Positions 1 through 64,000 of a stretch of DNA of 64,000 nt are shown here, in pieces. Numbering within the stretch: the first letter of the stretch is position 1; the number at the start of each line of letters is the position of its first letter. Both the position numbers and the translations under genes were made by a program. The stretch comes from Otis tarda. Taxonomy: Eukaryota > Chordata > Aves > Otidiformes > Otididae. Under the pieces are notes generated by a model. The model was not told the origin of the DNA. It did not search any database and worked only from the letters and a program-made list of their open reading frames with translations. The stretch covers positions 214,482,553-214,546,552 of the forward strand of contig CM048552.1 in NCBI GenBank assembly GCA_026413225.1. Direction: 5' to 3'.

Positions 1-2895
1 CAAAATTAGCAGAACCCATACCAGAGCTGCGGTCCCCTTGGCTAGGTGCTCAGCGCCAACACGCAGGCACAGGAGGTCCCACACATGCTCCCGACCTTCT
101 TGGAGAAGCAGCCAGCTCTGCTGAAGGACCGTTTTTACCCTTTCTGACCTCTTTGCACCACTTGATCCCAATTCCCATCAACTCCTGAGTCCTGCCCGGA
201 TCAAGGCGCTCAAATATATTTATTTGTAGCGGTGATTTTTAACCCCAGGGTTGCAAAGGGCAGCGGAACAGAGCGATCTAGTGTGAACGTACACGATTTT
301 GGACCCTGTCCCAGCAGGGCAGGATGCGTCCGTGCCCTCAAGGCTGGCAGCTCCTATCTCTGGCGCGGCCCAGGGTCGCTTGGCCCTGGATGCGGCTCCT
401 CGGAGCTGAAATATTTCTGTGCTTTGCAGCCCGGCGGGGCTTTGCCCATGGTTGTTCTTCTGCACGTTATCTCAGCCCAGCTCCCTGCGGCTGGAGCGGC
501 CCTTATCTCCCCACAAACACTCTCCCTGTGCTCATAAACCGGGAGCGCTTTTAAACTGGGAGCACTTTTAAACTGGGAGCACATCCCTTCCCTGCCAGTC
601 GTTTTCGCAGGCTGGGTGAGCGTGGTGGCACGAAGAGGAGATTTGGGACAGTAAATGCATGGTTGCATCCATTTTTCCTCTATTTTTTTTTGCCTTTTCT
701 CTTACTGGGAGGCAATTTTTCTCAGCCTGGACGCACTGGGAGGGATGGGAGAGGCGAGTCAGGAGGTATTTCTGGAGGAGAGGGACCTCCAGCCCCCATG
801 TGCGTGGAGTGATGAAGGGCTCGGTGGCTCTCTCCCCTTATCCGTCGTGGGTGAAGGGTGCGAGATGACCCCAAAGGCGCTGAGCCAAGCAGCCCTGGAG
901 GGCAGGCGCAGGCTGGAGCCAGCGGCCGCTGGGAACGGGACTGTTTGGGCTAAGGGAGAGGCTGATTAGAGTCGCTCAAGGCACGCAGAAAGCTGACCTG
1001 GCTGCAACAGCGAGGGTGAGGAGCTGGAGCAGAGGGTCTGGCTTGGATATCCCACCACATGAGACTCACTCTGCCCCCGATTGCTGAGGCCAAGCAGCTC
1101 AGCATCTGTTTTTTTTTGCTGTGATTGCTGGAGACTTAGTGATTTTAAGGCATTTATGGTTTCCTGAGGCCCCATCCAAGCCTTGGTCAGCAATGCTTTC
1201 TGGGAACCAGGTGACTGGTGGGCCTCTGCATCCCCCAAAACTGCCTGGGACCACCCAAAACATGACTACCCAAGCACTGGTGGCACTTTGTGCCTGAAGC
1301 CACATGGCTGACAGCCATCATCTCCTCTGAACATCTCCCAGGAAAGCAACGAGCTTCAGCCCTTTGACTCTCCCACCCGGAGCATCCTTCCCTGCCCCAC
1401 TGCCTTCTTCACCCCACGTCCGTGGTGTCGGTAACGTGTGAGGTGCCCTTGTGGGACAGAAAGTACAAGTGGAAAAGAAAGTAGGTGCCCCTTCATGCCA
1501 CAAATCCTTCTCCAACCTTCACTTAACTGAGTAGTTTCTCCCCAGCCCACTATTTCACTTACTTTTTCCCCAAACCAGGTGCGACCTTGGGTCTTTGTGC
1601 TCAGCCTTTGACTTAAGCCACCGGTCTCCAAAATTGAGGATTACCTTGGTCCAACCGAGGAGGATAATTGCCATCCATGGCAGCAGCCACAGAGGTGCCA
1701 TAGCCTGGGGAGGAAGTATTTAAAGCGAGGTGGGCGTGAGAGGCATTTCTGTGCTGTGTACAGATCCGCATACCACACCCATCCTTCCAGCTGAAACTCC
1801 ATCCTCATCCTCATCCTCCCCTTCTGTGAGGGGAAGATGTTCTGAGCAAACATCCTCCAGAACCGCGGTTGTGAGAACTGGGACTTAATTCTCTCAAAAT
1901 TTTCAAGGTTGATGTTTTCCAGAGCCTGGAGAACATCTTTAAGGTGATTGGGATGGTGAACCTGGGTAAGTACGGATCCCTGTCTGGGGTGAGGAGGCAT
2001 CAGCAGGTTTCAGCTGATGGCCTAGCTGGCCTGGTTTCAGCAGGTAAATATCAACCATGAGAGTGTGAAAGGAGTCTCTAGCATCAGAGAGAGGATACTT
2101 CCAAAAGACAGCTGATGCCCTCTCCAGCGATGCAAGGTAAATTGTCCTCTGGAGGTAGTTGGTTCTCCCCATGAACCTTTTAAAACACATCTGGACCCAT
2201 CAAACCGAAATTAGGCATCTAGGATGGATGGTCACCTGGCAGACTCTCCATCACTAGGGATGTAGGTTCTTCCCAGTCTTGGGCTCTACAAACTGTGCCT
2301 GTGCTGGTTCTCCAAACCTGTTGGAAACTGGCCTATCTCCAAGCGGAGCAGATTGAGCAGCCACCATGCCCAGATGTTTCTGCCCCTCCCTGACCTCGCA
2401 AGAGCACTGACGTCTCTGCCAGCTCTGCTAACATCTGGACTTTGCTTTCCTGCAGAAGCACCCGCTTCGGAGGACAGAAGTTCATCCGCCTTGGCCAGAG
2501 CTTTTATCTCTGATCTAATGACAAACACATGGCGCTCATCCTCCACAGCGTGTCTGGAGATTGTCTGGGATTTACTGGGGAGGGAGGAGGAAGGTGACAA
2601 GCTCGTGGTGACCTCATAGGGCCACCGTGCAGAGCGAAGCAGCCCTGCCTGCAGCCCCGATGTGCGCTGCGGTGGGTGAGAGAAAGCCTTGTATAAGTGC
2701 TTGGAAAGAGCTGACATTAGAAGCCCCTCCACCTTGCAAAGGAGTAGACAGAGCCCAGGACAAGCGCATCCTCATTGCACCAAACTGTGGCCTCAAGGAC
2801 TTTCCTGGTCACCTCCCAGGCACAGGAGAGACTCCCACCTTCTCACATGAGTGGCCAGGTTTTATTTCCTAAGGGTGTCCTCTCCTCCCTTCCCT
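1..2895. other. Gene-free flank
   Basis: No convincing coding exon is visible. Open frames are short, overlap on both strands and resemble no family I recognise. The only local structure is a short direct repeat at about 537-582, where an 18-base unit ending in AAACTGGGAGCAC recurs two to three times. Confidence 0.5.
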
Positions 2896-3590
2896 TCCAC
2901 AGAATGGCTGAGGCTAGCAGGGACCTCTGGAGACCAGCTAGTCCAACCACGTGATCAAGCACGGTGACCAGGAGCAGGATTTTGAGCATCTACAAGGATG
3001 GAGACACCACAACCTCAACAGGCAGCCTGTGCCAGTGTTTGACCACCCTCACAGTAGCAAAATATTTTTGTTATGTTTAAACAACATTTCTTGTATTTCA
3101 GTTGGTGCCCATTGCCTCCTGTCCTGCCACTGACCACCAACCAGAAGAGCCTGGCTCCATTTTATTTATTCCCACCCTATCAGGTATTTACATGCATGAT
3201 AAGATCCCCCCCTGAGCCTTCTCATCTCCAGGCTGAGCAGTCCCAGCCCTCTCAGCCTGTCCTCGTACAAAAGATGCTCCAGTCCCTCCATCATCCTCAT
3301 GGCCCTTCACTGGCCTCACCCCAGTATGTTCACGTCCTTCTCCTGATGGGGGGCCCCAGAAGCCCACCAGGGCACCCAAGCTCTGCAGAACATTTTTTCC
3401 AGCCATTCAGCACCCAGTCTGTGTTGGTGCCTGGACTTAGTCCTCCCAGGGTCAGGACTTTCCATTTCCATTTATTGAACCGCATGAGGTTCCTCACTGC
3501 CCCTTTCTCCATCTTGGCCAGGTTGCTCTGGATGGGAGCGTGTCCCTCGGGTGTATCAGCCACTCCTCCCAGTTTCCTATCACTTTTCCT
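2896..3590 (-). mobile_element. CR1 LINE fragment, older divergent copy
   Basis: The + strand reads as the reverse complement of a CR1 3' region. It has an anchor resembling GGGACCTCTGGAGACC, then CTAGTCCAACC, then diverged text matching the CR1 ORF2 tail (CTCCAGGCTGAGCAGTCCCAG, CTCAGCCTGTCCTCGTA). The element is therefore on the minus strand with its 3' end at the left, and it is 5'-truncated as most CR1 copies are. Boundaries are approximate. Translated frames across it are LINE remnants, not host genes. Confidence 0.85.
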
Positions 3591-6500
3591 TTTGTCAGGG
3601 CTTCCTAAAGGACAGGAAACCACAAGGTACACATGGACTGGCAGGGCAGGGGACTTTCCAGTCAGGACCCATCCCACCGTCCCCACGAGAGGTGCTTAGG
3701 GCAGACCTGGGGAGGGCACAGTCAGGGGAAGCTCCCAGCAAGTTCATGGTGATGAGGCAGATCTGAGGACAAGCCGGAGCATCCATCCATCCATGGGAGT
3801 CCATGGCCTGAGCTGGGCCGTGGTGGGGCTGGAGATGCCTATGGTGTCATTGGGACAGGGACTGATGGTCCTGGTCTGAGCTGAAAAGGGGATCCTGGGC
3901 CCATGGGCAGGACAGGGAGAGGCCTCAGGGGAAGCTGGGCAGAAAAATTAAAGTGAATTTAGTGTCTGCAGCACTCATTTCTTCTCTGTCACATGGGAGG
4001 ACTCATCACGAGGAGAAGTGAGCAGAGAGGATGGATGGTGCAGGATGGACACGGACGTGGTGTGGGTCTCTTGAATACCTGGCTAATGAGCGTTGGTCAT
4101 GTGATCATAACAGCTGAGAGGTTGGGGGGTCAAGAAGAGATTTGCCCTCCTGGTTTGGGCCACATAAAGTTTCACAGAGGCTTTTCTCCACTCCTGGAGC
4201 ACCAGGTCCAGCTGAGGTGAGAGTGGCTCCATGCAAAAGACCCCATGGCCCAAGGTGATGGAGGTCTTGTTTCTCTTAGGAATTTTCCATTTTCTTTAGA
4301 CCTTTGTCTTGCAAACACTTCCCCTCCTTAGCAGGTGGTCGGCACCATCAGAGAGAAGGATTCATCTCAGCCAGGACCTTGGGGTGGTCTCACCCTGTCT
4401 GTTCTCCAGCCGCGACACCCGGGAGAGCTCTGGGCAGGCTACGAGGGATGAAAGCGGTTTGGTTCCCCGTTGCCCTTGTATGGGAATTTGGATGGAAACA
4501 AATGTGTGAGAAGCTCGCCAAAAGGAAATACTCCGCGGGAGATGTCAAAGCAGATTTTAATAACTGTATACAAACCGCCCAGCAGCCGAGAGCGGGAATA
4601 AAGAGGGAAATAACTATAGAAAAGGGCAGTTTTACTATTTAAAACTTTCTGAATCATTCCCACCAAAAAGAACAATCAACCCTTACTCATTCTACTCAAA
4701 AATAGAGACCTTTGGGAGTCTGCAGGACAGGGCTGCATCATCCCGCGCCGGAGCAGGTGGGACATGTGGAGTGTGTAAGAGGGACCTTCCCAAATCCAGG
4801 ATGGAGTCTGTGTCCTTGTGGTACCCACATGCTTCTCAGGGACAAGGTTTTTCTTCTCGGTGTCATCCCTCCACAGCAGGGATGTCCTGCTGACTCCTCT
4901 CGGCTTGAAGAGCAGAGGTCCTGGGCACGAGGGCTGGGGAGGGCTGCTCCAGCTGAATTTAGAGAGGAGACCTGTCTAGTGTCTTCTCCAGGACCACGCA
5001 GATTTTAACACCCAAAGCTTGGCTGAGGCCTCTGGTTTTCTTGCTTGCCTTGGCATAGGGCCATCGAGTGAGTCATGAACCTCTTGCTGTTTGTTTAATG
5101 TACCAATTCTGGCCCTATTGAATCTCTAGGAGGAAAGTTAATTCGTAGGCCCAATCAATGTTAACTGCCTGAGGAGGAGGAGGAAGAGAAGGTGAAACCA
5201 GCCAGTTCGATGTTACCACCACACCATTGAGCCGCTTCATGTTGCCTGCTGGTGTGAACACGTCTTCCTCGCTCAACAGTCCTAGGACCTACGTTACAGT
5301 CCTAGGACCTACGTGGACATTATTGTCCTCTCCAGGCTCTGCATGATGCCTACAGAGACTTTCTGGGGGCACAAGGGAGGAACACAACCCTCTGGAGACA
5401 TCTGCTTGGAAGATGTCCAAAGAGATCAGCCTGTTTGTACACAGGTCCCAACAGGGACGTCCCTGAAGAGCAAGTTGGTGACGCCTCTGCTACCTGAGAG
5501 ATCTCCTGTGTTAACGCCTGGCAAGCGATGGGCATGCAGAGGAGGGAGGAGCGGGACCTGTCTGCTGAAATGCAGAGCACAGAAGAGGGAGAAGAGCCAA
5601 CGGAGGAACACGTCCAGAGCCGGCAGGGTGGGAGCCAAGCCCTTGAGCTGTCCTGGTTGTTTGCAGACATAAAAACCTTGTGCACACGTGCCCACTACAG
5701 AGGTAAGTGCTATCTCTGGAGGTTGTGAACTACCCACCTAGGAATGGCCAAAATGGATCGTTGCTGTGTCAACCCATGGGCCGCATGGTACCTCTTAAAA
5801 TACCAGAGATGGGGGTGTTTGAACACCCACCCAGGAGGACATCAGTGGGATGCAGGTCAGCCCTTACACAGGGACTGAGCAGAGAGGCGCGTTCAGGCCT
5901 GCCGAGGTGAGATAAGGCTGCGAGGTGTGTCATGCCCAAAGGTCTTGGTTAGCCAAGAGTTGTTTGCACCTGCTCTTATCCCAGTGGGGAAAACCGGCAT
6001 TTCCTCTTCTGTCTGTGTTAAAAAACAGATGTCGAGTTGCCCCGGAAAAAGAGATTTAATGATGTGCTTAATTGGAGCTGCCTGGTCGCTGCCTGTCCCC
6101 TTGGCCTCTGGAAGACGAGGTCCTGTCGACCGCTAATACTTTGCGCTCAGAGCCACGCGTCTCAGGAACGGAGTCCACCTCAAAATGTTTTAGAGAAGAT
6201 CCCACGGCTCTTTCCCCAACCACTCTGCTGAGATAAGCTGATTTGGACCAAATGGGTCCAAGCCCACCAGCTACTCCAGTTGCAGTTGGTTTTGAAGGCC
6301 ACGTAGGGCCTTCATCTCCTCCTCCAACAGAGATTCGACACAGAGCCCAGTCACATCCCTGTGCGGGAGATTCTCCTCGAACATTCCTGGAAACCCCACC
6401 AGCTTCTCATCCTTCGTTCCTGTTATTTTTCTTGTTGTATTTTAATCCCATGTTTGTTATTGTTCAGTTTTCCTTTGAATACTTTTTTTTTCTGAGGATC

Positions 6501-6825
6501 CAAAAATAGACAATAATGCCAGATAATAAGAGGAAGGAAATGAGAATGCTTAGGATTACTGGATATATTAAATTAAACCTATTCCACACATTTTTTTTTC
6601 TGTTTCTGCTGAAGACTCATCTGGGTCTTTATCCCTCAAGTTTATGTCAGAGCGGCTGCCACCCCGCTGGGATCAGGGATCTTGGTTTGACGTGCATGGA
6701 CAGAGAGGAACCCAGCCACCGACGGCTCCCAGCCTGAATAAAAGGCTTTAAAATGTTCTATATCTGCCTTTCCCTGAGCATGGTGCTGGGTCTAAGCTGT
6801 CTGGCAGTGCCCAGAGGGAAAAAAA
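3591..6825. other. Gene-free flank with minor repeats
   Basis: No gene is supported. A perfect 20-bp tandem duplication lies at 5276-5315 (unit contains CCTAGGACCTACG). Two strict WGATAAR motifs lie at 5910-5916 and 6231-6237, with a weaker one at 5975-5980. An AT-rich patch sits at about 4540-4640 and another at 6420-6600. None has further support for function. Confidence 0.4.
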
Positions 6826-7097
6826 AGGAAGAGAAGAGAAGAGAAGAGAAGAGAAGAGAAGAGAAGAGAAGAGAAGAGAAGAGAAGAGAAGAGAAGAGAA
6901 GAGAAGAGAAGAGAAGAGAAGAGAAGAGAAGAGAAGAGAAGAGAAGAGAAGAGAAGAGAAGAGAAGAGAAGAGAAGAGAAGAGAAGAAGAAGAGAAGAGA
7001 AGAGAAGAGAAGAGAAGAGAAGAGAAGAGAAGAGAAGAGAAGAGAAGAGAAGAGAAGAGAAGAGAAGAGAAGAGAGTAAAATAAAATAAAATAAAAT
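6826..7097. repeat. (AAGAG)n microsatellite with (TAAAA)n tail
   Basis: About 250 bases of nearly perfect AAGAG pentamer, with one phase slip near 6986, run directly into about four copies of TAAAA at 7077-7097. The repeat is open in all frames, which explains the long Arg/Glu/Lys frame and its Ser/Leu/Phe counterpart on the other strand. Neither frame is a gene. Confidence 0.97.
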
Positions 7098-9276
7098 CTT
7101 ACTTGCGGGAAGAACGATGAAAAAATATACACATTAGAGAGGCTGACACCTTGCAAAAAGGTAACACACAGCACACCGGAGCGGTGTTGCGAGTTAAGTC
7201 ACCCGCCGCTGCCGGCACTGCCTGCCGGCACACGCAAGCGTGCGCGGGGAACAAGCTGATCTTGTTTGCCGTCCAACTCCCCTCCTCCCTCCCCGACGAT
7301 GAGCAGAACTTCACTGTCACCTTGGTTTTGCAACATATCCCCAACGGGACAGACCTGCTTGAATATTTTTGGGTTGGGCAGGTCTCGGGTGATGCGGGTA
7401 GCGCAGGACGGGGAGGTTGAGGGCAGGAGGACCCTGCCTGCTGATCCAGGAGGCTTCACCCACAGCAGACATGGGGTACAACACTCCATTTGAGGGTCCT
7501 GGAGAGTTTTCTAGGTTAGTTAGATGGAAACTGAGCATTCAGTCCTTTGTGCAACTGGGGAAACTGAGGCACGGATTGGGAGTCATCACAGCATCACCCC
7601 GGGAGCTCCTTGGTCCAACCTCCCACTCCCAGCAGCGATGGGTGCACACCTCCTTGCTCAGAACGGTCTTAAACCCCCTCCAAGGATGGATGTGACCTCC
7701 ACATCAGCATCTCCTGAGCACCCACGAGCATCTCCCGGCCACGCTCCTCTGCCAGATGGGCACCCAAATACCACGCTTCCTCCCTGCAGCACCCAAAACC
7801 CCGAATACAATGCTCAAAGCCCACCATGTTGAAAAACAAGGTGCAGCAACCGTGCCCAGGTTTGCCCAAACCCAGACAGTTGATGACCGGGACCCCCCGG
7901 GATTGTATTTTCCTTGTTATGGTTTCACCTCGGTGTTTGTACAAAAAGTCTGGGCACTGGCTCTGCTGCGAGGTTTGTTTAGAAGATGCTGCCAAGGGTA
8001 ATGCTGCTCCCAGCTCCACTGCATGAGGACCGTGCCTCTGCAAAAATTAAGTCCTTCCTGGGAAGTTATTCCTGTCCCATTCCTTATCCTGGGGCACCAA
8101 ACTGGTCTTAGTTCCCTAATTTTTGCTGCTATAGGGGTCGTAACCCAAAGCAAACCCTGTAGCGAGCCCTGAGGGGGTTTGCTGGAGCTTTGAGCCCTTC
8201 TCTTCTTGCAGAAAAGAGGGTGTGAGGAGTTTTCTGATGGATTAGGTGGGGGGAAAAGGATGGGAATCATCCTCATTTGAGGATGGAGGGCGTGAAATGG
8301 TCACTCCACAGGGATACTCCCAGCAGAGCCGTTAGTGAGTTGTGGCAAGCAGCGCAGAATAACGTGTTATCCATAAATCAAGGAGTATGAATATCAGGAA
8401 TATCTCCAAAATCTTCATATCAAATGTTATCAGCACGTTTGGTTTAGCTGAGTAGAAACCTCTAGCGCTGGTGGGGTTTTTTGCCCACCTGTAAGTGATG
8501 GAAGAGAAAACTTGTCTCTGAATTTCATCTTGTTTCTGTAATTCTGCTCTTTCACAGGAAAAAAAAAAAATACTTCTTTACAAGAAAGAGATAAATTATT
8601 GGAATAAAAAAAAACCCCACATGGGATGCAACTTCCGCTTTCGCCCTCTTCGACAACATGGCATGGTCTTCTGAGAAGCAGAACCGAAAGGGAGAAGCGA
8701 GGACATGTGAGTTGCTCCACAGAGAAAACTTCGTCAATGATGCTGAACATGAAACAGATTTATTTTTTTTTCCTACAATAAATGTCCGGTTTGGTCGCCT
8801 TTGCAGTGGAGGGGACAGAGCACTGTGACTTAAATATTTGCTTGAGCATGATGGACCTACCTGTAGGCGAAGGAGAACCAGCCCAAGAGTTGAGTGCGTC
8901 CTTGAGCGCTCCCAGCAAGCGAATGGTCCATGCTCTGAGTTTTAATTCCTGGGAGATGTTGGTCCCTATGGGAGGTGCCTTTTTCCTGGATGTTATTTTG
9001 GCTGCTCAAGAGTCCCCACGGCATCTTCACAACCCTTGGCAAGGAGATGGACATCTTGAGTCAACAACATTGCATTTAATGGTGTTAACGAGAGAAAAGA
9101 GCAAGGACAGATGTAAAAATTCTCATTACAGAAAGGCACAGACTAATTGCACGGATTGAAAATTGCACGTCCATCCAGCTGGGAGATTTGAGCCGTGGCT
9201 TGGAAGTCCCAAGTGAACTCACTGCACACAAAATCCCTTATCCTTTGTTGTAGGAGCAAGCATGGTGTTCCTGGGG
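7098..9276. other. Gene-free flank
   Basis: No supported gene. The region holds a purine run at 8559-8570, an A-rich run at 8607-8615 and an AT-rich patch near 8350-8430 containing GTTATC and CATAAATCA elements. I see nothing that identifies an exon. Confidence 0.4.
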
Positions 9277-9412
9277 AATCATAGAATCATAGAAGGGTTT
9301 GGGTTGGAAGGGACTTTTAAAGGCCATCCAGTCCAATCCCCTGCAAGGAGCAGGGACATCTCCAACCACATCAGGTTGCTCAGAGCCCCGGCCAACCTGG
9401 CCTTGAAGCAAC
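9277..9412 (-). mobile_element. CR1 LINE 3' fragment
   Basis: Begins with the inverted CR1 3'-terminal octamer-type repeat (AATCATAGAATCATAGAA). This is followed by GGGTTTGGGTTGGAAGGG and the standard GGTTGCTCAGAGCCCCGGCC block. It is a short 5'-truncated copy on the minus strand. Confidence 0.95.
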
Positions 9413-12400
9413 AAGAAGTTGCACCAAGAAGGAGTTTTTAATGCAAAGCATTGAATTTGAGGTGCACAAAAGAGCTGGGTTCCTGGTGACTTACACCCAG
9501 TCCGGTGAGAAGTTTGCCTGTCTCCCCCTCGTGCTGCCCCAACCCATCTATAAGACCCAAGTGGCCACCAGGCAGGTGACAATCTGTGCTCCTGCAGGAG
9601 CACGTGGTGGCAAGTTGGGACACTTGTGTTTGACCCTGGTTGCGATTGACCATGATCATGAAGCCCCTCAGGTTGACCCACACCCAAGATGCTGGTTTTC
9701 AACCTTAAAATAGCTATTTTCACCCTACGAATGTGCCTGGGTGCATGGTCCTGCTGGGATGACAGTATCCCAGAAGCAAGCATCTCCATCAACATTTCCA
9801 CCCTTCAACCCTGGTTGTAGCTGGGGGGCAATCGTTTCCCAGAGGAAACTCCGGCTGGAGAGCTGCCTCTGGTCCAAAAGCCAAAGCAAACAAGCTGTCG
9901 AGGAAACAGCAACGAGTTGAGGAAAGTTATTTTGAATCTTTCCCCGATGGGAAATACCAAAACGTATCTGCAGGTCTCGTGTACTTTGACGTCCTTATTC
10001 CTCCCTGTGTATGCAGCCCGGAAAGTGGAGGAGTCTGGTGGTGGTGAGCCAAAGGGACACTGTGTGCTCCTCCATTGCCCCCTGGGCAGCTGGCAGTGTG
10101 TCCAGATCCTGCAGGTCTCCATGGGGATCTGAGCCTGCTTTTGGACACCCTTTTATTACCACCTGACATCTGGGGCTAAGGGCAGACCCCAGCTCTCCCA
10201 GCACGAGGATGGTGGATTTCCATGCTGGTTTGCACCTCTGTTTCATATCATGGTATCCCATCATGGGGGATGGGGACGATGGGTGTTTATGAAGGGCTGT
10301 GTTGGTGAGAAGACCAAGATGGTCATCGCTGTGCTGATCCTCAGCAGCTTGGGGCTCTACCAGGATAGGAAGAGCCACAGAGGGGTAAAAACCCAAAAGG
10401 ACTACAGGATCTGCTGGCATGCGATGGAGGAGAAGGAGCTGGAGGAGGAGCTCTGGCCAACCTGGAGGTGTTTGACTTCCTCTCAACCATGCAAAGTTCA
10501 GAGATGTCTCCATCCCAGACCCCAGCTCTGTCCTCAACGGGAGAAGGTGCAATTATTTGTGAGGATAAGGCAGTGAGAGCAAATGACCTCCCTCTTTGCA
10601 GAGCCTCCTAGCACGGGGTGGTGGAGAAGATCTCTCAAAGGTGGCTACAAAGTGTGAAGGCCCACCTTGGAACCCTCCATCACAAGACCTCCTCACGCCC
10701 TAAGCCCTGGGATTTCCTCTCTGCAAAGACCCACAGATGTAGGTCCCAAAATCTCTCTTCCCAACCTGCTTCACCAGCTGACGGATGAGGTCTCCTGCAC
10801 CCTGACCACCTCCCAAACACCCCCCACTTTCCTTCTGCTGAAGTTGGGGATGAAACTGGAGCCTAAGACACCAGCCATGCCAGGATCCCCGCACTCCGCA
10901 CAGCTCCTCGAGGATTCCCGAGCAGAGAAAAGCAATGAGCGGAAACGACGCTGAGTCCTCAAGGCGTGTCGGAGTGTGCCAGCAGCAAGAGGAGAGGAAG
11001 CCTGCGAAGATGATATACGTGCTGGGGGGGGAGGAGAAGCTCAGCAACCCTTTCCTCCCCTGCTGATGCCTGCAGGGCTCTAGGAAAACAGCCTGGAGAG
11101 GAAAATGACGTGAAGCACGCTTCTTCAGAAATGCTGAGCCGTGGGAATGGCAGGTCAGCTCCCACTTGGAGCAAAGCCAAGGCTTTTTTTTTTCCGGAAT
11201 TCCCATCAAAGCCAAGGTTTCCCGACACTCTTGTGGAGCCCCATCAGAAAGGCTGCTTTGGACTCGTAGGCTGTTGCTGGGACCTCATCACTTCCAGAAG
11301 GAAATTTGGAGCTGGATGTCCAGAAACATGGGCCTGGGACCCATCGTGGCCATGGGGGTTAGACCAGTTTCTCCAACGCAGAGGTCCAGCAGCAAGACTT
11401 GTCTTCTTCTCTTGGGGTTTTTACCCCAGGTAGCTGCACCCATTCAACTGCGATGAACGTGGATTGTACCAAGAGGATGGATGGTTGCACCAAGAGGGCG
11501 GAGGGGACCATCAGAGTGGACCTCAAGAGACAAGACCTTTTCCACCAAACACCTTCTTTGCCAAAAATGTGGGAACTCAAAGGCAGGTGCTGGGACAGCA
11601 GATGTCTGCGGGTGAGCCTGGGGTGGCCATCTTCTCTGACCTGGTTAAAAAAGAGAAAATTGCCATCAAATGTCACCTCCTGATGAGCAAGCTCTACCAG
11701 GTCCACCGCCCTGTCAGGAGGACATGAGAAATTAACTTCATTTCCTTTAGAAGTAATGAAATTTTTTCATGCAAGACATCTGTCTGGTCAGCCACGGCAG
11801 AGCCCGAGGCAGAAGGGACCCAACCAACGTCCCCAGTACGTCTGGGTTGGAGGAGAACCTGAAAGCCCTGTAGGACCCTCCCCATGGGGACGTCCAGCGT
11901 CTGGTGATGGGGACATCCCTGCCCTGAGGCTTTCGCAAAGCATCAGCATTTGAAAAATGCTGCTTTTCACCTCCTACAAGAGTTTTGCCTCCATTTGAGG
12001 AGCACTGTCCCAGTTGCTTCCCCGGCCTCGACCGTTTTGCCAGGGATTAATTCAATCGGTGAGACTCCAAGAGGAACCCAGGCTGTTCCCTTTCCCTGAT
12101 TATTTTTCCCAATGGCCTTCGTCTGCCTTCAGCGTGGATAAAAAGGGGCATTAAAAAGACGCCTTGCTTGAAATCTCTTTTTTTATCCTCGCTGCTGCCT
12201 CCGAATTTCCCTCTCAGCTCCCAAAATGTTGAGTTTTGGGGGGTTCCCATTTGTTCCAGGTGCTGAAGGGCTGGGCTCAAGGCTACAGGTTTGGCTGCTG
12301 GGCTCAGCGGAGGCGGCTGGGACTGGCAGGCAGCCAGGAGCCACGATTTTCTTTTCTTTTTTTTTTTTTGTTTTTAACACTCCCTCCACTATTTACAGTG

Positions 12401-12549
12401 TCCCCACAATGGGACAGCTGGCTACGAGGCGTTCACCTTGGGGACCTGCAAGGACATCCGTCGTGCCAAGAGGGAGGAGGACACCAGCTTCCTTTCGCCA
12501 GCTCGGAGCTTGACCTGAAGACAGAGGGAGAACTGGAGGCGGGCTAAGC
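9413..12549. other. Gene-free flank
   Basis: No coding exon, RNA gene or repeat array is recognised. Sequence is mixed composition with short overlapping open frames only. Confidence 0.4.
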
Positions 12550-13629
12550 GCTCTTGTTCGTGGCTCATCGGAGAAATGAGTTGTGTCCGTTCTCAGCTGC
12601 GTTCCCCAGATGCTCGCGGAAAGCCCTGGGCTCCCCGTTGCAGGCTGCTGGGCTTGTTTGCACAAGATGTGTTTTCGGCTCTGCTCTGGGGAAAACTCCT
12701 TTTTCCCCCTGTTTCCCTCTCCCCGTGGCGGCTGATGGAGCAGGAAATTTCACAAGGGCACCGAGCCATCGCCAACCCAGCCCCGCAAGCCCGGGCAGCC
12801 CCAGGATGAGGGTAACGGCTCCAGCCTGGCTGTGGTTGCAAATAATCCTGGCTGCTCCTGCCAGAGCCCATCTCCCCCGTGGCCTCGCTGCCCGGCTTGG
12901 CCGCGGGCTCGCGCCAGAATCAATGAAAAGCCGACGTCGTCCGACGTAACATAGGCGCCGGCGGGATCCAGATGGGTTGCGGCATCTCGTTCCACCTCCC
13001 CATCCCGCACCGTGCAGCCGAACCCTTGCCCAAAATTCCTCGCCAGCCCCAGGGGTGCATCGCTCAACGCAGCGAGGCCAGGGAACGCCCCACATGGCCG
13101 CCTGTCATCCGGGCGATGCCGATCGGCACCTTCCGTCCCCTCCACCTCTAACAAGACCCATCACAAACCCATAAAAAAGGAAAGAGGGGAATAATTTGGG
13201 AGGGCAAACTGGGTTACCAGGGAGAGGCAGGATCGAGCCGGCCGTCCCGCATAATCCCGGCATCCCCGAGCTGTTTATGCAGCGGCATTTTTGTACTCGA
13301 CGCGTTCCCCCAGGGTTTTTTTTCTCTTTTTCTTTATTGCTCTTTAATAGCCCTGCTCAGGAAGCGGCGCGGTTTGACCCCCTGGTTAATGAGTACCAAA
13401 GCCACCCCACCCCTTCGAGACCCCGACACCCAGTAGCTCCCAGTCTCTGGGACAACCCAGCTATCAACCCGTATGAGCATCCCACCCTGGAAACCCCACT
13501 TTTGAGGATGTTTGAAGCCCCCCCCCGCCCTTAATCCAGATGTTTGCCCATGACCATGAGGTCTGTTCCAGATGTTTTCGTCGCAGCCCCTTCCAGTCCA
13601 GCTGTTGTCACTCCCCAGTCCAGCTGTTT
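12550..13629. other. CpG-enriched stretch upstream of the receptor promoter
   Basis: CpG density rises here, for example GCCGACGTCGTCCGACG at about 12930 and CCGGCATCCCCGAGC near 13257. It leads into the stronger CpG block at 13630. No coding exon is supported. This may be part of the same promoter region or a separate CpG element. Confidence 0.4.
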
Positions 13630-13810
13630 CCCCGCCCCCAGCCCCAATCCAGCTGTGACCGCAGGTGCCGGAGCGGGGCGGAGCGGGGCGGTCCCGGGGC
13701 GGAGCGGGGCCGGGAGACGGGGAGGGCAGCGGGGGTGGCCGCGGGTGCGGAGCGCTGCTGCGGGTCCGGTGCATCCCGCTACCGGTAAGTGTCGCGTACG
13801 GGGCGGGGGG
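13630..13810 (+). promoter_or_regulatory. P2RY6: CpG-island promoter and probable untranslated exon 1 of P2RY6/P2RY3
   Basis: The block is very CpG-rich and has repeated GC boxes (GGGGCGG at about 13675, 13685 and 13696). It ends in a strong splice donor, ACCG|GTAAGT, with the last exon base at 13784. No TATA box is evident. The receptor coding exon downstream begins at a strong acceptor (19608/19609), so an upstream untranslated exon is required, and this is the best candidate on the + strand. The transcription start cannot be placed from sequence alone. Confidence 0.6.
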
Positions 13811-14995
13811 GGGGAGACGGGAACAACCGGACCGGGCAGGATGGGACCCTTGAGGGTCGCAGGGAACCGGGCAGGATGGGGCTGGACGGGGCAGGATGGG
13901 ACCCTGAAGGATCAGACCAAACTGGGCAGGATGGGACCTGAGAAGGTCGCAGGGAACCGGGCAGGATGGGGCTGGACTGGGTAGGGTGGTACCTGAGAGG
14001 GTCGCAGGGAACCGGGCAGGATGGGACCCTTGAGGGTCAGACCAAACTGGGCAGAATAGGACCCGAGAGGGTCGCAGGGAACCGGGCAGGATGGCGCTGG
14101 ACCGGGCAGGATGGGACCCTTGAGGGTGGCAGGGAACCGGGCAGGATGGGACCCAACTAGATCAGACCAAACTAGGCAGGATAGGACCCGAGAGGGTTGC
14201 AGGGAACCGGGCAGGATGGGACCCAACTAGATCAGACCAAACTGGGCAGGATAGGACCCGAGAGGGTCGCAGGGAACCGGGCAGGATGGGGCTGGACTGG
14301 GCAGGGGGACCCAAAAGGATCAGACCAAACTGGGCAGGATGGGACCCTTGAGGGTCAGACCAGACCGGGCAGGATGGGACCCAGCAGGATCACATGCAAC
14401 TGGGCAGGATGGGATCTGAGAAGGTCTCAGGGAACTGGGCAGGATGGGGCTGGACTGGGTAGGGTGGTACCTGAGAGGGTCAAACCAAACTGGGCAGGAT
14501 GGGACCTGGGAGGTTCAGACCAAACTGGGCATGAGGGGGCTGAACCGGGCAGGATGGGATCCGAGAGGGTGGTGGGGAATTGGGCAGGATGGGGCTGGAC
14601 CAGACAGAATGGGACCCAACTGGATCAAACCAGACTGGGTAGGATGGGACCCTTGAGGGTGACAGGGAACCGGGCAGGATGGGGCTGGACTGGGCAGGGT
14701 GGGACCCGAGAGAGTCAAACCAAACTGGACAGGATGGGAACCAAGAGGGTCACAGGGAATCTGGCAGCATAAGGCTGGACTGGGCAGGATGAGATCCAAC
14801 GGGATGAGGCCAGACCAACAGGTCCCAACAGGATGGGACCCTTGAGCGTCCCACAGAACCGGGCAGGATGGGACCTGGGAGGGTCAGACCAAACTGGGCA
14901 GGATGGAGCCAAACTGGGGAGGATGGAACCCAAGAGGGTCGGACAGAAGGGAGCAGGATGGGGCAGAACTGGAGAGGATGACCAGGCTTGGGGGT
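13811..14995. repeat. G-rich minisatellite in the presumed receptor intron 1
   Basis: About 1.2 kb of tandem repeats built on the core GGGCAGGATGGGACC. Two alternating spacings, about 20 and 35 bases, form a compound unit of roughly 56 bases. The array starts within about 30 bases of the presumed exon 1 donor. It is G-rich on the + strand, which would be the non-template strand of the receptor gene. Long open frames on both strands here are repeat artefacts. Confidence 0.95.
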
Positions 14996-16904
14996 TGTCC
15001 CAAAGCCACCCCAAATGGGAGCTACGGGGCTTTGCTTTTCGGGAAGTTGCACCGCTGAGTAGGGCTGAAAAAAATCAGTGGGGTGGGTTCACCCCCAGTG
15101 CCTCGCCTCCCCCGATCCTGGGATGCGCCCGCATCTCCTGGAGCATCTGTAAGGATCAGCCCCATGCCGAAGGCAACGTCACACGTGGAGTGTCCTCAAA
15201 TTATCTCGAGAGGAACTGGTCTTCCCTGGTGCCTCCAAAATGGGTGAAAGTGTGGCTGCATACGTGTTGCTGAGACCCGGCCAACTCGTTGCACCTTCCC
15301 TGTCCCATTTCCAGCAGGCAAGCGCTTGCCCCGGTTGCTCAGAGCGTTCCCGGGGTGTCGGTTTGCTTTAGAGATGGGGCACGGAAGCGTGGGGAGGTGG
15401 AGGAAGCCACCTGAGGACATCGGTGCCAGAGCCACCCTGTGCCCTGTCCCCACGGGTCCGCGTTACGCACCCAAAAATGCCACTTTGGCCCAATTTGGCC
15501 ACACCATGATGCTGTCACGCTTCAAGTTCCCTTAAAACACCCAACCCTTGACCCCCAACTGGGGGGCAGGTGGCACATGTCCACGGGCACCAGAAGATGT
15601 TTTGGGACCGGGCAGGGATGCGTTTGGGGACAGGGACGTTGCAGCTTGGGCCAAGAGACATGCAGGGCGGAAACGTCGGGCGCTTCATCCGCTTTGAAAT
15701 TTGCTGAGCTGGGGCTTTCACTTCCATCTCCACCATCCCAGCCGCTGCCTGTCAAAGCCACCGAGATGTCCTCACCACGCTCTCCTCCCAGGGCAGGAGC
15801 CAGTGATTATTTTTAATCTCTTCCGCCTCCGGGCGCAGAGAAACCCCGCTTCTCCTTCTTAACCCCACTCCTCCTTCCCAAGCACCTTAAATCCCCGGGA
15901 TAAGGGGGACCCCAGCCTACAGAGCACCCTAATACCACTGCACCCCTTTTTTTCCCCCCTTCAAGTCTCATTTCAGGATGGATTTCGCCCGGTGCCCATC
16001 ACCGTGGCGCCAGGGCATCCGTTTCCTCCCTCACCCCCGCAAGTCTCAATTAGCGACGGTTTTCTCCTGGCGCCCATCACCGTGGCGTCGGGGCGCGGCA
16101 ATCGGGTCCCCATAATCCCGTGATGTCCGGTTTTAGGGAACATCGAGCACGGAGGGCACCCACGCCGTCACCCCAAAGGCTGGCAGGGATTCCTGCGATG
16201 GTTTTTTTGGGGGGGAAAAAGGGATTTTTTTGGATAACCAGCCAAGCCAAGGGCACAGCAGTGTGACGAGGCCAAACGTCTCGTTGCGGTTTCGTTAACC
16301 GGGAACAGCAGCGATTTCTAGGAGACGGCAGGCTGCGATTGCGGGGTGACGGGCGGTTGCAGGCAGTGGAGTGGGGATTCTCCAGTGTCTAATAGAAGGG
16401 TTGTGCTCGGCACATCCAGCAGCTGGGTTTTTCCAGGGATCAGGGTAGATTTTTCCTCATGTCCTCTGGCTTCCCTATCCCACCTAGCCCAGCAGCTCTG
16501 GGGTTCAGTGCCCCATTCCCCTCTTGCAAAGAGGTTTTTTTTTCTCATTTGTCCTTTTTTGGGGGGCCGAATTCCCTCATTTTTTTGGTTGCTCATCGTA
16601 TTTTTGGCTCAGCTCTGTCTGCGGCTGCCCTCTGCCACCGATGGCCTCTGTAGCCTTGGGCATGTCCCTTAGCAATGCCCCACAAACACCTCTTCAGGGG
16701 GTGTTTTGGGGAGAAAATCTGTTAAAATGGGGCGTGAGCCACGCTGATTCGCTTCAAACCCAGTGCCCGTGCCTCAGTTTCCCTTCTGTGGCTGCGAAGA
16801 ACAAGGCAACCGGAGCATCTTCCTTCTCTTGGTGCCACCATCCCGGGTGCTCTCCCTGTCCCCAGCATCAGCTCCAGATGCCCACACTTGGAAGGAGCCA
16901 AAAA
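14996..16904. other. Non-coding sequence with one diverged duplication
   Basis: No gene is supported. A diverged direct duplication of about 55 bases occurs at 15963-16017 and 16039-16095. Both copies share CAAGTCTCA and CCCATCACCGTGGCG. The rest is unremarkable presumed intron. Confidence 0.4.
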
Positions 16905-16990
16905 TGGGGAAAAAGACCCAAAAATGGGTGAAAAGTCCCAAAAATGGGGGGAAAGACCCAAAAATGGGGGGAAAGACCCAAAAATTCGTG
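16905..16990. repeat. Short tandem repeat, core CCAAAAATGGGG
   Basis: Four to five copies of a roughly 20-base unit containing AAAAATGGGG and AAAGACCC. Flanking sequence is not repetitive. Confidence 0.85.
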
Positions 16991-17139
16991 GGTCTGGTGA
17001 CACAGCTGGTGGCCTCAACCAACCACATCCTGGCATCCCTGAGCCAGGTCTGGGGCGCGTCCCCCTGCCCCAGTGGCATCTGCCAGCTCGGGGCGTCCGT
17101 TGGTATCTGGGTACGGCTCTTTTGGGGCGGGCAACGTGG

Positions 17140-17360
17140 CTGTGCACGTGTGTAGGGCGTGTGCATGGGCACACGTGTGTCCGTACGCGTGCACACGCGT
17201 GTATAGGGGACCCGTGTGTGTGCAGGGGATGGGGACGTACGGGCGCTGTGCGGAGCCATGATGGCGCTGGGGCAGGTTGTGCCGGGCCGTGCCATGCAGC
17301 GCGGTGCCCTGCATGTGGTGCCGTGCAGTGCCATGCCATGCAGTGCCATGCCATGCTGCA
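17140..17360. repeat. CACGTGTG-type and GTGCCATGCA low-complexity repeats
   Basis: 17140-17225 is rich in GTGTGCACACG-like alternating purine/pyrimidine sequence. 17275-17355 repeats variants of GTGCCATGCA. No coding function is supported. Confidence 0.7.
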
Positions 17361-17399
17361 CGGCGCCCACCCTGCCACCCGGGTTTCTGTTCCTGTCTC

Positions 17400-17552
17400 C
17401 CATGGGGTGCTGCTGCTGGGTGGAAAGGGGAAGCGTTGCTCAACGGGGGCGAGGGCAGCACCCCGGGGCCGCAGACGCGCCCGGGCGCTGGGCAGAGCGG
17501 AGGGTGCCAGCACCCTGTGGCACCCCCCCGGCACCCTATGACACCCCAGCAG
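17400..17552 (+). other. Candidate alternative untranslated exon of P2RY6/P2RY3
   Basis: A CpG-rich block (GGCCGCAGACGCGCCCGGGC at about 17468) ends at a consensus donor, CAGCAG|GTAAGA, with the last exon base at 17552. It lies between the CpG-island exon at 13784 and the coding exon at 19609, on the same strand. It could be a second 5' exon or an alternative first exon. A start site and acceptor are not defined, so this rests on the donor and composition only. Confidence 0.3.
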
Positions 17553-18771
17553 GTAAGACATTCTCCCAAACCCCCAGGACTCCCCCCCCCCACCCCTCTT
17601 TCCAGCCCCCTTGTCCCCAGTGTCACGCCGAGCGCACGTGAGACGGCAAAGGCTCCTGTGGGTACCCAGGGTGGGGGCTGGCATGGATGCTGCCCCGGCC
17701 TGGGGGGTCCCAGGCGAATTGTGGGGGGGGGGATCCCAGGAGTCAGGGCAGTTTGGCTTGGGGGTGGCAGAGGTGGGTGCTGGGACCACCTGGAGCTGGG
17801 TGCAATGGGGCACAGCGGGGGGGGATCAGTGGGGTACCGGGGGGTAGGAGGGTTATGCAGGAGCAAGTAGAGTGGGGGGCACGGATCTCCAGGCCTGGAG
17901 CACCCCCCAAAATGGGGAAGCCTTGTGTGTCCCCCTCAACATTTTCTGGGGTTGGTAAATCCTCAAATGGGGCCAGCACGGTGACACAAGCTCTGGGACC
18001 CATGTGTCCCCACCTCGGTTCCCTCTGCCCCATGCATCCCACTTCCCTTCCCTGCCTCAGTTTCCCTTCCGGGCACCGCTCACCCCATTTCCAGGCAAGC
18101 TGGTCCCTGCCAGGCGTTGGGGCGGCCGCCGGGGTGAGCGAGGGCGAGTGGGTGCTGGCCCCGTGCCACCGGCCGGGGTTACGGGCAGGTCTGCCGGGGC
18201 GACGGAGGAAGCGGGAGGAGGAAGGAGAAGCGGCTCCAGCCGCGTCTCCAAGCTGCTGCAACCCAGGAGCGTGTAGCACCCATGGGTGGCGTGGAGAGGG
18301 GTTCAGCCGAGCGACGTGGCTGGGGTCAAGGGGTGGCTGTGGGACCACGTCTTTCACGCTCATCTCAGCCTCTCAGAAAAGGTGGTGGCATCTTCTCCAG
18401 CTCTTGCAGCCCAGAGGCCACGTGGATGGGCTCTCTGAGCCCACAAGACCCAAAAACTCTGGGTCCAGAGCGTCACCAGTAACCATGAAATGTCTGCGGG
18501 TCGTGCTGGGCTCCGTGCAGGTGGCATCTCCCGAACGTCAGGGGATGTCACCAGCTCGGGTGAGTGGCCGTAGGGTTTTGGCACCCCCTGCAGAGGAGCA
18601 GGAAGCCATGCCGGTGGCCACAATTTCCTCTCTGGGCCTTGTGCAAACTTTTCTGTGGGTGTCAGTGGAAGAGGAGCTGAGATCACCGCCACCACGGTGT
18701 CCCATGTGTCACCACCCCACACAGTCTCACTCTCTTCACCTTCACCTACCTCTAAATCTATTGCTCTGGTT
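17553..18771. other. Presumed intronic sequence, no feature
   Basis: C- and G-rich sequence with short G runs (17716-17730, 17816-17824). A long open frame crosses it but has no family resemblance and continues into a CR1 element, so I do not treat it as coding. Confidence 0.4.
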
Positions 18772-19540
18772 TAGAAACACAGGAGGGTCTGGGTGGGAAG
18801 GGACCTTCAAAGCCCACCCAGCCCAACCCCCCTGCCAGGAGCAGGGACATCTCCAACCACATCAGGTTGCTCAGAGCCCCGGCCAACCTGGCCTGGAATG
18901 TTTCCAGGGATGGGGCATCCACTGCCTCTCTGGGCAGCCTCGCCACCTTCACTGGAAAAAAAAATCTCTTCCTTGTATCCGGTCTGAATCTATCTTATTA
19001 GTTTAAAACCATGACCCCTCGTCCTGTCCCAGCAGGCCCTGCTGAAGAGTCTCTCCCCACCTTTCCTGCAGCCCCCTTTGGGCACTGGGAGCCGCTCTCA
19101 GCTCTCCCCGGAGCCTCCTCTTCTCCAGGCTGAACAGCCCCAGCTCTCTCAGCCTGGCCTCACAGCAGAGCTGCTCCAGCCCTCTCAGCATCTGCGTGGC
19201 CTCCTCTGGGCCCTCTCCAGCAGCTCCACGTCCTTCTGCTGTTGGGGGCTCCAGAGCTGGACGCAGCGCTGCAGGGGGGTCTCACCAGAGCGGAGCAGAG
19301 GGGCAGAATCCCCTCCCTCGCCCTGCTGCCCACGCTGCTGGGGGTGCAGCCCAGGGTGCCGTTGGTTTCTGGGCTGTGAGCGCACGTTGCCGGCTCGTGT
19401 TGAGCTTCTCACCCACCAGCACCCCCAAGTCCTTCTCCTCAGGGCTGCTCTCCATCCCTTCATCCCCCAGCCTGTATGGATACTGACGGTTGCCCCAGAC
19501 CAGAAGGACAGAGCTATGGGGTTGAACACAACATTCCATG
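18772..19540 (-). mobile_element. CR1 LINE fragment just upstream of the receptor coding exon
   Basis: Starts with the inverted CR1 3' block (GGTCTGGGTGGGAAGGGACC). It continues through GGTTGCTCAGAGCCCCGGCC and CTTCTCCAGGCTGAACAGCC into the ORF2 C-terminal region, ending near 19540. It is the longest CR1 in the window. It is antisense to the receptor gene and ends about 70 bases before the coding-exon acceptor. The right boundary is approximate because the 5' truncation point is diverged. Confidence 0.93.
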
Positions 19541-19663
19541 TTCACCCTGCTAAGGTGGATGTGGCACCACCTGGCCAAGCCACCAACTGTCCCCTTTGTC
19601 ATTCACAGGTGCTGCCAAGGAGCCACATCAGCGGAGAGGACACCAGAAGTGGGGACCGCCACC

Positions 19664-20656
19664 ATGGCCAACTCGACGGCCCCCATGGGGCCTGGGAGGA
19701 ACTCGTGCACCTTCCATGAGGAGTTCAAGCAGGTTCTGCTGCCCCTGGTCTACTCGGTGGTGTTCATGGTGGGGTTGCCCTTGAACGCCGTGGTCATCGG
19801 GCAGATCTGGGTGGCCCGTAAGGCGCTCAGCCGCACCATGATCTACATGCTGAACCTGGCCACGGCCGATCTGCTCTACGTCTGCTCCCTCCCACTCCTC
19901 ATCTACAACTACACCCAGAAGGATTATTGGCCTTTTGGGGACTTCACCTGCAAATTCGTCCGCTTCCAGTTTTACACCAACCTACATGGCAGCATCCTCT
20001 TCCTCACCTGCATCAGCGTCCAGCGGTACCTGGGCATCTGCCACCCCTTGGCCTCGTGGCACAAGAAGAAGGGGAAGAAGCTGACGTGGCTGGTGTGCGC
20101 TGCGGTTTGGTTCATCGTCATCGCCCAGTGCCTGCCCACCTTCCTCTTCGCTTCCACTGGCACCCAAAGGAACCGCACAGTTTGCTACGACCTGAGCCCA
20201 CCGGATCGCTCCGCTGCCTACTTCCCGTACGGCATCACCCTCACCATCACCGGCTTCCTGCTGCCCTTCGTGGCCATCCTCGCCTGCTACTGCAGCATGG
20301 CCCGGATCCTGTGCCAGAAGGATGAGCTGATCGGCTTGGCGGTGCACAAAAAGAAGGACAAAGCCGTGCGTATGGTCATCATCGTGGTCATCGTCTTCTC
20401 CATCAGCTTCTTCCCCTTCCACCTCACCAAGACCATCTACCTGATTGTCCGTTCCTCACCCGGCCTGCCCTGCCCGACTCTGCAGATGTTTGCCATCGCC
20501 TACAAGTGCACGCGTCCCTTTGCCAGCATGAACAGTGTCCTCGACCCCATCCTCTTCTACTTCACCCAACGCAAGTTTCGGGAGAGCACCCGTTACCTCC
20601 TTGACAAGATGAGCTCCAAGTGGCGACATGATCATTGCATTGCCTACGGCTCCTAG
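19664..20656 (+). CDS. P2RY6: P2Y purinoceptor 3 (avian P2Y6-type receptor)
   Basis: A 330-residue class A GPCR, essentially the length known for chicken P2Y3, the bird counterpart of mammalian P2Y6. These receptors sense extracellular nucleotides, mainly UDP for this group, at the plasma membrane and couple to Gq and phospholipase C. The start is chosen at an ideal Kozak context (GCCACCATGG). The in-frame ATG at 19538 lies upstream of the splice acceptor and is excluded. Visible features: seven hydrophobic segments (TM1 near residues 25-48, TM2 near 60-83); Cys96 and Cys174 for the conserved disulfide; N-glycosylation sequons at Asn3 and Asn170; Gln-Arg-Tyr at 120-122 in place of DRY; a basic HKKKDK third loop at 228-233; the P2Y TM6 motif FPFHLTK (250-256); Arg284 in TM7; and DPILFYF at 294-300. 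Cys15 and Cys282 could form the second extracellular disulfide. Close similarity to P2Y3 is judged from memory of the family. The symbol P2RY3 is also used for this gene. Confidence 0.96.
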   Translation: MANSTAPMGPGRNSCTFHEEFKQVLLPLVYSVVFMVGLPLNAVVIGQIWVARKALSRTMIYMLNLATADLLYVCSLPLLIYNYTQKDYWPFGDFTCKFVRFQFYTNLHGSILFLTCISVQRYLGICHPLASWHKKKGKKLTWLVCAAVWFIVIAQCLPTFLFASTGTQRNRTVCYDLSPPDRSAAYFPYGITLTITGFLLPFVAILACYCSMARILCQKDELIGLAVHKKKDKAVRMVIIVVIVFSISFFPFHLTKTIYLIVRSSPGLPCPTLQMFAIAYKCTRPFASMNSVLDPILFYFTQRKFRESTRYLLDKMSSKWRHDHCIAYGS

Positions 20657-20928
20657 GTGAGGATGAGGGCCACCTCGGTGTCACCGGGACCAGACATGGA
20701 GCAATTTTGGCTTCAAGCTCCACAGAGCGGAGATGGCTTCAGCTGGGGGTGTGCTGGAGGACAGGAGGACGGCATGTCCCAAGCCTTCAGCACTTTCATC
20801 CCATGTCCAGCCTGCAGCGGCACAGTATTAACCCCATCACGGCGCAGATCCAGTGTCCCCTCCCTGGCTCGGTTGCTCCATTTGAGCAGCTTAGGGCCAT
20901 GTTTCCTTGGTGGCCCAGCCACTGATGC

Positions 20929-20934
20929 AATAAA
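20929..20934 (+). terminator. P2RY6: Polyadenylation signal AATAAA of the receptor gene
   Basis: Canonical AATAAA 272 bases after the stop codon, followed within 15-30 bases by TG-rich sequence (CACTGGTGGGACC). It gives a short 3' UTR of about 300 bases. Confidence 0.6.
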
Positions 20935-20950
20935 AACCACTGGTGGGACC

Positions 20951-23382
20951 ATGGACAACACGGTGGGACTGTGGAGAACATGGTCTCTGGCTCAGGGCGA
21001 GCTGCTGGGAGGCAATTTCTCCCCCTTGTCATTTAAAGTTTCCCTGATGGGGCCATGAGAGGGCTGGGGAGGGTTTGGTTCAGCTCAAACCTGCCTGTGG
21101 ATGATGGGGTTGTGTGGTTCTCCAGCTCAAGATCAATGTCACGAACGTTTTTGGTGGTAATACTGGGACGTCTCTATCCCCAGGTCCCTAGAATAGGGCC
21201 AGACCAGTAAGAGACATGGGCCTACTGTTACCACTGGTGCTGCAAAATGGTGGGAGAGCACCCTTGACCAGATTGGGAGCTGGGAGGGGGGACATAACGC
21301 CAACTAGGACACCCATGCTGGATTTCCCACCCAAGCAATGGCCATGGCCTGGATTAGATGCAAAGCCAGCGGTGTTTTCATCTACCTGAGGACCTTCAGC
21401 ATCATCCAAGTCCTGCATCCTCAGCACCCTGCTGTCACCTCCTAACCAGGATCCACCAAAATCAGAGCTGGACACAATGCCAGGAATTGGGAAACCCACG
21501 TCACACTGAGCTACTCGATGTCCTCGGCCACGTCCCACCGTTGGCTTGGCCTCTCCACCGCCATCACATCGGGTCGGGGCTTGAGCTTGGCTCCGGCAAG
21601 GAGGGATTCGCTTAGGCGGCGCGGGGTGGACGTACCACTGATCGCTCTGCGAGTCTTCTTGAACATATAGGGTCTATAGAATAAACCTCCCGCCCTTTTT
21701 CAGGTGGATATGCACACAGATACCTAAAAACTTCACTGCATTTCTCGCAGGTTGTCTACGTGTAATAATCACATCTCAGTTGATTTAATTAATTCGCTTC
21801 AATTCTCCGGAGGTGAGCATTTCTCCTGCACGCGACTTCCTCCCAACTTGCTCCCCACAAGCGCACGGTCATCTTCCTGGAGTACCCGGCCACCCAGGGA
21901 CCTCGCCAGCATCCCAAGCCGGTGGTCCCAATGGGGTTCCTTGCTATCGCGAGGATGAGGAAGGTGCCTAGGGTGGTCGTTGGCTCTTGGACGATGCTTG
22001 AAGATCTCAGCATCACGGTGGGCTGGAATGGAGAGCGATCCCACAATGGTGCTAGCTCAAACCACCTGGTTTTATAGGAGTGGTGGCCTTGTCTTGGTGG
22101 AGAGGACGACACGTGGTGCCCACAGCTTTAAGCTGGAGCACAGAAAGCAACGGAGGCAGCAGAACCAGCCCCAGAGTTTCTCTTGGCTGGAGCTCATCTG
22201 TGCCAAAATCTCCTCCAATGTATTTCTGAGGTCCCGCAATGGAAGGGCAAAATGTCGGGGGGGCTGCAAGAGTGATGGCTGGTGGGACAACCCCAGCACA
22301 GTGTCCCCAACTCTTCCCAGACAAAAGGGAGGTGACAGGGTGGGAGATGCCAGGCCACACCGTCCAGACCCAGGAGAGGGCGCAAAATATTCAGATTTGG
22401 AGAAATCCAGCTGGGTCTACCGGTGCCCGCTCGGCTGCGGGGAGGGATGGAGGAGCCCTGCTTCAACACACCGCCCGGCCAAAATTTAACCACAAAAAAA
22501 AGCTTTGAGGGGGAAAAAATAAGCAGCTCCCAGAAAGTCTGGTGGTGGCTGCAGGGACAATGTGGGCTCAGACGGTGACACCCAGCAGCCTCAGGACACC
22601 TGGGTGAGGTCCTTGATGGTGGAATCACAAATTTGGGGGTTTGTAAGATTAGGAGGCACATGGAGCTCACTGATTTTTGCGCTTTGCATCTGACCATGTC
22701 CTGGAATCTTGTCGATACCACCAGGCCCCAAAGCCATGATGACGGGCACAACAGGGCACCTTAGTGACGAGGTGGGTGCTTCAAAACATCTCCTCTCGCA
22801 AGCTGCTCAACACCGGCAGCCTGAGGACCAGCTCCTACGGCACCGAGAGCGGCCGAAAGGCACAGCTCTTCCCAAAATCCCATCTCTAACACCAGGTGAC
22901 CATGGGGACATCGTCCTTATGACCAGGAGACACCCAGCCCTGGGGGAACCAGGGAGGAGGGTGGAGGGAGGGAAGGAAGAGCTGGGAAAGGAATATCTGC
23001 TGGGGTGGTGTGTCTCACAGCATCGCCAGAGGCTTTTTTTTACATCCTGAAAAATGCATTTATGGAGGGTATTGGATTTTTTTTTTAATCACCACCAGGT
23101 TTTTTGTGCCCCTGGGACAGAGCCAGCAACGTCCTTCACGTGGCCAGGACACCTCTCCAGCCCCATCCAGCTCACCCAGCAACCACCCTCCAGCCACCTC
23201 CATTTTTTTTCGCATCCCCAGCGATAAATCTGTTGTCTTGGGGGAAAAGGGGGGTACGAGCTGCAAATAGCAAGCGTTGACAAGCAATGCTGAAAAACCC
23301 CGAGAAAGTCTGTTCGCGGGGCGGTGTGTCACTGAAGCTCTTCGCAAGTTGGGAACAAGGTGTTCTGCCTTCCTGGAGATGA
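20951..23382. other. Intergenic spacer between receptor and ARHGEF17
   Basis: No gene is supported. An AATAAA at about 21679 may be a distal poly(A) signal of the receptor. An AT-rich patch at 21700-21800 contains TTGATTTAATTAATTCG. Open frames here are short and overlapping. Confidence 0.45.
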
Positions 23383-23700
23383 ATCACAGAATCGAAGGAG
23401 GGTTTGGGTGGGAAGGGACCTTCAAAGGCCACCCAGTCCAACCCCCTGCCAGGAGCAGGGACATCTCCAACCACATCAGGTTGCTCAGAGCCCCGGCCAA
23501 CCTGGCCTGGAATGTTTCCGGGAATGGGGCATCCACCACCTCTCTGGGCAACCTGGGACAGTGCTCCACCGCCCTCACAGTGAAGAATTTCTTCCCAATA
23601 TCTGATCTACATCCACCCTCTTCCAGTTTAAACCATTACCTCTTGTCCTGTCACTACATGTGCTTGTCAAAAGTCTCTCTTCAGTTTTCTTCAGTTGCAA
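23383..23700 (-). mobile_element. CR1 LINE fragment
   Basis: Begins AATCACAGAATCG, then GGTTTGGGTGGGAAGGG, the GGTTGCTCAGAGCCCCGGCC block and the CTCTTGTCCTGTCACTACA block. Minus-strand, 5'-truncated copy. Confidence 0.95.
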
Positions 23701-23825
23701 ATGCAGAAATCCTCAGTGGAAGGAAAGGATCTGTTGGTGGCACCCAAATTTTTGCTTACTTAGCCTGTTTTCCCCTAAAAAAAAATCCCCTAAAAAAAAA
23801 AAACAAAAAAACCCACCCCAAACCT

Positions 23826-24715
23826 GGGAGGAAGCGGAGGGAAGGGATGAAGGATGGGGTGGGGGGTGAAGGGTGGGGATGGGGTGAAGGATGGGGAGGG
23901 GGTGAAGGATGGGGAGGGGGTGAAGGATGGGGTGGGGGGGAAGGGTGGGGAGGGGGTGAAGGATGTGAGGGGGGTGAGCGATGCGGGAGGGGATAAAGGA
24001 TGAGGAGACTGGGGTGAAGGATGGGGGGTGAAAGATGCAGGGAGGGGGTGAAGGGTGGGGAGAGGGTGAAGGACGTGGGAGGGGTGAAGGATGCGGAGGG
24101 GGTGGAGGATGAGGAGGGGTTGAAGGACGCAGAGAGGGGGTGAAGGAGGTGGAGAGGGGAGTGAAAAAAGAGGAGGGGGGGTGAAGTATGAGGAGGGGGG
24201 GTGAAGTATGTGGGGGTGAAGGATGAGGAGGGGGTAAAGGATGCGGGGGGGTTAAGGATAGGGAGGGGGTGAAGGATGTGGGGGGGTGAAGGATGAGGAG
24301 GGGGTGAAGGATGTGGGGGGGGTGAAGGATGGAGGGGGTGAAGGATGGGGAGGGGGTGAAGGATGGGGAGGGGGTGAAGGATGTGGGGAGGGGGTGAAGG
24401 ATGGGGAGGGGGTGAAGGATGGGGAGGGGGTGAAGGATGTGGGGAGGGGGTGAAGGATGGAGGGGGTGAAGGATGGGGAGGGGGTGAAGGATGGGGGGGG
24501 GGGGGGTGAAGGATGCAGGGAGGAGAGTGAAGGATGCGGGGGGGGTGAAGGACGCAGGGAGGGGGGTAAAGGATGAGGAGAGTGGGGCGAAGGATGGGGG
24601 GAATGAAGGATAAGGAGGGGTTAAAGGATGCGGGGGGGGGTGAAGGATAAGGAGGGGTTAAAGGATGCGGGGGGGGGGTGAAGGATGAGGGGGGGGAAGG
24701 ATGCGAGGGGGACGC
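23826..24715. repeat. G/A-rich minisatellite upstream of the ARHGEF17 promoter
   Basis: About 0.9 kb of roughly 20-base units on the theme GGGGTGAAGGATGGGGAGG. The + strand is almost purely purine apart from one or two T per unit. It ends about 250 bases before the CpG island. The 382-codon Pro/Ser/His frame on the minus strand is a translation of this array and not a gene. Confidence 0.96.
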
Positions 24716-25109
24716 GGGGCGCTCCCGCTTGCCCTGAGAGCGGGAGGGCAGCCGTGCAGATGCCTTCTTCTCCTCACCCCCTCTCCCACCCCCCCAAAAA
24801 GAAAAAAGAAGAGAAAAAAAAAAAAAAGGGCAAAGTCTCCAACCATCCCCCTCTGCGGGAGGAAGCCACGCCCCCGGGGAGGAAAGTTTATTTGAATGCA
24901 ACAAATAAAAAAGCAGGAGGAGGAAAAGCCAAAAAAAAAAAAGGGGGAGGGATGTCGGGGCGGGGGGGGGAGAGAGAAAACAAAGCGGGAGGGATGAAGC
25001 CCGGCGGCCCGGAGGAGGAGCGGGGCCGGGCGGTGCCTGCGGCGGGGCCGGGGCCGGGGCCGGGGCCGGGGGGCGGAGGCGGCGGCGGCGGGGAGGGGGG
25101 GGGCAGACA
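24716..25109 (+). promoter_or_regulatory. ARHGEF17: ARHGEF17 CpG-island promoter and 5' UTR
   Basis: From about 24960 the sequence becomes extremely GC- and CpG-rich, with runs of GGGGCCGG (25040-25070) and GGCGGC (25075-25090). It continues into exon 1. No TATA box is seen near the presumed start. An A-rich stretch (24797-24830, 24930-24945) precedes it. The precise transcription start is unknown. Confidence 0.65.
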
Positions 25110-28079
25110 ATGGCGGAGGGGGGCAGCGGTCGGGGGGTAGCGGCGGGTCGGTGGCTGCTGCCCGCCTCCTCCCCGCCTTCCTCCTCCTCCTCCTCCTCCT
25201 CCTCCTCCTCCTCCTTCTTCTTCCCGGGTAGGAAAGTTTCAGCGTCGATCGCGGAGCAACAACCGGGCCGGGTTTTTAGCAGCCTGGCCCCGTCGGTACG
25301 GCAGCTTTCCCTTCGTTTTACCGAGCCGACGGGCCCGGTTCATGCCGGGGTTCAATCACCGTCTCCGGTTCTTCCACCCTCGTCGTCGTCGCCGTCGTCG
25401 TCGTCGTCGCCGGGCCCGGGTTTAAACGCGGAGCCGCCGCGTTGGCCCAGCGTCCCGGCGATGCGGAAACTCTTCGGCGAAAGCTACCGGCAAGCCCCAG
25501 TTGGAAGCGGGAATGGAAAAGGGAATGGGATCGGAATGGGAAACCAAACGGGGAATAGGAACGGGAACGATCGGGGAGCTCCGCCGCCGCCGCCGCCCCG
25601 CAGCCGTGTCCCGCACCCGGCTCTCCGTTCTCCCTTCGGAGTTCCGCCGGAGCCCGGCCCGCATTCCTGGCATAACTCAGCTCGACCGCAACCACCCTCC
25701 TCCTCCCCGTCACCCCGTTCCAACGGCGAAGATGAAACGGCGGCGTCTCCCTCTCCCCGCGCTTCGTCGGGCAGCGAAGGCGAAGGGCAAACCAGCGCCC
25801 ACCGTCACCGCGTCGCCCGGAAGAAGAAGGAGAGTGGTGGTTGGGAGAGCCCGACGGATGGCGGCGATGTCGAGGCTGAAGGCTGCGGGAGCGTGGTCCC
25901 CCGGCATCCCATGCCCGTGGTGGCCCGTGTCTCCAAGGTGAACATCCTGCCCTTCGGCAGCCCCAGCGGGTCGCGGAGCAGCAGTCGTTATTCCAGCACG
26001 GAGACGCTGAAGGAGGAGGAACAGTTTGGGATCTGTTGGCCCAACCAAGGACGAACTCTTCAGGCGGGTTACGGCGTCTATCGATCACCCAGTTTCGGGA
26101 CGAGCGATGGCCTGGCCTGGGGACAGCCGGCAGTCCGTGTCCGTCCCAAGCTGCCGCAGGGCACGGCCAAGGCAAAACCGGACTTTGGGAGTGAGAGCCT
26201 GCACCAGCCTGGGCTGGATGCGGAGCGAGCCAAGCACCGCAAGTCCTTGTCCAACCCTGACATCGCCACCGAGACCCTGACGCTCCTCAGTTTCCTCAAA
26301 TCAGACCTCTCAGAGCTGAAAGTGAAGAAGAAAGGGGTGAGGATCGGCCTTGACGCGGGATCCGACGGCTGCTCCGGCATCGCCAACCCCTCCTCGGGCA
26401 GCCACGGTACCGCTCAGTCCCCCAACCGCTGGGCGCCGGGCGAGCGGCCAACGCTCAAGGACCTGACGGCTACTTTGCGTCGCGCCAAGTCCTTCACCTG
26501 CTCCGAAAAATCAGGGATGCGGCGGCTTTTCCTACAGAGCACCATGAAGCAGAGCTCCTCCGAGCTCCTCCTGGCCACTGCTGACAGCCAGGACCACGTG
26601 GCTTCAGATGGGGGACGGCGGGGGGATGAGGATGCTCTCCCCGTGGTCATCCAGGACCAGTACATCCAGGAGGCGAGGCAGGTCTTTGAGAATATCAACA
26701 GGATGGGTTCCCAGCAGGACTACGGCTTCGCGACCGAGCAGAAGGACAGCGGAGGTGTGGAGGGCGCCGAGGTGGTGGCACCGACAGGGACGACGGACGT
26801 GACCCTTCGGGGACGGACAGAGAGCACACGGTGTTTGAAGGAAGTGGAGTCAGAGGAGAACCTCGCTCGCAGGAAATCCGTGGAGGAGCTATCGGGTCAC
26901 GAGTCAAGCGTGACAGATGAGGGCATCGTCACGGAACCGGAGCCCGTGGGAATGCCCTTCCAAGACCTGCATGAAGCCGTGGACACCTGGTCACTGCCCA
27001 GTGCCGGGCCAGCAGCCGGTGACACCGAAACGCCACTGCCCGCTCAGCCGGCAGCAGCGGTTGAAGATGTCCCAGCTGGCAAATCCGAGACACCGAGCAC
27101 CCCCGGCAGCTTGCGCCGCCGCCGTAAGTTCCCCTCGGCGGGTACCAATGGGATGGAGGGTGGCAGCGAAAGTGGCACTGAGCCCTACCGCTCCCTGAGT
27201 GACCCCATGCCCCACCGGAGATGCTCGGTGGCGGAGGAGGCGAAGAATTTCTCCGTCGACAGCAACCTCCTGGGCTCGCTGAGCGCCAAGGCGGGCATCC
27301 CCCAACCCGCCGCCATGGCGGGCAGCGCGGGCAGCGCCGGCAGCGACCTGTCGCTCGGCAGCGATGGGCCGCGGGACTACAGCAGCCTCATCCGAACCAT
27401 CGTCAGCCAGCCCGGCGCCATGGCTAACCTCATTGATGAGAAGGGCAACGGCAAGACCATCAAGAAGAAGTCGTTGAGCGATCCCAGCCGCCGCGGTGAG
27501 CTGCCAGCCGGCGCTTTCGAAGGCCCCGGTGAGGCCATCAGCGAGCTGGAACCCAGCATCCCACCGTCCAGCAGCGAGCCCATCCTCTCGGCACAACCAG
27601 CAGCGCCGGGCACCAGCCGCGGCTATGGCTTTGACCCCAAGTTGGCTGACGTTTTGTCCCCTCGCATCGCCCGGCGCAGCTCCAAGAAGCGCTCCAACCG
27701 CGCAGCTCATCAGGAAAACCAACCGCCGCCGGCACCTACCGTCCTCACCAAGAGCCGCCCGGCCACCAAGCATGTCCGTCACACCAGCGAGCCCGCCACC
27801 TTTGTCCCCATCACCGTCTCCGAGCCACTCGTCCCCTCCGGCCACCACAGCCACCTCCCTACGCCAGCTGCCAGCCGCTCACCCGACAAATCCTTCCCAA
27901 CCCTCCAACCCCCTTCGCTGGAGGATGTCACCAAGCGGTACATGCTGGCCCTCAACTCAGGTGACACGTCCCCCGGTCCTGGGGATGGACCCCGCTCTCC
28001 GCCCACCGCCCCACCGCCTCGGCTACCCCGGTGCCCGCGACCGCCCGACGAACACGGCCCCAGGACCAAGCCGCAGGTG
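25110..28079 (+). CDS. ARHGEF17: ARHGEF17 exon 1: N-terminal regulatory region (990 codons)
   Basis: ARHGEF17 (p164-RhoGEF, TEM4) activates RhoA-type GTPases by GDP/GTP exchange through a DH-PH unit. It associates with actin and cell junctions in endothelial and muscle-type cells, and also has a reported mitotic role. This large first exon encodes the long disordered N-terminal half. Family-specific blocks are clear: APSVRQLSLRF (about 70), SRYSSTETLKEEE, GVYRSPSFG, RKSLSNPDIATETLTLLSF, PTLKDLTATLRRAKSFTCSE, DQYIQEARQVFENI, SVDSNLLGSLS, KKKSLSDPSRRGEL and PSLEDVTKRYMLALNSG. These are serine-rich, likely phosphorylation and 14-3-3-type, segments. The exon ends CCGCAGGTG|GTAAGT in phase 0; the open frame past 28079 is intron. 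The start ATG has A at -3. The first 65 residues, including a Ser run coded by TCC repeats (about 25180-25215), do not resemble the mammalian N-terminus, so the start is less sure than the rest. Confidence 0.93.
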
Positions 28080-29155
28080 GTAAGTGCCCATCCATCCTAA
28101 AAACGCCTTTGTTTCACGGGGTACATGACCCCTCCAAAGCTCTGGTGGCTTTGAGGTGGCGTGTCCCTCGTTGGGGACAAATTCCCACCCACGGATGTGC
28201 TGCCGGATGGCCAAGAGCCTTCCCATCCCTTTCCGGTGGTTGCAAAGGGATGAGCTCTTGTTTGTAGGAGCAACTCCCCCAATAAAAAGATGATTTTTTG
28301 GGTGGGAAGAAGCAGCTTTCGGGTTAAGTAGCACCACATTTTGGTGGAAGATTATTTTTTATGTATATAAATTATACGCTATATTTATATATGGCATCTC
28401 CAGGTCCTGGTTAAGGGGTGCGTTCTTGGCCAGCCCTGAGATGCTGAACCAAAAATTGTCTTTTCCTTGGTGGGGAAGGCTGAAATGGTCCTTGTGCTTG
28501 GAATTCCCCGTGTCATACCCCTTATGGAGCAAATTGGCATATTCCCCCCCAAAAAATCGCCATCCCTGGATGATGGGCTTTGCCGTGCCGGCAACGTGGG
28601 AAAAAGTGAGAAAAATATACTTGTGCGTGCACTGGATATTTTATCGGTGGGTAAAGTTTTCTCCTGTCCGTGGGAGGATAAGCACTGCGTGGGGGATGCA
28701 AAGGCGGTCTGCTTGTCCCGAAGCGCGGCCGTGTGCTTTGGGGTCTTTCCCAGGGTGGGTTTTCGGCATCGCCGGCCCCTCAGTTGTTGTTTGAAGGTGG
28801 ACTTGGGTTCCCATCTGTCCGGTTATTTGTACTGGGGAGCTCTTGAAAGCGCCACCTCCTCCTGCGACGCAGCAGCGCCGGCACCCACGGGCTTTTAATA
28901 GCTCTGGGCGAAGCCCAGAAATACCCGTTCCCGCGGGGGCCGAGCCGAGAGCTTGCGGGAACGGGGCTGGCAGGGCTCTCTCGCCCCGCTTTGATGCCGA
29001 TTTAAGAGGACGGGCTGGACCGTTCCCTTCCAACAGCCGCCTGCAGCCAAGCGTGAAGTCCCTGGGGCCGAGCCCGGCGGTGTAACCCTTGCTGGCCGGG
29101 GTAGAGCTGCGCGGAGCAGGGGGGTTTTCCTTTGCATGCACTCGAAACCCAGATC
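28080..29155. other. Proximal part of ARHGEF17 intron 1
   Basis: Begins GTAAGT. It contains AT-rich sequence at 28340-28395 and a moderately CpG-rich patch at 28860-29090. No exon is supported. Confidence 0.5.
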
Positions 29156-30265
29156 CCTGCGACATCATTCCCCCAAGGTGTTCTCCTGGTGTCCAGCGTC
29201 CCTACAGCATCAGGTCCCTTAAATATTCTCTTGAGGTCGGTCATCCCTGCAGCATCATCCCCCTCCCAAGATGTTCTCCTAGTATCCAGTATTCCTGCAG
29301 CATCATCCCCCCAAAATTTCTCTTGGGGTCTGTCACCTCTGCATCATCATCCCCTCAAGATGTTCTCTTGGGATCCAGCATTCCCATAGCCTCATTCCCT
29401 CAAGATGTTCTGGTGTCCAGCATCTCTACAACATCATGCCCCTAAAATATTCTTTTGAGGTCGGTCATCCCTACAGCATCATCCCACCGAGATATTCTCT
29501 TGGGGCTGGTCATCCCTGCAGCATCACTCCCCCAGAGATGTTCTCCTGGGATCCAGCACCCTGCAGCATCATTCCCCCACAATACTTTCTTGGGGTCCAA
29601 CATCCCCACAGCATAATTCCCCCAAGATGTTCTCTTGGGGTCCAGCATCCCTCCAGCATCATCCCACCTAGATATTTGCCTGGGGTCTGGCACCCTTGCA
29701 GCATCATCCCCCCCAGGATATTCTCTTGGGTTCAACCATCCCTACAGCATCGTGCCTCTAAAATATTCTCTAGGGTCAGTCACCCCTGCAGCATCATCCC
29801 CCACGAGATGTTCTCTTGGGGTCGGTCATCCCCACAGTATCATCCCCCCAAGATATTCACTTGGGGTCCATCATTCCCACAGCATCTTTCCCCCAAGATA
29901 TTCTCCTGGTGTCCAGCATCCCTACAGCATCATCCCTCCCAAGATATTCTCTTGGGGTCAACCATCCCTCCAGCATCATTCCCCAAGATGTTCTCCTGGT
30001 GTCCAGCATCCCCACAGTATCATCCCCCCTAAGATATTCTCTTGGGGTCCAGCATTCCCACAGCGTCATTCCCCCAAGATGTTCTCTTGGTGTCAACCAT
30101 CCCTACAGCATCATCCGCCCAAGATATTCTCTTGGGATCCAGCATTCCCACAGCATCTTTTCCCCAAGATGTTCTCCTGGTGTCCAGCATCCCTGCAGCA
30201 TCATTCCCCCAAGATATTCTCTCGGGGTTGGCCATCCTCGCAGTATCAAGATATTCTCCTGGGGA
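29156..30265. repeat. 45-bp hairpin minisatellite, array 1
   Basis: Roughly 24 units of about 45 bp. The consensus carries GCAGCATCATTCCCCCAAGA, a short spacer, then TCTTGGGGTCCAGCATCCC. The best units hold inverted arms CCCCAAGA / TCTTGGGG (29605-29645, 29935-29960, 30115-30140). Because 45 is divisible by three, long frames stay open on both strands; these are not genes. Confidence 0.95.
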
Positions 30266-31518
30266 CCTCTGCCCCTCATCCAGCTCCTTCTCCGGCTGTT
30301 GTCGCCGTTGCCAGAGAACAGCCATTGGTGGCCGAGAGTGGGGAGCTCTTGGCTCCGGCATAAAATATCCTTGGAAATAGTTTTGGGTGAATTTTGCAGC
30401 TTTTTTTTTGCCCCATGTACCGGTTTAGAGCGAGGTGCTTGTCATCTCTGATCTCGGGGTGACAAGTGCTATTGGAGCACCAAGCGTTATAATTAAGCGG
30501 GGTAACGAGGAACCTCGCGGGGCTGCGGCTGGTGGCACCTCAGGGACGTCAGCAGGTCCCCGACGTGAGGCGCTGCACCCGGCGGTGTTTTCTTTATAAA
30601 GAAATGTCTCCTACTAAATTATTAATATTTTAAGTTTACATAATATGTGGCTTTTATTCATCATTTATGAAGAGAGATTTATTTTTCGGGAAGCTCCCCG
30701 TGGTGCTCCAGGGATGGTGCTCGCCCCACGATGGTCCCAGTATCAGGGATGCTCTGCTGACCCCCCCAACCCCAGTGGCTTTGAGATCATTTTGGGTGGA
30801 TTTTTGCCAACTCCAGCACCGGGCTTGGCGACTGGGAGCCCGGTTTGGCCGAGCATCGCCATGGGGACATGGACCACCTCCCAGGGCCGGACCCCGGGGA
30901 TGCTGCTCCTCACCTTGCTTGAACCCGCCGGCCTCGGCGCCAAGGGTGCGAATTTTCCCTTTTAAGGGCAACGCCGCAGCTGTATCTTCAAATCTCTCTC
31001 CTGCCTTTGAATTTCTTTGTGCTGCAGCCATAACATAACTGAAACCAGGATTTTAATTTATTTATTTTTTTTTTATTTCTCTTTTTGATTTATTATATAG
31101 CGGAGCTGGGATGTTTTATTTCAGATGGCACCAGCCGGGGCTGGGGGGGCGGAGGGGGACCGAGCCCTGCAAGGGAGTTGCTTTAATTATAGGCGAGAGC
31201 ATCGAGGACCGGATATAACTTGGCACCGGGACGGCTGGCTGGGAGCGGAGATTTACGTGCTCCCCGACCAACGGCGAAGAAATAAGCTTTATTTTTCATT
31301 TATTTAATTTTTTTCCCCCCCTCCCTAACTCAATGCAAAGGGCTGGTGTCGCGAGGTCGGTCCTCTGCTCGGGGAAGCGGTCGTCGCTGCGTGGGGTTTT
31401 CGGGGCGTCGCGGCATCCGTCCCGCGTCACGGTGATGGTCCGTCCATCCTGGTGTCTGTCTCCAGCAGATGATGCCGGGAAGGGATTAATAATGGGGTTC
31501 CCAAGTTTTTTGGGGGCC
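30266..31518. other. Unique sequence between the two hairpin arrays
   Basis: Non-repetitive. It includes an AT-rich, homeobox-motif-like stretch at about 30590-30680 (CTAAATTATTAATATTTTAA, TTTATTCATCATTTATGA) and another at 31050-31110. No coding exon is supported. Confidence 0.5.
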
Positions 31519-32275
31519 ATCATCCCTGCAGCATCGTTCCCCCAAAATATTATTTTGGAGTCCAGCATCCCGGCAGCATCATTGCCCCAAAATATCATTT
31601 TGGGGTCCAGCATCCCTGTAGCATCATTCCCCCAAAATATTTATTTGGGGTCCAGCATCCCTGCAGCATCATTCCCCCAAAATATCATTTTGGGATCCAG
31701 CATCCCCGTAGCATCATCCCACCAAAATATTCTCCTGGGGTCCAGCATCCCTGCAGCATCATTCCCCCAAAATATTTATTTGGGATCCAGCATCCCTGCA
31801 GTGTCATTCCCCCAAAATATCATTTTGGGGTCCAGCATCCCTGCAGCATCATTCCCCCAAAATATCATTTTGGGGTCCAGTATCCCTGCAGTGTCATTCC
31901 CCCAAAATATCATTTTGGGGTCCAGTATCCCTGCAGCATCATTCCCCTAAAATGTTCTTTTGGGGTCCAGCATCCCTGCAGCATCATTCCCCTGAAATGT
32001 TCTTTTGGGGTCCAGCATCCCTGCAGCATCATTCCCCCAAAATATCATTTTGGGGTCCAGCATCCCTGCAGCATCGTTCCCCCAAAATATCATTTTGGGA
32101 TCCAGCATCCCTGCAGCATCATTCCCCCAAAATGTTATTTTGGGTACCAGCATCCCTGCAACATCGTTCCCCCAAAATATTCTTTTGGGTACCAGCATCC
32201 CTGCAGCATCATTCCCCCAAAATATTCTTTTGGGTACCAGCATCCCTGTAGCGTCGTCCCCCGATATATTTTCCC
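31519..32275. repeat. 45-bp hairpin minisatellite, array 2
   Basis: About 17 units of 45 bp, clearly related to the array at 29156-30265 (shared GTCCAGCATCCCTGCAGCAT). The arms here are CCCCAAAAT / ATTTTGGGG, nine bases each with a three-base spacer in many units. Units are more uniform than in array 1. The peptide repeat SIPAASFPQNIILGS seen in one frame is a by-product. Confidence 0.96.
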
Positions 32276-33999
32276 AGCCCCTCTGGTTTGGGGGTGGCTT
32301 TGATGGAGGTAAGCGCTGCCGTGCCGGCATTTTGCTGGATCCAACCGCCCGACGTGTCCCGGCTGGAAGAGGTAACGTGCTGTTCTCCCTCGGCGGCAGG
32401 ACTGTTTGTCCTGGGCGCTTTCCAGCGATCCTGTGTGGGACCGGAGCCGGCCAAGCCGTCCTGGGTGCAGAAGAGCTCCTTCACCCTGTGTCTGATGCCG
32501 GCCACGAGACTTTTAATTCCCCAGGAGCCGTTAGCAGCACGTCCCGCTCCGGAGCGCGGTGGGGGGGCCGCGGGAAGAAAGGATGATTTCAAGAAAGGAA
32601 GAAAAAAAAAAAAACGAAAACCAACCCCAAAAACTCGAGACAGAGAAGTTTTTCTGCCTCCAGCATCCCATGAGCCGCTGGGATGGGCAGGACACGAGCG
32701 CACACCCGTGCACACGCGTGTGCAGCAGCCTGGCACCGAGCAAGGGTGGATTTGGGGTGGATTTGGGGTGGATTTGGGATTCCAGCGGAGGTATGAGCAG
32801 GATGCCAGGCTGGCGACCCCTTGCATCTTTGTTTTCCCCATGGCTGCATCCAGGCCAGGGTGGAAAATTAGGTACGTTCACTGCCACGCTCTGTTTGTTG
32901 ATTTAGCAGCGGTTCGGATTAAACAGGAAAATATTGATTTAAATATAGCACCTCGCGGGAGCGGAGCAGTCGTGGGAACGTGGCCCCCCCGGCGCCCCAG
33001 CCGCTGCCTTCCCCACCTGCCGCTCCCCGAGCGGGGCGGCCGCACCCCGAAAAAAATCATCGGGGGTGGAGAGGGATTCCCGCAGGGGAAACATCAGGGT
33101 CACGTTCCCAGGGACGCTTGCGTAAAAACCCTCCCGTGCGTCCTCCCTCCGAGCTCGTGGTTCGTCCTCCAGAAGCTCGTCCTCGCTTCGGGGACGGCTC
33201 GGGGGCCGGATCCGGGCGCCGGCCAACGTTTGGCATCTTTGGACCTATTTATCCTCCCGTTCCCTTTCCTTAAATCTCCACGGAAACCAGGTTTTGGACC
33301 GTGGCTGGGAGTTTTCTCGTTTTTTGGCGTTACTGGAAATCTATAATTAAAGCCATGGCGGGGGGAGGATGGGGACGGGTAAATCCTGGCTTTCCCGGTG
33401 CCCGCGCCGATGGTTTGCCTGGTTTTTACTCCCCTGGCTCCGCCGTGCTCGGTGAAACTGGGAGGGGGGAAACTGAGGCACGCAGGCGGCCCCCGCTGCC
33501 CTTCAGAGGGAGGTTGGAGGTGGGATGGAGCGAGGAGGAGTTGGTTGGCATCGGGGGGACCCGCAGGTGACGCGACCTGTCAGCGGCACGGACCGACGCT
33601 GGGACCACCGGCACGGGGTCGAGCAACACACCTCGGGGGGTGAACCAGCCCAAATCTCCGCAACTCTGCCCGTTTTTGCCCCTTCCCTTCCCCAGTGCCA
33701 GGATTTTGAACGCCCTTGGGCGACGCAGATGATGTCTGGTCCCCTTTGAGGCCGAACGCCGCAGGGTAGCACCCCACGGGCAGAGGGTGGCCCTGCGACG
33801 GTGACCGTGGGGCACGATGCGGCCCCGGAGCGAGAGGGTTAGCGCCGGGCTGAGCTCGGGGCCGGGGGTTGGCCTTGGCCCGCGGCCGCCTGGCCCAAAG
33901 GTCAGGCTCTTGGCAGGACGCCGGGGCTGCGGTGAGGGTGGGAGGCCGGGACGGGTTGGGCGCGAGCTTCGCTTCCAGCCTGCGGAGAGACCCCCGGTC
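32276..33999. other. Intron 1 sequence, no gene
   Basis: Mixed GC-rich intron with three tandem copies of GTGGATTTGGG near 32748-32775 and a moderately CpG-rich part at 32950-33240. Open frames run through but show no recognisable protein. Confidence 0.45.
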
Positions 34000-35790
34000 C
34001 TGCGCGGGTGCTGGGCTGCACGGGGAGGTCCCTGGGCCAGGGGTGCCCATGCAGGGGTGCGTGGAGAGGTCCCTGGCGCAGGGCTGTGTGTGCAAGAGCG
34101 CATGGAGAGGTCCCTAGTGCAAGGGTGCACGTGCAGGGGTGCATGAGGAGTCCCCGGTGCTGGTGTGCACGTGCAGGGGTGCAGGGGGATGTCCCAGTGC
34201 CGGGGTGCTGGTGCAAGGGTGCACGAGGGGGTCCCTGGTGCTGGTGTGCACGTGCAGCGGTGCAGGGGGATGTCCCAGTGCCGGGGTGCTGGTGCAAGGG
34301 TGCACGTGCAGGGGTGCATGAGGGGGTCCCTGGTGCTGGTGTGCACGTGCAGCAGTGCAGGGGGATGTCCCAGTGCCGGGGTGCTGGTGCAAGGGTGCAC
34401 GTGCAGGGGTGCATGAGGAGTCCCCGGTGCTGGTGTGCACGTGCAGGGGTGCAGGGAGATGTCCCAGTGCCGGGGTACTGGTGCAAGGGTGCACGAGGGG
34501 GTCCCTGGTGCTGGTGTGCATGTGCAGAGATGCAGGGAGATGTCCCAGTGCCGGGGTGCTGGTGCAAGGGTGCACGTGCAGGGGTGCATGGGGAGTCCCT
34601 GGTGCTGGTGTGCATGTGCAGAGATGCAGGGAGATGTCCCAGTGCTGGGGTACTGGTGCAAGGGTGCACGAGGGGGTCCCTGGTGCTGGTGTGCACGTGC
34701 AGAGATGCAGGGGGATGTCCCAGTGCCGGGGTGCTGGTGCAAGGGTGCACGTGCAGGGGTGCATGAGGAGTCCCCGGTGCTGGTGTGCAAGTGCAGCAGT
34801 GCAGGGGGATGTCCCAGTGCCGGGGTGCTGGTGCAAGGGTGCACGAGGGGGTCCCTGGTGCTGGTGTGCACGTGCAGCAGTGCAGGGAGATGTCCCAGTG
34901 CTGGGGTACTGGTGCAAGGGTGCACGTGCAGGGGTGCATGAGGGGGTCCCTGGTGTTGGTGTGCACGTGCAGCAGTGCAGGGAGATGTCCCAGTGCCGGG
35001 GTGCTGGTGCAAGGGTGCACGTGCAGGGGTGCATGAGGAGTCCCCGGTGCTGGTGTGCATGTGCAGCGGTGCAGGGAGATGTCCCAGTGCTGGGGTACTG
35101 GTGCAAGGGTGCACGTGCAGGGGTGCATGAGGAGTCCCCGGTGCAGGGATGCACGTGCAGAGGTGTGTGGAGAGGTTCCTGGTGCAGGGGTGCACAGAGA
35201 AGTCCCTGGTGCAGGGATGCCCATGCAGGGGTGCATGGGGAGCTCCCTGGTGCCAGGGTCCTGGTGCAAGGGAGCGCGTGCGAGGGGACGCAGGGCGCTG
35301 CTGTCACGTGCATCCCCGCACAGGGAGGTCTGCGGCGCTGGCACGCACGAGGACGTCCTTGCAGCAGGGGTGCCCACGCAAGGGTGCATAGGAAGGTACC
35401 TCGCGCTGGGGTGCGCATGCGGGAGGGGTGCACAGAGAGGTCTGTGGTTGCAGGGGCGCGCGAGGAGATCCGTGGCGCTGGGGTGTACACGCAGGGGTGC
35501 GCAGAGGAGGCTTTGGTGCTGGTGTGCGGGGGTGCACGGAGAGGTCCCTGGTGCAGGGGTGCACGGGGATGTCCCTTAGTGCTGCGATGCCGGCGCAAGG
35601 GTGCACACGCGCAGGGAGATCCCTGGTGCTGCTGTCCATGTGCATCCCTGTGCAGGGAAACCTCTGGTGCTGGCGTGCACGCGCATCCCCTGCGCGGGAA
35701 GGTCTGTAGCGTTGGGGTGCACGAGGAGGTCCCTGGTGCTGGGGTGCAGGGGTGCAAGGATAGATCCGGGGCGCTCAGCGCGCAGCGGTG
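34000..35790. repeat. GTGC/CACGTG-rich minisatellite
   Basis: About 1.8 kb, regular from about 34110 to 35260 and degenerate after that. Units of roughly 100 bases combine GGTGCTGGTGTGCACGTGCAG, GATGTCCCAGTGCCGGGGTG and CTGGTGCAAGGGTGCACG-like modules. Many modules contain the palindrome TGCACGTGCA and hence a CACGTG E-box. The 550-590-codon frames on both strands are artefacts of the repeat. Confidence 0.95.
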
Positions 35791-36394
35791 CACGGAGACA
35801 CGGGTGCTGCCGCCGCGCGCGCGCGGCGATGCACGGGGATGGCGCAGGGCCGCACCCTCACGCCGTGCGCGTTGCGCAAGCTGCTGTGCGTTTCCCGGCA
35901 GCCTGCCCGGATCTCGGATCTGCTCTTGCGGGACGGCGTCTCCGAGGTGTGCGCGCGTTGGTACCCTCCTGCCAAACTCGGCTGGGATGGAGGCTCAGAG
36001 CTTCCCGGTCTCGTTGCTGCAGCATTAGTCCGTCCCTGCGAGGGTTATGGGATGGAGAGCCGTTCCCAGGGATGTTTCCCAAGCGGGAGGTTTCCCATGG
36101 ACGCCGACCCTGACGTGACGGGAGGGACTGGAGAGGTGATGCGCCGAGGTCTCCGCTTGCTGTGGCTTTGTCGCTGAGCTCCGGCGCCCGTCCGGCGCGG
36201 GCGGGTCCTGATGGGGCAGTTCCCGCAGCTTGGGAGCCGCAGCAGGGATTTCTCCTAAATTCAGGGTGGAGAAGGTGGTGCCGTTGCAGGAGGGAAGATG
36301 CGGTGGGGCAGCACTGGGGTTTGGTCTGTGAAGTTTCTTCCCCTTCTCCCAGGGCTTTCCCCTGGAAAGCAGGGGAAGACACTCACTTCCTCCC
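35791..36394. other. Intron 1 sequence, CpG-moderate, no gene
   Basis: A CpG-rich patch at about 35800-35960 (CCGCCGCGCGCGCGCGGCG) follows the array. No splice-bounded coding exon is recognised. Confidence 0.4.
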
Positions 36395-36985
36395 TTCCTT
36401 CCTTCCTTCCATGCATCCATCCACCCATCTCTAGCCACCAATCTCCCTCCACCCATCCACCTCCATCCACCCATCTCCATCCCTCTCCACCCATCTCCTC
36501 CCATTTCCATCTGTCTCCTCCCATTTTCACCCATCTCCATCCATCTCCTCCCATCTCCATCTCCTCTCATCTCCATCCATCTCCATCCCTCTCCACCCCT
36601 CCATCTCCATGCATCCATCTGTCTGTCCATCCATCCATCTCCTCCCATCTCCACCCATCTCCTCCCTTCTCCATCCATCTCCATCCGTATCCTGCCATCT
36701 CCATCCCTCTCCATCCCTCTCCATCCAGCTCCATCGCTCTCCATCCATCTCCATCCCTCTCCATCCATCTCCTCCCATCTCCATCCGTATCCTGCCATCT
36801 CCATCCCTCTCCATCCCTCTCCTCCCATCTCCATCCAGCTCCATTGCTCTCCATCCATCTCCTCCCATCTCCATCCATCTCCTCCCATCTCCATCCAGCT
36901 CCATCCTTCTCCTCCCACCTCCATCCATCTCCACCCACCCATCCAGCCATCCGCCTCCACCTATCCACCTCCACCCATCCCCACC
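36395..36985. repeat. Pyrimidine-rich (CCATCTCCATCCATCTCCTC)-type minisatellite
   Basis: About 0.6 kb of CCATC- and CTCC-based units, nearly all C/T/A on the + strand. The Met/Trp/Gly/Asp frame on the minus strand is its translation and not a gene. Confidence 0.96.
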
Positions 36986-37841
36986 ACCCGTCCAAAACAA
37001 CAGGCCCCACGAGCCATTCGGGCATGATTTTCAGAGCAGGCATGGTCCATCTTCCAGGACATCTCCTCCTGAAGGCATCAAGCCCAGCTTTGGGCACGAA
37101 ACCAAATACATTGTGATTTCCACCATGGTGTTTCCAGACCAGGATGTGTCCGGAGAAGAAAAATCAGCCACTTCCACCCCCTCTCCCTCAACGTGGCTCT
37201 TTTTAAAGCTCTGATGGTTGGTCCCGGTGGGGCTGTTTCTCCGGGCTCCCTCGGTTTCCATGGAGAGGATGGGTGAGGAATTTCAAAGGGAATGGCTCCA
37301 GTAAATGAACTCTTCTCTAAAAATAGCATGTTTGCTTTTGGGTCTTTGGGAACTGCGGCCCAACCAATGGGAGCGAGAACGAAAATCAGCATCGGGGTAA
37401 AAAAAATTCCACTAACTCGCACTTCATCCAAACTCCCGTCGGAGCTGCTGGGCTTCCGGGGGACAGGGGGCTGGTCCGAGCCTGCCCGGCCCCTGCCCGC
37501 AGTGGGACCAGTTGCTCCGTGACCATTGTTCCTGGTTGCCGGTGGGGGTTGTCCCCAAGCTGCGTGTCCCTCTGTGCCTTATACCGATTATTTTGAGTTG
37601 AATCTCTTTAATTTGAGGAGCAGAAGGGTTGATGACAGGAACACGTTGGGCTTGTGTGATCCCCATATCCCAGAGTCCCTGGGTGTGTCCCTTTTTGGGA
37701 ACCAGGGGATGGCCGCCACCACCTTCCACCCCACCGGTGACATCCAAGACACCAACGAACCCCACTACGACACTTCTGCAGGGATGTGTTGGGGACAGGA
37801 CTTCTGTGGTGGTGGCCACCACCAGGAGCCACCATCCCGAC
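36986..37841. other. Intron 1 sequence, no feature
   Basis: Unique sequence without recognisable exon or repeat. Confidence 0.45.
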
Positions 37842-38275
37842 TTGAGGATGACCACCTCCAGGTCCCCTCCAGAGAAGCCACCATCTCAACATGGGAACAG
37901 CCACTACCAGGTCCTCTCCAGAGAAGCCACCATCCTGACGAGGGGACGACCACCACCAGGTCCCCTCTAGAGAAGCCACCATCCTGACATGGGTATTGCC
38001 ACCACCAGGTCCCTCCTGGAGGAGTCACTATGCTGACATGGGGACAGTCACCACCAAGTTCCCTCCAGACAAGCCGTCATCCGGACGAGGACACAGCCAG
38101 CTCCCTTCCAGAGGAGTGACCATCGCAATGGGAGAGTGACCACCACCAGGTCCCCTCCAGAGAAGCCACCATCCCAACAGGGGGATGGCCACCACCAGGT
38201 CCCCTCCAGAGAAGCCACCATCCCAACAGGGGGACGACCACCACCAGGTCCTCTCTGGAGGAGCCGTCCTGACGT
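37842..38275. repeat. Minisatellite, core GACCACCACCAGGTCCCCTCC
   Basis: About eight units of roughly 50-57 bases, each with CACCACCAGGTCCCCTCC and AGAGAAGCCACCATCC blocks. Later copies (38150-38250) are the most similar to each other. Confidence 0.94.
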
Positions 38276-39079
38276 GGGGACCTCAGTGTCCCCACGTGGT
38301 TCCTGGGGCTGGAGAATGTGGAGTTGCTATTTGTGACCGCCCGTTCCCGAGCCCGCCGGTACTCTCCAAAAAAAACAAGAAGGGAGTTGTTTGCATGGGA
38401 AGATTGGCATCTCCAAGCTGGGATATGGTTTCCTGCTTTTTTTAGCTGGAGTAGCAGCAGACTCGTTGGCCTGCCCTGATTTGGCATCCTTCTTCTTGCC
38501 TTCTTTTTTTTTTTTTTTTTTTGGAAGGGTTTCATCCTGACCCCTCGGCAGAAACGCCGTCGCTAGCGGTAGGGGATCAGTTTTGGTCCTTTTCTTTTTC
38601 TTTTTGGTTGCCCAAAACCCCGGTGAGATGGGATGTAGATGGCTCAGAGCCTCAGTAAGCGGAGAGGGGACTCGTCCCTTGGTCGTCCGAACCCAGAGCA
38701 GGTCAGTAGAATCCAAAAATGTCCTTTTTTTGCCCCCCTCCCCCCAGGGTACCACCGTGACAATGACACGACAGGGAAGGCGTCACCTCTCGCCTCGCCG
38801 TGATGTGACGTGGGATGTGGGTGTTCCTGGTGAGGTCCGTGTTTCCCACCCCCCCGCCAGCTTCCTGCTGCCCCGGTTGCAGCTGTGTGGGACGAGGGGA
38901 CCTGCTGCGGGGCTGGGTGTCCGTGCGGCATGGGTGACGCTGGGGACGGAGGCTGACGTGGGTACAAAGGGGGACTTCTCCTGGTGGGTGCACCCAGGCT
39001 GCTGCCAAGGGCGTGGATCCAGGATTGGGGAGGGGGGCCATCAAAAGGGCTGAGGTAGGGGCATGGCACAGACTGCTCA
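38276..39079. other. Intron 1 sequence with poly(T)
   Basis: Contains a T run at 38505-38522. No gene is supported. Confidence 0.45.
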
Positions 39080-40110
39080 GGGCTCCTGGGTGCCCATGGA
39101 CTCCTGGGTGCCTGTTGGCTCCTGGGTGCCCATCAGCTCCTACGTGTCCATCAGCTCCTGGGTATCTGTCGGTTCCTGGATGCTCATGGGTTTGTGGGCA
39201 CCCATGGACTCCTGATACTTGTTGGCTCCTGAGTGCCCATCAGCTCCTGGGTGCTCATCAGCTCCCGGGTGCTCATGGACTCCTGGGTGCCCGTCAGTTC
39301 CTGGGTGCCCATCAGCTCCTGGGTGTCCGCCAGCTCCTGGTTGCATGTGGATTCATGGGTGTCCATGGACTTCTGGGTACCTGTTGGATGCTGGCCATCC
39401 GTCAGCTCCTCCGTGCCCGTAGGGTGCCCATCGGCTTCTGAGTGCCCACGGACTCTGGGCGCCCATGGGCTCCTGAGGGCCCATAAGCTCCTGAGTGTCC
39501 ATCAGCTCCTGGGTGCTTGTGGATTCATGGGTACTCATGGATTCCTGGTAGCTGTTGCATCCCGGGCATCCATCAGCTCCTGGGTGCCCATGGAATCTGG
39601 GTGCCCATGGACTCTGGGTGCCCATTGGCTTCTGGGTGCCCATGGACTCTGTTGGCTTCTAGGTGCCCAACAGCTCCTGAGTGCCCATAAGCTCCTTGAT
39701 GTTACCAGGTCCTGGGTGCCCGTCAGCTCCTGGGTGCCCATGAACTCCAAGATGGCTCCTGGCCATCCATCAGCTTCTGAGCATCCATCAGCTCCTGGGT
39801 GCCTTTTGGCTCCTGGATGCCTCTTGGCTTCTGGTGCCCCCAGAATTGTGGGTCCACATGGAGGTCTGGATGCCCATCGGCTCCTGGGTGCCCTTTGGCT
39901 CCTGGGTGCCCATCAATTCCCGGATGCCCTTTGGCTCTTAGGTGCCCATTGGTCCCTGGTGCCCATCAGCTCCTGGTGCCCATCAGCTCCTGATGCCCAT
40001 CAGCTCTTGGGTGTCCATCAGCTCCTGGGTGCCCAGTGCCTCCTGAATGCCTTTTGGCTCTTGGGTGCCCATTCGCTCTTGGGTGCCCATCAACTCCTGG
40101 TGCCCATCAC
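39080..40110. repeat. Minisatellite, core CTCCTGGGTGCCCATCAG
   Basis: About 1 kb of approximately 30-base and half-length units on CTCCTGGGTGCCCATCAG / GGACTCCTGGGTGCCC. It is highly variable in spacing, suggesting an old array. Confidence 0.95.
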
Positions 40111-40339
40111 CCCAAATGCCAGACGGGCGCCCTCCTGCGTACCCCAAGTTTGTTTGCACCTCTCTCACCCACATCTATGCCCCATGCCCACCAGGCACCC
40201 AGGGCACCTCCTACCCCCATGCGCCAGGCTGGCACCCAGCGCCGACGCCAAGGGGTGCCAGCGCTGGGCACCCTTCTCCTCCCTCTCATCCCCAAATCCC
40301 AATAACTATCGCTTCGGGGTGCCGCGGGACGCAGGGAGC

Positions 40340-40700
40340 GAGTGGGGGATCCGGGGACGCTGGCCAGTCGGGGTGGGGGGGTGATGTTACCTCCTCGCCC
40401 GGGGCGGGGGCCGAGCGTGGCGGGGGAGGCGGCGGCGGCGGCGGCGGGAGGGAGAAGAGCGCGGCTGACCTCAGCATCTGGAAAGCTGCGCTCTTGGGCC
40501 TCGGCCTGCGTGCCGGAAAACCGGAGGCAAAAAAAAACCCTTCCATATTTGGCGAAAGCCGCTCGAGGGCTCGGCAAAGGCTGGATGCGAACGGGGGGCC
40601 GGGAAAGCCCCCCGCCGCCGCCCGGGCTGCGGCGACACGAGTTTCGCACGGGCTCTGCAGATGCGGTGGGGGATGGATGGCGGCGGGAGGGGCGGGGGGA
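40340..40700. promoter_or_regulatory. Intronic CpG island with a perfect CArG box
   Basis: CpG-dense block with GGCGGC repeats (40428-40450). It contains CCATATTTGG at 40543-40552, which fits the SRF consensus CC(A/T)6GG exactly. It sits in ARHGEF17 intron 1. This could be an enhancer or alternative promoter; no linked exon is evident. Confidence 0.4.
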
Positions 40701-41624
40701 ATTGGGGTGAGCGTTGCAGATGGGGTGGGGTGGGGGGTGTAGGGTGGGGGGCACCCATGGGGTGCTGCCAGCGGCAGAGGGAGGACGCACTGAGATGCCA
40801 GCACGGTCCTGAGCCTCGGATTTTGGGGGGGGCGGAGGGAAAGAACCCCTTGCACCCCAACACAAACCCAATTCCGAGTGAAAATCCCATGGGATTGACA
40901 CATTTAGAGGATGAATTTTCGCGGCTTGGGGAAATGAGCCTCCCGCCTGCTCCCCACTCCCCATCCCGCCGGCGCTGCCGCTGACTGGGACGGCACTGGG
41001 ATGCCCAGCATCCTTCCCACCCTGCCCCAGTAGAGTCACTCCGGCTCCTTTTTTTTTTTATCCCTGGCTTTTTCTCACACTTCAAAAGCCAAACTACGGC
41101 CAGGCCGTGTCTTCCCGGGATGAATCACCGCAGCCGAGAAGTCAAAGAAGGGAAAAAAGCCGAATTCTCGGCACATCTGGTTGGGTCTGAGGCCGCCCTC
41201 CTCCTCCTCCTCCTCCTCCTTCTCCTCCTCCTCCTCTTCCTCCCCAGTCCCGGAGGCGGTTGTTGCCGCTGGGTTTTCTCCATGGGAGCATCCCTGAAGA
41301 AATGGAGGCTCCTCTGCGAACTGGGAGCCTGGGAAAAACCACGGCGGAGGGAAAAGCAAACATCTCCAACCCCCAGAGCTGCGAATAAACACTGGGGTAT
41401 TATTAGTAACCGAAGCGGGGCTGAATCAGAGCGGCTGATTTATGCTCTTATTTCCTTTTGAGAAGTTACGCTTCGGAAAACGGCTCGGATTTTTCTTACC
41501 CGTGGGAGAAGAGCGAGCGGCCGGGCGGGGAGGGGATACAGCCCCGGATGTGATGCTGTCCAGGTTCCTCGTGTTCCCGTGGGATGCGGAGGGGGGTTTC
41601 CCCCAGACGTGGGGTGTGGTGGTC
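40701..41624. other. Intron 1 sequence with (CTC)n
   Basis: Holds a CTC trinucleotide run at 41197-41240 and a T run at 41050-41060. No exon is supported. Confidence 0.45.
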
Positions 41625-43745
41625 CCGGGGATGGAGGGGACTGGTACGCAGGAATGGGGTGGCTGGTATTCAGGGATGAGGAGACCAGTAGTAGGGATGG
41701 AGTTGATTGGTACCCAGGGATGGGGTTACTGGTGCCCAGGGATGGGTGACTGGAACCCATGGATGACAGCGGCTGGTACCCAGGGATGGGGTTACTGGTG
41801 CCCAAGGATGGCAGCAGCTGGTACCCAGGGATGGGGCTACTGGTACCCAAGGATGGAGGTGACTGGTACCCAGGGATGGAGTTGGCTGGTACCAGGGATG
41901 GGTGACTGGAACCCATGGATGACAGCGGCTGGTACCCAGGGATGGGGCTACTGGTTCCCAAGGATGGAGGTGACTGGTACCCAGGGATGGAGTTGGCTGG
42001 TACCAGGGATGGGTGACTGGAACCCATGGACGGCAGCAGCTGGTACCCAGGGATGGGGTTACTGGTGCTCAGAGATGGAGGTGACTGGTACCCAGCGATG
42101 GCAGTAGATGGAACCAGTGACGGAGGTGACTGGTACCCAGGGATGGGGCTACTGGTGCCCAAGGATGGAGGTGACTGGTACCCAGGGATGGAGTTGGCTG
42201 GTACCAGGGATGGGTGACTGGAACCCATGGACGGCAGCAGCTGGTACCCAGGGATGGGGTTACTGGTGCTCAGAGATGGAGGTGACTGGTACCCAGCGAT
42301 GGCAGTAGATGGAACCAGTGACAGAGGTGACTGGTAGCCAGGGATGGGGTTACTGGTGCCCAAGGATGGAGGTGACTGGTACCCAGGGATGGAGTTGGCT
42401 GGTACCAGGGATGGGTGACTGGAACCCATGGACGGCAGCAGCTGGTACCCAGGGATGGGGCTACTGGTGCTCAGAGATGGAGGTGACTGGTGCCCAGCGA
42501 TGGCAGTAGATGGAACCAGTGACGGAGGTGACTGGTAGCCAGGGATGGGGTGATGTGGCATAGGAAGGGGGTGACTGGTACCCAGGGATGGGTGACTGGT
42601 GCCCAGGGATGGAGGTGACTGGTACCCAGTGATGGAGGTGATTGGTACCCAGTGATGGAGGTGACTGGTGCCCAGGGATGGAGGTGACTGGTGCCCAGGG
42701 ATGGAGGTGACTGGTGCCCAGGGATGGGGTGACATGGTCTGGAAAGGAGGTGACTTGTTCCCGGAGATCAAGAGGACTGGTGCCCAGGGATGGGGAGACT
42801 GGTACACAGGAATGGCAGCAGCTGGTACCCAGGGATGGTGGTGACTGGTATCCAGGGATGGATGACTGGAACTCGTGGATGGCAGTGGCTGATACTCAGG
42901 GATGATGGTGACTGGTGCCCAGGGATGGAGGTGACTGGTGCCCAGGGATGGAGGTAGATGGAAACAGTGATGGACATGATTGGTACCCAGGAACGGGGTG
43001 ACATGTCCTGGAAATGAGGTCACTTGTTCCCAGAGGTTGAGAGGACTGGTACCATGGATGGGGAGACTGGTATCCAGGGATGGTGGTGGCTTATACTAGG
43101 GATGGAAGTGACTGGTACTGAGGGATGGCAGCAGCTGGTGCCCAGGGATGGAGTTACTGGTGCCCAGGGACGGAGGTAACTGGTACCCAGGGATGTGTGA
43201 CTGGAACCCATGGATGGCAGTGGCTGATAGCAGGGATGGAGGTGACTGGTGCCCAGGGATGGAGGTGACTGGTGCCCAGGGATGGAGGTAGATGGAACCA
43301 GTGATGGAGGTGATTGGTACCCGGGGATGGGGTGACATGCCTCAGAAAGGAGGTGAGGGGTACCAAGGGATTGGGGGTTGGGTACCAACGGATGGGGAGA
43401 CTGGTACCCAAGGATGACAGCGGCTGGTACCCAGGGATGGGGTTACTGGTGCCCAAGGATGGCGGTGACTGGTGCCCAGGGATGGAGTTGGCTGGTACTC
43501 AGGATGGGTGACTGGAACCCATGGGTGGCAGTGGCTGATACCTTGGATGGGATGACTGGTGCCCAGAGACAGAGTGGCATGCTCAGGGATGCAGGGACTG
43601 GTACTCAGGGATGGGGATGACCAGTACCAGGGATGGAGTGGCTTGTACCAGGGATGGGGGTTACTGGTACCCAGGATGGAGGTGATTGGTACCCAAGGAT
43701 GCCAGGGGCTGGCACCCAGGGGTGGCAGGGACTGGTACCCAGCAA
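41625..43745. repeat. GGTACCC minisatellite with 201-bp higher-order unit
   Basis: About 2.1 kb of units near 30 bases on CTGGTACCCAGGGATGGAGG. From about 41930 to 42540 the monomers are organised into a higher-order repeat of exactly 201 bases (copies begin near 42108 and 42309, plus a partial copy before). The 527-codon frame on the minus strand is an artefact. Confidence 0.96.
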
Positions 43746-45380
43746 AGCAAGGTGTCTGCTGGCTGCCATCCCTCCACCCGTGTGTAGGACATACGACAGC
43801 ATCGTTTATCCCGAGGCGAAGATCGGATGGGTTTTCTTTCTGAGTCTTTTTTTTTTTTTTCCCCAGGGTTTTGGTAGAAATAAAGCTGAGGATGTGTTAA
43901 AATTTTTAAGCGTGGGAGATCGCCGTGCCCTGCGGGCTGCTTAGAGCGGGGGACTATCCCCACGGACCAGTGGCTCCCACTATGTCCCAGCTCCCTCTAG
44001 TGGGATCTGCCCTGGGAAGAAGCATCCAGCGAGAAAAAAGGTGCAGAAATCCCAGTTCCCCCCAGTTTCTTCCAAACTGGGAATGAGCGTCTAAAGGAGG
44101 TGCGGAGATTCCTAGCATAACCCTACTACGAGACTCTAGAGAATCCCCCCTCAGCAGTGCGGAGCGTTGGGAGCCGGCGGTGGGGACAAGCCGTAATGAG
44201 GGAAAAACAACTTGTATTTATTTATTCTTAAAATTTTGGCACATTTTGGAGGGGTGGGAATAATTTTGCTGGAAGCAGGGCTAGCTCCGCCTTTGGCAGC
44301 TGCGGGAAGGATGAGCTGGGAAGGCCCCGAGCGGCAAATCCTGCTGCCAAAAGGATCCAAAACGCTCCATTTTTTTTTTCCTAAAGCTGTATTTTTTTAC
44401 CGCGAAGTGAGGTCAAAACCCCCACTACAGCTCCCCCAGGGTATGGCTGAGGCCAGACACAACTCGTTACACCGCTGGCCTGGGAAAAATGCTGCGTGTT
44501 GTGGTTCCGGGAGGGGAATTTCGGGGTGAAACGGTGTCTCTGGGGATCCAGAGATTCCTCTTCCCATGGGATGTGCTTTTAGCAACCCAGGCGGGTGGTG
44601 ACAGCACGTGTGACACCCACCCGCGCGTCCCCGGCTTCAGCGACCCAGTTCCCACCGGCAGCGGGATTTGGGGTGGGGAAGTCCTTAAAGTAGCATCGTT
44701 ACATGCACTGATGTGTGCACGGTCTCAGCTCTCAAGGGCCAGCGGCTGCAGTGACGGCTGAGATTCCTCATGGATTTACATCCCTGCTCTCCCTTTCCCC
44801 CAAATCCCAATTTTCCTTTTAAAAATGACGGTTTTAGGACATCTCCGTCGATGCCTTTTTGTTTGCAGGAGGGGGGATACGATTTGCCAGCTCCTTTATT
44901 TAATATTTTCAGATGTTTTTAAAATCCCCCGGGGATGCTCAAGCTCCTCCTGCGGCGCTGCGCTCGGGTGGGGAAAAGTAAAATGATGGATTTGCACCCG
45001 GAGGCTTCCTAAAAAAATAAAAAGAAGAGAACTTCCGTCCTTCTTCGGGAAGCCAGGCGGGGTCGGGAAAGTTGTATTTCTGATGCCAGAGGGAAAAATT
45101 GTGGGAAAACCCCCTCTCTGAGCCCCCCCATCTGGGATTTGGGGTGCTGCCGAATCGTCCCCCCCCAAATCCCCAGTGCTGGATCCGCTCCGTCTTTGGA
45201 TTTTTGGGATCATCCTCGCGGTGCTGGTGTTTGGGATGGGGGATGAGGCACTTGGCTCCATCCCAAGGGATTGTGATGCTTTTCCCGGGAGGGGTTTGGG
45301 GTTTTTTTGGGAGGGAACACCCAGGTTTGCTGAAAAAAAAATTTTAAAAAGGAAAAAAAAAGGCTGATCCGAAAGGAAAT
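43746..45380. other. Intron 1 sequence, no gene
   Basis: Unique sequence with T and A runs (43849-43861, 45351-45361). No splice-bounded coding exon is recognised. Confidence 0.45.
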
Positions 45381-45387
45381 CTAAAGG

Positions 45388-45495
45388 TGTTTACAAAGAG
45401 CCGCGCTGCTAAAAATAACCGGCTCATATTTTAGACGGCCCTAAAAATAGGCAGCGCTGTTGGAGTGGCCAAACACTCCCAGGAATTTCCTGTGG
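45388..45495. promoter_or_regulatory. Candidate intronic enhancer: two MEF2 sites with FOX and NF-kB-like motifs
   Basis: Motifs within about 105 bases: TGTTTAC at 45388-45394 (forkhead); CTAAAAATAA at 45409-45418 and CTAAAAATAG at 45441-45450 (both fit the MEF2 consensus YTA(A/T)4TAR); and GGAATTTCC at 45482-45490. Motif matches are direct observation; enhancer activity is inference. Confidence 0.3.
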
Positions 45496-46074
45496 GCCGC
45501 GGGCTGCGCGCAGGGGGGTCCGGGCTCGGCGGCCGGCGGGGACGGCCGGCATCCCTCCGGCTTTTTCTTTCCTGGGTGAAGGCGAGATAACCTCCGCTGG
45601 GCCCCTCGATGCGCAGCGGGATCCAGCCTGGCTCCTTCCCTGGTTTGGGAAGCGATGGGTTTAACCCTTCTCCATCCATCTTTCCTCTCTGATGACACAC
45701 AAAGAGGTTGGGTGGGTTTGAGAGTGCTTTTAAAACCCATCAGCAGAAAGCTCAACCTTAATAGTAGACACTGGAGAATCTACTCACGCGGTTAAATTAA
45801 AGGATTGTCTCAAGGGAGCTGTGTGGGGAGTGGGGATGTGGGAAGGACCCTCTGTGGATGGAAGGGTGGAGGGATCCCCCTGCTCGCCCCGGGGACAAGC
45901 GATCCCACGGGAAGGCTCAAGGGCGTTGCTGCACTGGGTCACGCGTCGCCGCGTCGCCACGTCGCAGCGGCGTCGCAGGCCGGCTGGGGTTGCGACGGCG
46001 AGGAGGCAGGGATTGCGAGAGGAACGGATCTGGGATCGCAACCCAGAGGGAGCTGGAATCGCCCGGGGTGGCGA
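45496..46074. other. Intron 1 sequence, partly CpG-rich
   Basis: CpG-rich at 45495-45550 and 45940-46000. No coding exon is supported. Confidence 0.4.
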
Positions 46075-47490
46075 TCCTGGTGGGATGTGGGATTGGAACC
46101 AGAATGGGTCTGGGATTGCAGCACAGGTGGGTCTGAGCCCAGATTGGCAACCCACATGGATTTGGGATTGCAACAGGAATGGATCTGGGATTGCAACCCA
46201 GGTGGATCTGGGATTGGAACCCAAACAATCCCAGATTTGCAACCCACATGGAGCTGGGATTGCAACAGGAATGGATCTGGGATTGCAACCCAGGTGGATC
46301 TGGGATTGGAACCCAAACAATCCCAGATTTGCAACCCACATGGATCTGGGATTGCAACAGGAACGGATCTGGGATTGGAACCCAGGTGGTTGGAACCCAG
46401 GTGGATCTGGGATTGGAACCCAAACGAGTCCAGATTTGCAACCCACATGGATCTGGGATTGCAACAGGAATGGATCTGGGATTGCAGCCCAGGTGGATCT
46501 GGGATTGGAACCCAAACGAGTCCAGATTTGCAACCCACATGGAGCTGGGATTGCAACAGGAATGGATCTGGAATTGCAACAGGAATGGATCTGGGATTGG
46601 AACCCAGGTGGATCTGGGATTGGAACCCAAAGGAGCCCAGATTTGCAACCCGTATGGAGCTGGGATTGCAATGAAATGGGTCTGGGATTGCAGCCCAGGT
46701 GAAACAGGGATTACAACCGCAAAGGATCTGGGATTGGATCCCAGAATGGCTCTGGACTGCAACCCAGATGGACCTGGGATTATAGCCCAAATGGATTTCA
46801 GGATTGCAGCCCAAATGGGTCTGGGATTGGAACCCGGAATGGCCTGGATTGCAACCCAGATGGATTTCAGGATTGCAATCCAGATGGGTCCAGGATTGGA
46901 ACCCAGATGGGTCTGGTTTTGCAGCCCAACTACACCCGGCTTGCAAACCAGATTAATTTGGGATGGTGACCCAAATGAGCCTGGGATTGCCACCCAAATG
47001 GGTCTGGGATTGGAACCCAGATGGGTCTGGGATTGGAACCCACATGGGTCTGGAATTTGCAACGCAGATGGGCCCGAGGTTGCAGCCTTTGTGGGTCTGG
47101 GATTGCAGCCTAAATGGATCTGGGATTCCAACCAAAATGGGCCTGGGATTACAACAGAAATGGGGCTGGGATTACAACCAAAATGGATCTGGGATTACAA
47201 CCGAAATGGATCTGGGATTCCAACCAAAATGGGCCTGGGATTACAACAGAAATGGGGCTGGGATTCCAACCAAAATGGATCTGGGATTACAACAGAAATG
47301 GATCTGGGATTCCAACAGAAATGGGGCTGGGATTACAACAGAAATGGGGCTGGGATTACAACAGAAATGGTTCTGGGATTACAACAGAAATGGGTCTGGG
47401 ATTCCAACCAAAATGGGTCTGGGATTACAACAGAAATGGGTCTGGGATTCCAACAGAAATGGGGCTGGGATTGGATCCCAGTTGGGTCCA
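46075..47490. repeat. Minisatellite, core ATCTGGGATTGCAACC
   Basis: About 1.4 kb of roughly 21-base monomers (GGATCTGGGATTGCAACCCA). The right half (47110-47460) is a purer subfamily on TGGGATTACAACAGAAATGG. Several adjacent units form larger periods. Long frames on both strands are artefacts of the 21-base period. Confidence 0.96.
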
Positions 47491-48169
47491 GGATTGCCCC
47501 AGCAGTGGGTCTGCAGCCACTGTGCTGCTGCAGAAGGAGCTGCAGGTGCAAACGGCCTCGTTACCCCAGATGCAATTAGCTGCAGCGGGTGCAGCACGGG
47601 CACCCATCCCACCCACGCCGGGTGCAGGTCCCTCGTCCCCGATCCCAGTGCCAGGGTGTATTTAAGGCAGCTGCAGCTCCCCTCTTGTAATATTACATGC
47701 ACTGAGTTGGCCGTTCTCTGCCGCGCACCCCGGGGAAGGTGCTCATCATCCTCATTTCCAGGAGGAAATTTACTGGCTGCAACGGGAGGACGCAGCCCTG
47801 CTGCACACCGTTGCTGTGGAAACGGGGCGAGCGGCTAATTAGATTTAATTAACGAAGCAGGAGGGGAGCCTTAGGAACAGATCCGGGCAGGGGTGCAATC
47901 ACCCGGCGAGCAGGGGTGCGGGTACCGAGGTGCTGATGTGGGAAGGGGGGAGGAAGCGGGCTTGCTCCATGCCTCAGTTTCCCCATCTGCGAGGGGGAGG
48001 TGGTACCCAGGGGTTCCATCCTGGATGGGGACCCCGAGGATGCTGAGCACCCCAACCCAGCACCATCTGTACACCTCCCCTTCCCTCCCCCCCCAAAAAA
48101 AAAATAAATCACACGCCTCAAAAAAATCATCGCATCCCTCCAGCGCAGCATCATCCCCCCCCCCCCCCA
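47491..48169. other. Intron 1 sequence, no gene
   Basis: Unique sequence with a C run at 48158-48170. No exon is supported. Confidence 0.45.
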
Positions 48170-48570
48170 CCGGCAGGATCCTGCATCCGCGCGCGTCTCT
48201 GCGTGCGTGGCGCTGTGTGTGTGCGCGCGTGGGCACGGCTCTGCCTCCAGCTCCCGTCGCTCTCGGCCGCCCGCGCCTCGGTAGCACCCGGGGCCGGGGA
48301 CCCGCGTGCCGCCGCGGACGCAGGCGCGCGCATCCCGCAGCCGTTCTGCAGCGCTTGCTGTATATTTTTATTTATTTATTTATTTATTTATTTTATTTAT
48401 ACACGCACTGAACCTTATCGATATAAATAGCTCCTCTATTTTATTTCCCTCCTTGCTGCATCCCAACGCAGCGTTCCGGCTATTTTAAAGGGAAAACCTG
48501 GCTATATATCTATCTATATCTATAAAAAAAATATATATATATAAAATTTTTTTATATTCCTTGGGCCGCG
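48170..48570 (+). promoter_or_regulatory. CpG island, TTTA repeat and TATA-like element: candidate internal promoter
   Basis: 48175-48350 is CpG-dense (CCGCGCGCGTCTCTGCG). Then come (TTTA)n at 48366-48402 and a TA-rich tract at 48500-48555 with TATAAAAA at 48531 and TATAAAAT near 48539. The TATA-like elements lie about 60 bases before the ATG of the coding-like block at 48598. Promoter function is inferred from layout only. Confidence 0.3.
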
Positions 48571-48597
48571 TGGGCCGGACCGACCCCCGGGACCCGC

Positions 48598-48762
48598 ATG
48601 CTGCAGATGGTGAGGACTCTGGCGCAGTTCACCATCGCGCTGGAGGACATGCGAGACATCGGCGACGGCGTCGACGCGGCCTTCGCCGCCGCCTCCGGCC
48701 TCGGCGGGGTGGCCGAGGAGCCGCCGCCGGAGAAAGGTTGCGGCAATCGCGGCGGGACCGAG
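48598..48762 (+). other. Coding-like block: candidate alternative first exon of ARHGEF17
   Basis: Fifty-five codons from ATG at 48598. By hand count, third positions are G or C in 50 of 55 codons while second positions are in only 28 of 55, a strong coding-type periodicity not seen in the flanks. The peptide starts MLQMVRTLAQFTIALEDMRD and looks helical. The block ends at a GAG|GTGATG donor in phase 0, and ARHGEF17 exon 2 at 51412 begins in phase 0, so the two could join in frame. The ATG context is weak and the donor is only moderate at +5. I do not recognise the peptide. It could also be an unrelated small gene or chance. Confidence 0.3.
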
Positions 48763-50109
48763 GTGATGCCGAAATGGGATGGCGGGGGGTCTTGGGGATG
48801 GGGAGTTGGGGGGGGGGGTTGTGTGGGATGGGGGAGGTTCTGTGGGTGCGGGGCGCGTGGATGCGTCATGTTTGGACACGTGTGCGCCCCGTAGAAGCCG
48901 GCACCTGCGGGGTCTGGACCACGATCGCCGTGGCAACCGTGCCTCCATCCTCATCCCTCGGCCCGCTGCCGCCCACCCTGGGGGTTCTCCGGATCGCGGG
49001 GAGAGGGGGATGCTCCCACCCGGAGAGGGTGATGGGGGGGCAGGAGTCATCGCTACCCACGCCCCCACCTCCACCTCCGGATGCTGATTTACACCGCGGC
49101 GGCGTGGGCCGGTGGGGAAAAGCCCCCATTCCCGTGGCGGTGGGGGGAACTGGGAGACCGGAGCAACATCAGGAGCTTTGCTGGGGTCAGGGATGCAGTG
49201 GGGCGCATCCTGCCCGCGCTCGGGTACCGCTTCATCCCGCCAGGGTGGTGCGTTCCCCCCAGCTCCTGCTCATCCCAGTGGGAATTTCCCCCCCCCCACG
49301 GCTGCTGCTGTGGTGGAAAAAAAAAAAAATCCCCTCACCACCGGCTGGGCCTCATCCTGCGTCTCCTCGCCGCTGCGAATCGCCAGCGGCTGGTGCGGCG
49401 TGCGGCGCTGGGCCCCCGTTCAGCTCACCGCTCCGTCCCTTCGCTTCCGTCCCGAACTGGGACGGCTCCAGAAAATGCTGGGAGAGTCGGATGGAGGTGG
49501 GGAGCTACAGGTCGTGCGAGGGTTGGGGAAACTGAGGCAGGGCAGGGTGGGGGTCAGGCGCTCTGCGCTCCTAAGGCCCATCGTCCTGTGGGTGCCCTTC
49601 AGCCCGTAATTAACAACTAATTAATTGAGTGGTGAGAGTGTTAATAAACTTCAGGCTGTACCGAAGCTGGGAGATCTCAGCCGGCGGCCCCGAAGACCAC
49701 CGCGTCGCCGTATTTTGGGGGGGTGGGGGAGAAGATTTCCTGGGGGGAGGCTTTGACCCGTCACCGTCATATTTGGCTCTGGACATCCGTTTGCTCCTCG
49801 CTCGGCTGAAAACACCGATATCGGCGTGGTGGGCGCGTGGGGAAACTGAGGCACGGCTCTGTTCCCGAGCACTGGGCAGGATCGCCGGCGGGATGGTGGT
49901 TTCCACCGTGGTGGGGACGGTTGGGTTCAACAGTTGGGTTAAGGCTTCTTCCTTAACCCAACCTGGTTGGGTTGCAGGTGGCTTCGTGGCACCAGTGTCA
50001 CCGCTGGGAGCACTGGGGGACGTGGGCTCGTCCCATGAGGAGATGGGGGACACGAGAGTTTGGTGGCTCCAACAGCCCAGAAGGGGAACCTGGTCCCATC
50101 ATGCTGTGG
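48763..50109. other. Intron 1 sequence, no further exon recognised
   Basis: G- and CpG-rich in parts (48780-48830, 49090-49150), with an AT-rich patch at 49605-49650 (TAATTAACAACTAATTAATT). Confidence 0.4.
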
Positions 50110-50865
50110 TGGCCCTGTGGGACATCTCTGCACCCAGGGCTGTTGGGGTGACCAAGCACCCAGGAACTTTGGAGGCTTCTTCTCCATAGGGGTTTTTGGG
50201 GCACCTGCAGCATTCGGGGTGGCTGAGCACCCATGGCCTTTGGGGTGTCCAAGCACCCATGGCTTTTGGGGTGTCTCACACCCGCAGCTTGGGTTGCCCA
50301 AGCACCCAGGGCCCTTGGACGGTCTCCATGAACAGGGACCATTGCTGCGTCTCCATGTCAAGCATCTCCCTTCCCAGGGCCAGTGGAGGGTCTGTACACC
50401 CCAAATTTTGGGTGTGCCTTACACCCAGGGCCTTTGGAGCATCTCTGCACCCACAACTTTTGGGGTGTCTCACACCTAGGGTCTCTGGAGACTCTACGCG
50501 TGCAAAACTTTAGGGTTCTCTGTGCACCCAGGGTACTTGGAGCATCGCTGCACCCAAAACTTTTGGGATATTGAGCACCCAGCATCTCTGGACCATCTCT
50601 GCACCCAAAACTTTTTGAGTATCTCTACACCCGAGACCCTTGGAACAACCTCCACATGCAAAACTTTTGGGGTGTCTCTGCAGCCAGGGCCCTTGGAGCA
50701 TCTCTGCACCCAAAACTTTTGGGGTGTCTGCACCCAGGGCCCTTGGAGCATCTCTGCACCCAAAACTTTTGGGGTGTGTCAGCACTTGGAGCCTTTGGAC
50801 CATCTCTGCACCCGGAATTTTTGGCGCGTCTCACACCTTGGGCTCTGGAGCATCTCGGCCCTAGG
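50110..50865. repeat. Hairpin minisatellite, core CACCCAAAACTTTTGGGGTG
   Basis: About 0.75 kb of units near 51 bases, with CTCTGCACCCA, AAACTTTTGGGGTGTCT and GGGCCCTTGGAGCAT blocks. CCCAAAA-C-TTTTGGG is a near-perfect inverted repeat. The unit differs from the 45-bp arrays at 29-32 kb but shares the CCCAAAA/TTTTGGG arms. Confidence 0.94.
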
Positions 50866-51411
50866 CTGAGCTGCGGGGGCGTCCCCCCAGGTGCTGCGTG
50901 TGAGGAGGGGTCTCCAAACCCTACAACTGGGAAGACCCCCACCCATCTGCCTCCCAAGGTTGACGGACCATCCCACACCACCACCTCCCCGTGCCCCCCG
51001 CCGCCCCCGTTAATCCCCTTCCTGTGGGACCACAGCCCGGCGCTGGGGTGCCCGGGGTGCTGGGCGGGAGGCGAATTCCTACGGGACCTCTCCGAGCGGA
51101 GCCGTGCCGGAGAGACGGAGGGCGTCGGGACCGACCCATGTAGGGCTGTGAGATCCAGGGCGGGCTCCTGACGCGGCCGTGGAGGAAACCAGGCGTCTCT
51201 GTACGCTCGGTGTCATGTACTTCCTAATCCTCCCGGATTCCTCCATCGGGGTGGAGAGGGAGCGGAGGGAAGCTGGACGCCAGCCGGGCTCCTCCGGCGT
51301 TCAGCCGCCCCGCTGAGCCCCCACACCGGCACCGCCACCCGCTACGTTGCTCCCCTTCCGTCGTGTCACCCCCCTGAAACTCATCTCGTCTTTCTTTCCA
51401 CCCCCGGGTAG
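50866..51411. other. End of ARHGEF17 intron 1
   Basis: Unique CpG-moderate sequence ending in a pyrimidine tract and CCCCCGGGTAG, the acceptor for exon 2 at 51411/51412. Confidence 0.6.
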
Positions 51412-51489
51412 GACATGAGGAAACACGTCATCATGACGCTGCTGGACACGGAGCAGTCCTACGTGGAGTCCTTGCGCACCTTGATGCAG
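51412..51489 (+). CDS. ARHGEF17: ARHGEF17 exon 2: start of the DH domain
   Basis: Twenty-six codons, phase 0 at both ends, flanked by GTAG and CAG|GTAACG. It encodes RKHVIMTLLDTEQSYVESLR, the first conserved helix of the DH domain, with the typical T-E-x-x-Y-V pattern. It joins exon 1 and exon 3 without a frame break. Confidence 0.97.
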
Positions 51490-53774
51490 GTAACGCGGCG
51501 CGGCCGGGGACGCGGCACCCCGAACCACGTCATGATGGGACCCCAAGTTGGACCGCCGGTCGTGGGCGCTCTCCCAACGCTGATGTGGGATCGGGGACGG
51601 GTGGCAGTGGGGATGTTGGGGACAGCAGGACCGGAGGTGGGAGCAGCGTGGTGATAGTGTCAACAATGGGGTTTGGGGGTCACCTCTGCCCCCCAAATCA
51701 AGCCTGTGACACTCCTGGTGGGTTGTCACCTGATGAGTGCCATGTCCCCAAGCCCCTTCCTGTGCTTGCCCCCCAAAAGCTCTTCCATGTGTTGCACCCT
51801 ATCTCCTAGTCCGTTGCCCCGTCTCATGACGGGGGACCCTTTACACCCCCCGTTCCTGTGTCCCCCCGTTTTCTACTCAGCGTCGTCACCCGCAGCCACG
51901 GGCCAAGGGTTTTTCTCTGTCCTTTTTTTTACTGAGCTGGTTCCAACCCCCGCCTTGGGAGCAGCCTGGCCGGAGGGTCCACCCCACGTTTCAGATGTTA
52001 ATGAAGATGTTTCAGAAGGTTAATGGTGGTCAACGCCCTGGAGGCTAGGTCATGCTGGCGTAGGTGTGGGTTGTCCGGGTGGAAACGCCGAAAAATCAGA
52101 GCTCTGCTCTGCTCTATGCAGAGTGGCGCCTGTAGGATAGCTGCTGGTCACGTCCGTGAGGAGATGGGGTGCCCAACACCTGGCTTTCCCAAGAAATCCC
52201 CTGCCAGGATGCCCCCGCGGTGGACCCAGATACGCCCTGCCAGATGTTGCTGCAGGAGAGAAGGACCTTTGGAGGCTGCTCCTCATGCAGATGTTGGCTC
52301 GGAGGGGCGAGAGGACCTTGGCGCTGGGGCTTCTCTGGGGGAAAGCTCTACAGGGTTGGGGGTCGGGTGGTGTGCCTGCTGGTCTTGGCATGGACAGAGG
52401 CTGTCCCATGGGCTGTGTCCTCATCTGAGGTGGGACGTGAGGCTGGTTGGAGAGAGGGCAACCTTGCTGGAGCTCACTGGTTCCCCACTGGAGGGACTGA
52501 CTGGGCACGAGTGGGAGCCACAGGGCATTAATGCCTCAGCTCCTTCCTGTGGGACACGTTCTGGCATGGTAGAACCAGGGGGACCTGGCTTTCTGGGGGT
52601 GGGCCACAAGCTCCAGACACCCTCAGCTCCCTGTCTTAGCTGGGACAAGGGGCTTGGATCCGTGATGTGGCCCAGTGGCATGGAGCGCCGTGGCTACCAG
52701 GGACAGGGTCCACCTGGGAGCATCAACTTCCAGCCAAACCAGATGGTGCTCTTCTTCCCCGTCTGGTCCTCACTCCCCCAGTTTTATAGTGGGTGGGATG
52801 GCACAGCCCAGTCCAGCTCCTGCTGGAGAAGTTGGCCACAGTAGGGCAGGCGAGACTGGTTACGAGCCTCAGGATTTGGCCCTTCTAACTCGAGTCTTCA
52901 CAAGATACCAGCCGTCAGTCTGAGGAACCTCATCCTTGGGGGATGACTCCTCCCTCGGCACCTCGGATGGAGGTGTCTGAAGCAGCGTGAGGTGGGTCCT
53001 GTCCTCACCGCGCAGCTCCACGGTTCCTCCCAGCGTCCTGAAAGACACCAGCACCCCGTGCTGGTTGGGCTGAGGAGGAGGCAAAGCTTGAGAAGACCTT
53101 CATCACGCCGCATCCCTTGCAAATCCAGCTCTCCCATTCCTGGGAGCACTGCTCCCCTCCGCAGCTCTGCCCCATGGTGGGTCACAGCAGAGCTGCCCAC
53201 CCAGCCTTGCAGAGGACCCACTCTTGTCCCACTTCTCCTACTGACCCTGAGCATCGCTTGTTGACCGTTGCCCAAGAGATGCTGCTGGTGAGGTGGTCCA
53301 GGGCTTGACCCAGTGCTTCCACCCCCTCCTGGTCCCAAACGCCCTAAATCCCACTGGGAACTCACCGACTTTTGGCTCCCAGGGTCGTGCTGCCGTGATT
53401 CCCCAGCTGGGTCAGGCTCTGTAGCAGATGGAGGTGACCAAAGCTCATGACAGCAGAGGTTTGGAGCTTCCCAACCCCATATCTGGAGGACAGAGGATGC
53501 CGTGTTTTGGAGGTTCCTCATGCAGACCTGCCCTGCTCCCCACTCTGCCGTGGGGATGCACTGGGTGGGATGGGACCCAGGAGGGCTGAGGTGCAAAACC
53601 TACTGGGACCCAGCGCTGCCTGGTTCCTCTGATGGGCCCCGCAACCCGGCGTTCGCTGGGGGAACCCCTTGCTGCAGGATGCCACCGATCTCCGTATTGA
53701 CCGGGGTTGAAAAATTCGTGTTGGGTGGTGGGAAAAGAAATTACGGGGACGCCGATGCCTCCGCTTCCCCGCAG

Positions 53775-53957
53775 GGTTACATGAAGCCGCTGAAGCAGCC
53801 GGAGAACTCGCTGTTGTGCGACCCGTCACTGGTGGACGAGATCTTCGACCAGATCCCCGAGCTGCTGGAGCACCACGAGCAGTTCCTGGAGCAGATCCAC
53901 GACTGCGTGCAGAACTGGCACGAGAAGCAGAAAGTGGGCGACCTCCTCGTGCAGTCG
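53775..53957 (+). CDS. ARHGEF17: ARHGEF17 exon 3: DH domain
   Basis: Sixty-one codons between CCCCGCAG and TCG|GTAGGT, phase 0. Contains CDPSLVDEIFDQIPELLEHH, the second DH helix region that abuts the Rho switch surface. Confidence 0.97.
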
Positions 53958-54345
53958 GTAGGTCCTCGCAGGGTGGATTTCCCCCGGAGAACCCAGACGT
54001 GCCTGCTCTTGGGCAGCAGGCCCCAGCAGGAGAAGTTTCGGAGCAGGAGACCGGGGAGTGATTAAAGGACAGGCCAAACAGGCTTGAGATGGAGAGCAGG
54101 AGACGATTTCCAGGCCCGCCGTCTGCTTAACGTAACGGCGGGGTGTTGCGGCGACCGGCTGGGTCTGCAGCTCAGCGTTTCTGCCTCCAGAGCAGAAATG
54201 TCAGGGCTGAAAAATCGAGGGGGGCGGGCAGCGGTTGAGCCCTCCCTCCGCCGGGATTAACCCTTGGGGTAGCTTCTCCCAGGCGTTCCCAGGAGGTCCA
54301 TGCTGGACCTGTCTCCCTTTTCCCCCACCTCTTTTCCCCTCCCAG

Positions 54346-54462
54346 TTCTCCAAGGACGTGCTGGTGAACATCTACTCTGCCTACATCGATAACTTCCTCA
54401 ACGCCAAGGATGCCGTCAGGATCGCCAAGGAAGCCCGGCCGGCATTCATCAAGTTCTTGGAG
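54346..54462 (+). CDS. ARHGEF17: ARHGEF17 exon 4: DH domain
   Basis: Thirty-nine codons between CTCCCAG and GAG|GTGGGT, phase 0. Encodes FSKDVLVNIYSAYIDNFLNA, the central DH segment. Confidence 0.97.
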
Positions 54463-54775
54463 GTGGGTCCTGGTTCCTCTCCCCGAAGATGTTGGCCAAG
54501 GTCCAGAGTCACCCGCAAAGCTGCTGGTGGGGCGGGATGGGGCTTAATGGGAGCAAACTGGTAATCTATGGTCTGGGATTTTTTCCACCCACCTTCTTCT
54601 TGGTTTCATTGTGAAGACATCAGGTTGGGATGAACCAGAGTCACTCTGGATGGTGTAAAAAGGAGTAACCATGACCCGAATAGGTGTTGCTCTGGGTCTT
54701 GGGCTGGTGGGACACTGGGTCCCTGCTGCGTCCCACCTAACAGACCCATCTTTGTCCCCTGCTGGTGTTTTGCAG

Positions 54776-54868
54776 CAAAGCATGCGGGAGAACAAGGAGA
54801 AGCAGGCGCTGTCCGACCTGATGATCAAGCCGGTGCAGAGGATCCCGCGATACGAGCTGCTGGTGAAG
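54776..54868 (+). CDS. ARHGEF17: ARHGEF17 exon 5: DH domain catalytic helix
   Basis: Thirty-one codons between TTTTGCAG and AAG|GTGGGT, phase 0. Contains LMIKPVQRIPRYELLVK, the hallmark conserved region 3 of Dbl-family exchange factors that contacts Rho. The signature is intact, so exchange activity is expected. Confidence 0.98.
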
Positions 54869-55216
54869 GTGGGTGCGGGCAGCGGGTGCCGGCAGGAGGG
54901 CATCTGTGCCGTGCTGGTGAGACCGTGGCTCCTCCTCACCTCCACGTAATGGGAGCTTTCAGGGGTCTCGCGTCTCTCCCGGTCCCTTTTCCCATCCCTT
55001 GACACAAAGTTGGTGTCCTCAAGCATGCGTGAGGCTGTCCTCCTGGGGACGGTCACCCTGAGGACTGTCCCCCCCAGCATGTCCCTACGGATGTGCAGTC
55101 CCCTTCTGCTGGGAGGTTGGACATCGCAGCACTATTTTGGGACCGGTCATGCTGCCACCCTCTCTGTGCCTCAGTTTCCCCGTGCTGAGGTCAGTCTCCC
55201 TGGATGGTGGGGACTT

Positions 55217-55350
55217 TCATAGAGAGAATGGTTTGGGTTGGAAGGGACCTTCAAAGATCATCCAGTCCAACCTTGATGCCATGGGCAGGGACACCTTCCG
55301 CTAGACCAGGTTGCTCAAAGCCCCGTCCAGCCTGGCCTTGAACACTTTCA
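55217..55350 (-). mobile_element. CR1 LINE fragment in ARHGEF17 intron 5
   Basis: Inverted CR1 3' region: GGTTTGGGTTGGAAGGGACC, then CATCCAGTCCAACC and GACCAGGTTGCTCAAAGCCC. Minus-strand, short truncated copy. Confidence 0.93.
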
Positions 55351-55588
55351 AAGATAAATTTTGGGTGTCTGTGCAAGGTGATGGTGTGCTCGCAGGAGCT
55401 GGTGGCCCCTTTAGATGTGGCAAAGAGCAGGCTGATGGTGGCCAAAGCTCAGATTTTCATTTCTTGGCAGAACTTTACCTGCATAGGGCTGGTCTCCATC
55501 CCAGTGGGCGCTTAGCTTGGGGATGTCATGGTGTCACCGGTGCCCAGGCTTTGCCCACAATGACGTCCCGGCTGTGTTCCCATGGTAG

Positions 55589-55765
55589 GACCTCCTGAAG
55601 CACACACCAGAGGACCACCCCGACCACCCCTTTCTCATCGATGCCCAGCGCAACATCAAGCAAGTGGCCGAGAGGATCAACAAGGGCATGAAGAGCGCGG
55701 AGGAGGTGGAGAGGAATGCCCGGATCGTGCAGGAGATCGAGTCCCACATCGAAGGGATGGAGGAC
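55589..55765 (+). CDS. ARHGEF17: ARHGEF17 exon 6: end of DH domain
   Basis: Fifty-nine codons between CATGGTAG and GAC|GTACGT, phase 0. Encodes [20 protein letters not shown] and the long final helix [20 protein letters not shown] that leads to the PH region. Confidence 0.97.
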
Positions 55766-56021
55766 GTACGTACGCCGTTTTACGCAGGGTCGGTCTTTCC
55801 TTCTCCCCAAAATGCAACCAGTGGTCTCCCCAGGCTGGACCACTTGTTTTCTCCTCCAAGTCCTACTTTCCCCATCATCACTTGGTCTTGATGGGCTCCT
55901 AGGGGTTTGGGAAGGGCCTGGGGTACCAGTTCTGAGCTGGGGAGCCGCAGGGGTGAGGACAAAGCCCATGAGGGTTCTCCACCCTGAGGCTCCCTGCTCA
56001 TGAGTCTCCTTGTCCCCACAG

Positions 56022-56072
56022 CTCCAGGCCCCGCTCCGCAGGTTCCTGCGCCAGGAGATGGTCGTGGAAGTG
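56022..56072 (+). CDS. ARHGEF17: ARHGEF17 exon 7: DH-PH linker and first PH strand
   Basis: Seventeen codons between CCCCACAG and GTG|GTAAGA, phase 0: [17 protein letters not shown]. Too short to find by open frame alone; located by splice sites and family match. Confidence 0.95.
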
Positions 56073-56174
56073 GTAAGAGAGGGGTGGTCCCTCGTCACCG
56101 TCAAGGCCATGGGACCGCACACCGGATGGGGCGGTGGGAGGCAATGATGGCGGGTCATGGGATGCCTGTGTGCC

Positions 56175-56755
56175 CATGGGAGGCTGCAGATGGATGGATG
56201 AGTGGGTGGAAAGAGCAGAGGGATTGAAAGTGGACGGAAGGACGGATGAAGGGATAGATGGAAGGACGGATGGATGAAGGGATGAAGGGATGGATGGAAG
56301 GATGGATGTATGGATGGATGAAGGGATGGATAGAAGGATGGATGTATGGATGGATGAAGGGATGGATAGAAGGATGGATGGATGGATGAAGGGAAGGATA
56401 GAAGGATAGATGGATGGATGGATGGATGGACGAAGGGATGGATAGAAAGATGGAAGAACGGCTGGCTGGATGGATGGATGAAGGGATGGATAGAAGGATG
56501 GATGTATGGATGGGTGAAGGGATGGATAGAAGGATGGAAGAACAGCTGGATGGATGGATGGATGAAGGGATGGATAGAAGGATGGAAGAACGGCTGGATG
56601 GATGGATGGATGAAGGGATGGATAGAAGGATGGATGTATGGATGGATGAAGGGATGGATAGAAGGATGGATGTATGGATGAATGAAGGGATGGATAGAAG
56701 GATGGAAGAACGGCTGGATGGATGGGAGGATGGACAGATGGATTGGTGACAGATC
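56175..56755. repeat. GGATGGATGAAGGGATGGATAG minisatellite in ARHGEF17 intron 7
   Basis: About 0.6 kb of TGGA-based units of 24-28 bases, purine-rich on the transcript strand. Met/Asp/Gly/Trp frames here are artefacts. Confidence 0.96.
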
Positions 56756-57147
56756 GATGGGGACAATATAAAATTCCCCAAGTGCGTGGGGAGAGATAAG
56801 ATGGGTTCAGGAGCAGGCAGGAGGCCAGGAGAGCCCACAGCAGCCCCAGGCCAGGGGTGGAGAGGGAGGCTGGAGATGGGGACTGCGTCGTCCTGGTGAG
56901 CCCATGCTTAGCATTCCCATGGCCCTGGCGCTTCCCCGTGATTGGGACCCTGTGGCTTTGCCCACATGGCCGTTGCACCCGTGTTCCCTTTCATCCTTGC
57001 GAGGACACAACAAGTCCCCATGCAGAGGGTCCTGTCCCCCCCGCCGCAGCCTCCCTGTGCATGGGGAAACTGAGGCAGGGACCACTCCCAGCACCAAAGG
57101 CGTGGGGGCCGGGCGTTAACCCCTTGGTGTCTCCCACCCTTCCGCAG

Positions 57148-57257
57148 AAGGCAGTGGGTGGGAAGAAGGACCGCTCCTTCTTCCTCTTCACGGACCTGCT
57201 GGTGTGCACCACGTTGAAGCGCAAGTCGGGCTCCCTCCGCCGCAGCTCCATGAGCCT
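57148..57257 (+). CDS. ARHGEF17: ARHGEF17 exon 8: PH-like region
   Basis: 110 bases between TTCCGCAG and CCT|GTGAGT, ending in phase 2. Encodes KKDRSFFLFTDLLVCTTLKR, the beta-strand core of the PH domain after the DH helix bundle. Confidence 0.97.
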
Positions 57258-57367
57258 GTGAGTACCACCAGGCTTGGGGGCACCTACCAGGATCAACCCA
57301 CGTCTTTAGGGTGCTGGGGACACGGGTGCAGCTCAACCGTCTCCCTTCCAACCTTCCAACCTCGCAG

Positions 57368-57453
57368 GTACACAGCGGCCAGCGTGATCGACACCGCCAG
57401 CAAGTACAAACTGCTCTGGAAGCTGCCGCTGGAGGACGTGGACGTTGTCAAAG
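57368..57453 (+). CDS. ARHGEF17: ARHGEF17 exon 9: PH-like region
   Basis: 86 bases between CTCGCAG and AAAG|GTCTGT, ending in phase 1. Encodes YTAASVIDTASKYKLLWKLP. The donor is less canonical at +3 to +6, but frame and family match fix it. Confidence 0.95.
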
Positions 57454-57586
57454 GTCTGTCACTGCCTGCTGGGGTCTCCCACCCCACCCCTAAAAGCCGC
57501 CGCTCACTCCCAGCTGGTGGGGAGAAGGTTCCTCTCCATGGCACCGGGGAGGAAGAGGTTAATGCCACTTACGTGTCCTCATACAG

Positions 57587-57705
57587 GTGCCTCACAAGCC
57601 ACCAACCGGGAGAGCATCCAGAAAAGCATCTGCCGCTTGGATGAAGACCTCAACACATTGGGGCAAGTCAGCAAGCTGTCAGAGACACTCAGCTTCCCCC
57701 ACCAG
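57587..57705 (+). CDS. ARHGEF17: ARHGEF17 exon 10: PH-like region
   Basis: 119 bases between ATACAG and CAG|GTATGG, ending in phase 0. Encodes SQATNRESIQKSICRLDEDL, a predicted helical insertion within the PH-like region. Confidence 0.96.
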
Positions 57706-57969
57706 GTATGGAGATGATGGCCCTGGTGCTGTCCCCTGGCTGGACACGTTCCCCGTGGGACCACCTAGAATGTCCTCAGAGGGAGGGAGAACCTGTGGAA
57801 GGGCTGGTGGCCATGAGTGTCCTCAAAGGGCCCAGATGCTGCCAGCCCCAACGCCACAATGCGGTTGGGGCCACCTCTGAAGGATGCTCAGGGACGGATG
57901 GGGGCATCATGATGCACATGGCTAGTGGTGGCCCGTCCCTGAGAGCTGACGCGTTGTCCCTGTCCCCAG

Positions 57970-58183
57970 AGCCTGGATGACGTCATCAAAGACCTGATGG
58001 CTGCCATCCACCGGGAGCTGGCAGAGAAGCAATCCCTGTCCTTCAGCATGGCCTTCCCCCCAAACAAGATGGAGCTCAGCGCCACCAAAGCCGACGGCAC
58101 CGAGTCCTTCATCTTTGAGTTCCCCAACCCCGACGCCCGGATCAGCTTTGAGCAAGCCTTCGAGGACGCCAAGAAGAAGCTGG
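57970..58183 (+). CDS. ARHGEF17: ARHGEF17 exon 11: end of PH-like region
   Basis: 214 bases between GTCCCCAG and CTGG|GTAACG, ending in phase 1. Encodes IHRELAEKQSLSFSMAFPPN and FIFEFPNPDARISFEQAFED, the C-terminal PH strand and helix. Confidence 0.97.
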
Positions 58184-58296
58184 GTAACGCCAAAGACGCC
58201 AGTGGTGGACGTGGTGGTGGGCTCAGCGTCACGCCCCCACTTCGGTAGACCCCCTTTCCTCCATCGCTTCTTCATTCTCCGATTTCATTTTCCTAG

Positions 58297-58370
58297 CTTC
58301 CAGCAAAAACTGCCTGGACCCGGAGTTCCTCAAGGCCATTCCCATCATGAAGACGCGGAGCGGGATGCAG
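58297..58370 (+). CDS. ARHGEF17: ARHGEF17 exon 12: linker to beta-propeller
   Basis: 74 bases between TTCCTAG and CAG|GTACTG, ending in phase 0. Encodes SSKNCLDPEFLKAIPIMKTR, a very conserved linker in the family. Confidence 0.96.
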
Positions 58371-58498
58371 GTACTGGGTTCAAGCATCCCACGGGAGCTG
58401 TGATTCTCTCCGTCCTGGTGGGCTTGCCGCCAGATGGCCGAGAGCTCCCGCGTCGTTCCCGAAGAAGCCAACTCATCCCGTCTTTTGCTCCCTTGCAG

Positions 58499-58692
58499 TT
58501 TTCTTGCGCTTCTCCCAGTCACGGCAGCCCGGAAAGTTCTCACGAGGTTTGGGTTTGCAACAGCGATGGTTACGTGGGGCAGGTTTGTTTGCTCAGCATC
58601 CGTAAGGAGCCCACGGTGGAGGCCTGCATCGCCGTCTGCTCCGCCAGGATCCTCTGCATCGCCTCCGTGCCCGGTCTCAAGCGGGCGTATAG
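58499..58692 (+). CDS. ARHGEF17: ARHGEF17 exon 13: first propeller blade
   Basis: 194 bases between CCTTGCAG and TATAG|GTAGGA, ending in phase 2. Encodes EVWVCNSDGYVGQVCLLSIR and ACIAVCSARILCIASVPGL, WD40-like strands of the C-terminal propeller. Confidence 0.97.
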
Positions 58693-58781
58693 GTAGGACA
58701 TTCCCACCGGCTCCGCGGAACCGAGGGGCGCGGGGCGATGCTGGAGCTGCCTCTTTTCCCCCTTCCCGCACGTCACGGCAG

Positions 58782-59032
58782 GGAGCGTGCCGAGGCGGTG
58801 GGCAGCCCTTCCTCGGAGGCGACGCCGGCGCCGGCGGAGGATGTGGGGCCGCAGCCGTGCCTGCACATCTCCATCTCGGGTTCGTCGCTGGAGCTCTCGG
58901 AGCCGGTCGACGGAGGCAACAGGGAGCTGGTGCCCTTCGATAGCGATGACACGGATGACGAGTCCTCGCCCAGTCCCTCGGGGACGCTGCAGAGCCAGGC
59001 CAGCCACTCCACCATCTCCTCCAGCTTCGGCA
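58782..59032 (+). CDS. ARHGEF17: ARHGEF17 exon 14: acidic serine-rich loop
   Basis: 251 bases after CACGGCAG, ending GGCA|GTGAGT in phase 1. Encodes PCLHISISGSSLE, then a low-complexity acidic insert (PFDSDDTDDESSPSPSGT) and LQSQASHSTISSSFG. This is a disordered insertion within the propeller, probably phosphorylated. Confidence 0.96.
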
Positions 59033-59071
59033 GTGAGTCCCTGCTTAGCAAAAAAAGCACTTCTTTGTCCT

Positions 59072-59325
59072 AAAATCGTAGAACCGTAGGGTGGTTTGCA
59101 AGGAGCAGAGACATCTCCAACCACATCAGGTTGCTCAGAGCCCCGGCCAACCTGGCCTGGAATGTTTCCAGGGATGGGGCATCCACCACCTCTCTGGGCA
59201 ACCTGGGACACTGCTCCACCACCCTCAGGGTAAAAAAATTTCTTCCTTCTATCAACTCTGAATCTGCCTTCTTTTAGTTTAAAACCATGACCCCTCATCC
59301 TGTCACAACAGGCCCTGCTAAAATG
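59072..59325 (-). mobile_element. CR1 LINE fragment in ARHGEF17 intron 14
   Basis: Inverted CR1: GTTTGCAAGGAGCAGAGAC, GGTTGCTCAGAGCCCCGGCC, then CTCATCCTGTCACAACAGGC. It starts only about 40 bases after the exon 14 donor and makes up nearly half of the intron. Confidence 0.93.
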
Positions 59326-59591
59326 TCGGGCACCTCCATAATTTTGGCCACTCCACCTTGCGTTCTTCAGGGAATTCCACAGCTGGAGGCTTTTGAGCCA
59401 AGGAGCTCCCTGGAAAAGAGATGTTGGGGGGCATCAGCCCAGCCCCATGGTGCTGCGGTGGGGCTGGTGGCTTTGAGTAGAACTTGGTGGGTTGTCCTCC
59501 CCTGGACTTGACATCACAAGGGTCTCTTCGCCATGGCTTTGATGGGTGTCAGGTGGTCCCTGGTCCAACTCCTTCTCTTCATCCTCTACAG

Positions 59592-59838
59592 ATGAAGAGA
59601 TCCCGAGCTGCAAGGAGGCAACGGCAGAGACAACGAGCTCAGAGGAAGAGCAAGAAGCCAGCTTCATGCCCATCACCAGCACCTACGGCCAAAACCGACA
59701 CGGCGAGAGCCCCACGGACGGGCGAGCCCTGCGTCGCTCCAGCCGCGGCTCCTTCACCCGGGGCAGCCTCGAGGACCTCCTCAGCCTTGACCCTGAAGCC
59801 CACCAGAGCTCCATGTGGTTGGGCACCGAAGATGGCTG
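59592..59838 (+). CDS. ARHGEF17: ARHGEF17 exon 15: propeller insert and strand
   Basis: 247 bases between CTCTACAG and GGCTG|GTACGT, ending in phase 2. Encodes PSCKEATAETTSSEEEQEAS and ALRRSSRGSFTRGSLEDLLS (phosphorylatable basic-serine motif), then WLGTEDG, which starts the next blade. Confidence 0.97.
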
Positions 59839-59920
59839 GTACGTCCCCAGGATGGGGGGACACATGCGTGGGGTGGACCCCGATCCTTCGTGAGCCTCAA
59901 GTTTTGCTCTTCTTCTGCAG

Positions 59921-60007
59921 CATCCACGTCTACCAGTCTTCGGACAACATCCGTAACAGGAAGAACAGCATGAAGATGCAGCACGCCGCTGCCGTCATGT
60001 GCATCTT
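59921..60007 (+). CDS. ARHGEF17: ARHGEF17 exon 16: propeller blade
   Basis: 87 bases between CTTCTGCAG and ATCTT|GTAAGC, ending in phase 2. Encodes IHVYQSSDNIRNRKNSMKMQ and HAAAVMCI. Confidence 0.97.
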
Positions 60008-60114
60008 GTAAGCGCGGAAAAAGATTTTCGACTCCAGGATGTCCACGTTGAGGTGGTTTGGGGTGGCTGAGTGGGACGTTGTGACCGGTTTTCCAAGGGT
60101 TTTTCTCCCTGTAG

Positions 60115-60182
60115 GTATCTGGATAACCAGGTTTTCGTGTCGTTGGCCAACGGGGAGCTCGTTGCGTACCAGCGGGAGGCAG
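60115..60182 (+). CDS. ARHGEF17: ARHGEF17 exon 17: propeller blade
   Basis: 68 bases between CCTGTAG and GGCAG|GTGAGG, ending in phase 1. Encodes YLDNQVFVSLANGELVAYQR. Confidence 0.97.
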
Positions 60183-60476
60183 GTGAGGCCGGATGAGGGC
60201 CATCCAAGGGCGCTGGGGGCATTAAATGCGGCCCCAAAGTGGTGGCTGTTGGGTGGGTGGCTTCAGCAACCCCCTGGGGAGGGACACTCAGGGTGCTGAC
60301 AGCTTCCCTGCTTCCATGGGAGGGGAAGGGACATCCCTCCAGGGATGTTGGAGACCCCAAAATCGGAGCCAGGTGGAGACGTGCATCCTGGAGAATGGCA
60401 CCTCCAGCCACCGCATCCCATCAGCTGGGTCAAGGTGGGGTTTTTGGGGGGATGCTTTAACCCCCCACTCCCACAG

Positions 60477-60625
60477 GTCGCTTCTGGGACCCTCAAAACT
60501 CCAAGTCCTTGTCCCTGGGCTCGCCGGGGAGCCCCATCACCAAGATGGTGGCGGTGGCGGGGAAGCTCTGGTGCGGCTGCCAAAACCGGGTCATCGTCCT
60601 CAACTCCGCCACGTTGGCGCAAGAG
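60477..60625 (+). CDS. ARHGEF17: ARHGEF17 exon 18: propeller blade
   Basis: 149 bases between CCCACAG and GAG|GTACGG, ending in phase 0. Encodes FWDPQNSKSLSLGSPGSPIT and GKLWCGCQNRVIVLNSATL. Confidence 0.97.
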
Positions 60626-60719
60626 GTACGGCGGGCGATGGCGGGAGGTCGGGCGAGGGGACGGCGACGGGCAGTCGGCGACATCACCGGTGGCATTGAC
60701 GTGACTCCGTCGCCCGCAG

Positions 60720-60894
60720 CACACGCTCCAGGTGGGACAAGATGGCGGGCGCAGCGTCACCTGCATGGTGAGCGCGGGGACCGGCGTGTGGGTCGCCCTG
60801 CAGAGCAGCGCCCAGGTCCGGCTTTACCACGCCACCAGTTACGAGCAGTTGGCCGAAGCGGATATCACCCCCCCGGTCCACAAGATGCTCGCCG
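60720..60894 (+). CDS. ARHGEF17: ARHGEF17 exon 19: propeller blade
   Basis: 175 bases between GCCCGCAG and GCCG|GTAAGT, ending in phase 1. Encodes SVTCMVSAGTGVWVALQSSA and YEQLAEADITPPVHKMLA. Confidence 0.96.
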
Positions 60895-61107
60895 GTAAGT
60901 CCCACCGGTGACACGTCTCCTCCCGTGGGTGCCCGTCGCCGTCTCCGGTGGGTACCCGCGCCCATCGTCCGCCCTAAAAATGCGATGCCCCGCAGCGCCC
61001 AGCGCTGGGGAATTTAATCTCTCCTGCATCCCAGGCAGTTTTGGGGAAGGAGACCAGACCGGGGTTTGTCCTCACTGTTAGGCAGCTGCGTAATCCCACA
61101 GGGAAGT

Positions 61108-62290
61108 AGGGCGGCCCCTAGGCAGATGGATAATCCCATGTAGAAAGATGGATAATCCCATGTAGAAAGATGGATAATCCCATGTTGAAACAGGGCAACC
61201 CCCGGGCGTCAGCGTAATCCCACAGGATAAGATCCAATCCCCTGGATGGCTTCATAATTCCATGCAGGAATAGGGCAGCTATACATAATCCCGTGTAGAA
61301 ATCGGGCAGCCCCATGGCAGCTGCATAATCCCATGTGGAAATTAGGCAGCTCCTGGGCGGTGGCGTAATCCCGTGCAGGAACAGGGCAGCCTATGGGCGT
61401 GTGTGTAGTTCCGCATAGGAATTGAAAAGTCTCGGGGCATCTGTGTAATCCCACGTGGAAACAGGGAAACCCTCGGGCATGTGCGTAAACCCACATAGGA
61501 ATGAGGCAGCCCTTGGGGCAGCTGCATAATCCCATGGGGTAATAGGGCAGCGCCTGGGTGGCTGCATAATCCATAGTGTGGAAATAGGAAGATGCTTGGG
61601 CATCTGCATAATCCCACTGTGTTACAGAGAATCCCCTGGATGGTTTCATAATCCCATGTGGGATGGCTTCATAATCCCATGTGGCAATAGGGCATCTGCA
61701 TAATCCCATGCAGAAATTGGACAGCCTCTGGGTTGCTGCGTAATCCCACGTGGAAATAGGGAAACCCTTGGGCATCTGCATAATCCCACTGTGTAACAGG
61801 GAATCCCCTGGATGGCTTCATAATCCCATGTGGGATGGCTTCATAATCCCATATAGGAACAGTTCATCTGCATAATCCCACTGTGTAACAGGGAATCCCC
61901 TGGATGGCTTCATAATCCCATGTGGGATGGCTTCATAATCCCATATAGGAACAGTTCATCTGCATAATCCCCCTGTGTAACAGGGAATCCCCTGGATGGC
62001 TTCATAATCCCATGTGGGATGGCTTCATAATTCCATATGGGAACAGGTCATCTGCATAATCCCACTGTGTAACAGGGAATCCCCTGGATGGCTTCATAAT
62101 CCCATGTGGGATGGCTTCATAATCCCATATAGGAACAGGTCATCTGCATAATCCCACTGTGTAACAGGGAATCCCCTGGATGGCTTCATAATCCCATGTG
62201 GGATGGCTTCATAATCCCATGTGGGATGGCTTCATAATCCCATATGGGAACAGGTCATCTGCATAATCCCAGGCAGGATTCAGGCAGCCC
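61108..62290. repeat. CATAATCCC minisatellite with 92-bp higher-order unit, ARHGEF17 intron 19
   Basis: About 1.2 kb of roughly 40-base monomers built on GCATAATCCCATGTGGAAAT and GGATGGCTTCATAATCCC. In the right part, GTGTAACAGGG-type landmarks recur at 61791, 61883, 61975, 62067 and 62159, an exact 92-bp period. It occupies most of the intron. Confidence 0.97.
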
Positions 62291-62429
62291 AATCTGGCAG
62301 CACTCTTATACCAGCCAACGGGGTTGTGGTGTCCCATCCCCACGTCCCGCGTCCCCCTCGGATACCCCTGGGAGCGGAGGCCGGTGACGCGGGCCGGAAG
62401 GGACGCTGACGGCCGGGGACGCTCGGCAG

Positions 62430-62672
62430 GCTCGGACGCCATAATCCGGCAGCACAAGGCAGCCTGCCTGCGGATCACGGCTCTGCTGGCCTGCAAGGAT
62501 TTGCTGTGGATCGGGACCAGCGCCGGCGTGGTGCTGACCCTCGCCCTCTCGGCCAAGGCGGCCCCCACGTTGGTGGGGCTCTCGCAGGGTCACACCGGCC
62601 ACGTCCGTTTCCTCACCGCCATCGAGCTGCCCGACGGCTTCGACGTCCTCTTCCCGTTGCCGAGGGAGACGG
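62430..62672 (+). CDS. ARHGEF17: ARHGEF17 exon 20: late propeller blade
   Basis: 243 bases between CTCGGCAG and ACGG|GTAGGT, ending in phase 1. Encodes SDAIIRQHKAACLRITALLA, LLWIGTSAGVVLTLALS and GHTGHVRFLTAIELPDGFDV. About 1895 codons are accounted for to this point. In mammals roughly 75 more residues follow and end in a short motif near LLLWRV. That last exon is not found before 64000, so the gene is cut by the window edge. Confidence 0.97.
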
Positions 62673-63009
62673 GTAGGTGGGGTCATTATGCGGGGGGGGC
62701 GGGTCCGATCCTGATTTTAGGGGGATCGGCCGGGAATGCCGTCCTGATGGTGGATGACTGGGAACAGCCTTGAAATGTCGTCGTCGGAATCCCCGGTCTG
62801 TCCTTGCCGTGTGAAAATCCAGGGAGGAAAATTAAGATGGGGGGAAATTGGGTGCTACCCCCCTGCCTCCAGGGCTTGAGTGACCCCAAATTTCCCTGGG
62901 ACACCCTAATTCCCGCGGGGAAAAGCCACTGGAAGGCCACGTGGCGAGTCTCACCTGGCCCAGCTCTGAGATCCGGGTGGGATGGGGAGAAGGCGGAGAC
63001 GTGGGGAAA
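62673..63009 (+). other. ARHGEF17 intron 20, proximal part
   Basis: Begins GTAGGT. No exon is recognised before the tandem array. Confidence 0.6.
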
Positions 63010-64000
63010 GGGAGGTGGTAATTTGGGTGGGAGGGGCTAGTTTGGGGTGGGAGGGGCCAGTTTGGGGTGGGAGGGGCTAGTTTGGGGTGGGAGGAGTTTT
63101 GGAGGGCCAAGGTGTGGCACCTGGTGAAGTGGTGGTGTTTGGAGGATGCTGGTGGGGAGGACGCTGGGATGATGCTGGTGGGACGATGATGCTGGGATGA
63201 CACTGGTGGGATGCTGGTGGGAGGATGCTGAGATGATGTGGGTGGGATGATGCTGGTGGGAGGATGCTGGGATGGTGCTGGTGGAATGATGATGGTGGGA
63301 TGACACTGGTGGGATGCTGGTGGGAGGATGCTGGGATGATGTGGGTGGGATGATGCTGGTGGGACGATGCTGGGATGGTGCTGGTGGAATGATGATGCTG
63401 GGATGACACTGGTGGGATGCTGGTGGGAGGATGCTGGGATGATGCTGGTGGGATGGTAGTGGTGGGAAGATGCTGGTGGGATGGTGCTGGGATGATGCTG
63501 GTGGATGATGACAGTGGGCTGATGTTGGCATGGTGCTGTGGTGGGATGATGATGCTGGGAGGATGATTCTTGGATGATACTGGTGGGAGGATGCTGGAGG
63601 ATGCTGGAGGATGCTGAGATGATGCTGGTGGGATGATGCTAGGAGGATGATGCTCACATGATATTGGTGGGATGCTAGTGGGAGGGTGCTGGAGGGTTCT
63701 GAGATGATGCTGGTGGGACGGTGCTGGTGGGAGATGCTGGGATGATGCTGGTGGGATGGTGCTGATGGGAGATGCTGAGGTGATGCTGGGATGGTGCTGG
63801 TGGGATGGTAGCGGTGGGAAGATGCTGGTGGGATGATGCTAGGAGGATGATGCTCAGATGATATTGGTGGGATGCTAGTGGGAGGGTGCTGGAGGGTTCT
63901 AAGATGATGCTGGTGGGATGGTGCTGGTGGGAGATGCTGGGATGATGCTGGTGGGATGGTGCTGATGGGAGATGCTGAGATGATGCTGGTGGGATGGTAG
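63010..64000. repeat. GATGCTGGTGGGATG minisatellite in ARHGEF17 intron 20
   Basis: Four copies of TTTGGGGTGGGAGGGGC at 63010-63095 are followed by about 0.9 kb of GATGCTGGTGGGATGATG-type units continuing to the window end. G-rich on the transcript strand. The array may extend past the window. Confidence 0.96.

Follow-up and report, generated by a model that had tools for sequence, protein, structure and literature searches.

The 64-kb window analyzed here, by which we mean the whole stretch of DNA under study, carries a P2RY-like receptor open reading frame (ORF) followed by ARHGEF17, two genes whose neighborhood is a vertebrate arrangement. The receptor ORF (19526-20653) encodes a rhodopsin-family receptor, and its nearest PDB entries are P2Y receptors 4 and 2. 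The gene that follows, which we take to be ARHGEF17 from its similarity to the human protein, has the layout of this exchange factor, with Pfam-detected RhoGEF and PH domains located downstream of a long first exon. Exon 1 (25110-28079, plus strand), whose start ATG was picked by eye, consists of 990 codons that yielded zero domains in a Pfam search, and ends in phase 0 at the donor GTG/GTAAGT. The 23.3-kb intron 1 separates it from exon 2 (51412-51489, plus strand; DMRKHV...LMQ), where the DH region starts and whose phase-0 acceptor GGGTAG/GACATG (51411/51412) scores 7.6 with a simple, unfitted matrix. The RhoGEF (DH) domain is detected in a part of exon 3 (53775-53957, plus strand; the 3′ end is taken from the reading frame and is not fixed), which corresponds to positions 23-80 of the Pfam profile (E 2.1e-7). 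As this exon begins at profile position 23, positions 1-22 are assigned to exon 2. The PH domain (Pfam PH_19) is found further downstream at 57151-57258. ARHGEF17 is an activator of RhoA, RhoB and RhoC that, according to excerpts of the literature, is linked to endothelial junctions and to the risk of intracranial aneurysm.

Minisatellites crowd the introns (28100-48000, 56231-56743, 61773-62220 and 63141-63996), and Tandem Repeats Finder returns 53 rows with a score of at least 150 over the window. For example, a 23-nt unit is repeated across 41620-43742, and two arrays of 45-nt units cover 29149-30228 and 31508-32270. The open frames of these minisatellites run for hundreds of codons and imitate genes; in the nested minisatellite at 34100-35165 (periods of 94, 175, 270 and 445 nt) both strands stay open over ORFs of 568 and 626 residues. 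The array at 61773-62220 contains approximately 4.9 copies of a 92-nt unit (98% match), and is apparently a very recent expansion in the 3′ part of the gene. Note also that GAAGA is repeated 49 times almost perfectly (99% match) at positions 6828-7075.

Towards the 3′ end of intron 1, at 48598-48762 on the plus strand, lies a block of 55 open codons, MLQMVRTLAQFTIALEDMRDIGDGVDAAFAAASGLGGVAEEPPPEKGCGNRGGTE, which the initial annotation had put forward as an alternative first coding exon. Guanine or cytosine occupies 40, 28 and 50 of its 55 first, second and third codon positions, respectively, and the earlier counts for the second and third positions agree exactly with our recount. The ATG at 48598 and the phase-0 end of the block at GAG/GTGATG are likewise present in the sequence as described. 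An in-frame TAA codon (48523-48525) is found upstream of this ATG, the context of which is weak, with C at both -3 and +4. The block is single-copy, since its only DNA match in the genome (1,198,220,595 bases in 116 contigs) is the block itself; by that test, it is therefore neither a transposon nor a processed copy. At the protein level, the predicted leader retrieves from the same genome itself and a second locus (L003; 40% identity, E 1.09). This second match is taken as chance, and on inspection the DNA surrounding it shows nothing resembling a related exon. An Rfam search of 47000-52000 returned zero matches.

The three-base periodicity of the block was evaluated using a cut-off that requires an open 165-nt window with G or C at no fewer than 50 of 55 third positions and an excess of at least 22 over the second positions. 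On both strands of the 64 kb, 170 of 44,666 open windows pass this cut-off, and they form eight clusters. Seven of these are on the plus strand, three in the P2RY-like ORF, three in ARHGEF17 exons in their proper frame and one at 48598-48762, which is the only plus-strand spot in ARHGEF17 intron 1 to pass; the sole cluster on the minus strand lies opposite the P2RY-like ORF. Permutation of the bases of the block reproduced its periodicity in only 2 of 200,000 cases. Intron 1 also contains 41 plus-strand and 15 minus-strand segments that run from an ATG to a donor (phase 0, donor score of at least 6.1, at least 50 codons), and a third-minus-second G/C difference above 0.2 is seen in only two of them, both of which correspond to the block, read either from 48598 or from 48607. 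When 400 introns were simulated with matching local composition, none contained an equally extreme ATG-to-donor segment, and looser cut-offs raised this number to six of 400.

The performance of the same cut-off was calibrated on 19 other 10-kb stretches of this genome, hand-picked and in many cases taken from small contigs (190 kb in all, with 101,991 open windows), where 39 clusters pass. A Pfam match at E 0.001 or better was obtained for 19 of the 39 clusters (15 above the curated cut-off), including one collagen match to a simple repeat. Inspection by eye identified six clusters as simple repeats, the collagen case included, and one as antisense to another cluster, whereas the remaining 14 are without a Pfam match, several of them adjoining matched exons. 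The cut-off finds real exons well in complex sequence, yet it is fooled by repeats, and passing it is not proof on its own because at least seven of the 39 calibration clusters are repeats (six) or antisense (one). These cases, together with the fact that the block came from one window selected for oddities, speak for a non-coding origin of the block, either as a GC-rich stretch with chance periodicity or as a decayed exon. However, the block is not repetitive, and the simulated introns contain nothing as extreme, making a non-coding origin unlikely in our judgment.

The direction of coding was addressed by scoring codon usage, with 1,686 codons from the window, the block excluded, as the training set; the corresponding scores of the other clusters are circular, because those exons sat in the training set. 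The plus frame of the block obtains +26.8 bits versus intron and +12.8 bits versus local base composition, and the mirror antisense frame obtains 29.1 and 7.1 bits, so one of the two measures favors antisense. This lead over the intron background, and the location of the antisense frame within an ATG-started ORF (48520-49050), are consistent with the block coding for part of another transcript, belonging to the opposite strand or to a separate gene. Nevertheless, the comparison with local composition favors the plus frame, and the mirror frame scores high by construction because the two frames share third positions. Base preferences at the first codon position also favor the plus strand and are RNY-like, with G in 53% of plus versus 28% of minus codons and purines in 73% versus 52%. 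As regards a separate gene, the leader has zero matches in Pfam and no real match in the PDB, where the best one (E 0.38) is to a tag region. It is quite improbable that the block belongs to another transcript. Relatives of the leader were also sought, as a long shot, in bacterial and viral collections, where 590 and 106 stretches matched the pattern and none was confirmed. The lack of a relative in these collections, in the PDB and in the rest of the genome counts against the alternative-first-exon reading preferred below.

Scored per ten codons, the plus frame is positive from 48616 through 48746, and stands at -6.6 and lower from 48766. The ten codons 48736-48765 give 0.6 bits versus intron and -2.5 versus local composition. 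The coding signal fades, and then stops, at the proposed GAG/GTGATG donor (GTGATG at 48763-48768, plus strand, phase 0). With the simple, unfitted matrix, this donor scores 6.2, compared to 10.1 and 7.2 for the donors of exons 1 and 2, and roughly 4% of the 1,260 GTs in ARHGEF17 intron 1 score at least as high. The weak points conceded earlier, the ATG context and the +5 base of the donor, which is a T, do hold. So does the proposal that the block can be joined in frame to exon 2, as both 48762 and the acceptor at 51411/51412 are in phase 0. Statistically, there is good support for a coding block that terminates at a phase-0 donor.

The 5′ edge of the coding signal is less sharp, and the ATG at 48598, the ATG at 48607 and an acceptor at this place are not told apart by it. 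Inside the block, and absent from the initial annotation, we find a second in-frame donor, ATG/GTGAGG (48609/48610; GTGAGG at 48610-48615, plus strand), which directly follows the ATG at 48607-48609, is also in phase 0 and scores 9.1 with the same matrix, a level (9.05) reached by only four of the 1,260 GTs of intron 1. Splicing from this site would yield a leader of only four residues, MLQM, and since this donor outscores the one at 48762/48763 (9.1 vs. 6.2), the short leader is a live rival and the chief reason to doubt the 55-residue one. The first exon would then end at 48609/48610, either encoding MLQM or being mainly untranslated, and the 55-codon form would be minor or not made. However, the strong codon bias of the following 51 codons is left unexplained by such a splice, and unused donor-like words can occur in coding exons; we give this possibility a small but real chance. 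The block could also be accommodated in the long form, as a cassette exon of 52 codons (48607-48762) between exons 1 and 2, which would make a promoter unnecessary. Between 48491 and 48607 the sequence contains a single AG, that of the CAG at 48604-48606, and phase 0 on both sides would keep the frame. Nonetheless, with this simple matrix the corresponding acceptor (48606/48607) scores -1.7, versus 7.6 and 7.1 for those of exons 2 and 3, a value equalled or exceeded by one in three of the 1,326 AGs of the intron, which leaves the cassette exon a slim chance. When the alternative first exon, the short leader with a choice of splice sites and the cassette exon are taken together, plus-strand coding of the block in at least one transcript is quite probable.

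The sequence upstream of the block is a 200-nt AT-rich simple-sequence island (48361-48560; 26% GC), made of TTTA, TATC and TA repeats and located between two CpG-rich stretches. Six of the eight plus-strand TATAWAWR matches of the window fall within this island, far above the 0.23 predicted by base shuffling, which never reached six in 2,000 trials, but a TA repeat yields such words unaided. The TATA-like element that had been placed at 48531-48546 is indeed present, although it is part of a TA-rich simple repeat (48521-48545, plus strand), a palindromic AT repeat with five overlapping TATAWAWR words from 48521 to 48538. The cleanest TATA-box-like element upstream that was detected in a pattern scan is TATAAATAG (48422-48430, plus strand), itself weak and in low-complexity surroundings; the ATG at 48598 is the first one downstream of it, an ATG scan finding none other from 48422 to 48598. 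A CpG island was considered as promoter evidence and dropped, as the window contains 43 CpG-rich stretches distributed throughout, and CpG-rich sequence is therefore no promoter mark here. The earlier claim of an internal promoter is thus weakened by the position of its TATA element within the TA repeat, and retains the TATA-like words upstream, all of which are of low complexity.

We consider the block a good candidate for an exon not yet annotated, and our preferred reading, to which we attribute a probability of about 0.5 on the basis of its sequence features, takes 48598-48762 as the coding portion of an ARHGEF17 first exon alternative to exon 1. Transcription would start at an intragenic promoter a short distance upstream, with the element at 48422 as best candidate, and the transcript would splice from the phase-0 donor 48762/48763 to exon 2 at 51412, thereby swapping the 990-residue N-terminal region for a leader of 55 residues. 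If so joined, the leader would stand directly before the DH domain, as initially proposed, since RhoGEF profile positions 1-22 fall in exon 2. The leader had been described as helical; AlphaFold2, run on the leader alone as a single sequence, predicts with modest confidence (mean pLDDT 72.9, pTM 0.35) a helix over residues 2-35. This helix is not unusually amphipathic, its moment being attained by 9,268 of 20,000 shuffled sequences, and the idea of an amphipathic helix was dropped.

Published human constructs, as described in excerpts of two studies, allow the function of such a short form to be predicted. Residues 81-135 of human ARHGEF17 bind F-actin, a protein devoid of the N-terminus spreads diffusely, and RhoC activation fell severely when the N-terminus was deleted or carried a point mutation (PMC3404065). 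The N- and C-terminal regions each bind and inhibit the DH-PH module, and activity was seen only with the bare DH-PH construct; DHPH-C, which is absent from actin fibres, was inactive alone and was stimulated by G-beta-gamma, which displaced the inhibitory contacts (PMC8703085). As the predicted isoform corresponds in layout to DHPH-C with the leader added, it is expected to be actin-free and G-beta-gamma-gated, and not constitutively active. We infer that, if transcribed, spliced and translated as proposed, the short form would lose F-actin targeting and N-terminal autoinhibition, together with the F-actin-binding segment and the N-terminal inhibitory contact, and would keep the C-terminal inhibitory contact with its G-beta-gamma gate, acting as an exchange factor for RhoA that responds to G-beta-gamma and is either cytosolic or recruited to membranes. 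The suggestion that this form could be constitutively different in activity or location is therefore only partly upheld: without its N-terminus the protein is delocalised and only one of its two inhibitory contacts is left, but DHPH-C is inactive without G-beta-gamma, and N-terminal deletion lowered RhoC activation. More speculatively, the short product of a second promoter may be a natural counterpart of DHPH-C in ARHGEF17 of birds, or more widely. It would be F-actin-free and gated only by G-beta-gamma via the C-terminus, the leader helix could provide a new regulatory contact, and the two in-frame donors would allow a leader of either 4 or 55 residues; this full picture is possible, although we hold it to be doubtful. 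Should the isoform exist, promoter choice could separate the tethering to actin from the exchange activity, and models built on full-length ARHGEF17 alone miss the short form. If it does not exist, the locus is a useful case for RNA checks on strong codon periodicity in GC-rich introns.

In the excerpted literature on ARHGEF17 (isoforms, alternative promoters, p164-RhoGEF, chicken and start sites), the exon was not recognised among the matches listed, which is not proof of its absence. The available part of PMC7881162 mentions intron retention in ARHGEF17 and not the block 48598-48762, and that of PMC13215057 deals with other isoforms. Western blots of human and rodent lines are described, in the accessible text of PMC3404065, as revealing only the 222-kDa full-length ARHGEF17, with an antibody that may or may not detect a form without exon 1. 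The same text reports an N-terminally shortened ARHGEF17 cDNA product of 1510 residues, p164-RhoGEF, which resembles the predicted short form in this respect; it differs in that it was judged to come from an incomplete cDNA, retains some of the N-terminal region and lacks a first exon of its own (PMC3404065). The closest equivalents in architecture are the DHPH-C and delta-N constructs, which correspond to the predicted short form minus the leader. As far as the excerpts go, delta-N is diffuse and off actin, and DHPH-C is inactive alone and stimulated by G-beta-gamma (PMC3404065; PMC8703085), although these constructs are artificial, human and without the leader peptide.

There are precedents for alternative first exons among RhoGEF genes. 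Kalirin is a RhoGEF gene in which, according to the part of the source available, alternative promoters give rise to functionally distinct isoforms (PMC5385350), but it is another gene and its isoforms have been established experimentally. A further likeness is offered by the RhoA exchange factor NET1, which in the accessible text has two promoters and isoforms that differ in their localisation and role, the proximal promoter producing NET1A, a RhoA-GEF isoform that is shorter and differs at its N-terminus (PMC5898269). NET1A was demonstrated by RNA and protein work, whereas the ARHGEF17 short form is a prediction from sequence, and, in contrast to NET1A, it would drop an actin-binding and inhibitory region.
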